Of a stretch of DNA of 39,694 nt, positions 1-39,694 are shown in pieces. The stretch spans positions 1 through 39,694 of the forward strand of contig JAHEII010000001.1 in the NCBI GenBank assembly GCA_024639485.1, written 5' to 3'. Source of the stretch: Alphaproteobacteria bacterium. GTDB taxonomy: Bacteria > Pseudomonadota > Alphaproteobacteria > Puniceispirillales > UBA1172. The notes below the pieces were generated by a model. It saw only the letters and a program-made list of their open reading frames with translations. It did no database searches and was not told where the DNA came from. Position numbers and translations under genes: made by a program. Numbering within the stretch: the first letter of the stretch is position 1; each line of letters opens with the position of its first letter.

Positions 1-1
1 T

Positions 2-787
2 GAACCCGAAGCCGGATCAGACATTATGTCTATGCGGAGCTTTGCCAAACGTGATGGCGATGACTGGATTCTAAACGGTTCCAAGCATTTTGTATCTGGC
101 CCTGTTATGCCGGATTTTGCCATTGTGTTTGCGGCTACCGGATATGATGAAAGCGGTTCATCCAAACGCCCACAAATCACCGCGTTTCTGGTTGATGTTG
201 GTATGAAAGGCTTTGATATCGATATCGGATATAACTGTGTCAGCTATCGCGGCTATCTCAATTTCAAGCTGGATTTCAATGATGTCCGGCTTAGCAACGC
301 GCATGTTCTGGGTGAGGTCGGTAAAGGACTTGAGCTGGCCGGTAAATGGCTGGGCATGGGGCGGATATGGGTTGGCGCGACCTGTTGCGGTAAAGCCGAA
401 CGGATGTATGATCTGGCCTGTGACTGGGCGGCAAACCGTAAACAGTTTGGTCAGCCAATTGGCCGTTTTCAGGCTACCGGATTCAAGCTGGCAGATATGG
501 CAGTGGAAATTCGCGCCGGTAACCTGCTGGTTCAGGATGCTATCCATAAAGCCAATAAAGGCATGATGTCAGATGCAGATGCCGCTATGGTCAAGCTATA
601 CTGCTCAGAAATGCTGGGTCGGGTGGCCGATAACACAGTGCAGATTTATGGCGGCATGGGATTGATGGAAGAATTGCCCATCCACCGGTTATGGCGTGAT
701 GCCAGACTGGAACGGATATGGGACGGCACATCAGAAATCCAGCGGCACATCATTACCCGCTCAATCCTAAGACCGCTAGGTGCATGA
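2..787 (+). CDS. acyl-CoA dehydrogenase, 5'-truncated
   Basis: FAD-dependent alpha,beta-desaturation of an acyl-CoA, passing electrons to ETF. The frame is open from the window edge and the real start lies upstream. The visible 261 residues begin with EPEAGSD, the middle-domain FAD/substrate segment of the family, and continue through the C-terminal helical domain (RKQFGQPIGRFQ, then QIYGGMGLMEELPIHRLWRDAR) to WDGTSEIQRHIITR. In many family members the catalytic base is the Glu of YEGTSEIQ. Here that position is Asp (WDGT). The stop overlaps the start of the next gene by four bases (ATGA), so the two are co-translated. Its partner, an acyl-CoA synthetase, suggests the pair handles one dedicated acyl substrate. 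The family is certain; the substrate is unknown. Confidence 0.93.
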   Translation, partial: EPEAGSDIMSMRSFAKRDGDDWILNGSKHFVSGPVMPDFAIVFAATGYDESGSSKRPQITAFLVDVGMKGFDIDIGYNCVSYRGYLNFKLDFNDVRLSNAHVLGEVGKGLELAGKWLGMGRIWVGATCCGKAERMYDLACDWAANRKQFGQPIGRFQATGFKLADMAVEIRAGNLLVQDAIHKANKGMMSDADAAMVKLYCSEMLGRVADNTVQIYGGMGLMEELPIHRLWRDARLERIWDGTSEIQRHIITRSILRPLGA

Positions 788-2901
788 CCCCCGAACAGAA
801 AGCAAATCTGAAACGGCTGTTTAAGCCGCGACATGTGGCGGTTATTGGCGGCACAGATGCGGTTACTGTTGCTACCGAATGCCGCCGCATCGGTTATACC
901 GGCCCGTTCTGGCCTGTTAACCCGAAACGGGAACATATCGGTGAGCATCGCTGTTATGCGTCTGTTGATGATCTGCCTGAACCGCCAGATGCCTGTTTTG
1001 TTGCTGTCCCGATTGATGCCGCCATTGAAACCATGGCCAAGCTGAACGCCATGGGTGCAGGCGGGGCAGTTGTCTACACTGCCGGTTTTGGCGAGGTTGG
1101 CGCAGAAGGCGCAAAAAAAGAAGCCAAACTAGTTGAAGCCGCTGGCGATATGGCGTTGATCGGGCCAAATTGTTATGGATTGATTAATTATGTTGATCGC
1201 GTGGCGTTATGGCCATTTGCCCATGGCGGGAATTTTCCCGGATACGGCGCGGCGGTCATCACCCAAAGCGGCATGCTGTCCTCTGATCTGACCATGAGCA
1301 TGCGGTCATTGCCGCTGGCCTATATGATGTCTATTGGCAATCAGGCCATGATGCGAATCGAGGATTGCATAGACACGCTGGTTGATCGGGAAGAAGTCCA
1401 TGCCATCGGTATCCATATCGAGGGATTGAAAGATATCAAAGCGTTTGAAGCCGCCGCCATGAGAGCACTGGCCGCTGATAAGCCTATTGTTGTTCTTAAA
1501 ACAGGAACATCGGCGATTGGCGCAGAGCTAACGATTAGCCATACCGGATCGCTTTCCGGCACCGATGATGTGTATCAGGCGTTTTTTGACCGGCTTGGCA
1601 TTATTCGAGCGAAAGAACCGGGGGATTTTCTGGAAATATTGAAATATCTGACCGTCACCAACCGCCCGAAAGGTTATCGCGTCACCGGATTCACCTGTTC
1701 CGGTGGTGGTGCTACCATGCTGGCGGATTATGGGGAGGAACTGGGGCTGGAATATCCGCGTCCTGATGCCCGGCGGCAAGCAGATCTCTTACCTTTATTG
1801 CCGCATACCGCAACGGTATCCAACCCGCTGGATTATACGACCCCGATATGGGGCATGCCCGAAAAAACAGAGCCTGTTTTTGACACAATGGTTAAATCAG
1901 ACACGGATATGGCTGTTCTTATTCAGGATTATCCGGCACCGGGGCTGGATGAAAGCCGCGTCTATTATTATAATGATGCCATGGCTTTTGTTCGGGCAAC
2001 CCGGCGATATAATATCCCTGCTGCCGTCTGTTGCACGATTGCCGAAAATCTGGATCAGGATATCCGCGATGAGCTTATTCAGGCAGGCGTTGCCCCGATG
2101 CAGGGGATTGGTGACTGTATGAAAGCCATGAAAGCCGCCGCCCAATATGCGAGCGCCCGACAAAGCCTGCTTGCGGCACCGCCAGCCCAGTTGATGATAG
2201 CCCCAGATGATAATAAACTTGCGGATACGATTATGCTGGACGAAAAGCAAAGCAAATCCCTGCTGGCTCAAGCCGGTTTGCATGTTCCGCGTTCCGTGTT
2301 GATCACACATCCGGATCAGCTATCTGATCATGCGGTTCTGGCCGCTCTGGGGGAAATGGGTTTTCCAGTGGTGGCCAAGGCAGTGAGTCCGGATATGCCC
2401 CATAAAACAGAATATGGCGCCATTAAGCTGGGGCTTGAGGATCAGCAAGCGGTGATGGACGCTTATCATGACATTCATCATAACTGCGCACGGCTAGCAC
2501 CGGATGCCCGTATCGAAGGCATCATGATAGAAGAATATGTGACCAATGCCGTAAGTGAGCTGATGATCAGTATTCGCCGTGATGCACAATTTGGCTGTAT
2601 TCTGACCATTGCATCCGGCGGTATTCTGGTGGAGCTGGTAAAGGATGCGGTGACTGTTATCCTGCCCCATGATGATACGCGTATTCATCACGCGCTAAAT
2701 CAACTGGCGGCGGCAAAGCTGATCAATGGCTATCGTGGCCATGGTGCCGGCAATATGGATGCCGTGGTTAACACCATCCGTATCTTATCTGATCTGATGG
2801 CTGAACAGCCCACGCTTCACATGATAGAAATCAATCCGCTAATTGTGACCGATACAGCCGCCATTATCGCTGATGCGGTGATCCACCGGCTTATCGCATG
2901 A
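784..2901 (+). CDS. acyl-CoA synthetase, NDP-forming (acetate-CoA ligase ADP-forming family)
   Basis: Makes or breaks an acyl-CoA thioester coupled to ATP/ADP through a phosphohistidine. The protein of 705 residues has the fused layout of the family: a CoA-binding Rossmann domain (about 13-110, HVAVIGGTD), a succinyl-CoA-ligase-like domain (about 155-290) with the phospho-acceptor His253 in SHTGSLSG, and a C-terminal ATP-grasp domain (about 480-700). I chose the ATG at 784 because it overlaps the acyl-CoA dehydrogenase stop (ATGA). An in-frame ATG at 718 would put 66 bases inside that gene. The stop overlaps the end of the convergent aldehyde dehydrogenase by 11 bases, leaving no room for a terminator. 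It probably activates the acid that the neighbouring dehydrogenase then oxidises. The substrate is unknown. Confidence 0.92.
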   Translation: MTPEQKANLKRLFKPRHVAVIGGTDAVTVATECRRIGYTGPFWPVNPKREHIGEHRCYASVDDLPEPPDACFVAVPIDAAIETMAKLNAMGAGGAVVYTAGFGEVGAEGAKKEAKLVEAAGDMALIGPNCYGLINYVDRVALWPFAHGGNFPGYGAAVITQSGMLSSDLTMSMRSLPLAYMMSIGNQAMMRIEDCIDTLVDREEVHAIGIHIEGLKDIKAFEAAAMRALAADKPIVVLKTGTSAIGAELTISHTGSLSGTDDVYQAFFDRLGIIRAKEPGDFLEILKYLTVTNRPKGYRVTGFTCSGGGATMLADYGEELGLEYPRPDARRQADLLPLLPHTATVSNPLDYTTPIWGMPEKTEPVFDTMVKSDTDMAVLIQDYPAPGLDESRVYYYNDAMAFVRATRRYNIPAAVCCTIAENLDQDIRDELIQAGVAPMQGIGDCMKAMKAAAQYASARQSLLAAPPAQLMIAPDDNKLADTIMLDEKQSKSLLAQAGLHVPRSVLITHPDQLSDHAVLAALGEMGFPVVAKAVSPDMPHKTEYGAIKLGLEDQQAVMDAYHDIHHNCARLAPDARIEGIMIEEYVTNAVSELMISIRRDAQFGCILTIASGGILVELVKDAVTVILPHDDTRIHHALNQLAAAKLINGYRGHGAGNMDAVVNTIRILSDLMAEQPTLHMIEINPLIVTDTAAIIADAVIHRLIA

Positions 2902-4375
2902 CAAACGGATTGCCAATTGGCGCATCCGAAATGTTGATCCATGCTGTTTTTGGGCGAGTGTAATCGTAAATGGCATCCATCCCGCTTTCACGGCCATAGC
3001 CGGAATCCTTATATCCGCCAAATGGTGCAATTGGCGATACCATCCGATAGGTATTGACCCAGACAATGCCGGCATTAACCGATTGCGTCATCCGCATGGC
3101 ACGCGCCTGATTAGTTGTAAAAATGCCTGCCGCAAGGCCGTATTTGCTATCATTTGCCAGATTTAGTACTTCTTCTTCGTCATCAAAACGCATCACACTA
3201 AGCACAGGGCCAAACAGTTCCGTATCAACAATAGTCAGTTTCTGGTCCGGGCAGGAAATAATTGTTGGCTCATAATACCAGCCCTGATTAGGGGTGGTTG
3301 GCCGCTTACCGCCAGTTAGAATATTAGCACCTTCGGATTTCGCTATTTTGACCTGATTTTCAATATGATTGATCTGATCTATGGTTGCCAGTGGCCCCAT
3401 CTGGGTGTCTTCTTCCAGTGGATCACCAATGCGAATCTGATTGACCTGCCCCAGCATGCGTTCGAGAAACGCATCCGCGATGCTATTATGCAGATACAGG
3501 CGTGAGCCCGCCACACAGCTCTGGCCACTTGCCCCGAAAATACCGGCAATCGACCCATTAACCGCGCTTTCGATATTGGCATCATCAAAAACGATGAATG
3601 GCGATTTGCCGCCTAGCTCAAGCGACACTTCGGCAAAGTTTTCAGCAGAATTACGCACCACATGCCGCGCCGCACCAGTGCCGCCGGTAAAGCTGATCCG
3701 TGCTACTTTCGGATGCGAGGTCAACACTTTGCCGCAAGGATCAGCATGGCCGGTAATAATATTGACCACGCCGGGGGGGAAACCGGCTTCCTGAATCAGT
3801 TTACCAAACTCAAGCATAGGTGCTGAGGCATGTTCGGATGCTTTCAGCACAACCGTATTACCCGCCGCCAGCGCCGGGCCAATTTTAACCGCTACCAGAA
3901 ATAATTGTGAATTCCAAGGCACAACCGCTGCTACCACGCCAAGCGGTTCCCGAAACGTCATGGTCAACATGTCCGGTTTATCAATGGGCAGCGTTTCGCC
4001 ATGAATTTTATCAGCGCATCCGGCATAATATTGAAAAAACTCAGCTATATATTTGGCTTGCCAGCGCGTTTCTTTTAGCATTTTACCAGTATCAATGGTT
4101 TCTGACCGGCCTAATTCTTCTGACTTTTCTGCCAGCAATTCGGCCAGACGGCGCAAATACCGCCCACGTTCTGTTGGTGTTATTTTAGCCCAGGGGCCTT
4201 GGGTAAACGCATGATGCGCGGCTTCAACGGCCTGATTAACATCACTTTCTGTGGCTTCCGGAATATGGCACCATGGCTGTTCAGTAGTCGGATTGATGCT
4301 GGGGAATGTTTTACCGTCACTTGCGTCAACCCATGCGCCATCAATCAGCATCTGATATGTGTTCTGATTTGCCAT
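2891..4375 (-). CDS. NAD(P)-dependent aldehyde dehydrogenase
   Basis: Oxidises an aldehyde or semialdehyde to the acid. It has 494 residues, the usual length for the superfamily. Visible features are the oxyanion Asn155 in PWNSQ, the coenzyme motif FTGGTGAARH (about 229-238), the general base Glu253 in LELGGKSP, and the nucleophile Cys287 in GQSCVAGSR. The start is the ATG at 4375, preceded by GGAGG (4384-4388). A longer frame to 4432 lacks a ribosome site. It resembles betaine/gamma-aminobutyraldehyde-type dehydrogenases in general shape, but substrate cannot be read from it. It is divergent from the ridA-like gene across a short promoter region and could process an aldehyde released by ring opening, which is an inference from context. 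Confidence 0.93.
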   Translation of the reverse strand: MANQNTYQMLIDGAWVDASDGKTFPSINPTTEQPWCHIPEATESDVNQAVEAAHHAFTQGPWAKITPTERGRYLRRLAELLAEKSEELGRSETIDTGKMLKETRWQAKYIAEFFQYYAGCADKIHGETLPIDKPDMLTMTFREPLGVVAAVVPWNSQLFLVAVKIGPALAAGNTVVLKASEHASAPMLEFGKLIQEAGFPPGVVNIITGHADPCGKVLTSHPKVARISFTGGTGAARHVVRNSAENFAEVSLELGGKSPFIVFDDANIESAVNGSIAGIFGASGQSCVAGSRLYLHNSIADAFLERMLGQVNQIRIGDPLEEDTQMGPLATIDQINHIENQVKIAKSEGANILTGGKRPTTPNQGWYYEPTIISCPDQKLTIVDTELFGPVLSVMRFDDEEEVLNLANDSKYGLAAGIFTTNQARAMRMTQSVNAGIVWVNTYRMVSPIAPFGGYKDSGYGRESGMDAIYDYTRPKTAWINISDAPIGNPFVMR

Positions 4376-4463
4376 TACTGCGTCCTCCAATAACTTATGT
4401 CTGGTTTCATCCATACTATGGTAGGAAGACACGAAACCCCAAGATTAATTTTTTAGCCATGTT

Positions 4464-4492
4464 TTGGCGAAAAAGTGAAAACCTGTTAACCT
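4464..4492 (+). promoter_or_regulatory. candidate promoter of the ridA-like operon
   Basis: TTGGCG at 4464-4469 and TAACCT at 4487-4492 are separated by 17 bases and lie 44 bases before the chosen start of the ridA-like gene. Both boxes deviate from consensus, so this is a weak pattern match. The MarR-type motif found elsewhere in the window is absent here. Confidence 0.3.
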
Positions 4493-4535
4493 TTCGGCAG
4501 TGACGATAGATAACAACATCCTGAATGAGGACATT

Positions 4536-4922
4536 ATGAAAACTGTCATTGGTGAGCCGTTAGTTATTAACGGACGGACATTGTCTTTATCACGCGCTAT
4601 CAGAGCAGGTGATTTTGTCTATTTAACCGGCCAGATTCCTATGCAGGATGGGGCGGTCATGACTCACGGCACAATAGAAGACCAGACCCGTGTTGTTCTG
4701 GATGCTATCACCGAAACGCTACATCTGGCTGATTGCGATTTGCCGGATGTGGTAAAAGCTATGGTATGGTTGCGTGACCGTGCTGATTTTCCGGGATTTG
4801 ATGCCGTTTATGCTGATTATTTTCCACAAGACCCGCCCGCACGTTCCGCTGTAATTAGTGAGCTATTGGTCGATGTTCGGGTTGAGGTTGAGGTTGTTGC
4901 CTATCGGCCGCTACCGGCTTGA
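4536..4922 (+). CDS. RidA family (YjgF/Rid) enamine/imine deaminase
   Basis: Rid proteins hydrolyse reactive enamines and imines to carbonyl compounds and ammonium in the cytoplasm. At 128 residues this one has the normal length. It shows the family pattern: LSLSRAIRAGDFVYLTGQIP near the N-terminus, then VVLDAITETLHLADCDLPDVVKAMVWLRD, and a C-terminal PARSAVISELLVDVRVEVEVVAY strand region with the Arg of PARSAV expected to bind the substrate carboxylate. The ATG at 4536 has GAGG at 4527-4530. A GTG at 4500 in frame is less likely. It is followed after 12 bases by an alpha/beta hydrolase and then by a PF06684 protein, so it belongs to a three-gene unit. Here it may clear an enamine formed when a reduced N-heterocycle is opened, which is an inference. 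Confidence 0.88.
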   Translation: MKTVIGEPLVINGRTLSLSRAIRAGDFVYLTGQIPMQDGAVMTHGTIEDQTRVVLDAITETLHLADCDLPDVVKAMVWLRDRADFPGFDAVYADYFPQDPPARSAVISELLVDVRVEVEVVAYRPLPA

Positions 4923-4934
4923 CGGTATCATAAC

Positions 4935-5732
4935 ATGACAATATTCAACTCAAACGGCACATATTATCAGCTGACTGGCAGTGGTAAATCGACCATTATT
5001 CTTATCCACGGCTTAGGGCTTAACCATCAGATGTGGCAATATCAGACCCCTGCGCTTGCCGCATATGGTCAGGTGCTATGTTATGATCTTTATGGGCATG
5101 GCCAATCCGTGCCGCCGCCTGAAAAACCCAGCCTGAGTATGTTTTCCCGTCAATTGGCAGAATTAATGGATGCGCTGAATATAGAGCAGGCAACGATTAT
5201 GGGGTTTTCGCTTGGCGGCATGATCGTTCGCCGCTTTGCCATGGATCATCCGGATAAAGCCAAATCCATTGCTATCCTGCATTCCCCCCATCAGCGCACC
5301 CAAGCCGCCCATGATCATATTCAGAACAGAGTGTATCAGGCGCAAAAAGACGGCCCTGATGCGACAGTCGAAGACGCGCTTATCCGCTGGTTTACTGATG
5401 CCTTTCGCGCCAATGATCCACATACACTGAATCAGATCAGACAATGGGTGAAAGCAAACGACAAAAATATCTATCCGGATATCTATCAGGTTCTGGTGAG
5501 TGGCGTGGATGAACTGGTCGCACCAGAATCGCCGATATCCTGCCCGACGCTGGTCATGACAGGTGACGAAGATTATGGCAATAATGCCGATATGAGCGCC
5601 GCCATTGCCGCCGAAATACCCAATGCTCGGCTTACCATTCTAAAAGGATTGCGGCATATGGCCATGATGGAAGACCCCGACCGGTTTAATCAGGTACTGG
5701 TCGATTTTCTGGCCACACATCATTCTATCTAA
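4935..5732 (+). CDS. alpha/beta hydrolase (enol-lactonase/RutD-like)
   Basis: A cytoplasmic serine hydrolase of the alpha/beta fold, 265 residues, of the size of 3-oxoadipate enol-lactonases and RutD. Visible are the oxyanion HG motif (LIHGLGLNHQMW, residues about 24-35), the nucleophile elbow GFSLGG (about 94-99), and the late catalytic His in GLRHMAMMEDPDRF near residue 240. The acid is probably the Asp in VMTGDEDYG. It could hydrolyse a lactone, an ester, an enol-lactone or a carbamate-type bond; the sequence does not decide. It is second in the ridA-like unit, and the weak ribosome site suggests translational dependence on the upstream gene. Confidence 0.85.
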   Translation: MTIFNSNGTYYQLTGSGKSTIILIHGLGLNHQMWQYQTPALAAYGQVLCYDLYGHGQSVPPPEKPSLSMFSRQLAELMDALNIEQATIMGFSLGGMIVRRFAMDHPDKAKSIAILHSPHQRTQAAHDHIQNRVYQAQKDGPDATVEDALIRWFTDAFRANDPHTLNQIRQWVKANDKNIYPDIYQVLVSGVDELVAPESPISCPTLVMTGDEDYGNNADMSAAIAAEIPNARLTILKGLRHMAMMEDPDRFNQVLVDFLATHHSI

Positions 5733-5776
5733 TCACCGCATCTGACAAACTTTACAAAGGAAAAGGAGATTACATC

Positions 5777-6379
5777 ATGGAACCACAAATCAGAAAAATT
5801 GTGACTTACAAAGAAATCATCACATCTGATGGTGGCAAAGAAGCAGAACAGCCGCTGGTGCTGTTCGGTGCTGCCGCCGTCATAAAAAACCCCTGGGCAG
5901 GCCGTGGTTTTGTTGAGGACTTAATGCCGGAAATCAGAGTATTTGGCCCTAAAATGGGACAAATCCTGACGGATCAGATGCTAGAGCTTGGCGGTGGTGG
6001 CGATGCTATCGAAGCGCTTGGAAAGGCATCCATGGTTGGGCTGGACGGTGAGCTGGAACATGCTTCGGCTATTATCCATACCGTTAATTATGGCAATGTT
6101 CTGCGTAAAGCTGTTGGCGGCACGGCCTATCTGGGCTTTACCAGCACAAGAGGCCCCGGCAATACCCAGCTTAATATTCCGCTAATGGATAAAAATGATA
6201 CTGGCCGGCGGTCACATTATCTGACGGTTCAGATGCATATTCATGATGCACCGGCTGATCAGGAATTGATTGTTGCTTTTGGCGGGTCAACTGGTGGCCG
6301 TCCCCATCACCGTATTGGTGATCGTTATTCTGATCTGGCCGCGATAGGTGCTGATCTGGATAATCCGGCTGGCGTTTAA
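5777..6379 (+). CDS. amino acid synthesis family protein (PF06684), paralogue 1
   Basis: A member of the PF06684 'amino acid synthesis' family (formerly DUF1185). The family label is historical and the reaction is not established to my knowledge. The 200-residue protein shares with the second copy (12005-12586) the patterns NP(W/F)AG, DQMLELGG/DELIDALGG and the block GKA/S..GLDGELEHA followed by a His. The terminal portion keeps GGRPHHRIGD, matching GGRIHHRMGG of the other copy. These conserved Asp-Gly-Glu, His and His-His sites look like a metal or active site. A good ribosome site (AAGGAG, 5763-5768) precedes the ATG. It closes the ridA-like unit and is followed by a strong terminator. Confidence 0.85.
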   Translation: MEPQIRKIVTYKEIITSDGGKEAEQPLVLFGAAAVIKNPWAGRGFVEDLMPEIRVFGPKMGQILTDQMLELGGGGDAIEALGKASMVGLDGELEHASAIIHTVNYGNVLRKAVGGTAYLGFTSTRGPGNTQLNIPLMDKNDTGRRSHYLTVQMHIHDAPADQELIVAFGGSTGGRPHHRIGDRYSDLAAIGADLDNPAGV

Positions 6380-6399
6380 ACCGCAATATTGTGACTATT

Positions 6400-6434
6400 C
6401 AGCAGGGCGGAGATATTTTGCCCTGCTGTTTTTT
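6400..6434 (+). terminator. rho-independent terminator after the ridA-like unit
   Basis: A perfect 9-bp stem, CAGCAGGGC (6400-6408) with GCCCTGCTG (6420-6428), an 11-base loop and six Ts (6429-6434). It lies 20 bases after the stop of the PF06684 gene. The minus-strand side is not T-rich, so it acts mainly on plus-strand transcription, although it also sits just past the convergent amidase stop. Confidence 0.9.
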
Positions 6435-6443
6435 GTCATTATT

Positions 6444-7886
6444 TTATCGGGCGGATGCGGTCAATTTAGCCAGATCGGGTAATGGGCGCATGGTTTCCGG
6501 ATGCGATGCCAGCACCTGTTCAATCGCCAGACCAATAGCAAGTAATTTGCGATCTGTCCCCGGCGCGCCCAGCAATTGAATACCAAACGGCATGCCGTCC
6601 TGATCAACACCACATGGCACCACCAGCGAACATGCCATCACCATTGTTGGCGCATAGCTGAGCGCAAGCCATGTCATATATGTTGGCAATTTTACCTGAT
6701 CAATCATATCAATATATTTAGTTGTTTTCGCAAATGGCGCAACAGATGCCGCTGGACAGATTACAACATCCACCTCATCAAATAGCGATAACCATGCCCT
6801 TGCCAGAACTGTTTGCGTATGTGAGGCGTCTGCCACATCAGCAAGAGAATAGGTCAGCGCCCTATCCACATTATCAACCACTAACGGGCTGATCACATCA
6901 CGATGCGTATCGACATAATCCTTGAGGCCGGCAACATAACTAACCCCTCGCAAAATCTCAAAGCAGTCATGGATATTATCAAAAACCGGATCACGCCGCT
7001 GGCATTCTTTGAACGATGCGGCCAGATGCCCAACCCGTTGATCAAACAAACCGCGTATCATATTCGCAACCGATGCTACCCCCAAATCCGTGGAAATCGC
7101 GGCGGTCATCTGGCTTAAATCTGCCGGATCAAGCGATGCTGGCATATCCCCACGCGCCGTATGTGAAAACGGATCACGCGGATCATTCGATGATTGTGCG
7201 TGTAATAGCAATATGGCATCAGAAACATGTCTGGCCATAGGACCCAGCACGGCAAATGGCGCCAGCCCAACCGGCTTATCAACATCTGGAACACAGCCGG
7301 GGCTAGGCCGGAAACCGACAATGCCGCAAAAACTGGCCGGAGTTCGTAAGCTACCGCCAAAATCCGACCCTGACGCTAGCGGCACCATGCCCGCGGCCAG
7401 TGCGGCGGCTGACCCACCTGATGAGCCAGATGGCGTTTTATCAGTATCAAACGGATTGGCGGATATGCCAAAGACATCATTCCATGTATTGCCGCCCGTG
7501 CCATGTTCCGGGGTGTTTGTTTTGCCAATAACAATACCGCCAGCTGATTTTACCTTAGCCACCGACAAATCATCCTGATCGGGAATATAATCCTTGAACG
7601 GCAGAGCGCCATAAGTTGTTTTGATACCGGCGGTGGCTTCTAAATCCTTGATGCCGACCGGTAATCCGGCTAATGCCCCGATATCTTCGTTTTTCAAACG
7701 TCTGGCTTCGGCATCCCTGGCGCTATCCATGGCGCGGTCAAAATCCCGCGTGACCATAGCATTTAACGCCGTATCAACAGCTTCAATGCGATTGATCGAT
7801 GCTTCCATTACTTCCACAGGTGAAAAATCACCTTTTTTAATACCTGCAACCAGCGCGGTTGCTGTCATACTGCAAAAATCTGTCAT
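6444..7886 (-). CDS. amidase signature family hydrolase
   Basis: Hydrolyses a carboxamide or lactam-type bond to acid and ammonia or amine. The protein has 480 residues and the complete Ser-cisSer-Lys triad: Lys80 in GLPVGIKDLE, Ser155 in the PSGSSGGSA loop and the nucleophile Ser179 in SGSDFGGSLRTPASF. GatA partners GatB/GatC are absent, so it is a catabolic amidase rather than the tRNA amidotransferase. The start is uncertain between the ATGs at 7886 and 7868; neither has a clear ribosome site. It stands alone, convergent to the ridA-like unit. In context it could open a cyclic amide or remove ammonia from an omega-amide such as a glutaramate-like intermediate, which is an inference. Confidence 0.93.
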   Translation of the reverse strand: MTDFCSMTATALVAGIKKGDFSPVEVMEASINRIEAVDTALNAMVTRDFDRAMDSARDAEARRLKNEDIGALAGLPVGIKDLEATAGIKTTYGALPFKDYIPDQDDLSVAKVKSAGGIVIGKTNTPEHGTGGNTWNDVFGISANPFDTDKTPSGSSGGSAAALAAGMVPLASGSDFGGSLRTPASFCGIVGFRPSPGCVPDVDKPVGLAPFAVLGPMARHVSDAILLLHAQSSNDPRDPFSHTARGDMPASLDPADLSQMTAAISTDLGVASVANMIRGLFDQRVGHLAASFKECQRRDPVFDNIHDCFEILRGVSYVAGLKDYVDTHRDVISPLVVDNVDRALTYSLADVADASHTQTVLARAWLSLFDEVDVVICPAASVAPFAKTTKYIDMIDQVKLPTYMTWLALSYAPTMVMACSLVVPCGVDQDGMPFGIQLLGAPGTDRKLLAIGLAIEQVLASHPETMRPLPDLAKLTASAR

Positions 7887-7970
7887 GATATTAAATCGGT
7901 AACTTCTATTTCATCAAAGGTATTTTAGACATATTTATCCGATAAAGTATAGCTTGAGCTAAACCATTAT

Positions 7971-8726
7971 TTATCCGAAACGCAACCACTGTGCCAGCTC
8001 ACGGCTAACCAGCACCAGACCAGATATCAGAATAAGCCAGATAATGATCTGTAAAAATTGCTTATCATTGACGCGCCGGTAAAGCATGATCCCCAGCCTT
8101 GCCCCCAGCACGGTAAATGGCAAGGCCAGCAACGCCATAAAAAGCACATGCATCGTCATCATGCCCTGAATCAAAAACACAATCAGCACACATCCCAGAA
8201 TGATCATATTAAACGGTTGCAACACCGCGCGGCGTTCTGCTTTTGCCCAGTCATGCAACGTTACCCACATGGTCGGTATTGCCCCCGACAGACCGGCTAG
8301 CCCACCAAGTATACCGCCAATGCCGCCGATACAGATATCTATCCGCCAATAGGTTGCGGTGATGTTTGGCATGCGGCGGCGTAAAATGGAATAGCCGCCA
8401 AATAAGATCAACAAACAGCCAACAATAATTTTCAGAATAAGCACATTAACCAGCGCTAATGAGGCCATGCCAAATGGTAAGCCGATTAATGCCGGCACCA
8501 CATAACGGGCTAAACGCGCCGGTTGAATGGAATGACGGATTTCACGCAATCCATATATGCCGCTAACCAATGACATAATGACCACCATCGTTACCGCTTC
8601 TTCGGGCGGCAGAATAGCCAGCCACCAGCCCAAAGCAAATAAAGCCGTCCCGAAACCAGCCAGTCCATTGATAAACCCACCAGCCAGCGCACCAGTGGCC
8701 AGCATGATGGATGCGTATAAAGACAT
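7971..8726 (-). CDS. TauE/SafE family (sulfite/organic anion exporter-like) membrane protein
   Basis: A polytopic inner-membrane protein of 251 residues with the two-repeat layout of the TauE/SafE family. The first repeat starts FINGLAGFGTALFALGW and the second is marked by GGIGGILGGLAGLSGAIPTMW, with hydrophobic helices between. Family members export sulfite, sulfoacetate or other small anions. The ATG at 8726 is preceded by a purine-rich AGAGAG; the frame could start one codon earlier at a TTG. It lies upstream of the amidase on the same strand, but 84 bases separate them. Its cargo is unknown and its link with the island is only positional. Confidence 0.88.
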   Translation of the reverse strand: MSLYASIMLATGALAGGFINGLAGFGTALFALGWWLAILPPEEAVTMVVIMSLVSGIYGLREIRHSIQPARLARYVVPALIGLPFGMASLALVNVLILKIIVGCLLILFGGYSILRRRMPNITATYWRIDICIGGIGGILGGLAGLSGAIPTMWVTLHDWAKAERRAVLQPFNMIILGCVLIVFLIQGMMTMHVLFMALLALPFTVLGARLGIMLYRRVNDKQFLQIIIWLILISGLVLVSRELAQWLRFG

Positions 8727-8788
8727 CAAAACTCTCTTATCATTCTGGCCTTATCCAATGGCACCACCGGCATGGAGTAAGGATATGT

Positions 8789-9274
8789 TTATTCTTGAAT
8801 AACCGTGGCTTCGGCGGCAATCATCATATCACCAACAGCAAGCGCTTCATGACTATTGGCATTCAGCGTCACGCGGATCACATGTTCCCCCGGCGTTAAG
8901 TCACCCAGATGCGCCCATTCCCCATAAAGTCTGGATATTTTAACACCATCAACATACAGATGGGCATGGCCGTAACCGGCTTTATGCGCGGCACCGGATT
9001 GATCAGCGGCAAAGCTGAAATGATCTGTTTGCAGATGCAGATTCCATCCGGACACTGTGTCTTTCATCACCATCAATTTAACCGATGGCGGATTAGCCAT
9101 ATCCGACAGATCAATCATCTGGCTATGGATTGCTGCATGCTGTTTATCGGTATCATGGTGATCAGTCGCATGATCATGACCATCAAGCGTAATGCCATAA
9201 CCGGCAGCTATTAGAAACCCGACCATTGCACCAAAAATCCCACCAATAACCAATAAAGATAAAGCTCGCATCAT
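8789..9274 (-). CDS. uncharacterised membrane-anchored protein with His-rich linker
   Basis: I do not recognise a characterised family. The 161-residue product starts with a hydrophobic segment (about 5-25, LLVIGGIFGAMVGFLIAAGY), so it is probably exported and anchored by its N-terminus. A His/Asp-rich stretch follows (about 33-50; eight His residues), typical of metal-binding linkers. The remaining 100 residues look like a compact beta domain with GHAHLYVDGVKISRLYGEW and TPGEHVIRVTLNANSHEAL. Two adjacent ATGs (9274, 9271) follow a GAGGGGG ribosome site. It sits just upstream of the TauE-like exporter on the same strand. A periplasmic metal-binding role is a guess. Confidence 0.7.
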   Translation of the reverse strand: MMRALSLLVIGGIFGAMVGFLIAAGYGITLDGHDHATDHHDTDKQHAAIHSQMIDLSDMANPPSVKLMVMKDTVSGWNLHLQTDHFSFAADQSGAAHKAGYGHAHLYVDGVKISRLYGEWAHLGDLTPGEHVIRVTLNANSHEALAVGDMMIAAEATVIQE

Positions 9275-9403
9275 ATCCCCCTCAATTTATCTCGTTTTCT
9301 GACGTGATCTTATTATAACTTTCTATTATTGTTAACTACTGATACCTGTGCTGAGTTAATAATTCATATCTTTTGGTGACAGAGCATCATACCGGAGAAA
9401 CAC

Positions 9404-10393
9404 ATGCGGGCATTATCTGATGACCGAATACTGGATTTGGCGGTCGAATGGCATCAATCAGGGCATGATCTGGCTATCGCTATTGTTATTCAGACATGGG
9501 GATCATCCCCCCGGCCAGCCGGTAGCGTCATGATTATCCGTGATGACGGCCACATAGAAGGTTCAGTATCCGGCGGCTGTGTCGAAAGCGCCGTGATGCA
9601 AGCCGCTAATGACGTTATGATTAACGCCACTGCAACACAGCTTAATTTTGATGTCGCGGACGAAGACGCATGGCAAGTCGGGTTATCTTGTGGCGGCGCC
9701 ATATCGGTTTGGATATGCGCCAGCACCGCCAAGACCAGTCATATGGCTGATTTGTTTGTCTATATCAAAACGCAATTCGCTCAACAGCAATCGGTGGTGA
9801 TTGACTGTCATATCGACCAGCACATGATGACCATTGCCAGAACAGATCAGCCTGCCAACACATTATCCGGTGATGGCACATGTTTTCGTCTATCCGTTGA
9901 CCCCCAACCCCGGCTTTATATTATTGGTGCCGTGCATATTAGCCAGCATCTGGCACCAATGGCGATGGCGGCAGGGTTTGATGTCAACGTCATTGACCCC
10001 CGCATCAGTTTTATAAATGAAGCCCGTTTTCCGGATACAACGCTGATCAAAGATTGGCCAGATGATATTCTTGATGCGGCGGCATTAGATCATATGTCAG
10101 CTGTCGTAACGCTAACTCATGATCCGAAACTGGATGATGCTGCCTTGCGGATAGCGTTGCACCGCCCTGTATTCTATATCGCCAGTCTGGGCAGTCGCCG
10201 CACGCATGCCAAACGGTGCGACCGATTAAAACAGGATGGCTTTACCGATGAACAACTGGCGCGGATAAGCGCACCAGCAGGATGTGATATCAAGGCCAGA
10301 ACGCCAGCGGAAATTGCTGTATCCATTCTGGCTGAGCTGATCGCGATACGCCGTGGGGCTGTGTCTGTATCTGCTGGTATGATGGGTGATTAA
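9404..10393 (+). CDS. XdhC/CoxI family molybdoenzyme maturation protein
   Basis: XdhC-type proteins bind the molybdenum cofactor and promote its sulfuration and insertion into xanthine-dehydrogenase-family enzymes. This 329-residue copy has both usual parts. The N-terminal XdhC/CoxI region contains WGSSPRPAGSVMII and GSVSGGCVESAV (about 31-65, including the conserved Cys). The C-terminal Rossmann-like region begins RLYIIGAVHIS near residue 170 and includes LTHDPKLDDAAL. Usual members have GAGHxA in the Rossmann motif; GAVHIS here is a slight variant. It overlaps the mocA-like gene. The pair most plausibly serves the Mo hydroxylase encoded at 14973-17732, the only such enzyme in the window. 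Confidence 0.92.
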   Translation: MRALSDDRILDLAVEWHQSGHDLAIAIVIQTWGSSPRPAGSVMIIRDDGHIEGSVSGGCVESAVMQAANDVMINATATQLNFDVADEDAWQVGLSCGGAISVWICASTAKTSHMADLFVYIKTQFAQQQSVVIDCHIDQHMMTIARTDQPANTLSGDGTCFRLSVDPQPRLYIIGAVHISQHLAPMAMAAGFDVNVIDPRISFINEARFPDTTLIKDWPDDILDAAALDHMSAVVTLTHDPKLDDAALRIALHRPVFYIASLGSRRTHAKRCDRLKQDGFTDEQLARISAPAGCDIKARTPAEIAVSILAELIAIRRGAVSVSAGMMGD

Positions 10394-11036
10394 GGACATG
10401 CGTAATATTGGCGGAATCCTGTTGGCGGCCGGACAATCAACCCGCATGGGACGCAAAAACAAACTCCTTATGCCTGTGGATCACACATCCGAGCCCATGA
10501 TCCGGATAGCGGCAAAAACCATGCTGGACAGCCAGCTGGATCAGTCCATGATTATTCTTGGGCATGAAGCCGGACACCTTGCCGATGCGATATCGGATTT
10601 ACCCATAGCACAACATGTTAATCCGAATTATGCCAAGGGCATGAGCCAGTCTATTTGTCATGGGCTAGACCGGATCGGTGATCATGTCACCGATGTCATG
10701 ATTCTGCTTGCTGATATGCCCAATATCACGGCGCAAATGATCAATGCGCTTTATCAGCATCACATATCTGCCGACAACCCTGACCATTCCATCACCTTAC
10801 CGGTGGTAAAATCAAAAACCCGGCAACCGCGCCCTGCTAATCCGGTGATATGGGGGAAGTCCTTTTTGCCGCTTTTGCGCCAGATCACAGGCGATAAAGG
10901 CGGCAGGGATATCATTACATCACACCCGCATGCTGTTAATCCGCTTGCTATAAATGATGACAGATGCTTTCTTGATGCAGATACTATTGATGATCTGGCC
11001 ATTATATCTGAGCACCGCCAACCAAGAAGAATGTGA
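10386..11036 (+). CDS. MocA-like molybdenum cofactor nucleotidyltransferase
   Basis: Nucleotidyltransferase of the MobA/MocA fold, which joins CMP to molybdopterin to give the cytosine-dinucleotide cofactor used by xanthine-oxidase-family enzymes. Visible are the nucleotide-binding signature GGILLAAGQSTRMGRKNKLL near the N-terminus and the metal-binding ILLADMPNI around residue 108. Length (216) fits. It may start at the GTG at 10386, overlapping xdhC by eight bases, or at the ATG at 10398, where the AAGGA site would be only one base away. I keep the GTG. A 48-base spacer separates its stop from the first bases of the next regulatory palindrome's flank. Confidence 0.85.
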   Translation: MIKDMRNIGGILLAAGQSTRMGRKNKLLMPVDHTSEPMIRIAAKTMLDSQLDQSMIILGHEAGHLADAISDLPIAQHVNPNYAKGMSQSICHGLDRIGDHVTDVMILLADMPNITAQMINALYQHHISADNPDHSITLPVVKSKTRQPRPANPVIWGKSFLPLLRQITGDKGGRDIITSHPHAVNPLAINDDRCFLDADTIDDLAIISEHRQPRRM

Positions 11037-11056
11037 TAAAATAATGACTTGAGCTT

Positions 11057-11086
11057 TATTATTTGTTCGTATACAAACAAATAATA
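11057..11086. promoter_or_regulatory. operator A: 30-bp palindrome before the ferredoxin reductase gene
   Basis: Bases 11057-11086 form a near-perfect palindrome: twelve base pairs per side around the central GTATAC (11069-11074), with one mismatched pair (11068/11075). It contains the motif GTATACAAAC (11069-11078), the first of four GTRYACAAAY copies in this window. A possible -35 box TTGAGC (11049-11054) lies just upstream, so a bound regulator would cover the -10 region and transcription start. The likely binder is the MarR protein encoded at 18702, by analogy with MarR operators. Confidence 0.7.
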
Positions 11087-11144
11087 TGGCTTCATATAAC
11101 CCGATAGGCCAACCCTAAACCCATTCAGCACCTGCGAGAGTATT

Positions 11145-11924
11145 ATGAGCTTTACCTGTCCTGATTCTGCTTTTTCAGAAACCGTCACCGAAGTTGAACA
11201 TTATACAGACCGGCTGTTCCGGTTTCGGCTGACCCGTCCGGCCAGCTTTCGCTTTCGGTCGGGGGAGTTTGTGATGATCGGACTGCCCGGCGAAAAACCG
11301 GTATGGCGCGCTTATTCCATTGCTAGCCCATCATGGGATGAAACGATTGAGTTTTATTCAATTAAAGTTCCCGGCGGGCCGTTAACCGAACATCTACAGA
11401 ATATCAAGATTGGCGATAATGTCTGGTTCCGCAAAAAGCCAACCGGCACTTTGGTGCTTGATGCGCTTCTGCCCGGCAAGCGGCTATGGATGATATCCAC
11501 CGGCACTGGTTTTGCGCCTTTTGCTTCGCTTATTCGTGATCCCGAAGCATATGAAAAATTCGAATCCCTGATTGTGACCCATACTTGTCGTGAGGCCGCT
11601 GAGTTGAGCTATTCGATCAATACCGTTGCTGCAACGAAAGCTGATCCACTGGTTGGTGAGCTGGCTGACCGGCTTCACCTAGTAGCCACTACCACGCGCG
11701 AAGACACGTCATTCATGGGACGCATTACCGATTTAATGCAAAACGGTAAATTATATACGCATCTGGGCGTGCCGCCGCTTGATCCCGAATATGATCGCGT
11801 CATGATCTGTGGATCAATGGCCATGCTGAAAGACGTTAAAGCCATACTGGACAATGCGAATTTCACCGAGGGATCAAACAGTATGCCCGGTCAATATGTG
11901 GTTGAACGGGCATTTGTTGATTAA
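11145..11924 (+). CDS. fpr: ferredoxin-NADP+ reductase
   Basis: FAD enzyme that exchanges electrons between NADPH and ferredoxin or flavodoxin. The 259-residue protein is of the bacterial Fpr class. It shows the FAD-binding RAYSIAS motif (55-61), VPGGPLTEHL (75-84), the NADP-binding STGTGFAPF (118-126) and a C-terminal VVERAFVD, where the last residues stack on FAD in related enzymes. A GAGAG site precedes the ATG. It is a monocistronic unit under operator A, which carries the same motif as the promoter of the Mo-hydroxylase/reductase operon. Its likely role here is to supply reduced ferredoxin to the 6-hydroxynicotinate-reductase-like enzyme. No ferredoxin gene is seen in the window. Confidence 0.92.
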   Translation: MSFTCPDSAFSETVTEVEHYTDRLFRFRLTRPASFRFRSGEFVMIGLPGEKPVWRAYSIASPSWDETIEFYSIKVPGGPLTEHLQNIKIGDNVWFRKKPTGTLVLDALLPGKRLWMISTGTGFAPFASLIRDPEAYEKFESLIVTHTCREAAELSYSINTVAATKADPLVGELADRLHLVATTTREDTSFMGRITDLMQNGKLYTHLGVPPLDPEYDRVMICGSMAMLKDVKAILDNANFTEGSNSMPGQYVVERAFVD

Positions 11925-11940
11925 GCCGGCAACATGACCG

Positions 11941-11985
11941 CAAGTAACATAGCAACAAGTAACATGGCAACAAGTAACATGGCAA
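11941..11985 (+). repeat. three tandem 15-bp repeats (CAAGTAACATGGCAA)
   Basis: Three adjacent 15-base units (11941, 11956, 11971), identical except for one base in the first, followed by a degenerate fourth start (CAAGCGGCG). They lie between the convergent fpr and PF06684 genes. The unit is a multiple of three and falls inside a 24-codon open frame (ATG 11934, TAG 12006-12008) that would encode a repeating A-T-S-N-M peptide. No ribosome site is evident, so I do not call it as a gene. Confidence 0.85.
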
Positions 11986-12004
11986 CAAGCGGCGTGATAG
12001 CAAT

Positions 12005-12586
12005 CTAGCGCAGTCCATCTTCGCCTTTGATATCCTCAACCGCTAATCCGCCCATGCGGTGATGAATACGGCCGCCTTTAGTCATGGCCAGACAGAACAT
12101 GATCTCACCCCGGCGCGGCGAATCAGCTAGCCGGACTTCCATGGCGTCAAAATGGCTTCTGACATAGGCGGCATTAATATGGCCTAGCGGGATATCAATA
12201 GCACATCCGGCGCCACCCACCTTCATCGAAGATGGAACAATAGCCTTGGCTTCGCCAAGTCTTTCCCGCATCGCATAGCCACCCGGCACATGCCAGAGCG
12301 CGGTATGTTCCAGCTCACCATCTTCGCCAGCAAGTCCAGCCTTACCATAGCCATCAATGCCATCAAGACCGCCAAGCGCATCAATCAGTTCATCTGTCAT
12401 CATCAACCCCAGTGGCTTCAGATCATCCATCACCGATTGCAAATCTTCGTGATATTTACCAGCAAACGGATTGCTTACCACCGCAACCATCGCCGCACGC
12501 ATCCGTGGTGTTTGCGGGGCGGGGCCGCCTTCGTGAAAAATCGTTTCCAGAAAAAGCTGTGTTTTACGAATAGGGAAGCTTGTCAT
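12005..12586 (-). CDS. amino acid synthesis family protein (PF06684), paralogue 2
   Basis: Second PF06684 protein, 193 residues, clearly homologous to the copy at 5777-6379 but diverged. Shared features are NPFAGKY, the DELIDALGG helix, GKAGLAGEDGELEHTALWH and the C-terminal GGRIHHRMGG. It is the last gene of the five-gene minus-strand operon, and its start overlaps the UPF0280 stop by four bases (ATGA), so its product is needed together with the reductase and hydroxylase. The reaction is not established. Two paralogues in one pathway could form a heteromer or act on successive intermediates; both ideas are speculation. Confidence 0.87.
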   Translation of the reverse strand: MTSFPIRKTQLFLETIFHEGGPAPQTPRMRAAMVAVVSNPFAGKYHEDLQSVMDDLKPLGLMMTDELIDALGGLDGIDGYGKAGLAGEDGELEHTALWHVPGGYAMRERLGEAKAIVPSSMKVGGAGCAIDIPLGHINAAYVRSHFDAMEVRLADSPRRGEIMFCLAMTKGGRIHHRMGGLAVEDIKGEDGLR

Positions 12587-13503
12587 GTTATTTTCTCCAT
12601 TAGTTGCATCGCTTCAAGTTGTATCGCTTCATGTTTTATTTGGCCGGTATTGAGATACTGATCCAGTCCGACCACCCGTATATGATCTTTGACCCTGATC
12701 AATGCACCGGCCACCGGTTTTAGTGCCATAATCGCTTTTGCTTCGTTTTCACCGGCATCTAATGCCCATTCTATTGCCGCCGGCGATAACATCCCGACCG
12801 ATGTGACAATGGGCTGATCACCCAGATCGCTTTCTGGCAATAACGCATCTGCAGGAACGCGCGTCACCGCCTGCATATCCGGATGATCAGACGGTAAATC
12901 AGCTGGCAAATTAACCGCATTAGCAATCATGGTTGCCGCCGCGTCTGCATTGGCCGCATGGTCAGCTAGCACAACAACCGCATCTGCTATACCAAGCGAA
13001 AAACTGCGCCCGCCATATCCGGATGTGGCCATACCCCGACAATCGCTGTCATGGGATATGGTGCATCGTGCCGTGTCCAGATTGGCCATGATTGCCGTTG
13101 CGTCATATCCATCTGCCAGCCAGAACGCAATATCACCGCCATTATTCACGCTTGCCTTGGTCAAGCCGGATTCAGCGGTCATGGCCGCCAGCACATGATC
13201 GGCAACCGCGCCTGCGACAGCCGCCATTGGTGTGATAAACCGGTTTTCATAGCCGCTAGTTGCAGCAGCCATGCGGCGTGCCACCGGATGCCGATAATGA
13301 TCGGGGGATTGCGTTTTCTGGCGCAAAGATGGCAATTCAACCACTAACCGTTCCAGCAGATATTGCATCGCCTGTATCGCTTTCCGGTAGGCACGGTCTG
13401 CGGATACGCCTTCTGCTTTTATGATCAGATCAATCGGTCCATGCAATAGATGAAGCCGGTTATCGGGCGGCAACCATGCGGCTTGGATAGAAGATACAGA
13501 CAT
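12583..13503 (-). CDS. UPF0280 family protein (ApbE-like fold)
   Basis: A conserved uncharacterised family related by fold to ApbE flavin transferases. The 306-residue protein has the typical start (IQAAWLPPDNRLHLLHGPIDLII), then PVARRMAAATSGYENRFITPMAAVAGAVADHVL, the NNGGDIAFWL segment (about 140-150) and a GMATSGYGGRSFSLGIADAVVVLA block (about 180-205) that parallels the substrate-binding core of ApbE. The ATG at 13503 follows GGTGAG; a TTG two codons earlier is possible. It is 21 bases after the reductase-like gene and overlaps the PF06684 gene. In this setting it may act on the flavin or metal centre of the neighbouring reductase, but nothing in the sequence proves this. Confidence 0.87.
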   Translation of the reverse strand: MSVSSIQAAWLPPDNRLHLLHGPIDLIIKAEGVSADRAYRKAIQAMQYLLERLVVELPSLRQKTQSPDHYRHPVARRMAAATSGYENRFITPMAAVAGAVADHVLAAMTAESGLTKASVNNGGDIAFWLADGYDATAIMANLDTARCTISHDSDCRGMATSGYGGRSFSLGIADAVVVLADHAANADAAATMIANAVNLPADLPSDHPDMQAVTRVPADALLPESDLGDQPIVTSVGMLSPAAIEWALDAGENEAKAIMALKPVAGALIRVKDHIRVVGLDQYLNTGQIKHEAIQLEAMQLMEKIT

Positions 13504-13524
13504 GACCAACTCACCGGTTAATGG

Positions 13525-14976
13525 TTAATCATCATGATCAGACGATATAACAGAAAGCACCTGACTGTCTTTGGAATACTCACCACCGGTTTTGATAATA
13601 TCTGGCACCGAACGGATTTGTTCGGCATGTCCGCCCAGCGCGATATATTCATCTTTAGTTGTTGTAAATTCCAATGGTGCAACAATCGCTGGCGTTGGCA
13701 CATAACCAAACGCGTTTTCAGGCATATTCACCACATCAACCATGATTGTGATACCGCCCCCCGGCCAGATAAAGCCCTCAATGCCGCCACAAGTGACTTT
13801 TGTTTGACCTGACTGCACGGATTCGGTTAACCGGATTGGATTTGTTGTCACTCCGGCGCGCAATGAGCCGCCAGCTCCCCCCATAAACATCACCGTACAA
13901 AGCGCCGGTTCACAATTTTCAGCAATCCGATCAACACTGTCTTGCAAATCTTTTGGCATGGGATGCGGCTGTGGTACCAGATCATCATCAAGAATATAAT
14001 ATCCGGAATGTTCACCCGTTGTTGATACCATCAGCATGGTCAATCCCGGCCGTGCGCCTTTGGCTGGCCGCCATGCGCCCAGAATCTTGAGCGGGTCTTC
14101 CAGATCTGTTCCGCCCCAGCCCAGTCCCGGTTCAGCCACTTGAAAATACCGGCCGGGGGTTGATCTACGGCCATTTATAGTGATGCCTGTATCCGGCCAA
14201 CCCAGCACTTTGCCAGCCTGATGTTCAGACACAACGCCGGTAATGTGATCATCAACGACAACAACCTCATCAACATGACCAAGCCATTGTGACGCAAACA
14301 TTCCGATAGTTGCTGATCCGCACCCAACCCGCATGCGGAGTTCTGTTTTGCCATCAACGACAGGGGCTTTGCCGGATTCAACAATGACGGTTGATCCGCC
14401 ATCAATGCTTAATTCAACCGGCTCTTTATTACATAGCTTCATCAGCGCATCACATGTCACCCGCCCCTCGGCTTTGCTTCCGCCAGTCAGATGATCAACA
14501 CCGCCCAATGACAACATTTGTGAGCCATATTCGCTAGTCATGACTAACCCCACCGGCTCACCATTGGCGCGAATAACCGCGCCTTCCTTACCTAAATGCC
14601 GGTCTGTATCAATTTTGACCTTCACCCCGCAATATGAAAAAATAGCTTCGGTTACGACAGTAACAAAATCCGCGTTATCATGATGCTGGCCAACAATGAA
14701 CGGTGCCGGTTTATAATCCGGATAAGTAGTACCCGCCCCAATGGCCGTGACAAAAGCGCCATTTTCCTGATGCAGACTGTCATCCCATTCTGCCCCCAGA
14801 AATGGTTTTATGGCATCGCCTGCTTCTATCCGGCGATCCAGAATGGTTAACGGATCAAGCCTGATAATCTGGCCATCCTTATTGGCGTAACGGTCACAAG
14901 CACCGGAATTGCCGTCAGCGATATAACACATCACCGGACAGGCATCGCATCTGATTTTTTCTGTTGTTTTGCTCAT
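13525..14976 (-). CDS. 6-hydroxynicotinate reductase-like Fe-S protein
   Basis: Resembles 6-hydroxynicotinate reductase (Hnr, EC 1.3.7.1), which in clostridial nicotinate fermentation reduces 6-hydroxynicotinate to 1,4,5,6-tetrahydro-6-oxonicotinate with ferredoxin. The 483-residue protein begins with a cluster-type Cys set, Cys10-x2-Cys13-x3-Cys17-x9-Cys27 (IRCDACPVMC then GNSGACDRY). Glycine-rich segments follow (MRVGCGSATIGMF about 215-227; MFMGGAGGSLRAGVTTNPIR about 364-382; CGGIEGFIWPGGGITIMVD about 396-414). Its start overlaps the Mo hydroxylase stop by four bases, matching the order hydroxylase then reductase in the nicotinate pathway. Recognition is from memory of the family; the true substrate may be another hydroxylated N-heterocycle. 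Confidence 0.75.
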   Translation of the reverse strand: MSKTTEKIRCDACPVMCYIADGNSGACDRYANKDGQIIRLDPLTILDRRIEAGDAIKPFLGAEWDDSLHQENGAFVTAIGAGTTYPDYKPAPFIVGQHHDNADFVTVVTEAIFSYCGVKVKIDTDRHLGKEGAVIRANGEPVGLVMTSEYGSQMLSLGGVDHLTGGSKAEGRVTCDALMKLCNKEPVELSIDGGSTVIVESGKAPVVDGKTELRMRVGCGSATIGMFASQWLGHVDEVVVVDDHITGVVSEHQAGKVLGWPDTGITINGRRSTPGRYFQVAEPGLGWGGTDLEDPLKILGAWRPAKGARPGLTMLMVSTTGEHSGYYILDDDLVPQPHPMPKDLQDSVDRIAENCEPALCTVMFMGGAGGSLRAGVTTNPIRLTESVQSGQTKVTCGGIEGFIWPGGGITIMVDVVNMPENAFGYVPTPAIVAPLEFTTTKDEYIALGGHAEQIRSVPDIIKTGGEYSKDSQVLSVISSDHDD

Positions 14977-17732
14977 TCCGCCGCCTCATGCGTGGTGTTG
15001 TTAGCCGTGATTGCCGCAAGCACGCGGTGCGGCACAGCAGGAGTTTGATATATTCTTGCGCCACCTGTTGCATCGGTAATGGCGTTCAGAATAGCAGGCG
15101 CAGTCGGGATCAACACATGTTCCCCCAATCCTTTAACTCCCATCGGGCCTTCGGGGTCGGGGACTTCTATCAGATGATATTCAATGTCCGGCATATCACC
15201 AATAGAAGGGATCAGATAATCATGCAGATTTTCTGTTCGGCCGGGGATATATTCTTCCATCAACGCCATGCCCAACCCTTGTGCTATACCGCCATCAATC
15301 TGGCCTTCTGCCAGCAATGGATTAACCACTTTGCCCAGATCATGCGCCGCCGAAATGTTCAGCACTTTCACCGTGCCTAATTGCATATCCACCTCAACCA
15401 CTGCCGCTTGCGCGCCAAATCCATAAACTGCATAAGGCTTGCCCTGCCCATATTCATCCAGTTCTTCAGTTGGCGGGTTATAGGTTTCTTCGGCCATCAG
15501 AACATAGCCGTAATCATTCACCGGCAATGGATTAAGCGCGATATCATTTTGCTTATCGCCATGACTAACCGTGATGATGCCCTGTTGCATTTCAATCACC
15601 GCGTCATCACCCAGATTGCTTAGCCGTAAAATCTGACCACGCAGGGCTTGCCCTGCCAGCATGGCGGCTTTGCCGGTAATAAACGTCTGGCGGGACGCTG
15701 AAGTTTTGCCGCAATCCGGCGTGATCGCCGTATCACCACCAACAAGCGTTATATCCGCTAGCGGAATACCCAGTGCATCCGCACAAATCTGCGTGATAAC
15801 GGTATTTGATCCCTGACCAATATCTGCCGCACCCTGATGCAAGACAACCGCGCCTTCGGATGTAATGCCCAACCGGATTGTTGACGGGTTGGGAAGCGCG
15901 GTATTCCCGCAACCATACCAGCAAGACGATACGCCAATACCACGTTTTTTTCTGGTATTTCTGGCATTAAAATCCGTGATCTGTTCCTGATGGCGTTGCC
16001 AGAATGGTTCTAACGCGGCCAGACATTCATCAATACCAACCGCGCTTAACGTCTGATTACAAATTGTCCGGTCGCCATTTTTCAAGGCATTGAGCCGCCG
16101 GAAGGCCAGCCTGTCCATATTACATTTTTGCGCCAGTTCATCATAAAGCGCTTCTTGAATAATGGTTGACTGCGGCACACCAAAACCGCGAAACGCACCT
16201 GATGGTGGGCCGTTGGTATGAATGGCTCTGCCCTTGGCCAGATAATGTGGCGTTTTATACGGGCCAGAGGCGTGAATAGGCACCCGACTCGCCACGGTAG
16301 GCCCCCAGCTTGCATATGCGCCAGTATTAAAATCCCCTGTAAATTCCATGGCGGCGATACGGCCACTTGCATCCACCGCAATTCTTGCCCGCATATCCCC
16401 CGGATGGCGTTTAGTTGTCGACATCATGGATTCCTGACGCGAATACACTATCCGGCATGGCAGGCCGGTTTTGAGCGCCACCAGACCAAGCAATGGCTGA
16501 ACCGATACATCCAGCTTTGAGCCAAAGCCGCCACCAGTTGCCGAAGGAATAATCCGAACCTTTTCTTGCGCCAGACCAAGCACCTTGGCCGTATCATCAC
16601 GATCCATAATAGGGGCTTGCGTGCAGGCCTGAATGACAACAGTATCGCCATCCATCCAAGCGGCACCAGCTTCGGGTTCGATATAAGCATGTTCCACATA
16701 ACCGGTTGAAAACGTCATTTCAGCCACATGTTCTGCTGTGGCAAAACCGGCATCAATATCACCATGTTTGACCACACCGGTAATCAGCAGGTTTTGATCA
16801 CGATGTGGATGGATTTGTAACGCCCCATCCTTTATCGCTGACTGAACATCCATGATGGGTTGCCGTTCTGTCCATGAAATCGGAAAGTCGGATATATCCT
16901 GTGATGCGATATCCTGCGAATAGCCAACAATCAATGCTACCGCTTCCCCTTTGAATCTGGTTTCATCACTGGCTAGTGCTGGTTGATCCGCCATGGGCGG
17001 GATCACGCCAAACCTGTTATCACCATCAATATCACTTGCCAGAAACACATGACTGATCTGATCATGTTTCGCTGTCCATGCCGCTACATCACCGATAGAA
17101 AACTGCGCGGAATGATAAGGCGAGCGAAGCACCCGCACATAAAGCGCATCTGCTGGCCATTCATCAGCACCGAATATTTCGGTTCCATTAAGTTTCGGAA
17201 TGCCATCCAGCCGTTCTACTCTGGCGCCAACAGCAATATTGCGATCAGGCATAGGTGCCGCTGGTTTCTGATTAGCGGCATCCATCACCGCATCAATAAT
17301 TTTGGCATAACCGGTACAGCGGCATAACACACCGCCAAGCGCGTCTTCGACTTCGCCTCGGTCAGGCGCTTTATTCCGCCGGATCAGCGGCGTTGCCGCC
17401 ATCAACATGCCGGGCGTGCAAATCCCGCATTGTGCCGCCCCATGCCGGCTGAATGATTGCTGTAATAATGATAGCGTATCCCCATCCGCCAGACTTTCAA
17501 CCGTTTCAATGTGACAGCCATCTGCTTTGGCCGCCGTCATCAGGCATGAACAGGCCGGCTCACCATCCACCAGAACAGTGCAAGCACCACAATCACCGGC
17601 ATTACAGCCGACTTTTGTTCCCATCAGATGCAATTCTTCGCGCAAAACTTCGCTTAATCGCATTCCAGCCGGACAAGTGACAGCTTCCACCTTGCCATTT
17701 ACCGTTAACGTGAATTGGTTTTGGTCGTTCAT
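14973..17732 (-). CDS. xanthine dehydrogenase-family Mo hydroxylase, fused 2Fe-2S and molybdopterin subunits
   Basis: Water-derived hydroxylation of an N-heterocycle at molybdenum, with electrons leaving through two 2Fe-2S clusters to the FAD subunit. The 919-residue protein fuses a small-subunit domain (1-155) to a large-subunit domain (about 175-919). Cluster ligands are Cys43, Cys48, Cys51, Cys63 (CNAGDCGACTV) and Cys102, Cys105, Cys137, Cys139 (CGICTPGM, CRCTGY). The large domain has GGFGSKLDVSVQ, GAFRGFGVPQ and a late KGLGEHVL with the active-site Glu. CoxL's AYxCSFR is absent, so it is not CO dehydrogenase. The ATG at 17732 overlaps the FAD-subunit stop and has GGAGAG upstream. Nicotinate, hydroxypyridine or purine-like substrates are all possible. 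Confidence 0.92.
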   Translation of the reverse strand: MNDQNQFTLTVNGKVEAVTCPAGMRLSEVLREELHLMGTKVGCNAGDCGACTVLVDGEPACSCLMTAAKADGCHIETVESLADGDTLSLLQQSFSRHGAAQCGICTPGMLMAATPLIRRNKAPDRGEVEDALGGVLCRCTGYAKIIDAVMDAANQKPAAPMPDRNIAVGARVERLDGIPKLNGTEIFGADEWPADALYVRVLRSPYHSAQFSIGDVAAWTAKHDQISHVFLASDIDGDNRFGVIPPMADQPALASDETRFKGEAVALIVGYSQDIASQDISDFPISWTERQPIMDVQSAIKDGALQIHPHRDQNLLITGVVKHGDIDAGFATAEHVAEMTFSTGYVEHAYIEPEAGAAWMDGDTVVIQACTQAPIMDRDDTAKVLGLAQEKVRIIPSATGGGFGSKLDVSVQPLLGLVALKTGLPCRIVYSRQESMMSTTKRHPGDMRARIAVDASGRIAAMEFTGDFNTGAYASWGPTVASRVPIHASGPYKTPHYLAKGRAIHTNGPPSGAFRGFGVPQSTIIQEALYDELAQKCNMDRLAFRRLNALKNGDRTICNQTLSAVGIDECLAALEPFWQRHQEQITDFNARNTRKKRGIGVSSCWYGCGNTALPNPSTIRLGITSEGAVVLHQGAADIGQGSNTVITQICADALGIPLADITLVGGDTAITPDCGKTSASRQTFITGKAAMLAGQALRGQILRLSNLGDDAVIEMQQGIITVSHGDKQNDIALNPLPVNDYGYVLMAEETYNPPTEELDEYGQGKPYAVYGFGAQAAVVEVDMQLGTVKVLNISAAHDLGKVVNPLLAEGQIDGGIAQGLGMALMEEYIPGRTENLHDYLIPSIGDMPDIEYHLIEVPDPEGPMGVKGLGEHVLIPTAPAILNAITDATGGARIYQTPAVPHRVLAAITANNTTHEAAE

Positions 17733-18604
17733 GCCTTGCTCTCCGGTTGTCTGGTTGCGGATAGAAGACAATGATCAATCGCCGCATGCAGAAGCGTGGT
17801 TGCCGCCTGAATACGATAGCTGGCTGATCCGCGCACATCATCAATCGGGTTAATGACCGCCTCAACATCCGATGCCGCAACCAGATCAGACGCGGATAAT
17901 CCGGATGCCGGATGGATTTCTGTTCCTATTAGCGCTTGTTCTACCGCGTGCAATCGTACCGCAACCGGACTACAAGACCCTAGCGATAACGCGGCTTGGG
18001 TGATGCGGTTATCAGTAATCACCATTCTGGCGGCAGCCATGACAATAGAAATGATCAGATATTTTCTTGTCCCCAGTTTCTCAAACGCAGACACCCCGCT
18101 TTCGGCTGATTTGGGAATCATGATAGCGGTCATGATTTCATCTGGCTGGCGCATGGTTTTGCGTGGGCCTAACAGAAAATCGGATAAAAGCATCTGCCGC
18201 CTGCCAGCAGTTGAGGTCAGCTCAACCGACGCATCCAGTGCTAATAAACACGGAATACTATCAGCGGCCGGGGAAGCGTTACATAAATTACCGGCAATTG
18301 TTCCCACATTCTGAATCTGGATAGAGCCAATTTCCCGCGCCGCCAGTTTCAGCATGTCATAAGCTGGCGGCAGATCCGCCCGAACAATATCTGTCCATGT
18401 TGTTGCACCACCAATACGCCGGATATCCCCCATATCGGTTATTCCGCGCATATCCTTGATACCCGTTACATCCAGCACATGACCAGTCATTTGCGGGGCT
18501 GTGGTTAGCGGAAATAAATCCGTACAACCCGCCGCAATGACAGCAGCGGTTGACGAAGATAGAGCATCTAGCGCATCTTCGATTGTTGTAGGCCGGTAAT
18601 ACAT
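17729..18604 (-). CDS. FAD-binding subunit of the Mo hydroxylase
   Basis: Medium subunit of a xanthine-dehydrogenase-type enzyme that carries electrons from the 2Fe-2S clusters via FAD to the acceptor. The 291-residue protein starts with the family pattern MYYRPTTIEDAL and shows the FAD sites AAGCTDLFPL (about 25-34), GGATTWTDI and REIGSIQIQNVGTIAGNLCNASPAADSIP (about 92-120). The C-terminal domain follows, ending before the coupled Fe-S/Mo gene. ATGs at 18604 and 18619 and a GTG at 18631 are in frame. I chose 18604 because homologues begin MYYRP, though none has a good ribosome site. It is the first gene of the five-gene operon and lies directly downstream of operator C. Confidence 0.9.
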   Translation of the reverse strand: MYYRPTTIEDALDALSSSTAAVIAAGCTDLFPLTTAPQMTGHVLDVTGIKDMRGITDMGDIRRIGGATTWTDIVRADLPPAYDMLKLAAREIGSIQIQNVGTIAGNLCNASPAADSIPCLLALDASVELTSTAGRRQMLLSDFLLGPRKTMRQPDEIMTAIMIPKSAESGVSAFEKLGTRKYLIISIVMAAARMVITDNRITQAALSLGSCSPVAVRLHAVEQALIGTEIHPASGLSASDLVAASDVEAVINPIDDVRGSASYRIQAATTLLHAAIDHCLLSATRQPESKA

Positions 18605-18637
18605 GTTATCTGAAAGCATGAGGATCAACACAAACTG

Positions 18638-18653
18638 TTAGTACACAAACTAA
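18638..18653. promoter_or_regulatory. operator C between the FAD subunit and marR genes
   Basis: Inverted repeat TTAGT (18638-18642) and ACTAA (18649-18653) around the motif GTACACAAAC (18641-18650), the second GTRYACAAAY copy. On the minus strand a perfect -35 box TTGACA (18680 to 18675) lies about 21 bases before it, so the operator would overlap the -10/start region of the hydroxylase operon. Its position in the divergent intergenic region would also allow autoregulation of marR. Confidence 0.65.
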
Positions 18654-18701
18654 TTTGCTATTTTGCTAACAGCCTGTCAATATGGATTTAAGGATGCCGC
18701 T

Positions 18702-19175
18702 ATGAAGAAAATGCCACTTTCCGTTTTTGATACAGACCATCATGTTGGTGATACCATGGTGACGGCAGCGGATTATCAACTGGAAGATCAGGTTGGCTTT
18801 ATCATGCGATGCGTCAATCAGCGGCATTTATCGATATTCAGCCGTCTAATCCCTGAGCTAACCCCGACACAGTTTTCCGCATTAGCCAAGCTTTGCGCCA
18901 CCGGTCAGGCATCCCAGAATGAGCTTGGGCGAATGATTGCCATTGATGCCGCCACCATAAAAGGCGTGGTAGACCGCTTAAAGCATCGCGGGCTGATTTC
19001 ATCCGAAAGCCAGCCATCCGATTTACGGCGACTGATTCTGAAACCAACAGAAGAAGGCCGGCAATTATTTCATCAGATCAGCGCGGCCGCGCGACAGGTA
19101 TCCGAAGACACGTTAAAACCGCTGAGCGAAAAAGAAAAACATGTGTTTATGAATTTGCTTGATAAACTGCGCTAA
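18702..19175 (+). CDS. MarR family transcriptional regulator
   Basis: Ligand-responsive winged-helix DNA-binding protein, 157 residues. The recognition region is ARTGQASQNELGRMIAID-like: ALAKLCATGQASQNELGR then MIAIDAATIKGVVDRLKHRGLI (about 62-100). The beta wing SESQPSDLRRLILKPTEEG follows, and a C-terminal dimerisation helix completes it. The ATG at 18702 has AAGGA at 18690-18694; a TTG at 18663 in frame lacks one. It is divergent from the hydroxylase operon, with operator C between them. It is the only transcription factor in the window and therefore the prime candidate for binding the four GTRYACAAAY sites, presumably releasing them when the pathway substrate or an intermediate is present. 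Confidence 0.93.
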   Translation: MKKMPLSVFDTDHHVGDTMVTAADYQLEDQVGFIMRCVNQRHLSIFSRLIPELTPTQFSALAKLCATGQASQNELGRMIAIDAATIKGVVDRLKHRGLISSESQPSDLRRLILKPTEEGRQLFHQISAAARQVSEDTLKPLSEKEKHVFMNLLDKLR

Positions 19176-19195
19176 CCCAAACGCTATCACCGTTT

Positions 19196-19891
19196 TTACA
19201 CGCCAATATATTTTTTCAGTAAATCCGGGTTATCACGCAGATGATCAGCTGACATGACATCGCGATTCATGCCATTTTCAAGGAACATCACTTTATCAGC
19301 AATGGACAGAACCGCATCAACGCGCTGTTCCACCAGTAAAATACCAACACCCTGTTTTTTTAGCGCAACCACCGTATCACGGATCAGCGCAATCATGGAT
19401 GGTTGCAAGCCTTCGGTGGGCTCATCCAGCAATAGCAATTGTGGTTCAAGACATAATGCCCGTCCAGTAGCCAGCATTTGCTGTTCGCCGCCAGATAATG
19501 TATTTGCCCGCTGATCAAGCCGTTCAGCCAGTCGGGGAAACATGCCCAGCACCTTATCAAGGGTGGCCGACGATTTATTACCAGCCATTAATCCGATTTC
19601 CAGATTTTCTGCTACGGTAAGTTCAGAAAACAGCCGCCTGCCTTGCGGGACATAACCTATTCCGCATCCGGCAATTTTATGTGGGGCAATGGTGGTTAAA
19701 TCTGTTCCGTTAAATATAATCTGCCCCTGACTGGCCTTGAGTAATCCCATAATTGTTTTCATCATGGTTGTTTTGCCGGCACCATTGCGGCCAAGAATAC
19801 AGACAATCTCGCCGGCATTAAGGCTAAGCGAAACCTCTCTGAGCACCTGCGCGCCCGCATATCCTGACGATACGGATGTCAGCTCAAGCAT
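19196..19891 (-). CDS. livF: branched-chain-type ABC transporter ATP-binding protein
   Basis: Second ATPase of a LivFGHMK-type importer, 231 residues. Walker A is GRNGAGKTT, the signature is LSGGEQQMLATGRAL and Walker B is LLLLDEPTEGL, the LivF form. The ATG at 19891 lies inside the livG end (8-base overlap) with GGGAG upstream; the longer frame to 19924 is rejected. It is the last gene of the transport unit and is convergent with marR, with 20 bases between the stops and no clear terminator hairpin. Confidence 0.93.
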   Translation of the reverse strand: MLELTSVSSGYAGAQVLREVSLSLNAGEIVCILGRNGAGKTTMMKTIMGLLKASQGQIIFNGTDLTTIAPHKIAGCGIGYVPQGRRLFSELTVAENLEIGLMAGNKSSATLDKVLGMFPRLAERLDQRANTLSGGEQQMLATGRALCLEPQLLLLDEPTEGLQPSMIALIRDTVVALKKQGVGILLVEQRVDAVLSIADKVMFLENGMNRDVMSADHLRDNPDLLKKYIGV

Positions 19892-20618
19892 GGGTTTCTC
19901 CCAGATAGGCAATTTGCACCTCACGATTGGCGCGAATATCGGCTGGTGTTCCTGTTGCCAGTACCTTGCCCAGATTAAGCACCGTGATCTGATCGGCTGT
20001 ATCCATCACCACATTCATATTATGTTCGATTAGCAATATGGTCATATCGCCACCAAGCTCACGGATCAATTTTACAAAACCGGCAATTTCACTATCTGCC
20101 AACCCCTGAGTTGGCTCATCCAGAATAAGCAATTGCGGATGCTGGCTAATCCCCATGGCAATTTCCAGCAAGCGCTGATGCCCATAGCTCAAATCGCCTG
20201 CCATCTGATCCATGCGATCCGCCAGCCCGACTTTTTCCAGCGATTCTTCTATGGTGTTTTGAATCGCCCGTTCATCATTGCCCCATCGCCATGATGTAGC
20301 TAGCCGGACATTATCCTGAAGGCTCAAACGGCCATAAATAGACGTGATCTGAAACGTATAGGCAATGCCCTGACGGATGCGTTTATGCGCTGGCAGTGCT
20401 GTTACGTCCTTGCCATCAAACATGATGCGCCCTGCTGATACCGGTATCCGGCCACATAACATGCCAACAAAAGTAGACTTGCCAGCACCATTAGGCCCGA
20501 TAATCGCCCTGATCTCACCTCTGGGGACGGCGAAATCCACTTGATCTACGGCTATCAGACCCCCAAAATGGCGACTGATTCCATCTGCGCTAATATGTGG
20601 TGTTGTCATGACAGCCAT
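19884..20618 (-). CDS. livG: branched-chain-type ABC transporter ATP-binding protein
   Basis: First ATPase of the importer, 244 residues. Walker A is GPNGAGKST, the signature is LSYGHQRLLEIAMGI and Walker B is LLILDEPTQGL, all of LivG type; IEHNMNVVMDTADQITVLNLGKVLATGTP closes the domain. The ATG at 20618 has GGAAGG upstream and overlaps the livM end by 13 bases. An in-frame ATG at 20609 has no ribosome site. Confidence 0.93.
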   Translation of the reverse strand: MAVMTTPHISADGISRHFGGLIAVDQVDFAVPRGEIRAIIGPNGAGKSTFVGMLCGRIPVSAGRIMFDGKDVTALPAHKRIRQGIAYTFQITSIYGRLSLQDNVRLATSWRWGNDERAIQNTIEESLEKVGLADRMDQMAGDLSYGHQRLLEIAMGISQHPQLLILDEPTQGLADSEIAGFVKLIRELGGDMTILLIEHNMNVVMDTADQITVLNLGKVLATGTPADIRANREVQIAYLGETHA

Positions 20619-21568
20619 GGCACTACCTTCCGCCGGAATTCACCCACCAATCCTTGTGGCAGGAACAGTGTTAACAACACTAACGCCAGACCAGCAATCA
20701 ACATATATGCCGTGGTAAAGGAACTAGACAGATCAATCAGATAAAACATGAACAATGTTCCAACAAATGGCCCCAACGCTGTTCCGGCACCGCCAAGCAG
20801 AACCCAGAGCAATGGGAAAATGGAATACTGAACAGACGCAAAAGTCGCACCAGCATAGCCAAACAGCAACGCATATGCCGCCCCTGCCAATGCCGCCATT
20901 GTGCCAGACATGATCACCGCCATCCATTTATGGAAATGAACATCATAGCCTAACATATGGGTGCGTTCCTCATTCTCGCGGATAGCAATCATGACGCGAC
21001 CAAACCGGCTATGGACAAGCCGGATTGTCAGCAACAGGCAGATAGAAAACAGAATAAGCGCCGCGTTATAACGGTTTACAGGCTGGCTTAAATCAAAACC
21101 TGCCATCACCCGTTCTGCCTGTTTTATGACAAAGCCCTCATCACCGCGCGTCCATTCGCCAAAATACAGAATGGTCAGAAAACCGGCCTGTGCAAACATC
21201 AGCGTCACAATCATGAAAGACACTCCGCTTGTCCGCAAAGCAAGAAACCCGATGCCGGCCGATACCACCACCCCTGCCGCTATCGCGGAAATCAGCGCTG
21301 GTTCCGGTGTCCAGCCAAGATGCACCATGGGCAAGCCCATGCCATACATACCAGCGGCAAAAAACATCGCATGGCCAAGGCTTAACAAACCAGTATAGCC
21401 AAACAGAATATTATATCCCATCGCATAGCATGCCAGCACCATAATCCGCGCCAGATTGCCATGATGATAGGCAGGCAGAATAAATTGAAGGATAAATAAT
21501 GCCCCTATCAAACCCAGATGAAAATAAAGCGATTTTCTGGCATCTGTCATTCCGGCTTTTTCTATCAT
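20606..21568 (-). CDS. livM: branched-chain-type ABC transporter permease
   Basis: LivM-type inner-membrane permease of 320 residues. The diagnostic early segment GYNILFGYTGLLSLGHAMFFAAGMYG lies at about 53-78. The cytoplasmic coupling loop SRFGRVMIAIRENEERTHMLGYDV follows (about 187-210), and the end is LFGYAGATFASVQYSIFPLLWVLLGGAGTALGP with further helices. The start overlaps the livH stop (ATGA). With LivH it forms the membrane channel for the solute delivered by the Tat-exported binding protein at 22568-23863. Confidence 0.93.
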   Translation of the reverse strand: MIEKAGMTDARKSLYFHLGLIGALFILQFILPAYHHGNLARIMVLACYAMGYNILFGYTGLLSLGHAMFFAAGMYGMGLPMVHLGWTPEPALISAIAAGVVVSAGIGFLALRTSGVSFMIVTLMFAQAGFLTILYFGEWTRGDEGFVIKQAERVMAGFDLSQPVNRYNAALILFSICLLLTIRLVHSRFGRVMIAIRENEERTHMLGYDVHFHKWMAVIMSGTMAALAGAAYALLFGYAGATFASVQYSIFPLLWVLLGGAGTALGPFVGTLFMFYLIDLSSSFTTAYMLIAGLALVLLTLFLPQGLVGEFRRKVVPWLS

Positions 21569-22491
21569 GGGTTATGTTTCCCCAAAAGCCCGGATGGCCG
21601 GAAAATCAGCACAAATGTTACTATCAGCGTGGCAATAATCTTGGCCAGTGTGGGCGTGAAGAAAACGGAAATAAGTCCATCGCTCAACCCGATAAGCACC
21701 GCCGCAACAACCGTTCCGGCCAGACTGCCCAGTCCACCGATAATGACAACAATGAATGATAACAAAAGCGGATCATGTCCCATCAGATAATGCGCTTGCT
21801 GAATAGGAACAATGAGCACGGCGGCAAGCGCCGCTAGCCCGGCTCCTAGCCCGAATACCAGCGCATAAACCCGATCAACATTAATGCCATAAGCCTGTGC
21901 CACATCACGATCAAGTTGCGTGGCACGCATGATTAACCCAATCCGTGTTCGCGTCATCAGCACCCAGATAGCCAAGAGCAGAATAACCGCAAACCCGATA
22001 ACAGCCAGTTTATATGTTGTCGTACCAAGCCCCCATGGCCAGTACATGGATAAACCGCTTTCTGTCCATTCAAACCATGGTATGGAAATGCGCTGATTAA
22101 ACGGCGGCTCAACCGGTCTGGCGTTTGAGCCATACGTCATCAGCGTGACTTGCTGAATAATATACAGCAAGCCAATAGTCGCCACAATCGTGCGCTCAGG
22201 GTCATATTTGATACGCTTTAAAATGGTGGCATCGGCAACAACAGCCAGACTACCGACCAGCACTGGTGCTATAAATAATGCCGCAACAAATGATACTGCG
22301 GGATGTCCGCCAATCATATCGGCCACAAACCATGCCAGCACCGCGCCTAGCATAAAAAACTCACCATGCGCGACATTAACCACGCGCATAACGCCAAACA
22401 CCAGACTAAGCCCAACCGCCATCAGCGCCAACACGGCGGCGGTTACTAATCCTTCAATGCTACCGAGTATTAAATAAGGTGCAAGTTCCAT
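21565..22491 (-). CDS. livH: branched-chain-type ABC transporter permease
   Basis: LivH-type permease, 308 residues. The start region GLVTAAVLALMAVGLSLVFGVMRVVNVAHGEF is diagnostic. The coupling loop TRTRIGLIMRATQLDRDVAQAYGINVDRVYAL lies at about 180-212. It is separated from the upstream binding-protein gene by a stem-loop (22521-22557), after which this gene and the three following ones are tightly overlapped. The ribosome site is poor. Urea, branched amino acids, small amides and heterocyclic acids are all known cargos of this transporter class; the island suggests the last. Confidence 0.93.
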   Translation of the reverse strand: MELAPYLILGSIEGLVTAAVLALMAVGLSLVFGVMRVVNVAHGEFFMLGAVLAWFVADMIGGHPAVSFVAALFIAPVLVGSLAVVADATILKRIKYDPERTIVATIGLLYIIQQVTLMTYGSNARPVEPPFNQRISIPWFEWTESGLSMYWPWGLGTTTYKLAVIGFAVILLLAIWVLMTRTRIGLIMRATQLDRDVAQAYGINVDRVYALVFGLGAGLAALAAVLIVPIQQAHYLMGHDPLLLSFIVVIIGGLGSLAGTVVAAVLIGLSDGLISVFFTPTLAKIIATLIVTFVLIFRPSGLLGKHNP

Positions 22492-22514
22492 GATTTACAT
22501 GATCTATGAATAAA

Positions 22515-22557
22515 ACTGAAAAAACCTTCCCCTGTTTATGCAAAAACAGGGGAAGGT
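22515..22557 (-). terminator. stem-loop attenuator between the binding-protein and permease genes
   Basis: A perfect 14-bp stem, ACCTTCCCCTGTTT (22524-22537) with AAACAGGGGAAGGT (22544-22557), and a six-base loop. On the minus strand it is followed by TTTT, CAG and another TTTT. It lies 11 bases after the stop of the binding-protein gene and 33 bases before the livH start. It is likely a partial terminator or 3'-end stabiliser that keeps binding protein in excess over permease. Confidence 0.85.
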
Positions 22558-22567
22558 ATCAATGTGA

Positions 22568-23863
22568 TTAGAAGGATTGCTTCGTGTAATCCACTTCATC
22601 CGGATATAACGTATCTTCGATAGATGTCGTATGAACCAGATCAAGTTTACTGTTACTGACTTTGGTGATGTATTGATGGCCAAAGACCTGATGGGTTTTC
22701 CCATTGAAGCGTTTTGCCCCTTGCGGATGTGCGTGGGAATGCGGCATATCAGACATGCTTTCAACCGCTTCGATCAGCTTTGCCCGATCACCGGTACCGC
22801 GATATCCTGATGCTTCCATCCCTGCCTTGACAATGTGCAGGGTTTCCCAGCAACCGAACATATGGGCATAAGTGGATACGTCTTTTGAATCCGAAACAGA
22901 TGCACCATTTGCATCAACCCCGACAGCCGCCCGATACGCTTTATCATATTCGGACTGATTGGCCTGGGCGTAACGTGGATTGCCTTCCCAGAAATATGTG
23001 CCTTCCAGGAATTCAAGCCCCGGGCTAGACAAATCTGTTGCTTCCAGACTGTCAATAAAGCCAAAGATTTCCGGACGTGAGCTACCAAAAAACTCGCCCA
23101 TTTCCTTAACAAAGGTAAGTACCGCAGGCCCCACCATCACATGATAGATGACTTCTGTATCACGCGGGATTTTCGGGAAGTATTTAGTGAATGACGTTTC
23201 TGTTGGTGGAATAGCAATTTTTTCAATCACCTGTCCGCCCTGTGCTTCGATAGCGGCTGAAAAATAATCCCTGTGATCATGTCCGAAAGCAAAATCCGGA
23301 TATACCATGGTTACTTTTTTACCCAGATTATCTGCAACAAACGGTGCCATGGCCTGAACCTGACTTTTCACATCGGTGATGCCCGGCTGAAGCGTGTAAC
23401 GGTTCAGCGCACCGCTAGCTACATGATGGCCTTCTGATACAACAAAATATGGAATCTTTAATTCACCAGCGCGAGGGGCAGAGCCATATACCACATGGCT
23501 AAATAGCGTACCAAAAGCCAGATCAGCGTTATGCTGGGTAGCAAATTTTTCTACGACTTCGGCGCCACGCTTCGGGTCTGTTCCATCATCTTCGGCAATG
23601 ATTTCAACAGGACGACCATTAATACCGCCAGCGTTATTGATTTTTTCAACAGCGGCCATAGTCGTGCGATCATACCAGCGGCCATAAGCGGCACCAATAC
23701 CGGTACGGTGAACCTGAAAGCCAATCTTGATTGGCTCCGCGCTTTGTGTCTGGGCGTAACGACCCATCAACGGCATGGAAACAGCACCAAGCGCCAGGCT
23801 TGCCGCCGCACCCTTGATGACCTGACGACGTGGCGTCAATAAAGATTTTGATGTTTTTTTCAT
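22568..23863 (-). CDS. ABC transporter substrate-binding protein, Tat-exported
   Basis: Periplasmic receptor of the LivK/AmiC fold, 431 residues. The N-terminus has a twin-arginine signal: TPRRQVIKG (Arg12-Arg13) then a hydrophobic AAASLALGAVSMPLMG and a cleavage region near AQTQSA. The mature part shows IKIGFQVHRTGIGAAYGRW, INNAGGINGRPVEIIAEDDGTDPKR (about 77-101) and VTMVYPDFAFGHDHRDYF, all usual for this fold. The ATG at 23863 has an excellent GGGAGG site; the longer frame to 23989 is rejected. Tat export suggests folding before export. It heads the transport operon under operator D and probably determines the substrate of the whole island. Confidence 0.93.
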   Translation of the reverse strand: MKKTSKSLLTPRRQVIKGAAASLALGAVSMPLMGRYAQTQSAEPIKIGFQVHRTGIGAAYGRWYDRTTMAAVEKINNAGGINGRPVEIIAEDDGTDPKRGAEVVEKFATQHNADLAFGTLFSHVVYGSAPRAGELKIPYFVVSEGHHVASGALNRYTLQPGITDVKSQVQAMAPFVADNLGKKVTMVYPDFAFGHDHRDYFSAAIEAQGGQVIEKIAIPPTETSFTKYFPKIPRDTEVIYHVMVGPAVLTFVKEMGEFFGSSRPEIFGFIDSLEATDLSSPGLEFLEGTYFWEGNPRYAQANQSEYDKAYRAAVGVDANGASVSDSKDVSTYAHMFGCWETLHIVKAGMEASGYRGTGDRAKLIEAVESMSDMPHSHAHPQGAKRFNGKTHQVFGHQYITKVSNSKLDLVHTTSIEDTLYPDEVDYTKQSF

Positions 23864-23891
23864 ATTTTCCTCCCAATCAAACAACATATTA

Positions 23892-23919
23892 TTAGCTGTA
23901 AGAACATATGTGTACAAAC
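23892..23919 (-). promoter_or_regulatory. operator D and promoter of the ABC transporter operon
   Basis: The motif GTGTACAAAC occupies 23910-23919, the third GTRYACAAAY copy by coordinate. Read on the minus strand it contains TTGTAC, followed 17 bases later by TAATAA, a plausible -35/-10 pair about 30 bases before the ribosome site of the binding-protein gene. The regulator would therefore overlap the -35 box. Confidence 0.55.
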
Positions 23920-23946
23920 AGTCTGCCCATAAAAAACCCTGTTTGT

Positions 23947-25443
23947 CTAGCCCCCTTTTGGCGCGGCAAGCAACCACAAACCCAACCATGTGTAAGCAAT
24001 CATAAAGAGCGCAATCGGCATCTGGCTGATCACCGTTTCAAATCGGTTGCCATAACGTCCTGTCGCCAGATGATGCGCCACCAGCACGGATGCAATATGC
24101 CCCGCCACAACAATACCCGCCTGGATTAACCAGATCATACGCACCCAGTCCAGATGCTTAAAAAACCCGTCTGTCACATGGAATCCCTGCAATCCCAGAA
24201 CATGCACATCCTTGCCGAACATACCATCAATAGCCAGTGCAACATATTGTGCCTCAACCAGCAATGATGGTAAATAATGCGCCACATGATAGGCCAGCGC
24301 GATAGGCAATAACGATGGGGCGTAAATGGCGATCAGTTCTGCCATAGAATACCGGTGTTGCGGTTGATCAGATGCCGCCACCATACCCATCCATATCAGC
24401 ACCCCGAAAATAACGATCAGCGCGAGATTTGCCAGAATAATACCGGCAATCGTTGGCGCAATAATCGCTGAACGCCCCGGAAAATCCAGCGGGTTAACAT
24501 CTATCCATTTCAACCAGACAAAGGTTTCGTTGAATCCGTCAAAAGACCCGACCCCTAACAGCATGAGCAAAAAGATGGCCGCTGAGATATGTGAACGCAA
24601 TACCCCAACCTGTCGATGTGCCATCAACCGCCAGCCGGGTAGCCCAAACCGCACCACGCCAGCATGGACACAGACCATGCGGAGCGATCCAAAACTAGCC
24701 ATAATCATGGAGAAAAACTCCACATGCCGCGACCAGGTGCGAAAACCGAATATCAACATCCCGATCAGCGTGAACAGCCAGTATGCAAACATAAAACTGG
24801 CCAGCCGCGCCGGATCAGTCGGTGCCGGATCAGCCAGCGTGAAAACCGCAAAGCCGAATAGCAATATAACCCCCGGCCAATGCGCCAACCATGATGGCCA
24901 GCCACGAACACCATGCCAGCCAGTTAGCCAGCGGAGGAAGTGATAGGCAAATACCCATGGATTGATCCAGCGCCAGACGCTGAAAAACAATCCTTCCACC
25001 ATGACTAGCCCCATCCAGAATACCGCCCAGAATCCTAATGTTAACGGATTCCGCAAAGGATCAGTGGTGCCATACCAGCCTGCGGATAATAGCCAGAAAA
25101 AATACAGTAATGCCGCCATATGAATATATCTGGTCAGCCAGCGCATGCGAAACTGCCGCCATAACTTGAGGCTATGGTGTAATCCGGATGTTCCAGTGAC
25201 CGGCATCACCGCCAGCAACACTATCGTCAAGCCAACAACAATCACCCCACCAAGGATATATATATCCGTGGGCAGAAGCATGACAAAACTCTGCCCCGAC
25301 GCATGGGCATAGCATAATTTTACGGGCGCAATAACAGCTACCAAGACAAGCATGAATAGCTTGCCCAGATGATGAGCCAGATGATAACCCAGATGATAAA
25401 AACAGCGCCGGCAATTGGTATTTTCTAATGCAATCATGATCAT
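23947..25443 (-). CDS. large polytopic membrane protein of unknown function
   Basis: About 498 residues with roughly a dozen hydrophobic helices spread over the whole length. The N-terminal part is His-rich (CRRCFYHLGYHLAHHLGK), then comes a first helix ending in YAHASGQSFVMLLPTDIYILGG. That AHxxGQ...LP...YxxGG pattern reminds me of a membrane family sometimes annotated as fenitrothion hydrolase, but I would not assign activity. Later helices contain many Trp and conserved His (RTWSRHVEFFSMI, AHRQVGVLRSHISA, YHVAHYLPSLLVEAQY), which could bind metal or haem. The start is uncertain; ATGs at 25443 and 25437 are in frame. It is divergent from hyuA across operator B. It could be a transporter, a sensor or a membrane enzyme. 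Confidence 0.75.
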   Translation of the reverse strand: MIMIALENTNCRRCFYHLGYHLAHHLGKLFMLVLVAVIAPVKLCYAHASGQSFVMLLPTDIYILGGVIVVGLTIVLLAVMPVTGTSGLHHSLKLWRQFRMRWLTRYIHMAALLYFFWLLSAGWYGTTDPLRNPLTLGFWAVFWMGLVMVEGLFFSVWRWINPWVFAYHFLRWLTGWHGVRGWPSWLAHWPGVILLFGFAVFTLADPAPTDPARLASFMFAYWLFTLIGMLIFGFRTWSRHVEFFSMIMASFGSLRMVCVHAGVVRFGLPGWRLMAHRQVGVLRSHISAAIFLLMLLGVGSFDGFNETFVWLKWIDVNPLDFPGRSAIIAPTIAGIILANLALIVIFGVLIWMGMVAASDQPQHRYSMAELIAIYAPSLLPIALAYHVAHYLPSLLVEAQYVALAIDGMFGKDVHVLGLQGFHVTDGFFKHLDWVRMIWLIQAGIVVAGHIASVLVAHHLATGRYGNRFETVISQMPIALFMIAYTWLGLWLLAAPKGG

Positions 25444-25497
25444 TCTGATGGTAAGACCATTTTGATATCTTGACAAATATAAAGAAATCTTCAAATC

Positions 25498-25511
25498 ATT
25501 TGTACACAAAT
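25498..25511. promoter_or_regulatory. operator B between the membrane-protein gene and hyuA
   Basis: Inverted repeat ATTTGT (25498-25503) and ACAAAT (25506-25511) around the motif GTACACAAAT (25502-25511), another GTRYACAAAY copy. A perfect -35 TTGACA (25470-25475) lies 22 bases upstream, with AATCAT (25494-25499) as a weak -10, so the operator overlaps the start region of the hyuAB promoter. The flank TAAATATGGCTT closely matches TAATATGGCTT next to operator A. Confidence 0.65.
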
Positions 25512-25531
25512 AAATATGGCTTGGCAAAATC

Positions 25532-27604
25532 ATGACGGAAACAACATTAGCGCAACATGTCATCGGCATTGATGTCGGTGGTACATTCACCGATTTGGTG
25601 ATGCTGGAAACCCATAGCGGCGCCGTCACCATTGCCAAAGTTCCTACCACGCTGGATAATCAGGCTTACGGCGTGCTTAATGCGCTAAAAGAAGCCGATG
25701 CTGATCTGCGGGCTGTTGATTTGATTATTCATGGCACGACCACCACCACTAATGCGGTGCTGGAACGCAAATTATCCCGCACCGGATTAATCACCACCCA
25801 TGGATTTCGGGATATTCTGGAATTAGGACGGCGTACACGGCCGCAAGCCTATGGCATGAAAGGTATATTTACGCCGATTATCCCGCGCCATTTGCGGCTT
25901 GAGGTAGCAGAACGGATGGATTACGCTGGCCGTGTTGTCACGCCACTGGATAAGGACGGCATGCGGCAGGCGATCAGGCAACTGCTTGATGCTGGATGCG
26001 AATCGCTGGTGATCCATTTTCTGCATGCCTATGCCAATCCGGAACACGAAAAACAGGCCGCGGCCATAGCAGCCGAATTATGGCCTAATAATTACGTTAC
26101 CATGGGGCATGCTTTGCTGTCAGAAAGCCGGGAGTATGAACGCGGCGTGACTGCGGCGGTTAACGCCTCGGTTCAGCCCTTGCTGGAACGCTATATCCAG
26201 CGGTTAGTAACAGAATTAAAAAGCAATGGCTATCAAAGCGAAATGCTGGTGATGAATGGTAATGGCGGCACGGTATCCAGTCAGGATGTTGCGCGTGAAG
26301 CGGCTAAAACGGTCATGTCTGGCCCTGCATCAGGCGTTATTGCCGCCATGAATACCGGCAAGGCCGCAGGCCATAATCATCTGATCACCTATGATATGGG
26401 CGGAACGTCAACCGATGTTTCGGTTATCAAAGACGGCAAGCCGTCTGTATCTAATGAGATTGAAATAGAATATGCGATGCCGATCCATGTGCCTATGATT
26501 GACGTTCGGACAGTCGGCGCGGGCGGCGGTTCAATTGCCCGGGTGAATGCCGCCGGATTACTAGAAGTTGGCCCCGATAGTGCCGGTGCTGACCCCGGCC
26601 CTGTCTGTTATGGGCGCGGTGGCACTGAGCCGACTATTTCTGATGCTAATATGATATTGGGGCGGCTTGAACTAAAGTCTGTCAAATCGGTTGAAGGCGG
26701 GATCAGTCTGGATCATATCAAGGCGATATTCGATGAAAGCCTTGGCCAGCATCTTAACATGGATGCAGTCGCCGCCGCCGATGCGGTGATCCGTGTCGCC
26801 AATGCCAAAATGGCAGGAGCTATTCGTATGGTGCTGGTATCGCTGGGCGCAGACCCGCGTGATTTCAGCCTGTTTGCTTTTGGTGGAGCAGGCCCTCTGC
26901 ACGCGGCGGCGATTGCCAAAGAGCTTGGCATCCCCACGGTGCTTATTCCGGCACGGCCGGGGATTACAAACGCGCTGGGATGCGTGGTTGCCGATTTACG
27001 GCAGGATTTTGTGCAGACGATTAACACGCCACTGGCAAAAATGGATGCCAAGCATCTGCATGATGTCTTTATCCAGCAGGAAAATCAGGGCAGAGCGATC
27101 ATTGATAAAGAGCCTATCGATATTGATGAGATGAGCATTAGCCGCAGTCTGGATATGCAATTTGTCGGGCAGACCCATATCTTGAATGTCAATCTGGATC
27201 ATATGGATTTGCCCGCCAGTCAGGATGACATACAGGATTTATTCGAGCAGGTTTATTTTAACCGTTTTCGCGTAAAGCTGGATAAAATCAACGCCAATAT
27301 TGTCAATGTAAACACGTCGGTTATCGGCAAACGGAAAGCGTTTGATCTGTCCCAGCTGATAGAATCCGATGGCCGTAAGTCAAGTCTTGCAGATGCCCGG
27401 ATCGGCACGCGTAAGGTGCATGTTGCCGGACAATTTGTTGATACACCGGTTTATCAGCGCGAATCCCTACCACTTGATGTGTCTTTGAACGGGCCAGCCA
27501 TGATACAGCAGATGGATACAACTATTCTGGTTGAGCCGGGTGACCGTGTGTCTTCGGATGCCCAGGGCAATCTGTTTATTCATGTCGGGAAAGGAGCAGA
27601 ATGA
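25532..27604 (+). CDS. hyuA: hydantoinase/oxoprolinase subunit A (HyuA)
   Basis: ATP-binding subunit of an ATP-dependent cyclic-amide hydrolase of the N-methylhydantoinase, 5-oxoprolinase, caprolactamase and acetophenone-carboxylase family. The 690-residue protein shows the actin-like phosphate motifs IGIDVGGTFTDLVML (about 12-26) and YDMGGTSTDVSV (about 288-299). HGTTTTTNAVLERK, VGAGGGSIARV, GADPGPVCYGRGGTEPTISDAN and FGGAGPLHA follow, all in the usual order. The ribosome site is weak. Its stop overlaps the hyuB start (ATGATGA). Operator B places it with the hydroxylase operon, so it may hydrolyse a lactam made in the pathway. Confidence 0.94.
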   Translation: MTETTLAQHVIGIDVGGTFTDLVMLETHSGAVTIAKVPTTLDNQAYGVLNALKEADADLRAVDLIIHGTTTTTNAVLERKLSRTGLITTHGFRDILELGRRTRPQAYGMKGIFTPIIPRHLRLEVAERMDYAGRVVTPLDKDGMRQAIRQLLDAGCESLVIHFLHAYANPEHEKQAAAIAAELWPNNYVTMGHALLSESREYERGVTAAVNASVQPLLERYIQRLVTELKSNGYQSEMLVMNGNGGTVSSQDVAREAAKTVMSGPASGVIAAMNTGKAAGHNHLITYDMGGTSTDVSVIKDGKPSVSNEIEIEYAMPIHVPMIDVRTVGAGGGSIARVNAAGLLEVGPDSAGADPGPVCYGRGGTEPTISDANMILGRLELKSVKSVEGGISLDHIKAIFDESLGQHLNMDAVAAADAVIRVANAKMAGAIRMVLVSLGADPRDFSLFAFGGAGPLHAAAIAKELGIPTVLIPARPGITNALGCVVADLRQDFVQTINTPLAKMDAKHLHDVFIQQENQGRAIIDKEPIDIDEMSISRSLDMQFVGQTHILNVNLDHMDLPASQDDIQDLFEQVYFNRFRVKLDKINANIVNVNTSVIGKRKAFDLSQLIESDGRKSSLADARIGTRKVHVAGQFVDTPVYQRESLPLDVSLNGPAMIQQMDTTILVEPGDRVSSDAQGNLFIHVGKGAE

Positions 27605-29355
27605 TGACTATTGATCCTATCACTCTCAGCGTCATTCAATTCGGATTACAACAGGTTTGTGACGAAATGGATTTAAGCTTTTCCCGCGCCGCTTTCTCGC
27701 CAGTCATAGCCGAAGCCAATGACCGGTCAGACGGTATTTACTCTGCCGAAGACGGATCATTAATTGCTCAGGGCGCCGGCGGCTTGCCCGTTTTTGTTGG
27801 CACTATGCAATATTCCACACGCGTGCTGACCGAACGGATAAAAGAGGGGATAACGCCAGCCCCAAAACCTGATGATATCTATATTGTTAATGATCCCTAT
27901 CTCGGCGGCACACATTTGATGGATGTCCGTTTTGCACGGCCATTTTACCGCCATGGCAAATTATTCTGCTGGCTATCCAATACTGGCCACTGGCCGGATA
28001 CCGGCGGATCAGTCCCCGGCGGGTTTTCCGCCGCCGCGACCGCGGTTGAACAGGAAGGTTTGCGCTTGCCACCAGTGCGATTATTCAAAGAAGGCCAGTT
28101 AGACGAAGAAATATACGCCATTATATGCAGCAATATCCGTGTCGCGGATCAACGTATCGGTGATGTTATGGCACAGGCCGCCGCGCTCAAAGTTGGGGAA
28201 GACCGGCTAAACGCGCTGATGGACAGATATGGTGATGATGTCATGGTTGCGGCGATTGCCGAATTGCGAACGCGCGCGGCAACACAGATGCGGGCATTAA
28301 TTCAGGATATTCCGGATGGTGTTTATTCTTCTGTTGCATGGGTGGATAGTGACGGTGTTGTTGATGAGCCGTTAGCTATCCGGCTAGCTATTCATAAATC
28401 CGGTGATCAGCTTACCTTTGATTTTGCCGGATCAAGCCCGCCCTGCATCGGCCCCATGAACTCGGTTCTGGCAACAACGCTTAGCTCCGTTTATCTGGCG
28501 GTGCGACATATCTTTCCAGAAGTACCGATTAGTGCAGGGGCGTTTGAACCTTTGACGGTGATTGGAGTTGAAAATACATTTCTTGATGCACGATATCCCC
28601 GACCAGTGTCTGGTTGCGCAGCAGAAGTCAGTCAGCGCATAGCCGAAGCGGTATTTGCCGCATTGGTAGATGCCTTGCCAGATCGCGTTACCGCCGCCCC
28701 GGCTGGCACAAGCGGTAATTTTGCACTGGGCGGACATAACGCTGAAAAAGGGCAGGACTTTGTGATGTATCAGCTATCCGGCGGCGGCTATGGCGGCAAC
28801 GCGGATCATGATGGGCTGACCAATGGATGTTCCACTATCGGTATTTCCAAAGCTCCACCCATAGAAATTATGGAACAGAGCTTTCCTGTTCTCTATCACC
28901 GCTATGCGTTGCGCGAAGGATCAGGCGGTGCCGGTTGTCATCGTGGGGGTTTCGGGCTGGAATACGAGGTGGAATTACGCCACGCGGAAGCCCGCGCCAG
29001 TTTTGTCATGGATCATGGCCGCTACGGCCCTCAAGGTGTGCGCGGCGGCAAGGATGGCGCGGTTAATACCGTCACTGTCTGGCGCAATGGAGAAGCATCC
29101 GTCCCACCGCATCTGTCAAAACAGCAGGATATCCCGCTTCAATCCGGTGATCGCGTGGTGGTAGCTACCCCCGGTGGGGGTGGATATGGTGATCCGTTAA
29201 CGCGTGACCCTGACGCGGTTAAAATGGATGTTATGCTGGAACGATATACCCATGATCAGGCAAAAGAATGGTTTGGGGTTATTATAACTACCGATGGTGA
29301 GGTGGATATTACTGCCACCAGAGAACAGCGAAAACAGTCGGCGACGCATTTATAG
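27601..29355 (+). CDS. hyuB: hydantoinase/oxoprolinase subunit B (HyuB)
   Basis: Partner subunit of the HyuA protein, 584 residues. Family marks are the early FSRAAFSPVIAEANDRSDGIYSAEDGSLIAQ region, VNDPYLGGTHLMDVRF (about 97-112), then FDFAGSSPPCIGPMNSV and the late GPQGVRGGKDG and VVATPGGGGYGDPLTRDP. GGAG at 27592-27595 serves the ATGs at 27601/27604. No terminator hairpin with a clear T-run follows; the next 171 bases to folE are AT-rich. The pair is complete and looks functional. Confidence 0.94.
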   Translation: MMTIDPITLSVIQFGLQQVCDEMDLSFSRAAFSPVIAEANDRSDGIYSAEDGSLIAQGAGGLPVFVGTMQYSTRVLTERIKEGITPAPKPDDIYIVNDPYLGGTHLMDVRFARPFYRHGKLFCWLSNTGHWPDTGGSVPGGFSAAATAVEQEGLRLPPVRLFKEGQLDEEIYAIICSNIRVADQRIGDVMAQAAALKVGEDRLNALMDRYGDDVMVAAIAELRTRAATQMRALIQDIPDGVYSSVAWVDSDGVVDEPLAIRLAIHKSGDQLTFDFAGSSPPCIGPMNSVLATTLSSVYLAVRHIFPEVPISAGAFEPLTVIGVENTFLDARYPRPVSGCAAEVSQRIAEAVFAALVDALPDRVTAAPAGTSGNFALGGHNAEKGQDFVMYQLSGGGYGGNADHDGLTNGCSTIGISKAPPIEIMEQSFPVLYHRYALREGSGGAGCHRGGFGLEYEVELRHAEARASFVMDHGRYGPQGVRGGKDGAVNTVTVWRNGEASVPPHLSKQQDIPLQSGDRVVVATPGGGGYGDPLTRDPDAVKMDVMLERYTHDQAKEWFGVIITTDGEVDITATREQRKQSATHL

Positions 29356-29526
29356 AGCTGTTTTTCAGATCAGTGCCTATCCTGAAGCAGATTTTTAAAT
29401 CAAATTAACCATTTCCTGTTGATTTTAAATTTCAAAACACCATATTCGTATGAACTTGGTTGATATAAAAAAATATGTATCAACATTTAGTGATTTGAAT
29501 TGAACAAAATCATGCAGGACAGTTTC

Positions 29527-30141
29527 ATGACCCCCTATGATGCGAATAAACTCAATCTTGTTTCGGATGATGCTATGCCTACCCGCGAAGAAGCGGAAGA
29601 GGCTGTTCGCACACTTATAAAATGGGCTGGCGATAATCCGGAACGCGAAGGTCTGCTTGAAACACCTGCCCGTGTTGTTCGTTCGTATCAAGAATTTTAT
29701 GGCGGCTATCACGAAGACCCCGAACATATGTTGAGCCGGGTTTTCGAAGAAGTCGAAGGCTATGATGATCTGGTCATGCTCAAAGACATCCGCATGGTTT
29801 CCCATTGTGAACATCATATGGTGCCGATTATCGGTACAGCCACCATTGCCTATCTGCCTAATCGGCGGGTTGTTGGCATATCCAAGCTGGCGCGGGTAAT
29901 TGATATTTTTGCCAAGCGGTTGCAAACTCAGGAAACCATGACCTCACAAATTGCCCAGACGATCCAGACTGTTCTGGAACCTAAAGGCGTGGCGTTGCTT
30001 ATCGATGCGGCACATCAATGCATGACCACTCGCGGAGTGCAAAAACAGGGCGTTACCATGGTAACAACTCGTTTCACCGGCGCGTTTGATCAGGACAAGG
30101 ATTTGCGTGAACGCTTTCTTATGCAGGCTGGCCAGCGCTAA
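29527..30141 (+). CDS. folE: GTP cyclohydrolase I
   Basis: Converts GTP to 7,8-dihydroneopterin triphosphate, the first step of folate synthesis. The 204-residue protein carries the zinc ligands Cys94 and His97 (SHCEHHMVP) and Cys165 ([10 protein letters not shown]), plus [18 protein letters not shown] and [20 protein letters not shown]. The ATG at 29527 has AGGA at 29516-29519; ATG 29512 and TTG 29500 are upstream in frame. It marks the right-hand boundary of the catabolic island and the start of core genes. The 171-base gap upstream is AT-rich and holds an imperfect TTGATA/TATCAA dyad (29458-29484) but nothing I can assign. Confidence 0.95.
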
Positions 30142-30154
30142 TCCGGCTTCTGCT

Positions 30155-30184
30155 TTCTGTTGACGCCTATCTATTCCTTATAAT
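30155..30184 (+). promoter_or_regulatory. candidate promoter of trkH
   Basis: A perfect -10 box TATAAT (30179-30184) lies 57 bases before the trkH ATG. The best-spaced -35 is TTCTGT (30155-30160, 18-base spacer). A better-looking TTGACG (30160-30165) is only 13 bases away and therefore badly spaced. Confidence 0.4.
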
Positions 30185-30241
30185 GGACATTTCTTTGCTT
30201 TGGCTTTATGGTTGGGCAAATAGTGTCTGACGGACTGATCA

Positions 30242-31690
30242 ATGCCTTTAAGCCCGGTCATGTATATTCTGGGAATTTTGCTTTCTTTGCTGGCTGTGGC
30301 CATGCTGATTCCAGCTGGTCTTGACTTTTATGATGGCCATGAAAACTGGGCTGGATTTTTAGGGTCATCGGCTATTACCTTGTTTTTCGGATTTGGGCTT
30401 TTGCTATCTACGCGGCTCAACGATACCGGTAATATTAATCTCAGACAGGCATTTTTACTGACAAATCTCGCATGGATGAGCATTGGGCTATTTGGTGCCT
30501 TGCCCTTTCTGCTATCAGATACGGATATGGATATTCATGATGCCGTGTTTGAATCCGTGTCAGGTGTGACAACAACCGGATCAACCGTTATCCCGTTACT
30601 GGAAGTCATGTCACGCGGCATTTTGATGTGGCGCGCCGTGTTGCAATGGCTCGGCGGTATCGGGATTATTGTTATGGCTTTGGCCGTATTACCGATGCTG
30701 AGCATTGGCGGTATGCAGCTATTTCGCACCGAATCATATGAAACCCCTGATAAGGTTATCCCTCGCGCCACTGAGCTGGCAGGCGGCATTTTCCTGATCT
30801 ATACTTTGTTAACGCTGATATGGGCGTTCATGTTCAGACTAGCCGGCATGCCCGGCTTTGATGCGCTGACCCATGCCATGACAACACTGGCAACCGGCGG
30901 GTTTTCTACACGCACGGCTTCTATCGGGTCATTCAACAATAGTCTGGTTGAGATTCTGGTGATTGCAGGCATGATTGTCGGAAGCCTGCCATTTGCCCAT
31001 TATCTGGCCATGACGCGCGGGGGCTGGAAAAATCTGATCGAAGACCCGCAAGTCCGCTGGTTTGCCGCCATTATTGCTACGGTTAGTTTGCTGATTACCT
31101 TACAATTGATGTCCAGCATTGATCTGAATTTTCTGGATGCGTTACGGCAAGCCAGTTTTAATACCGTATCGCTGATGACCGGAACCGGTTACAGCAGTAC
31201 CGATTATGGATTATGGGGCGGGCAGACGACTGTCATTTTGCTGATTGCCATGTTTATTGGCGGCTGTGCCGGATCGACCACCTGCGGCATTAAAATGTTC
31301 CGGCTACAAGTTCTGGCCGCCACTGCCAGAGTGCAGATGGCACGTCTATTACGCCCACATGCGGTAAATGTTGTTTATTACAATCGCCGGCCGGTACCGG
31401 AAACCGTCATGGATGCCGTCATGGCATTCTTCTATCTCTATATCCTCAGCTTTGTTCTGATTGCCATCATGCTTGGGTTATCGGGACTTGATTTTATAAC
31501 CGCGTTATCAGGTGCCGCCACGTCTATCAGCAATGTTGGCCCCGGATTGGGTGAGATGATTGGCCCATCAGGTAGCTTTGAGGATGTTAATTCGGCGGCC
31601 AAGTGGATCATGGTTGCCGGCATGATATTGGGACGGCTGGAATTATTTACCGTGCTGGTGATCTTGATGCCCGGATTCTGGCGCCGCTAA
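30242..31690 (+). CDS. trkH: Trk-type potassium uptake membrane protein
   Basis: Potassium-translocating subunit of the Trk system, 482 residues in the inner membrane. Four pore-loop segments are visible: SGVTTTGSTVIP (about 105-116), TLATGGFSTRTASIG (about 215-229), SLMTGTGYSSTDYG (about 310-323) and ATSISNVGPGLGEMIG (about 428-443), with the expected Gly of each filter. GGCAGSTTCGIKMFRLQ is also typical. The regulatory partner TrkA is not in the window. The gene is convergent with the lipoprotein gene, with only 14 bases between stops. Confidence 0.94.
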   Translation: MPLSPVMYILGILLSLLAVAMLIPAGLDFYDGHENWAGFLGSSAITLFFGFGLLLSTRLNDTGNINLRQAFLLTNLAWMSIGLFGALPFLLSDTDMDIHDAVFESVSGVTTTGSTVIPLLEVMSRGILMWRAVLQWLGGIGIIVMALAVLPMLSIGGMQLFRTESYETPDKVIPRATELAGGIFLIYTLLTLIWAFMFRLAGMPGFDALTHAMTTLATGGFSTRTASIGSFNNSLVEILVIAGMIVGSLPFAHYLAMTRGGWKNLIEDPQVRWFAAIIATVSLLITLQLMSSIDLNFLDALRQASFNTVSLMTGTGYSSTDYGLWGGQTTVILLIAMFIGGCAGSTTCGIKMFRLQVLAATARVQMARLLRPHAVNVVYYNRRPVPETVMDAVMAFFYLYILSFVLIAIMLGLSGLDFITALSGAATSISNVGPGLGEMIGPSGSFEDVNSAAKWIMVAGMILGRLELFTVLVILMPGFWRR

Positions 31691-31704
31691 ACCGGAAAGA
31701 CAGA

Positions 31705-32316
31705 TTACCGTGCTACCGGCCAGCCATTGCCAGATGAGATATCCAGCACCTGTTTGCGAAACTCAGCATCAAAACGGGCAATCGCTTCAGACATGACAAA
31801 TTGCCGAATCCGTTCAGAATCGGCAGGCGTGGTATAATCGGCGATAGTATTCTGATAACTGGCTTTGACAACAATACTTGCCGTACGGTTATTGACCGGA
31901 TGCGTAAAACTAAACACCGCTTCCAGATCAGCAACAATCAGCTTTCTCTGCTCATTAGTGAATAAGGATTTCAGATCATCATTCGACGCAATGTCCAGCT
32001 CGCGCAAATCCGCGCGGGATACAGTCATCAGCAAATTACCATTAGCATCAGCAGGGATCAGCGTTTCGCTACCCCAATTGACCAGCATATCCGATAGGCC
32101 GGGATAATAGAGATGGTCAATATATGGCTTAACCGCTTGCGGGTTATGATCATTAAAGAAATCTATACTGGCCACCTGTAATGGCAAATTATTACCTAAT
32201 GGTGTAGCGACAAGAACAGGTGGTTCTGGCGTCTGGCAAGACGCAAGCAAAACTGGTGATAGCAGAAAAATGCCCATGATGATGCGGCGGTTAATGCCCT
32301 TAGCAATATGTTTCAT
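31705..32316 (-). CDS. putative lipoprotein of unknown function
   Basis: A 203-residue exported protein with a clear lipobox: hydrophobic IIMGIFLLSPVLLAS followed by Cys27 (LLASC). It should be lipid-anchored to a membrane. The mature part has no motif I can name; it reads as one alpha/beta domain with ERIRQFVMSEAIARFDAEFRKQVLD near the C-terminus, like small outer-membrane-associated proteins. GGAG precedes the ATG. It lies after hslO on the same strand, 41 bases from that stop, so they may share a transcript. Confidence 0.8.
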   Translation of the reverse strand: MKHIAKGINRRIIMGIFLLSPVLLASCQTPEPPVLVATPLGNNLPLQVASIDFFNDHNPQAVKPYIDHLYYPGLSDMLVNWGSETLIPADANGNLLMTVSRADLRELDIASNDDLKSLFTNEQRKLIVADLEAVFSFTHPVNNRTASIVVKASYQNTIADYTTPADSERIRQFVMSEAIARFDAEFRKQVLDISSGNGWPVAR

Positions 32317-32357
32317 CTGTCTTGCTCCTTTTGGGATTAAGATTGTATCTGGCCGGA

Positions 32358-33305
32358 TCAGGCATTAGGAACAGCATCCCATACCCATTCGGATTTGCAA
32401 AACTCACATGACATGACCAGTTTATTATTCTCATCGGCCAGATCAATTTTTTCTTCATCGGTTAATGATGCAATAATCTGTTCTGCGCGTGTTGACGAAC
32501 ACCGGCATTGATCACGAAGCGGCCGCCAAGGCAATGGTCTGGCCGATAATTCATGAAACAACCGATGCACCAGCGTTTCAACCGGTATCGTATGATCCAG
32601 CATTTCTGTCCGTTCCAGCGTTGACATCAACGTGCATGCGGTATGCCAGATATCTTCTTCGGTATCACTCATTGGCAGAACGTCATCATGATTGCCGCCG
32701 GTTTCCGGTATCCGTTGCAACAAAAGTCCGGTCGCACGCCATGATCCGTCATGGTAATCTGCGGCAAGCATCAGCGCGGTATCAATCTGTTCCGAATCCC
32801 TGAAATAGCGCAACGCCACATCCGTGATGCTCTGGGCTTCTATTGGTACGATCCCCTGATACCGGCCTTTCTTGCCCTGATCAACGGTAAAGGCCAGATG
32901 CCCTGTTCCCATGAGTTGCATCATTGGGGCAGGCGCACCCATGCCGCCATCATCTGCGTCTATATCCTGATGTTCATCATATCCCATATAGGCGCGAACC
33001 GCACCATCGGTGGTCACATCAGCAAGCAGGGTTTTTATTGCTCCGTCACCCTTGGCCTGAAGCGTGAAAATACCATCATAGCTCATGGTACTGGCAAGGC
33101 ATGATGCCAATACAACGGATTCGGCAGCCAGCTTGCCCATGACTTGTGGATAGTTATGGCGTCCCAGAATTGTGTTAACCACATGATCCATTTTTGCCAG
33201 ACGGCCACGGATAGCGGCCTTACGGCCGGGGCCTGCATCAATGACAAAAGGCAGTATTCCAGCCGAATTTCCGGACAAACTTTCAGACAGATTTTTATCA
33301 GCCAT
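32358..33305 (-). CDS. hslO: Hsp33 redox-regulated chaperone
   Basis: Cytoplasmic holdase activated by oxidation of a zinc centre. The 315-residue protein has the core fold (LGRHNYPQVMGKLAAESVVLAS, TLQAKGDGAIKTLLADVT) and the C-terminal zinc site made of Cys-x-Cys (QCRCSSTR) and Cys-x2-Cys (SCEFCKSEW). AGAGG precedes the ATG. It is 22 bases after argF, an order (argD-argF-hslO) that is common in alphaproteobacteria and probably a single transcript. Confidence 0.95.
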   Translation of the reverse strand: MADKNLSESLSGNSAGILPFVIDAGPGRKAAIRGRLAKMDHVVNTILGRHNYPQVMGKLAAESVVLASCLASTMSYDGIFTLQAKGDGAIKTLLADVTTDGAVRAYMGYDEHQDIDADDGGMGAPAPMMQLMGTGHLAFTVDQGKKGRYQGIVPIEAQSITDVALRYFRDSEQIDTALMLAADYHDGSWRATGLLLQRIPETGGNHDDVLPMSDTEEDIWHTACTLMSTLERTEMLDHTIPVETLVHRLFHELSARPLPWRPLRDQCRCSSTRAEQIIASLTDEEKIDLADENNKLVMSCEFCKSEWVWDAVPNA

Positions 33306-33327
33306 TACCAGTAACCTCTACCAATTC

Positions 33328-34275
33328 TCATAATCCGGCATTATTTTTATCAAGACAGAAACACATAATGGCTTTCTGTACATGAAGCCGGTTTTCTGCT
33401 TCGTCCCAGATAACGGATTGGACACCGTCAACAACCTCAGCATCTGCTTCGTTGCCACGATAGACAGGCAGACAATGCATGAATATAGCATCAGGTGCGG
33501 CCAATTCCATCACCTGTGTTGTCACCCGAAATGGTTCAAGCATATTTTTATGCGCGGCGGCATCAATATGATCAGCACCGCCCATTGATGCTCCCATGGA
33601 TATCCATGTATCCGTTACGACAACATCCGCATTTTTGACAGCAAGTGCCGGATCACCCGATAAATGGATCACGCCGCCAGCAGCTTTAGCCTTGGCAACA
33701 ATACTAGCATCTGGACGTAAAGCGTCAGGGGTGGCAAGCGTTAGCGAAAAACCAAAGGCCGCCGCCGCCTCAATCCAGCTATGGGCAACATTATTGCCAT
33801 CACCTAGCCAGACAATATGCAGATGCGCAAAATTCAGATCAGGTGCTTTTTTTTCGGCAACTGTCATCACATCTGCCATGACCTGACAGGGGTGGCTTTG
33901 ATTAGTAAGACCATTGATCACCGGTATGCTGGCATGATGCGATAATTCTAGCACCGTGTCATGGTTTTCGGCACGAATCATGATAGCATCAACATAACGT
34001 GACATGGCCTTTGCCGTGTCTGCCACGGTTTCCCCCCGGCCAAGTTGCATGCCCTTATTATCCAGAACCAGCGGGGCGGCACCAAGCTGATTGACACCAA
34101 CTTCAAACGATATGCGGGTTCGGGTGGATGGCTTTTCAAACAGGAGCGCAATATTCATTCCGCTTAATGTGTTTGATACGCTATCAGGGCGTGCTTTCAT
34201 AATCAGAGCATCCTGTATCATCTGCCGCAAATGATCAGATGAATAATCCGCAATATCTATAAAATGCCTAATCAT
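33328..34275 (-). CDS. argF: ornithine carbamoyltransferase
   Basis: Makes citrulline from ornithine and carbamoyl phosphate in arginine synthesis. The 315-residue protein has the carbamoyl-phosphate site STRTR (50-54), HPCQ (128-131) and the ornithine-side HCLPVYRG near residue 280. The ATG at 34275 overlaps the argD stop by eight bases; a GTG at 34299 is in frame but gives a non-homologous extension. Confidence 0.95.
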   Translation of the reverse strand: MIRHFIDIADYSSDHLRQMIQDALIMKARPDSVSNTLSGMNIALLFEKPSTRTRISFEVGVNQLGAAPLVLDNKGMQLGRGETVADTAKAMSRYVDAIMIRAENHDTVLELSHHASIPVINGLTNQSHPCQVMADVMTVAEKKAPDLNFAHLHIVWLGDGNNVAHSWIEAAAAFGFSLTLATPDALRPDASIVAKAKAAGGVIHLSGDPALAVKNADVVVTDTWISMGASMGGADHIDAAAHKNMLEPFRVTTQVMELAAPDAIFMHCLPVYRGNEADAEVVDGVQSVIWDEAENRLHVQKAIMCFCLDKNNAGL

Positions 34276-35488
34276 GGTTATGACTCGCTTTTTCTTCACA
34301 TGCGCTCAAAACCGTATCAAGAACAGCCACCGCGTGATGAATATCTTCGGTTCTGACATTCAGCGGCGGTAAGAGCCGGACAGTATTCGCCGCCGCCGGG
34401 ACGACCAGCATATGATGCGCACGACACGCGGCCATAACGTCAAGCGGAGTTAGATGATCTGCCAGAACCAGCCCGATCAGAAAACCGTTTCCCCGTATCT
34501 CAATAATCGCCTGATGTTTCTGCTTAAGCCCGTCCAGCTCGGCAAATAGCATCGCGCTCCGCGACCGCATATCTGCCAGAAAATCCGCATCCAGCACATC
34601 CAGCACCGCACATGCCGCCTGCATAGCCAGCGGGTTTCCGCCAAAAGTCGATCCGTGACTACCCGGTGTCATGGCAGAACCTACCGCTTCGGTGGCAATC
34701 ACCGCACCGATAGGGAAGCCGCCAGCAAGTCCCTTGGCCATGGCGATAATATCTGGCTTGATGCCGCTTGGTTCAAACGAAAACAAATGCCCTGACCGGC
34801 CAACGCCAATCTGAACTTCATCAGCGATAAGCAAGCATCCCACTTCATTAGTGACTGCTCTTAATTCGGCTAAAAATCCATCTGGTAATGGTCTGGCACC
34901 GCCTTCGCCTTGGACGCTTTCCACCATTACTGCCGCTATTTCCGGAGCGCCGCTTTCTGCATCGCTGATCAATTGATCCCGCAAGGCATTCATATTGCCG
35001 AACGGAAAATGACCAAATCCGTCAGGCATGGGGCCAAACCCCTCACGAAAGGCCGGACGATCAGTGGCCGCAAGCATGGCAATAGTGCGGCCATGAAACG
35101 CGCCTTCTGCACATAGGATTTTATGCCGGTTGTGATGCCCCATATGGTGCATGGCTCGCCGCGCCATTTTTACGGCGGCTTCGGTGGCTTCGGCCCCCGA
35201 ATTACAGAAAAACACCTGATCCAGCCCTGACCGCTTGGCCAGAATCTGTGCTAATTCGGCCTGTTCGGGAATGTTGTACAGATTAGAAACATGCCATAAT
35301 TTCCCCGCTTGCCGGGTCAGCGCATCTACCAGTTTCGGGTGGCTATGGCCAAGTGTGTTCACCGCAATACCTGTTGCAAAATCCAGATAGCGGTCACCAT
35401 CGGTACTAATCAGCCAGCTGCCTTCGCCATGCGAAAACGCCAGATCAGCCCGACCATAATTGCCCATCACCGCTGTCGTGCTGGTCAT
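34268..35488 (-). CDS. argD: acetylornithine/succinyldiaminopimelate aminotransferase
   Basis: Class III PLP aminotransferase of arginine (and possibly lysine) synthesis, 406 residues. The PLP lysine is Lys252 in AMAKGLAGGFPIGA, and Asp223 in LIADEVQIGVGR contacts the pyridine nitrogen. NSGAEATEAAVKMAR (about 96-110) and GAFHGRTIAMLAAT are typical. GGTGGAGAA precedes the ATG, which overlaps the dCTP-deaminase stop (ATGA). Catabolic aminotransferases of this class look similar, but the argF partner settles the role. Confidence 0.94.
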   Translation of the reverse strand: MTSTTAVMGNYGRADLAFSHGEGSWLISTDGDRYLDFATGIAVNTLGHSHPKLVDALTRQAGKLWHVSNLYNIPEQAELAQILAKRSGLDQVFFCNSGAEATEAAVKMARRAMHHMGHHNRHKILCAEGAFHGRTIAMLAATDRPAFREGFGPMPDGFGHFPFGNMNALRDQLISDAESGAPEIAAVMVESVQGEGGARPLPDGFLAELRAVTNEVGCLLIADEVQIGVGRSGHLFSFEPSGIKPDIIAMAKGLAGGFPIGAVIATEAVGSAMTPGSHGSTFGGNPLAMQAACAVLDVLDADFLADMRSRSAMLFAELDGLKQKHQAIIEIRGNGFLIGLVLADHLTPLDVMAACRAHHMLVVPAAANTVRLLPPLNVRTEDIHHAVAVLDTVLSACEEKASHNHD

Positions 35489-36660
35489 GTGGATTCTCCA
35501 CCTGTAATCGGTTGAAAATGTTTGGCCAGTTGCAATCCTTGCGCCTGATAATGAGAACCGCTACCTCTTGCCCCATAAAGTGCGTCCGGTACCAGCGATA
35601 ATGGTTCATATACAAGACGGCAGACGGTCTGGCCTTCTTCGATTAGAAACGGCACATCATGCGAACGAACTTCGAGAACAGCGCGGGTTTCACCAGCACC
35701 TAGTTCGGGCATACCAAAACCGGGATCAAAGAAACCGGCATAATGCGCTCTAAATTCACCAATGCGCGTATCATAAGCCGTCATTTCCGCCGCATATTCA
35801 GCCGGCACGGTCACATATTCCCGACTAGCCAGAATATAAAACTCATCCGGATTTAAAACCAATCCGCCAGCGTTAAGGTCTGCAAACGTAACTTTTTCCC
35901 AGAATCCGGATACCGGATATACCCCGACCTGATCCACATCAATCAGCCCGGCATGTTTCCGCGCGCGCCAGCCAACAAGCCCCGGCATCAAGCTATGCGC
36001 TTTCCCCGACAGATCAACGCTAAGCGGGATACCGTCTTTGATTTTGTGATTAATAATGCCTTCGCCATGGGTAAGCCCCGATTTGTCTTGAAGCGCCATC
36101 ATATCATCATCGCTGATATGCGCCCGTCCTGAGCGTAAGCGAAGTTGTGATAAGCGTGATCCCTGCCTGACCAGCACAGAAAAAGTGCGTGGGCTAATCT
36201 CAGCATAAAGCGCACCGCTATAACCGGATGGTGCCATTTCAAACTCATCTGCGTAATCGGCAATCATCCGCGTAAATACATCTAGCCGTCCTGTTGAGCT
36301 TTTGGGATTGGCAATAGCGGTTAATCCTTGCGGCAGATGCGCGGATTCCATTAATTCGGCAATGTAGACACAGCCCTTTTCCAGAACCGCCCCATGTGTC
36401 AGATCAATTTCATGCATGGCAAGATCATGCAGCTTATCAGCCACCTTATGATCAGCACCGGGCAGGAATGAGGCCTGTACCCGCCATGCTTTTGCCCCTA
36501 ATCGCAAATCCAGTGACGCCGGTTGTATCTGGCCATCTGTCAACGGCGCCGCGCTAGTCAGAATACGCTTGGCAAATGCGTCTTCTAGCTGGGGTTGCGA
36601 CAGAATACCCGGCGGATAAGATAACCCCGACGGGGAAGATGTATCAGAAGATGCGTTCAT
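35485..36660 (-). CDS. dcd: dCTP deaminase, long two-domain form
   Basis: Belongs to the 2'-deoxycytidine 5'-triphosphate deaminase family, which feeds dUTP/dTTP synthesis. At 391 residues it is about twice the length of E. coli Dcd. The first half contains the Dcd/dUTPase-type segment LTDGQIQPASLDLRLGAKAW (about 40-59) and PKSSTGRLDVFTRMIADY (about 138-155). The second half repeats the fold with VGVYPVSGFWEK, LNPDEFYILASREYVTVP and HYAGFFDPGFG. This tandem layout is typical of alphaproteobacteria. It is translationally coupled to argD. Confidence 0.9.
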   Translation of the reverse strand: MNASSDTSSPSGLSYPPGILSQPQLEDAFAKRILTSAAPLTDGQIQPASLDLRLGAKAWRVQASFLPGADHKVADKLHDLAMHEIDLTHGAVLEKGCVYIAELMESAHLPQGLTAIANPKSSTGRLDVFTRMIADYADEFEMAPSGYSGALYAEISPRTFSVLVRQGSRLSQLRLRSGRAHISDDDMMALQDKSGLTHGEGIINHKIKDGIPLSVDLSGKAHSLMPGLVGWRARKHAGLIDVDQVGVYPVSGFWEKVTFADLNAGGLVLNPDEFYILASREYVTVPAEYAAEMTAYDTRIGEFRAHYAGFFDPGFGMPELGAGETRAVLEVRSHDVPFLIEEGQTVCRLVYEPLSLVPDALYGARGSGSHYQAQGLQLAKHFQPITGGEST

Positions 36661-36673
36661 GACCGAAACCGTT

Positions 36674-37561
36674 CTAGCTTTTGAGTTTATATCCGGTCTT
36701 TAACAGATAAATACCGAATAGGGATAGCATCAGCATTGTCAGGGATAAAATCAAGCCCCCTAAAAGCGGCGATGCTGAACTAAACCCAGTCATAGCATAG
36801 CGAAATCCGTCAATCATATAAAAAATCGGATTAAAATAGGCAATCACCGCCACGCTATCCGGCAATCGGTCAATCGTATAGAAAGTACCGGATAAAAATA
36901 CCAATGGCTGAATAACAAAATTGGTGATTGTTGCCAGACTATCAAATTTATCTGCCCAGATACCGGCAATCATGCCAATAACCGCCATAATACCTGCCCC
37001 AAGCGATAAAAACAGAACCGCCGCGAATATATTGGCAGGAATAATGTTTATCCCCAGAAACGGCATCGTCATGATAGCAACAATGGCAACCATAATCCCG
37101 CGCGTCATACCGGCGGCAACCATACCAATAAACAACTCATAAGCGCTAAGTGGCGGCATAACCAGATCAACAATATTTCCCTGCACTTTACCAATGACTA
37201 ACGACGAAGATGTATTTGCAAAGGCATTTTGTAACACCGCCATCATAATTAACCCCGGTGCCAGAAAGGTAAGCAGGTTCATATCCCCCATCAGATCAAC
37301 CCGATCACCAATAGCAACCGCAAAAACCGTCAGGAAAAGCCATGTTGTTATCACTGGCGCGGCAACGGTTTGCCCCAGTATCTTAACAAAACGCATGACT
37401 TCACGCCGGTAAAGCGTGGATAGGCCAACCCAGTTGATGAAACCAATTTGTATGGGTCTGATCACTGTTGTGGTGGCCGAACGGGTATCTTTGACGTTGT
37501 TTCTCGACATGGCCGCAACATATTCGCTATGCTGGCATAAAGCAAGAACACGCTTAATCAT
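36674..37561 (-). CDS. ABC-2 type transporter permease
   Basis: Inner-membrane permease of the YadH/ABC-2 class, 295 residues or less. It has a cytoplasmic N-terminal part with LYRREVMRFVKILGQTVAAPVITTWLF and about six helices. The FLAPGLIMMAVLQNAFANTSSSLV and VFLSGTFYTIDRLPDSV regions are typical of the family. The start may be the ATG at 37561 or at 37510; neither has a ribosome site. Its cognate ATPase is not next to it in this window, so it must be supplied elsewhere. The substrate is unknown. Confidence 0.88.
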   Translation of the reverse strand: MIKRVLALCQHSEYVAAMSRNNVKDTRSATTTVIRPIQIGFINWVGLSTLYRREVMRFVKILGQTVAAPVITTWLFLTVFAVAIGDRVDLMGDMNLLTFLAPGLIMMAVLQNAFANTSSSLVIGKVQGNIVDLVMPPLSAYELFIGMVAAGMTRGIMVAIVAIMTMPFLGINIIPANIFAAVLFLSLGAGIMAVIGMIAGIWADKFDSLATITNFVIQPLVFLSGTFYTIDRLPDSVAVIAYFNPIFYMIDGFRYAMTGFSSASPLLGGLILSLTMLMLSLFGIYLLKTGYKLKS

Positions 37562-37596
37562 GAGTTGTGTTCAAACCAATCAGGATATAGTCATTC

Positions 37597-38148
37597 ATGG
37601 TGATTTCTGACGAAAAGCTAAATCGCCGGCTTGAAAATAAAGCCTTAAGCTATCTGGCGCGATTTGCCTCTAGCGAAGCCAATTTGCGGCAGGTGCTGAT
37701 CCGGTTTGGTCGCCGGAAATGCTGGCCAAAAGACGGCGACAAAGACGAAGAACCCGCTTTCCTGATCCAGCTAAATCAGGCGATTGACCGGCTGGTAATT
37801 CGCTATGCCCGTCTTGGCTATGTTGATGATGCGGCCTATGCCCATGCCCGCGCCCGTGGCATGCGTGTCAGAGGAACATCAGGCAGACATATCAGCCATT
37901 ACCTCAAAGCCAAAGGCGTAAAAGGTGACGTGATCAGCCAGACCATGGATGATGATAACATCGGCAGCATGGATGCCGAAACAGACGCTGCCAGAAAATA
38001 TGCCCGCCGCCGCAAATTAGGCCAGTATGCAAGCCCGAACAGCCGGGCAAAACCGGATTGGGAAAAACGCCATCTGGCTAGTATGATCCGTGCCGGATTC
38101 GGGTTTGACGTGTCCAAATTGGTACTATTTACTGAATATGAAGATTGA
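37597..38148 (+). CDS. recX: regulatory protein RecX
   Basis: RecX modulates RecA filament activity. The 183-residue protein has the helical triplet pattern of the family (ALSYLARFASSEANLRQVLIRF, RLGYVDDAAYAHARARGMRVRGTSGRHISHYLKAKGV). A C-terminal extension carries further basic residues (KYARRRKLGQYAS). RecA is not encoded in the window. It is divergent from the ABC-2 permease gene, with 35 bases between starts. Confidence 0.85.
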   Translation: MVISDEKLNRRLENKALSYLARFASSEANLRQVLIRFGRRKCWPKDGDKDEEPAFLIQLNQAIDRLVIRYARLGYVDDAAYAHARARGMRVRGTSGRHISHYLKAKGVKGDVISQTMDDDNIGSMDAETDAARKYARRRKLGQYASPNSRAKPDWEKRHLASMIRAGFGFDVSKLVLFTEYED

Positions 38149-38149
38149 T

Positions 38150-38163
38150 GCCGGATATCCGGC
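38150..38163. repeat. perfect palindrome GCCGGATATCCGGC
   Basis: A 14-base perfect palindrome directly after the recX stop and 57 bases before acs. No T-run follows, so it is not a standard terminator. It may be an operator for acs or an incidental dyad. Confidence 0.5.
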
Positions 38164-38220
38164 TATTGTGAACCACCCGAAAAATGGGTAAATTATAGGC
38201 GAATTTTCAGGGGGAGTACC

Positions 38221-39694
38221 ATGTCAGACCATCACCAGTTTCCACCATCCGCTGAGCGGGCAAAATCAGCACGAGTTGATCATGATACCTATATGGACAT
38301 GTATCAACGTTCTATCGAACAGCCAGATGCGTTCTGGGATGAAATGGGACGGGCGCAGATTGACTGGATGAAGCCTTATACAAAAATCAATAATTCCACC
38401 TATGATGCAACATCCCTATCTATTAAATGGTACGAAGACGGCACACTTAATGCCAGCGCCAATTGTCTGGACAGGCATCTGGACACACGCGGTGATCAGA
38501 CCGCGCTGATATTCGAAGGCGATGATCCATCCAATAGCCGCCATATCAGCTATCGGGAATTACATGATGAGGTTTGCCGTTTTGCCAATGTACTAAAAGC
38601 GCGTGGCGTTAAGGCTGGCGACCGTGTCACCATTTATATGCCCATGATCGTAGAAGCCGTGGTAGCCATGCTAGCGGTCGTTCGCATTGGCGCCGTGCAT
38701 TCGGTTGTCTTTGGCGGATTTTCGCCTGATGCGCTGGCTGGCCGTATTAAGGATTGTGATTCGCATGTTATCATTACCGCCGATGAAGGCGTTCGTGGCG
38801 GTAAACCCATTCCGCTAAAAGCCAATACAGATAAAGCACTTGAAATATGTCCGGATTGCCAGACTGTTATCGTGATTAAACGAACCGGTGGCAACATTGA
38901 TTGGCATGATGGCCGGGATTTCTGGTATCACGAAGAAATGGCCAAAGTCGATGCGGATTGCCCCCCTGCCGAGGTTGGCGCCGAAGACCCGATGTTCATT
39001 CTGTATACGTCCGGATCAACCGGCAAACCCAAAGGCGTGTTACATACCACTGGCGGATATATGGTTTATGCCAGCATGACATTCAAATATGTTTTTGATT
39101 ACCAACCGGGTGATGTGTATTGGTGTACCGCTGATGTTGGCTGGGTTACCGGCCATAGTTATATCGTTTATGGCCCCTTAGCCACTGGCGCGACTGGCGT
39201 CATATTTGAGGGCGTGCCAACCTATCCGGATGCTGGCCGATTCTGGGAAGTGATTGAAAAGCACAAGGTAAACACATTTTATACCGCCCCAACCGCCATT
39301 CGTGCGCTCATGCGTGAGGGCAATGATTTTGTCACCCGCTATGACCGTTCATCGCTAAGAACGCTGGGGTCGGTTGGCGAGCCTATCAATCCCGAAGCAT
39401 GGATGTGGTATCATGATATTATCGGTGAAGGCCGTTGCCCGATTGTTGATACATGGTGGCAAACCGAAACAGGCGGCATTATGATCACGCCGCTTCCGGG
39501 CGCAACAACCCTGAAACCCGGTTCAGCTACCAGACCATTTTTCGGCATTGAGCCTATTCTGGTTGATAGCGATAACAAACCGCTAGATGGCGCTACTTCG
39601 GGCAGTTTATGCATCAACCGGTCATGGCCGGGACAGATGCGGACGGTATACGGGGATCATGACCGCTTTATCAGCACCTATTTCACCACTTTCC
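38221..39694 (+). CDS. acs: acetyl-CoA synthetase, 3'-truncated
   Basis: AMP-forming acetate activation (acetate + ATP + CoA to acetyl-CoA). The frame runs from the ATG at 38221, with GGGGGAG just upstream, through 491 codons to the window edge without a stop. Full enzymes are near 650 residues, so about 160 are missing, including the C-terminal catalytic Lys domain. Visible are [20 protein letters not shown] near the N-terminus, the adenylate P-loop [11 protein letters not shown] (about 262-272), [14 protein letters not shown] and the acetate-site region [17 protein letters not shown]. It looks like a normal Acs and may recover acetate made by catabolism. Confidence 0.95.

What the first reader, a model, noticed from the sequence alone, without database searches (positions are those of the whole stretch)
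12005..14976. Reductase, UPF0280 and PF06684 genes form a coupled block of unknown chemistry
The reductase-like, UPF0280 and PF06684 genes are separated by 21 and -4 bases. Two of the three families have no established reaction. Tight coupling with an Fe-S reductase suggests that UPF0280, which has an ApbE-like fold, modifies the reductase cofactor, and that PF06684 acts on the reduced ring. Both roles are hypotheses that would give functions to orphan families.
Basis: inference. Interest (0 to 1): 0.65.

Follow-up and report, generated by a model that had tools for sequence, protein, structure and literature searches.

The report
Vitamin B3-type ring-breakdown operon, partner genes
This stretch of a marine SAR116 bacterium carries the core of a known nicotinate (vitamin B3) breakdown route in which the ring reductase is always escorted by the same poorly understood protein (UPF0280), and in which a different ring-opening enzyme appears to have been swapped in, which gives testable jobs to neglected protein families.

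Summary
The block is real. MoFAD–Mo-hydroxylase–reductase–UPF0280–PF06684 form one five-gene run (18631 to 12005, minus strand). The 'orphan' reductase is the NCBI-annotated 6-hydroxynicotinate reductase family (Hnr). A published nicotinate cluster already noted two unknown companion genes.

Co-occurrence is extreme. Of 289 alphaproteobacterial genomes, 51 have the reductase; all 51 have UPF0280 (directly adjacent in the 45 on one contig) and 44 have PF06684. UPF0280 has the ApbE fold (Z about 15) but lacks ApbE's catalytic-His loop and lysine, and the reductase has no ApbE target motif, so flavinylation stays open but is weaker than stated. The own genome and 25 other reductase genomes have no canonical ApbE. 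UPF0280 (COG2122) is not a pure orphan: it is genetically tied to homocysteine synthesis with DUF39/ferredoxin, but DUF39 is absent from all 51.

New here: every reductase genome carries either an enamidase ortholog (21) or a HyuAB lactamase (30), never both. On the reductase tree the two swap at least 4–6 times. This window is the HyuAB type. PF06684 splits into reductase-, enamidase- and trigonelline-type clades, so it probably acts after ring reduction, not on the reductase.

The parts
13525..14976 (-). 6-hydroxynicotinate-reductase-type Fe-S reductase (Hnr family), 483 aa; eight conserved Cys (10, 13, 17, 27, 116, 175, 219, 355)
12583..13509 (-). UPF0280/COG2122 protein, ApbE-like fold, obligate companion of the reductase
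12005..12586 (-). PF06684 (AA_synth, ex DUF1185), core clade directly downstream of UPF0280
14973..17771 (-). Xanthine-dehydrogenase-family Mo-hydroxylase, [2Fe-2S] and Mo domains fused; expected ring hydroxylase (nicotinate-dehydrogenase-like role)
17729..18631 (-). FAD subunit of the Mo-hydroxylase; first gene of the operon
18663..19175 (+). Divergent MarR-type regulator, conserved in 54 of 80 loci
19196..23989 (-). Branched-chain-type ABC uptake system (LivFGMHK-like), conserved in about 44-59 of 80 loci; candidate substrate importer
25532..27604 (+). HyuA (hydantoinase/oxoprolinase A, ATP-binding motifs intact): half of the proposed substitute ring-opening lactamase
27601..29355 (+). HyuB (hydantoinase B, Asp-His-Asp-His metal site intact): second half of the proposed ring-opening lactamase
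11145..11924 (+). Ferredoxin-NADP reductase-like flavoprotein, likely electron supply for the reductase; within 10 kb in 16 of 80 loci
9404..11036 (+). XdhC and MocA-type molybdenum-cofactor maturation genes for the Mo-hydroxylase
5777..6379 (+). Second PF06684 copy, of the trigonelline-type (TgnF-like) clade, beside an alpha/beta hydrolase (4935-5732) and an aldehyde dehydrogenase (2891-4432)

Best explanation
The block is the hydroxylation-plus-ring-reduction core of the reductive nicotinate-type pathway. A Mo-hydroxylase makes 6-hydroxynicotinate (or a close analogue). The Fe-S reductase, fed by ferredoxin/FNR, reduces the ring to the cyclic enamide lactam 1,4,5,6-tetrahydro-6-oxonicotinate. 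A lactamase opens the ring: here HyuAB with ATP, in other bacteria the enamidase. UPF0280 is a dedicated helper of the reductase; my best guess is that it is needed to build or load the reductase's cofactor (flavin, or sulfur/Fe-S), with flavin attachment as one option. PF06684 acts after ring reduction, on the ring-opened formyl/enol(amine) product. Shown here: operon, co-occurrence, fold, conserved residues, the enamidase/HyuAB alternation and its repeated swaps. Inferred: substrates, reactions, helper role and the PF06684 step.
For: Reductase relatives are named 6-hydroxynicotinate reductase. The Bradyrhizobium-type cluster carries an ortholog of the solved E. barkeri enamidase 2vun (E 5e-109). 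PMC3511419 reports a 42%-identical E. barkeri Hnr homolog in a strain that grows on nicotinate, in a cluster conserved in Azorhizobium with two unknown genes. UPF0280 is present in 51 of 51 reductase genomes whichever ring-opening enzyme is used, and also in the 7 that lack PF06684, so its job belongs to the reductase, not to ring opening or PF06684. Enamidase (21) and HyuB (30) together cover all 51 reductase genomes without overlap and swap at least 4-6 times on the reductase tree. HyuA/HyuB keep the ATP motifs and metal tetrad of ATP-dependent caprolactamase. The own genome has no enamidase. Helper role: ApbE fold, no canonical ApbE in 26 of 51 reductase genomes including the own, no DUF39 in any. 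Ferredoxin link: FNR and, in some loci, 2-oxoacid:ferredoxin oxidoreductase beside the reductase. PF06684: separate clades beside the reductase, beside enamidases without any reductase, and beside luciferase-type monooxygenase/hydrolase/aldehyde dehydrogenase genes.
Against: No biochemistry on any of these proteins. The E. barkeri Hnr sequence could not be compared directly. The window has no enamidase, and its Mo-hydroxylase is only 34-42% identical to the Bradyrhizobium one, so the substrate may not be nicotinate itself. UPF0280 lacks the ApbE His loop. HyuAB could act on another lactam in the same cells. One named locus (L065, a MAG contig) has the reductase without UPF0280 next to it, and a Hydrogenophaga plasmid has UPF0280 without the reductase.
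Confidence: 0.6

Rival explanations
1. UPF0280 is a genuine flavin transferase that attaches FMN covalently to the reductase.
For: ApbE fold with Z 14-15 to ApbE/Ftp/FmnB; GGD, TSG and ADxxxT motifs kept; 26 of 51 reductase genomes lack canonical ApbE; from memory, E. barkeri Hnr was reported to contain covalently bound flavin (Alhapel et al. 2006, not held here).
Against: The loop with the H257-equivalent histidine of V. cholerae ApbE is absent (18-residue gap); the AKG lysine is an invariant Ala (A99); PF02424 scores only 8.7 bits (cut-off 25.6); none of 110 reductases has D-x-x-[ST]-G-A-[ST]; [quoted passage not shown]
Confidence: 0.27
2. UPF0280 delivers sulfur or assists Fe-S assembly on the reductase, as COG2122 is thought to do for DUF39/NIL-ferredoxin in homocysteine synthesis.
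For: COG2122 mutants in Desulfovibrio are rescued by methionine and have the same fitness profile as DUF39 (PMC5764234); MA1715 is described as a sulfur-trafficking protein (PMC12068725); both partner systems are Fe-S/ferredoxin linked; the reductase has 8 conserved Cys; the Hydrogenophaga UPF0280 sits beside Rieske and PDR/VanB genes.
Against: UPF0280 has no invariant Cys; no DUF39 in the 51 genomes, so the partner differs; the persulfide role is itself unproven.
Confidence: 0.27
3. UPF0280 is a catalytic or structural subunit of the reductase complex, or catalyses a small extra step such as tautomerisation of the reduced ring.
For: Strict 1:1 pairing and adjacency in 51 genomes, 79 of 80 loci and 26 of 26 plasmids; retained metal/nucleotide-type motifs.
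Against: UPF0280 proteins serve elsewhere without this reductase (PMC5764234); E. barkeri Hnr is described, from memory, as purified alone.
Confidence: 0.25
4. The pathway's substrate is not nicotinate but another N-heterocycle, and the HyuAB-type clusters differ from the enamidase type in substrate, not only in the ring-opening enzyme.
For: A different Mo-hydroxylase subtype from the Bradyrhizobium cluster; no enamidase in the own genome; neighbouring amidase and trigonelline-type genes.
Against: The reductase tree mixes the two types repeatedly, with the window's HyuAB clade nested among enamidase-type reductases, and the reductase sequence is highly conserved (about 60-72% across the class). 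A Neorhizobium cluster has hyuAB with a gene annotated nicB.
Confidence: 0.3

Closest known systems
Reductive nicotinate pathway of Eubacterium barkeri / Azorhizobium caulinodans (ndh-hnr-ena cluster)
   Same: Mo-hydroxylase, 6-hydroxynicotinate-reductase family, ABC importer and the two companion genes
   Different: No enamidase in the window or own genome; HyuAB instead; Mo-hydroxylase fused and of another subtype
ApbE/Ftp/FmnB flavin transferases (PF02424)
   Same: Fold of UPF0280, GGD/TSG/ADxxxT motifs
   Different: No H-I-[ID]-P-x-x-G loop, no AKG lysine, far below the Pfam cut-off
COG2122/UPF0280 of homocysteine synthesis (MA1715, DvMF_0044; structure 2o34 DVU1097)
   Same: Same family, Z 20.1 to 2o34
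   Different: Partner is the Hnr-type reductase, not DUF39 + NIL/ferredoxin (0 of 51 genomes)
PF06684 proteins BB2672 (3byq), SPO0826 (2qtp), TgnF, HcdD
   Same: Sequence family; Bacillus chorismate mutase-like hexamer (PMC2954203)
   Different: The core copy is a separate clade tied to hnr-UPF0280; the window's second copy is in the trigonelline-type clade
ATP-dependent caprolactamase CapAB (6yra) and related lactamases
   Same: HyuA/HyuB homologs with intact ATP and metal sites
   Different: Substrate inferred to be the reduced hydroxynicotinate lactam, untested

Membership tests
6-hydroxynicotinate reductase (Hnr) | Sequence homology to E. barkeri Hnr | tested here: inconclusive
   Only by annotation of relatives and a published 42% identity for a Bradyrhizobiaceae homolog; the Hnr sequence itself was not available
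6-hydroxynicotinate reductase (Hnr) | Operon with a Mo-hydroxylase and ring-opening enzyme | tested here: met
   Mo-hydroxylase in 77 of 80 loci; enamidase or HyuB in 51 of 51 genomes
6-hydroxynicotinate reductase (Hnr) | Fe-S clusters | tested here: met
   8 Cys conserved in at least 98% of 110 relatives, four of them in an N-terminal CxxCx3Cx9C motif; the metal content is inferred
6-hydroxynicotinate reductase (Hnr) | Covalently bound flavin | not testable with these tools
   Needs purified protein; no ApbE-type target motif seen
ApbE flavin transferase | Fold | tested here: met
   VIA Z 14-15 over about 200-216 residues to ApbE/Ftp/FmnB
ApbE flavin transferase | Mg-site ADxxxT motif and GGD, TSG motifs | tested here: met
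   D126, S163, G164, D189, T193 invariant in 37 sequences, aligned to ApbE by hhalign
ApbE flavin transferase | Catalytic histidine in the H-I-x-D/N-P loop | tested here: not met
   18-residue gap in UPF0280 at that place; H257 located by wild type against H257G chains
ApbE flavin transferase | PF02424 score above cut-off | tested here: not met
   8.7 bits against 25.6
COG2122/UPF0280 | Sequence and fold of the family | tested here: met
   NF003322 283.7 bits (cut-off 290, slightly below) and Z 20.1 to 2o34
COG2122 homocysteine system | DUF39 (PF01837) partner in the genome | tested here: not met
   0 of 51 reductase genomes; the control rings in 3 known genomes
PF06684 | Profile score above cut-off | tested here: met
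   220.9 and 204.3 bits against 27
Nicotinate cluster with enamidase | Enamidase (2vun-type) present | tested here: not met
   No match in the own genome; present in 21 of 51 reductase genomes
ATP-dependent HyuAB/caprolactamase lactamases | ATP motifs in A, Asp-His-Asp-His metal site in B | tested here: met
   DVGGTFTD, DMGGTSTD, GADPGP; D, H, D, H aligned with CapB D41/H99/D102/H124
ATP-dependent HyuAB/caprolactamase lactamases | Hydrolysis of the reduced hydroxynicotinate lactam | not testable with these tools
   Enzyme assay needed

The most novel reading that the evidence does not exclude
UPF0280/COG2122 is a general cofactor-maturation enzyme for a class of Fe-S (sulfur/ferredoxin-linked) enzymes, built on the ApbE fold but using chemistry other than classical His-dependent FMN transfer; it serves DUF39 in homocysteine synthesis and Hnr-type reductases here. 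In addition, HyuAB is a previously unrecognised ATP-driven replacement for enamidase in nicotinate breakdown.
Probability: 0.3. Interest if true: 0.78.

Novelty: new variant of a known kind. Interest (0 to 1): 0.55.

Why it matters
It turns a vague 'coupled block' into three testable claims: UPF0280 is an obligate partner of the nicotinate ring reductase; enamidase and HyuAB are interchangeable ring-opening enzymes; and PF06684 works on the product side. The first could explain at once what COG2122 does in methionine synthesis of methanogens and sulfate reducers. The second would complete vitamin B3 breakdown in abundant marine bacteria that have no enamidase.

Tried and rejected
Reductase fold: AlphaFold model of moderate confidence (pLDDT 77) with no convincing PDB match (best Z 4.6), so no cofactor site could be placed; absence of a match is not evidence of a new fold. 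Sequence search of the PDB with the reductase gave only a chance-level IMPDH match. PF06684 as the ring-opening enzyme itself: rejected as the simplest reading, because it coexists with enamidase in 21 of 21 and with HyuB in 23 of 30 genomes and is missing in 7 HyuB genomes. UPF0280 as a sign of the DUF39 homocysteine pathway: rejected for these genomes. Reductase-UPF0280 fusions: long UPF0280 'ORFs' in some GC-rich loci are extensions in another frame over the reductase, not fusions. Clustering of unlabelled neighbours gave mostly spurious antisense ORFs. The E. barkeri paper, the MA1715 paper and the trigonelline paper were not held. Firmicutes relatives could not be reached.
Full report
WHAT IS THERE. 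The three genes exist as described. On the minus strand they are the last three of a five-gene run: FAD subunit 17729-18631, fused [2Fe-2S]/Mo-hydroxylase 14973-17771, reductase 13525-14976, UPF0280 12583-13509 and PF06684 12005-12586, with 4-base overlaps at two junctions. XdhC, MocA and a ferredoxin-NADP-reductase-like gene lie next to it on the other strand, and a MarR gene, an ABC uptake system and hyuA-hyuB lie upstream. The window belongs to a 1.88 Mb alphaproteobacterial assembly; among the named relatives are several SAR116 records with closely similar gene order.

WHAT THE REDUCTASE IS. It has no Pfam or NCBIfam model, but public records name its relatives '6-hydroxynicotinate reductase'. 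PMC3511419 describes a homolog 42% identical to E. barkeri Hnr in a bacterium that grows on nicotinate. [quoted passage not shown] Those two are most likely UPF0280 and PF06684: a betaproteobacterial plasmid annotated by its depositors shows, in order, enamidase-like amidohydrolase, ferredoxin-NADP reductase, 6-hydroxynicotinate reductase, UPF0280, two 'amino acid synthesis family' genes, an ABC transporter and a Mo-hydroxylase. In 110 relatives eight Cys are conserved (at least 98%; C10, C13, C17, C27, C116, C175, C219, C355), enough for two Fe-S clusters. From memory, the E. barkeri enzyme was reported with covalent flavin, one [2Fe-2S] and two [4Fe-4S] clusters (Alhapel et al. 2006); that paper is not held here.

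CO-OCCURRENCE. In one even sample of 289 alphaproteobacterial genomes, 51 have the reductase. UPF0280 is found in the same 51 plus one marginal, stop-containing hit. In 45 genomes on one contig it is always directly downstream (gap between aligned segments 30-206 bases, median 92). PF06684 is in 44 of the 51 and in 19 others. In 80 named loci UPF0280 is next to the reductase in 79; the exception, L065, is a short MAG contig in which ABC genes follow the reductase instead. All 26 plasmids with the reductase also have UPF0280; the one extra plasmid (Hydrogenophaga) has four UPF0280 places, two of them seen in repeated units beside a Rieske protein and IS1071. The genomes are related, so p-values overstate, but 35 genera are involved.

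RING OPENING IS SWAPPED. The window's genome has none. I searched the same 289 genomes for that enamidase and for the window's HyuB. Enamidase at 70% identity or more is in 21 reductase genomes and HyuB at 60% or more in the other 30; none has both and none has neither. The cut-offs were set after seeing the lists, but they fall in natural gaps (enamidase hits drop from 70% to 43%; no reductase genome lies near the HyuB boundary, the lowest being 63%). More distant paralogs of both families exist in some genomes. Only 1 of 238 other genomes has the enamidase and 3 have the HyuB. On a tree of 49 reductases the label changes 6 times, at least 4 being forced by well-supported branches, and the window's HyuAB clade is nested among enamidase-type reductases. 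So the reductase most likely makes the same kind of product in both types, and enamidase and HyuAB are alternatives for opening it. HyuA and HyuB keep the ATP motifs and the Asp-His-Asp-His metal site of ATP-dependent caprolactamase (PMC8453981), so lactam hydrolysis is plausible. I did not find this alternation described in the papers I read.

WHAT UPF0280 DOES. Its AlphaFold model (pLDDT 95) has the ApbE fold: the top 20 structural matches are 2o34 (Z 20.1, same family) and flavin transferases (Z 13.7-15.4, about 200-216 residues), well above the next group (Z 7.4). Profile alignment keeps NGGD, TSG and ADxxxT but shows an 18-residue gap where ApbE has its H-I-[ID]-P loop; that histidine is H257 of V. 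cholerae ApbE. The AKG lysine is replaced by an invariant Ala. No reductase has the ApbE target motif. Canonical ApbE is missing in 26 of 51 reductase genomes, including the own genome, and in all the other family members searched, so if a covalent flavin exists there, UPF0280 is the only ApbE-like candidate found. Against that, COG2122 (the same family) is required for homocysteine synthesis together with DUF39 and a NIL/ferredoxin protein, and a persulfide or sulfur-trafficking role was proposed (PMC5764234, PMC12068725); DUF39 is absent from all 51 genomes. The common theme is a helper of an Fe-S/sulfur enzyme. Because UPF0280 stays when the ring-opening enzyme changes and when PF06684 is lost, its task belongs to the reductase. 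I put flavin transfer, sulfur/Fe-S help and a subunit or extra-step role at about equal odds.

WHAT PF06684 DOES. It is in 21 of 21 enamidase-type and 23 of 30 HyuAB-type genomes. The tree gives a core clade next to UPF0280, a second clade made of the tandem second copies, mostly in enamidase-type clusters, a small clade directly beside enamidase-like amidohydrolases without any reductase (66-122 bases apart in five cases), and a trigonelline-type clade beside a luciferase-like monooxygenase, flavin reductase, alpha/beta hydrolase and aldehyde dehydrogenase. The window's second copy (5777-6379) belongs to the last clade. PMC7913881 notes that a DUF1185 protein, HcdD, is homologous to TgnF, which stimulates succinate-semialdehyde oxidation by TgnE in trigonelline breakdown, though no effect of HcdD could be shown. 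The nicotinate route gives 2-formylglutarate (from memory) and the trigonelline route gives succinate semialdehyde, possibly by way of a formylsuccinate-type intermediate (my inference). I therefore suggest, as inference only, that PF06684 acts on such formyl/enol(amine) acids (tautomerisation, enamine hydrolysis or decarboxylation).

VERDICT. A known kind of operon with a real, very strong and under-explained partnership, plus a newly seen swap of the ring-opening enzyme. Its flavinylation mechanism is possible but weakened, and its claim that the families are orphans is partly out of date.

Noticed in passing
window 2891-6379: Aldehyde dehydrogenase, alpha/beta hydrolase (PcaD-like) and a second PF06684 resemble the trigonelline (tgn) gene set found beside luciferase-type monooxygenases in other alphaproteobacteria; no such monooxygenase was identified among the annotated genes of the window.
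   Followed up: partly
window 23947-25650: A 567-aa polytopic membrane protein without any Pfam or NCBIfam match, with homologs in 31 of 80 reductase loci, mostly next to the ABC transporter; unknown role.
   Followed up: partly
L138, L141 (and similar ORFs in L143, L148): Beside the reductase lie 2-oxoacid:ferredoxin oxidoreductase subunits and a pyridine-nucleotide oxidoreductase (domains checked in L141), which supports ferredoxin as the electron donor.
   Followed up: partly
L251 (Hydrogenophaga plasmid pBPS33-1): UPF0280 without the reductase, in an IS1071-flanked unit with a Rieske protein and a PDR/VanB reductase; tblastn finds four UPF0280 places in the record.
   Followed up: partly
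L065: The only named reductase locus without UPF0280 next to it: ABC transporter genes on the other strand follow the reductase directly; MAG contig, so misassembly or real loss.
   Followed up: partly
G034 (L139, L180, L181): The reductase gene is split into two overlapping reading frames (frameshift or sequencing error) in a single-contig genome.
   Followed up: no
window 6444-7886: Amidase-signature (PF01425) gene between the two PF06684 copies, rarely near the reductase in relatives (1 of 80 loci); possible nicotinamide-type or ring-opened amide hydrolase.
   Followed up: no
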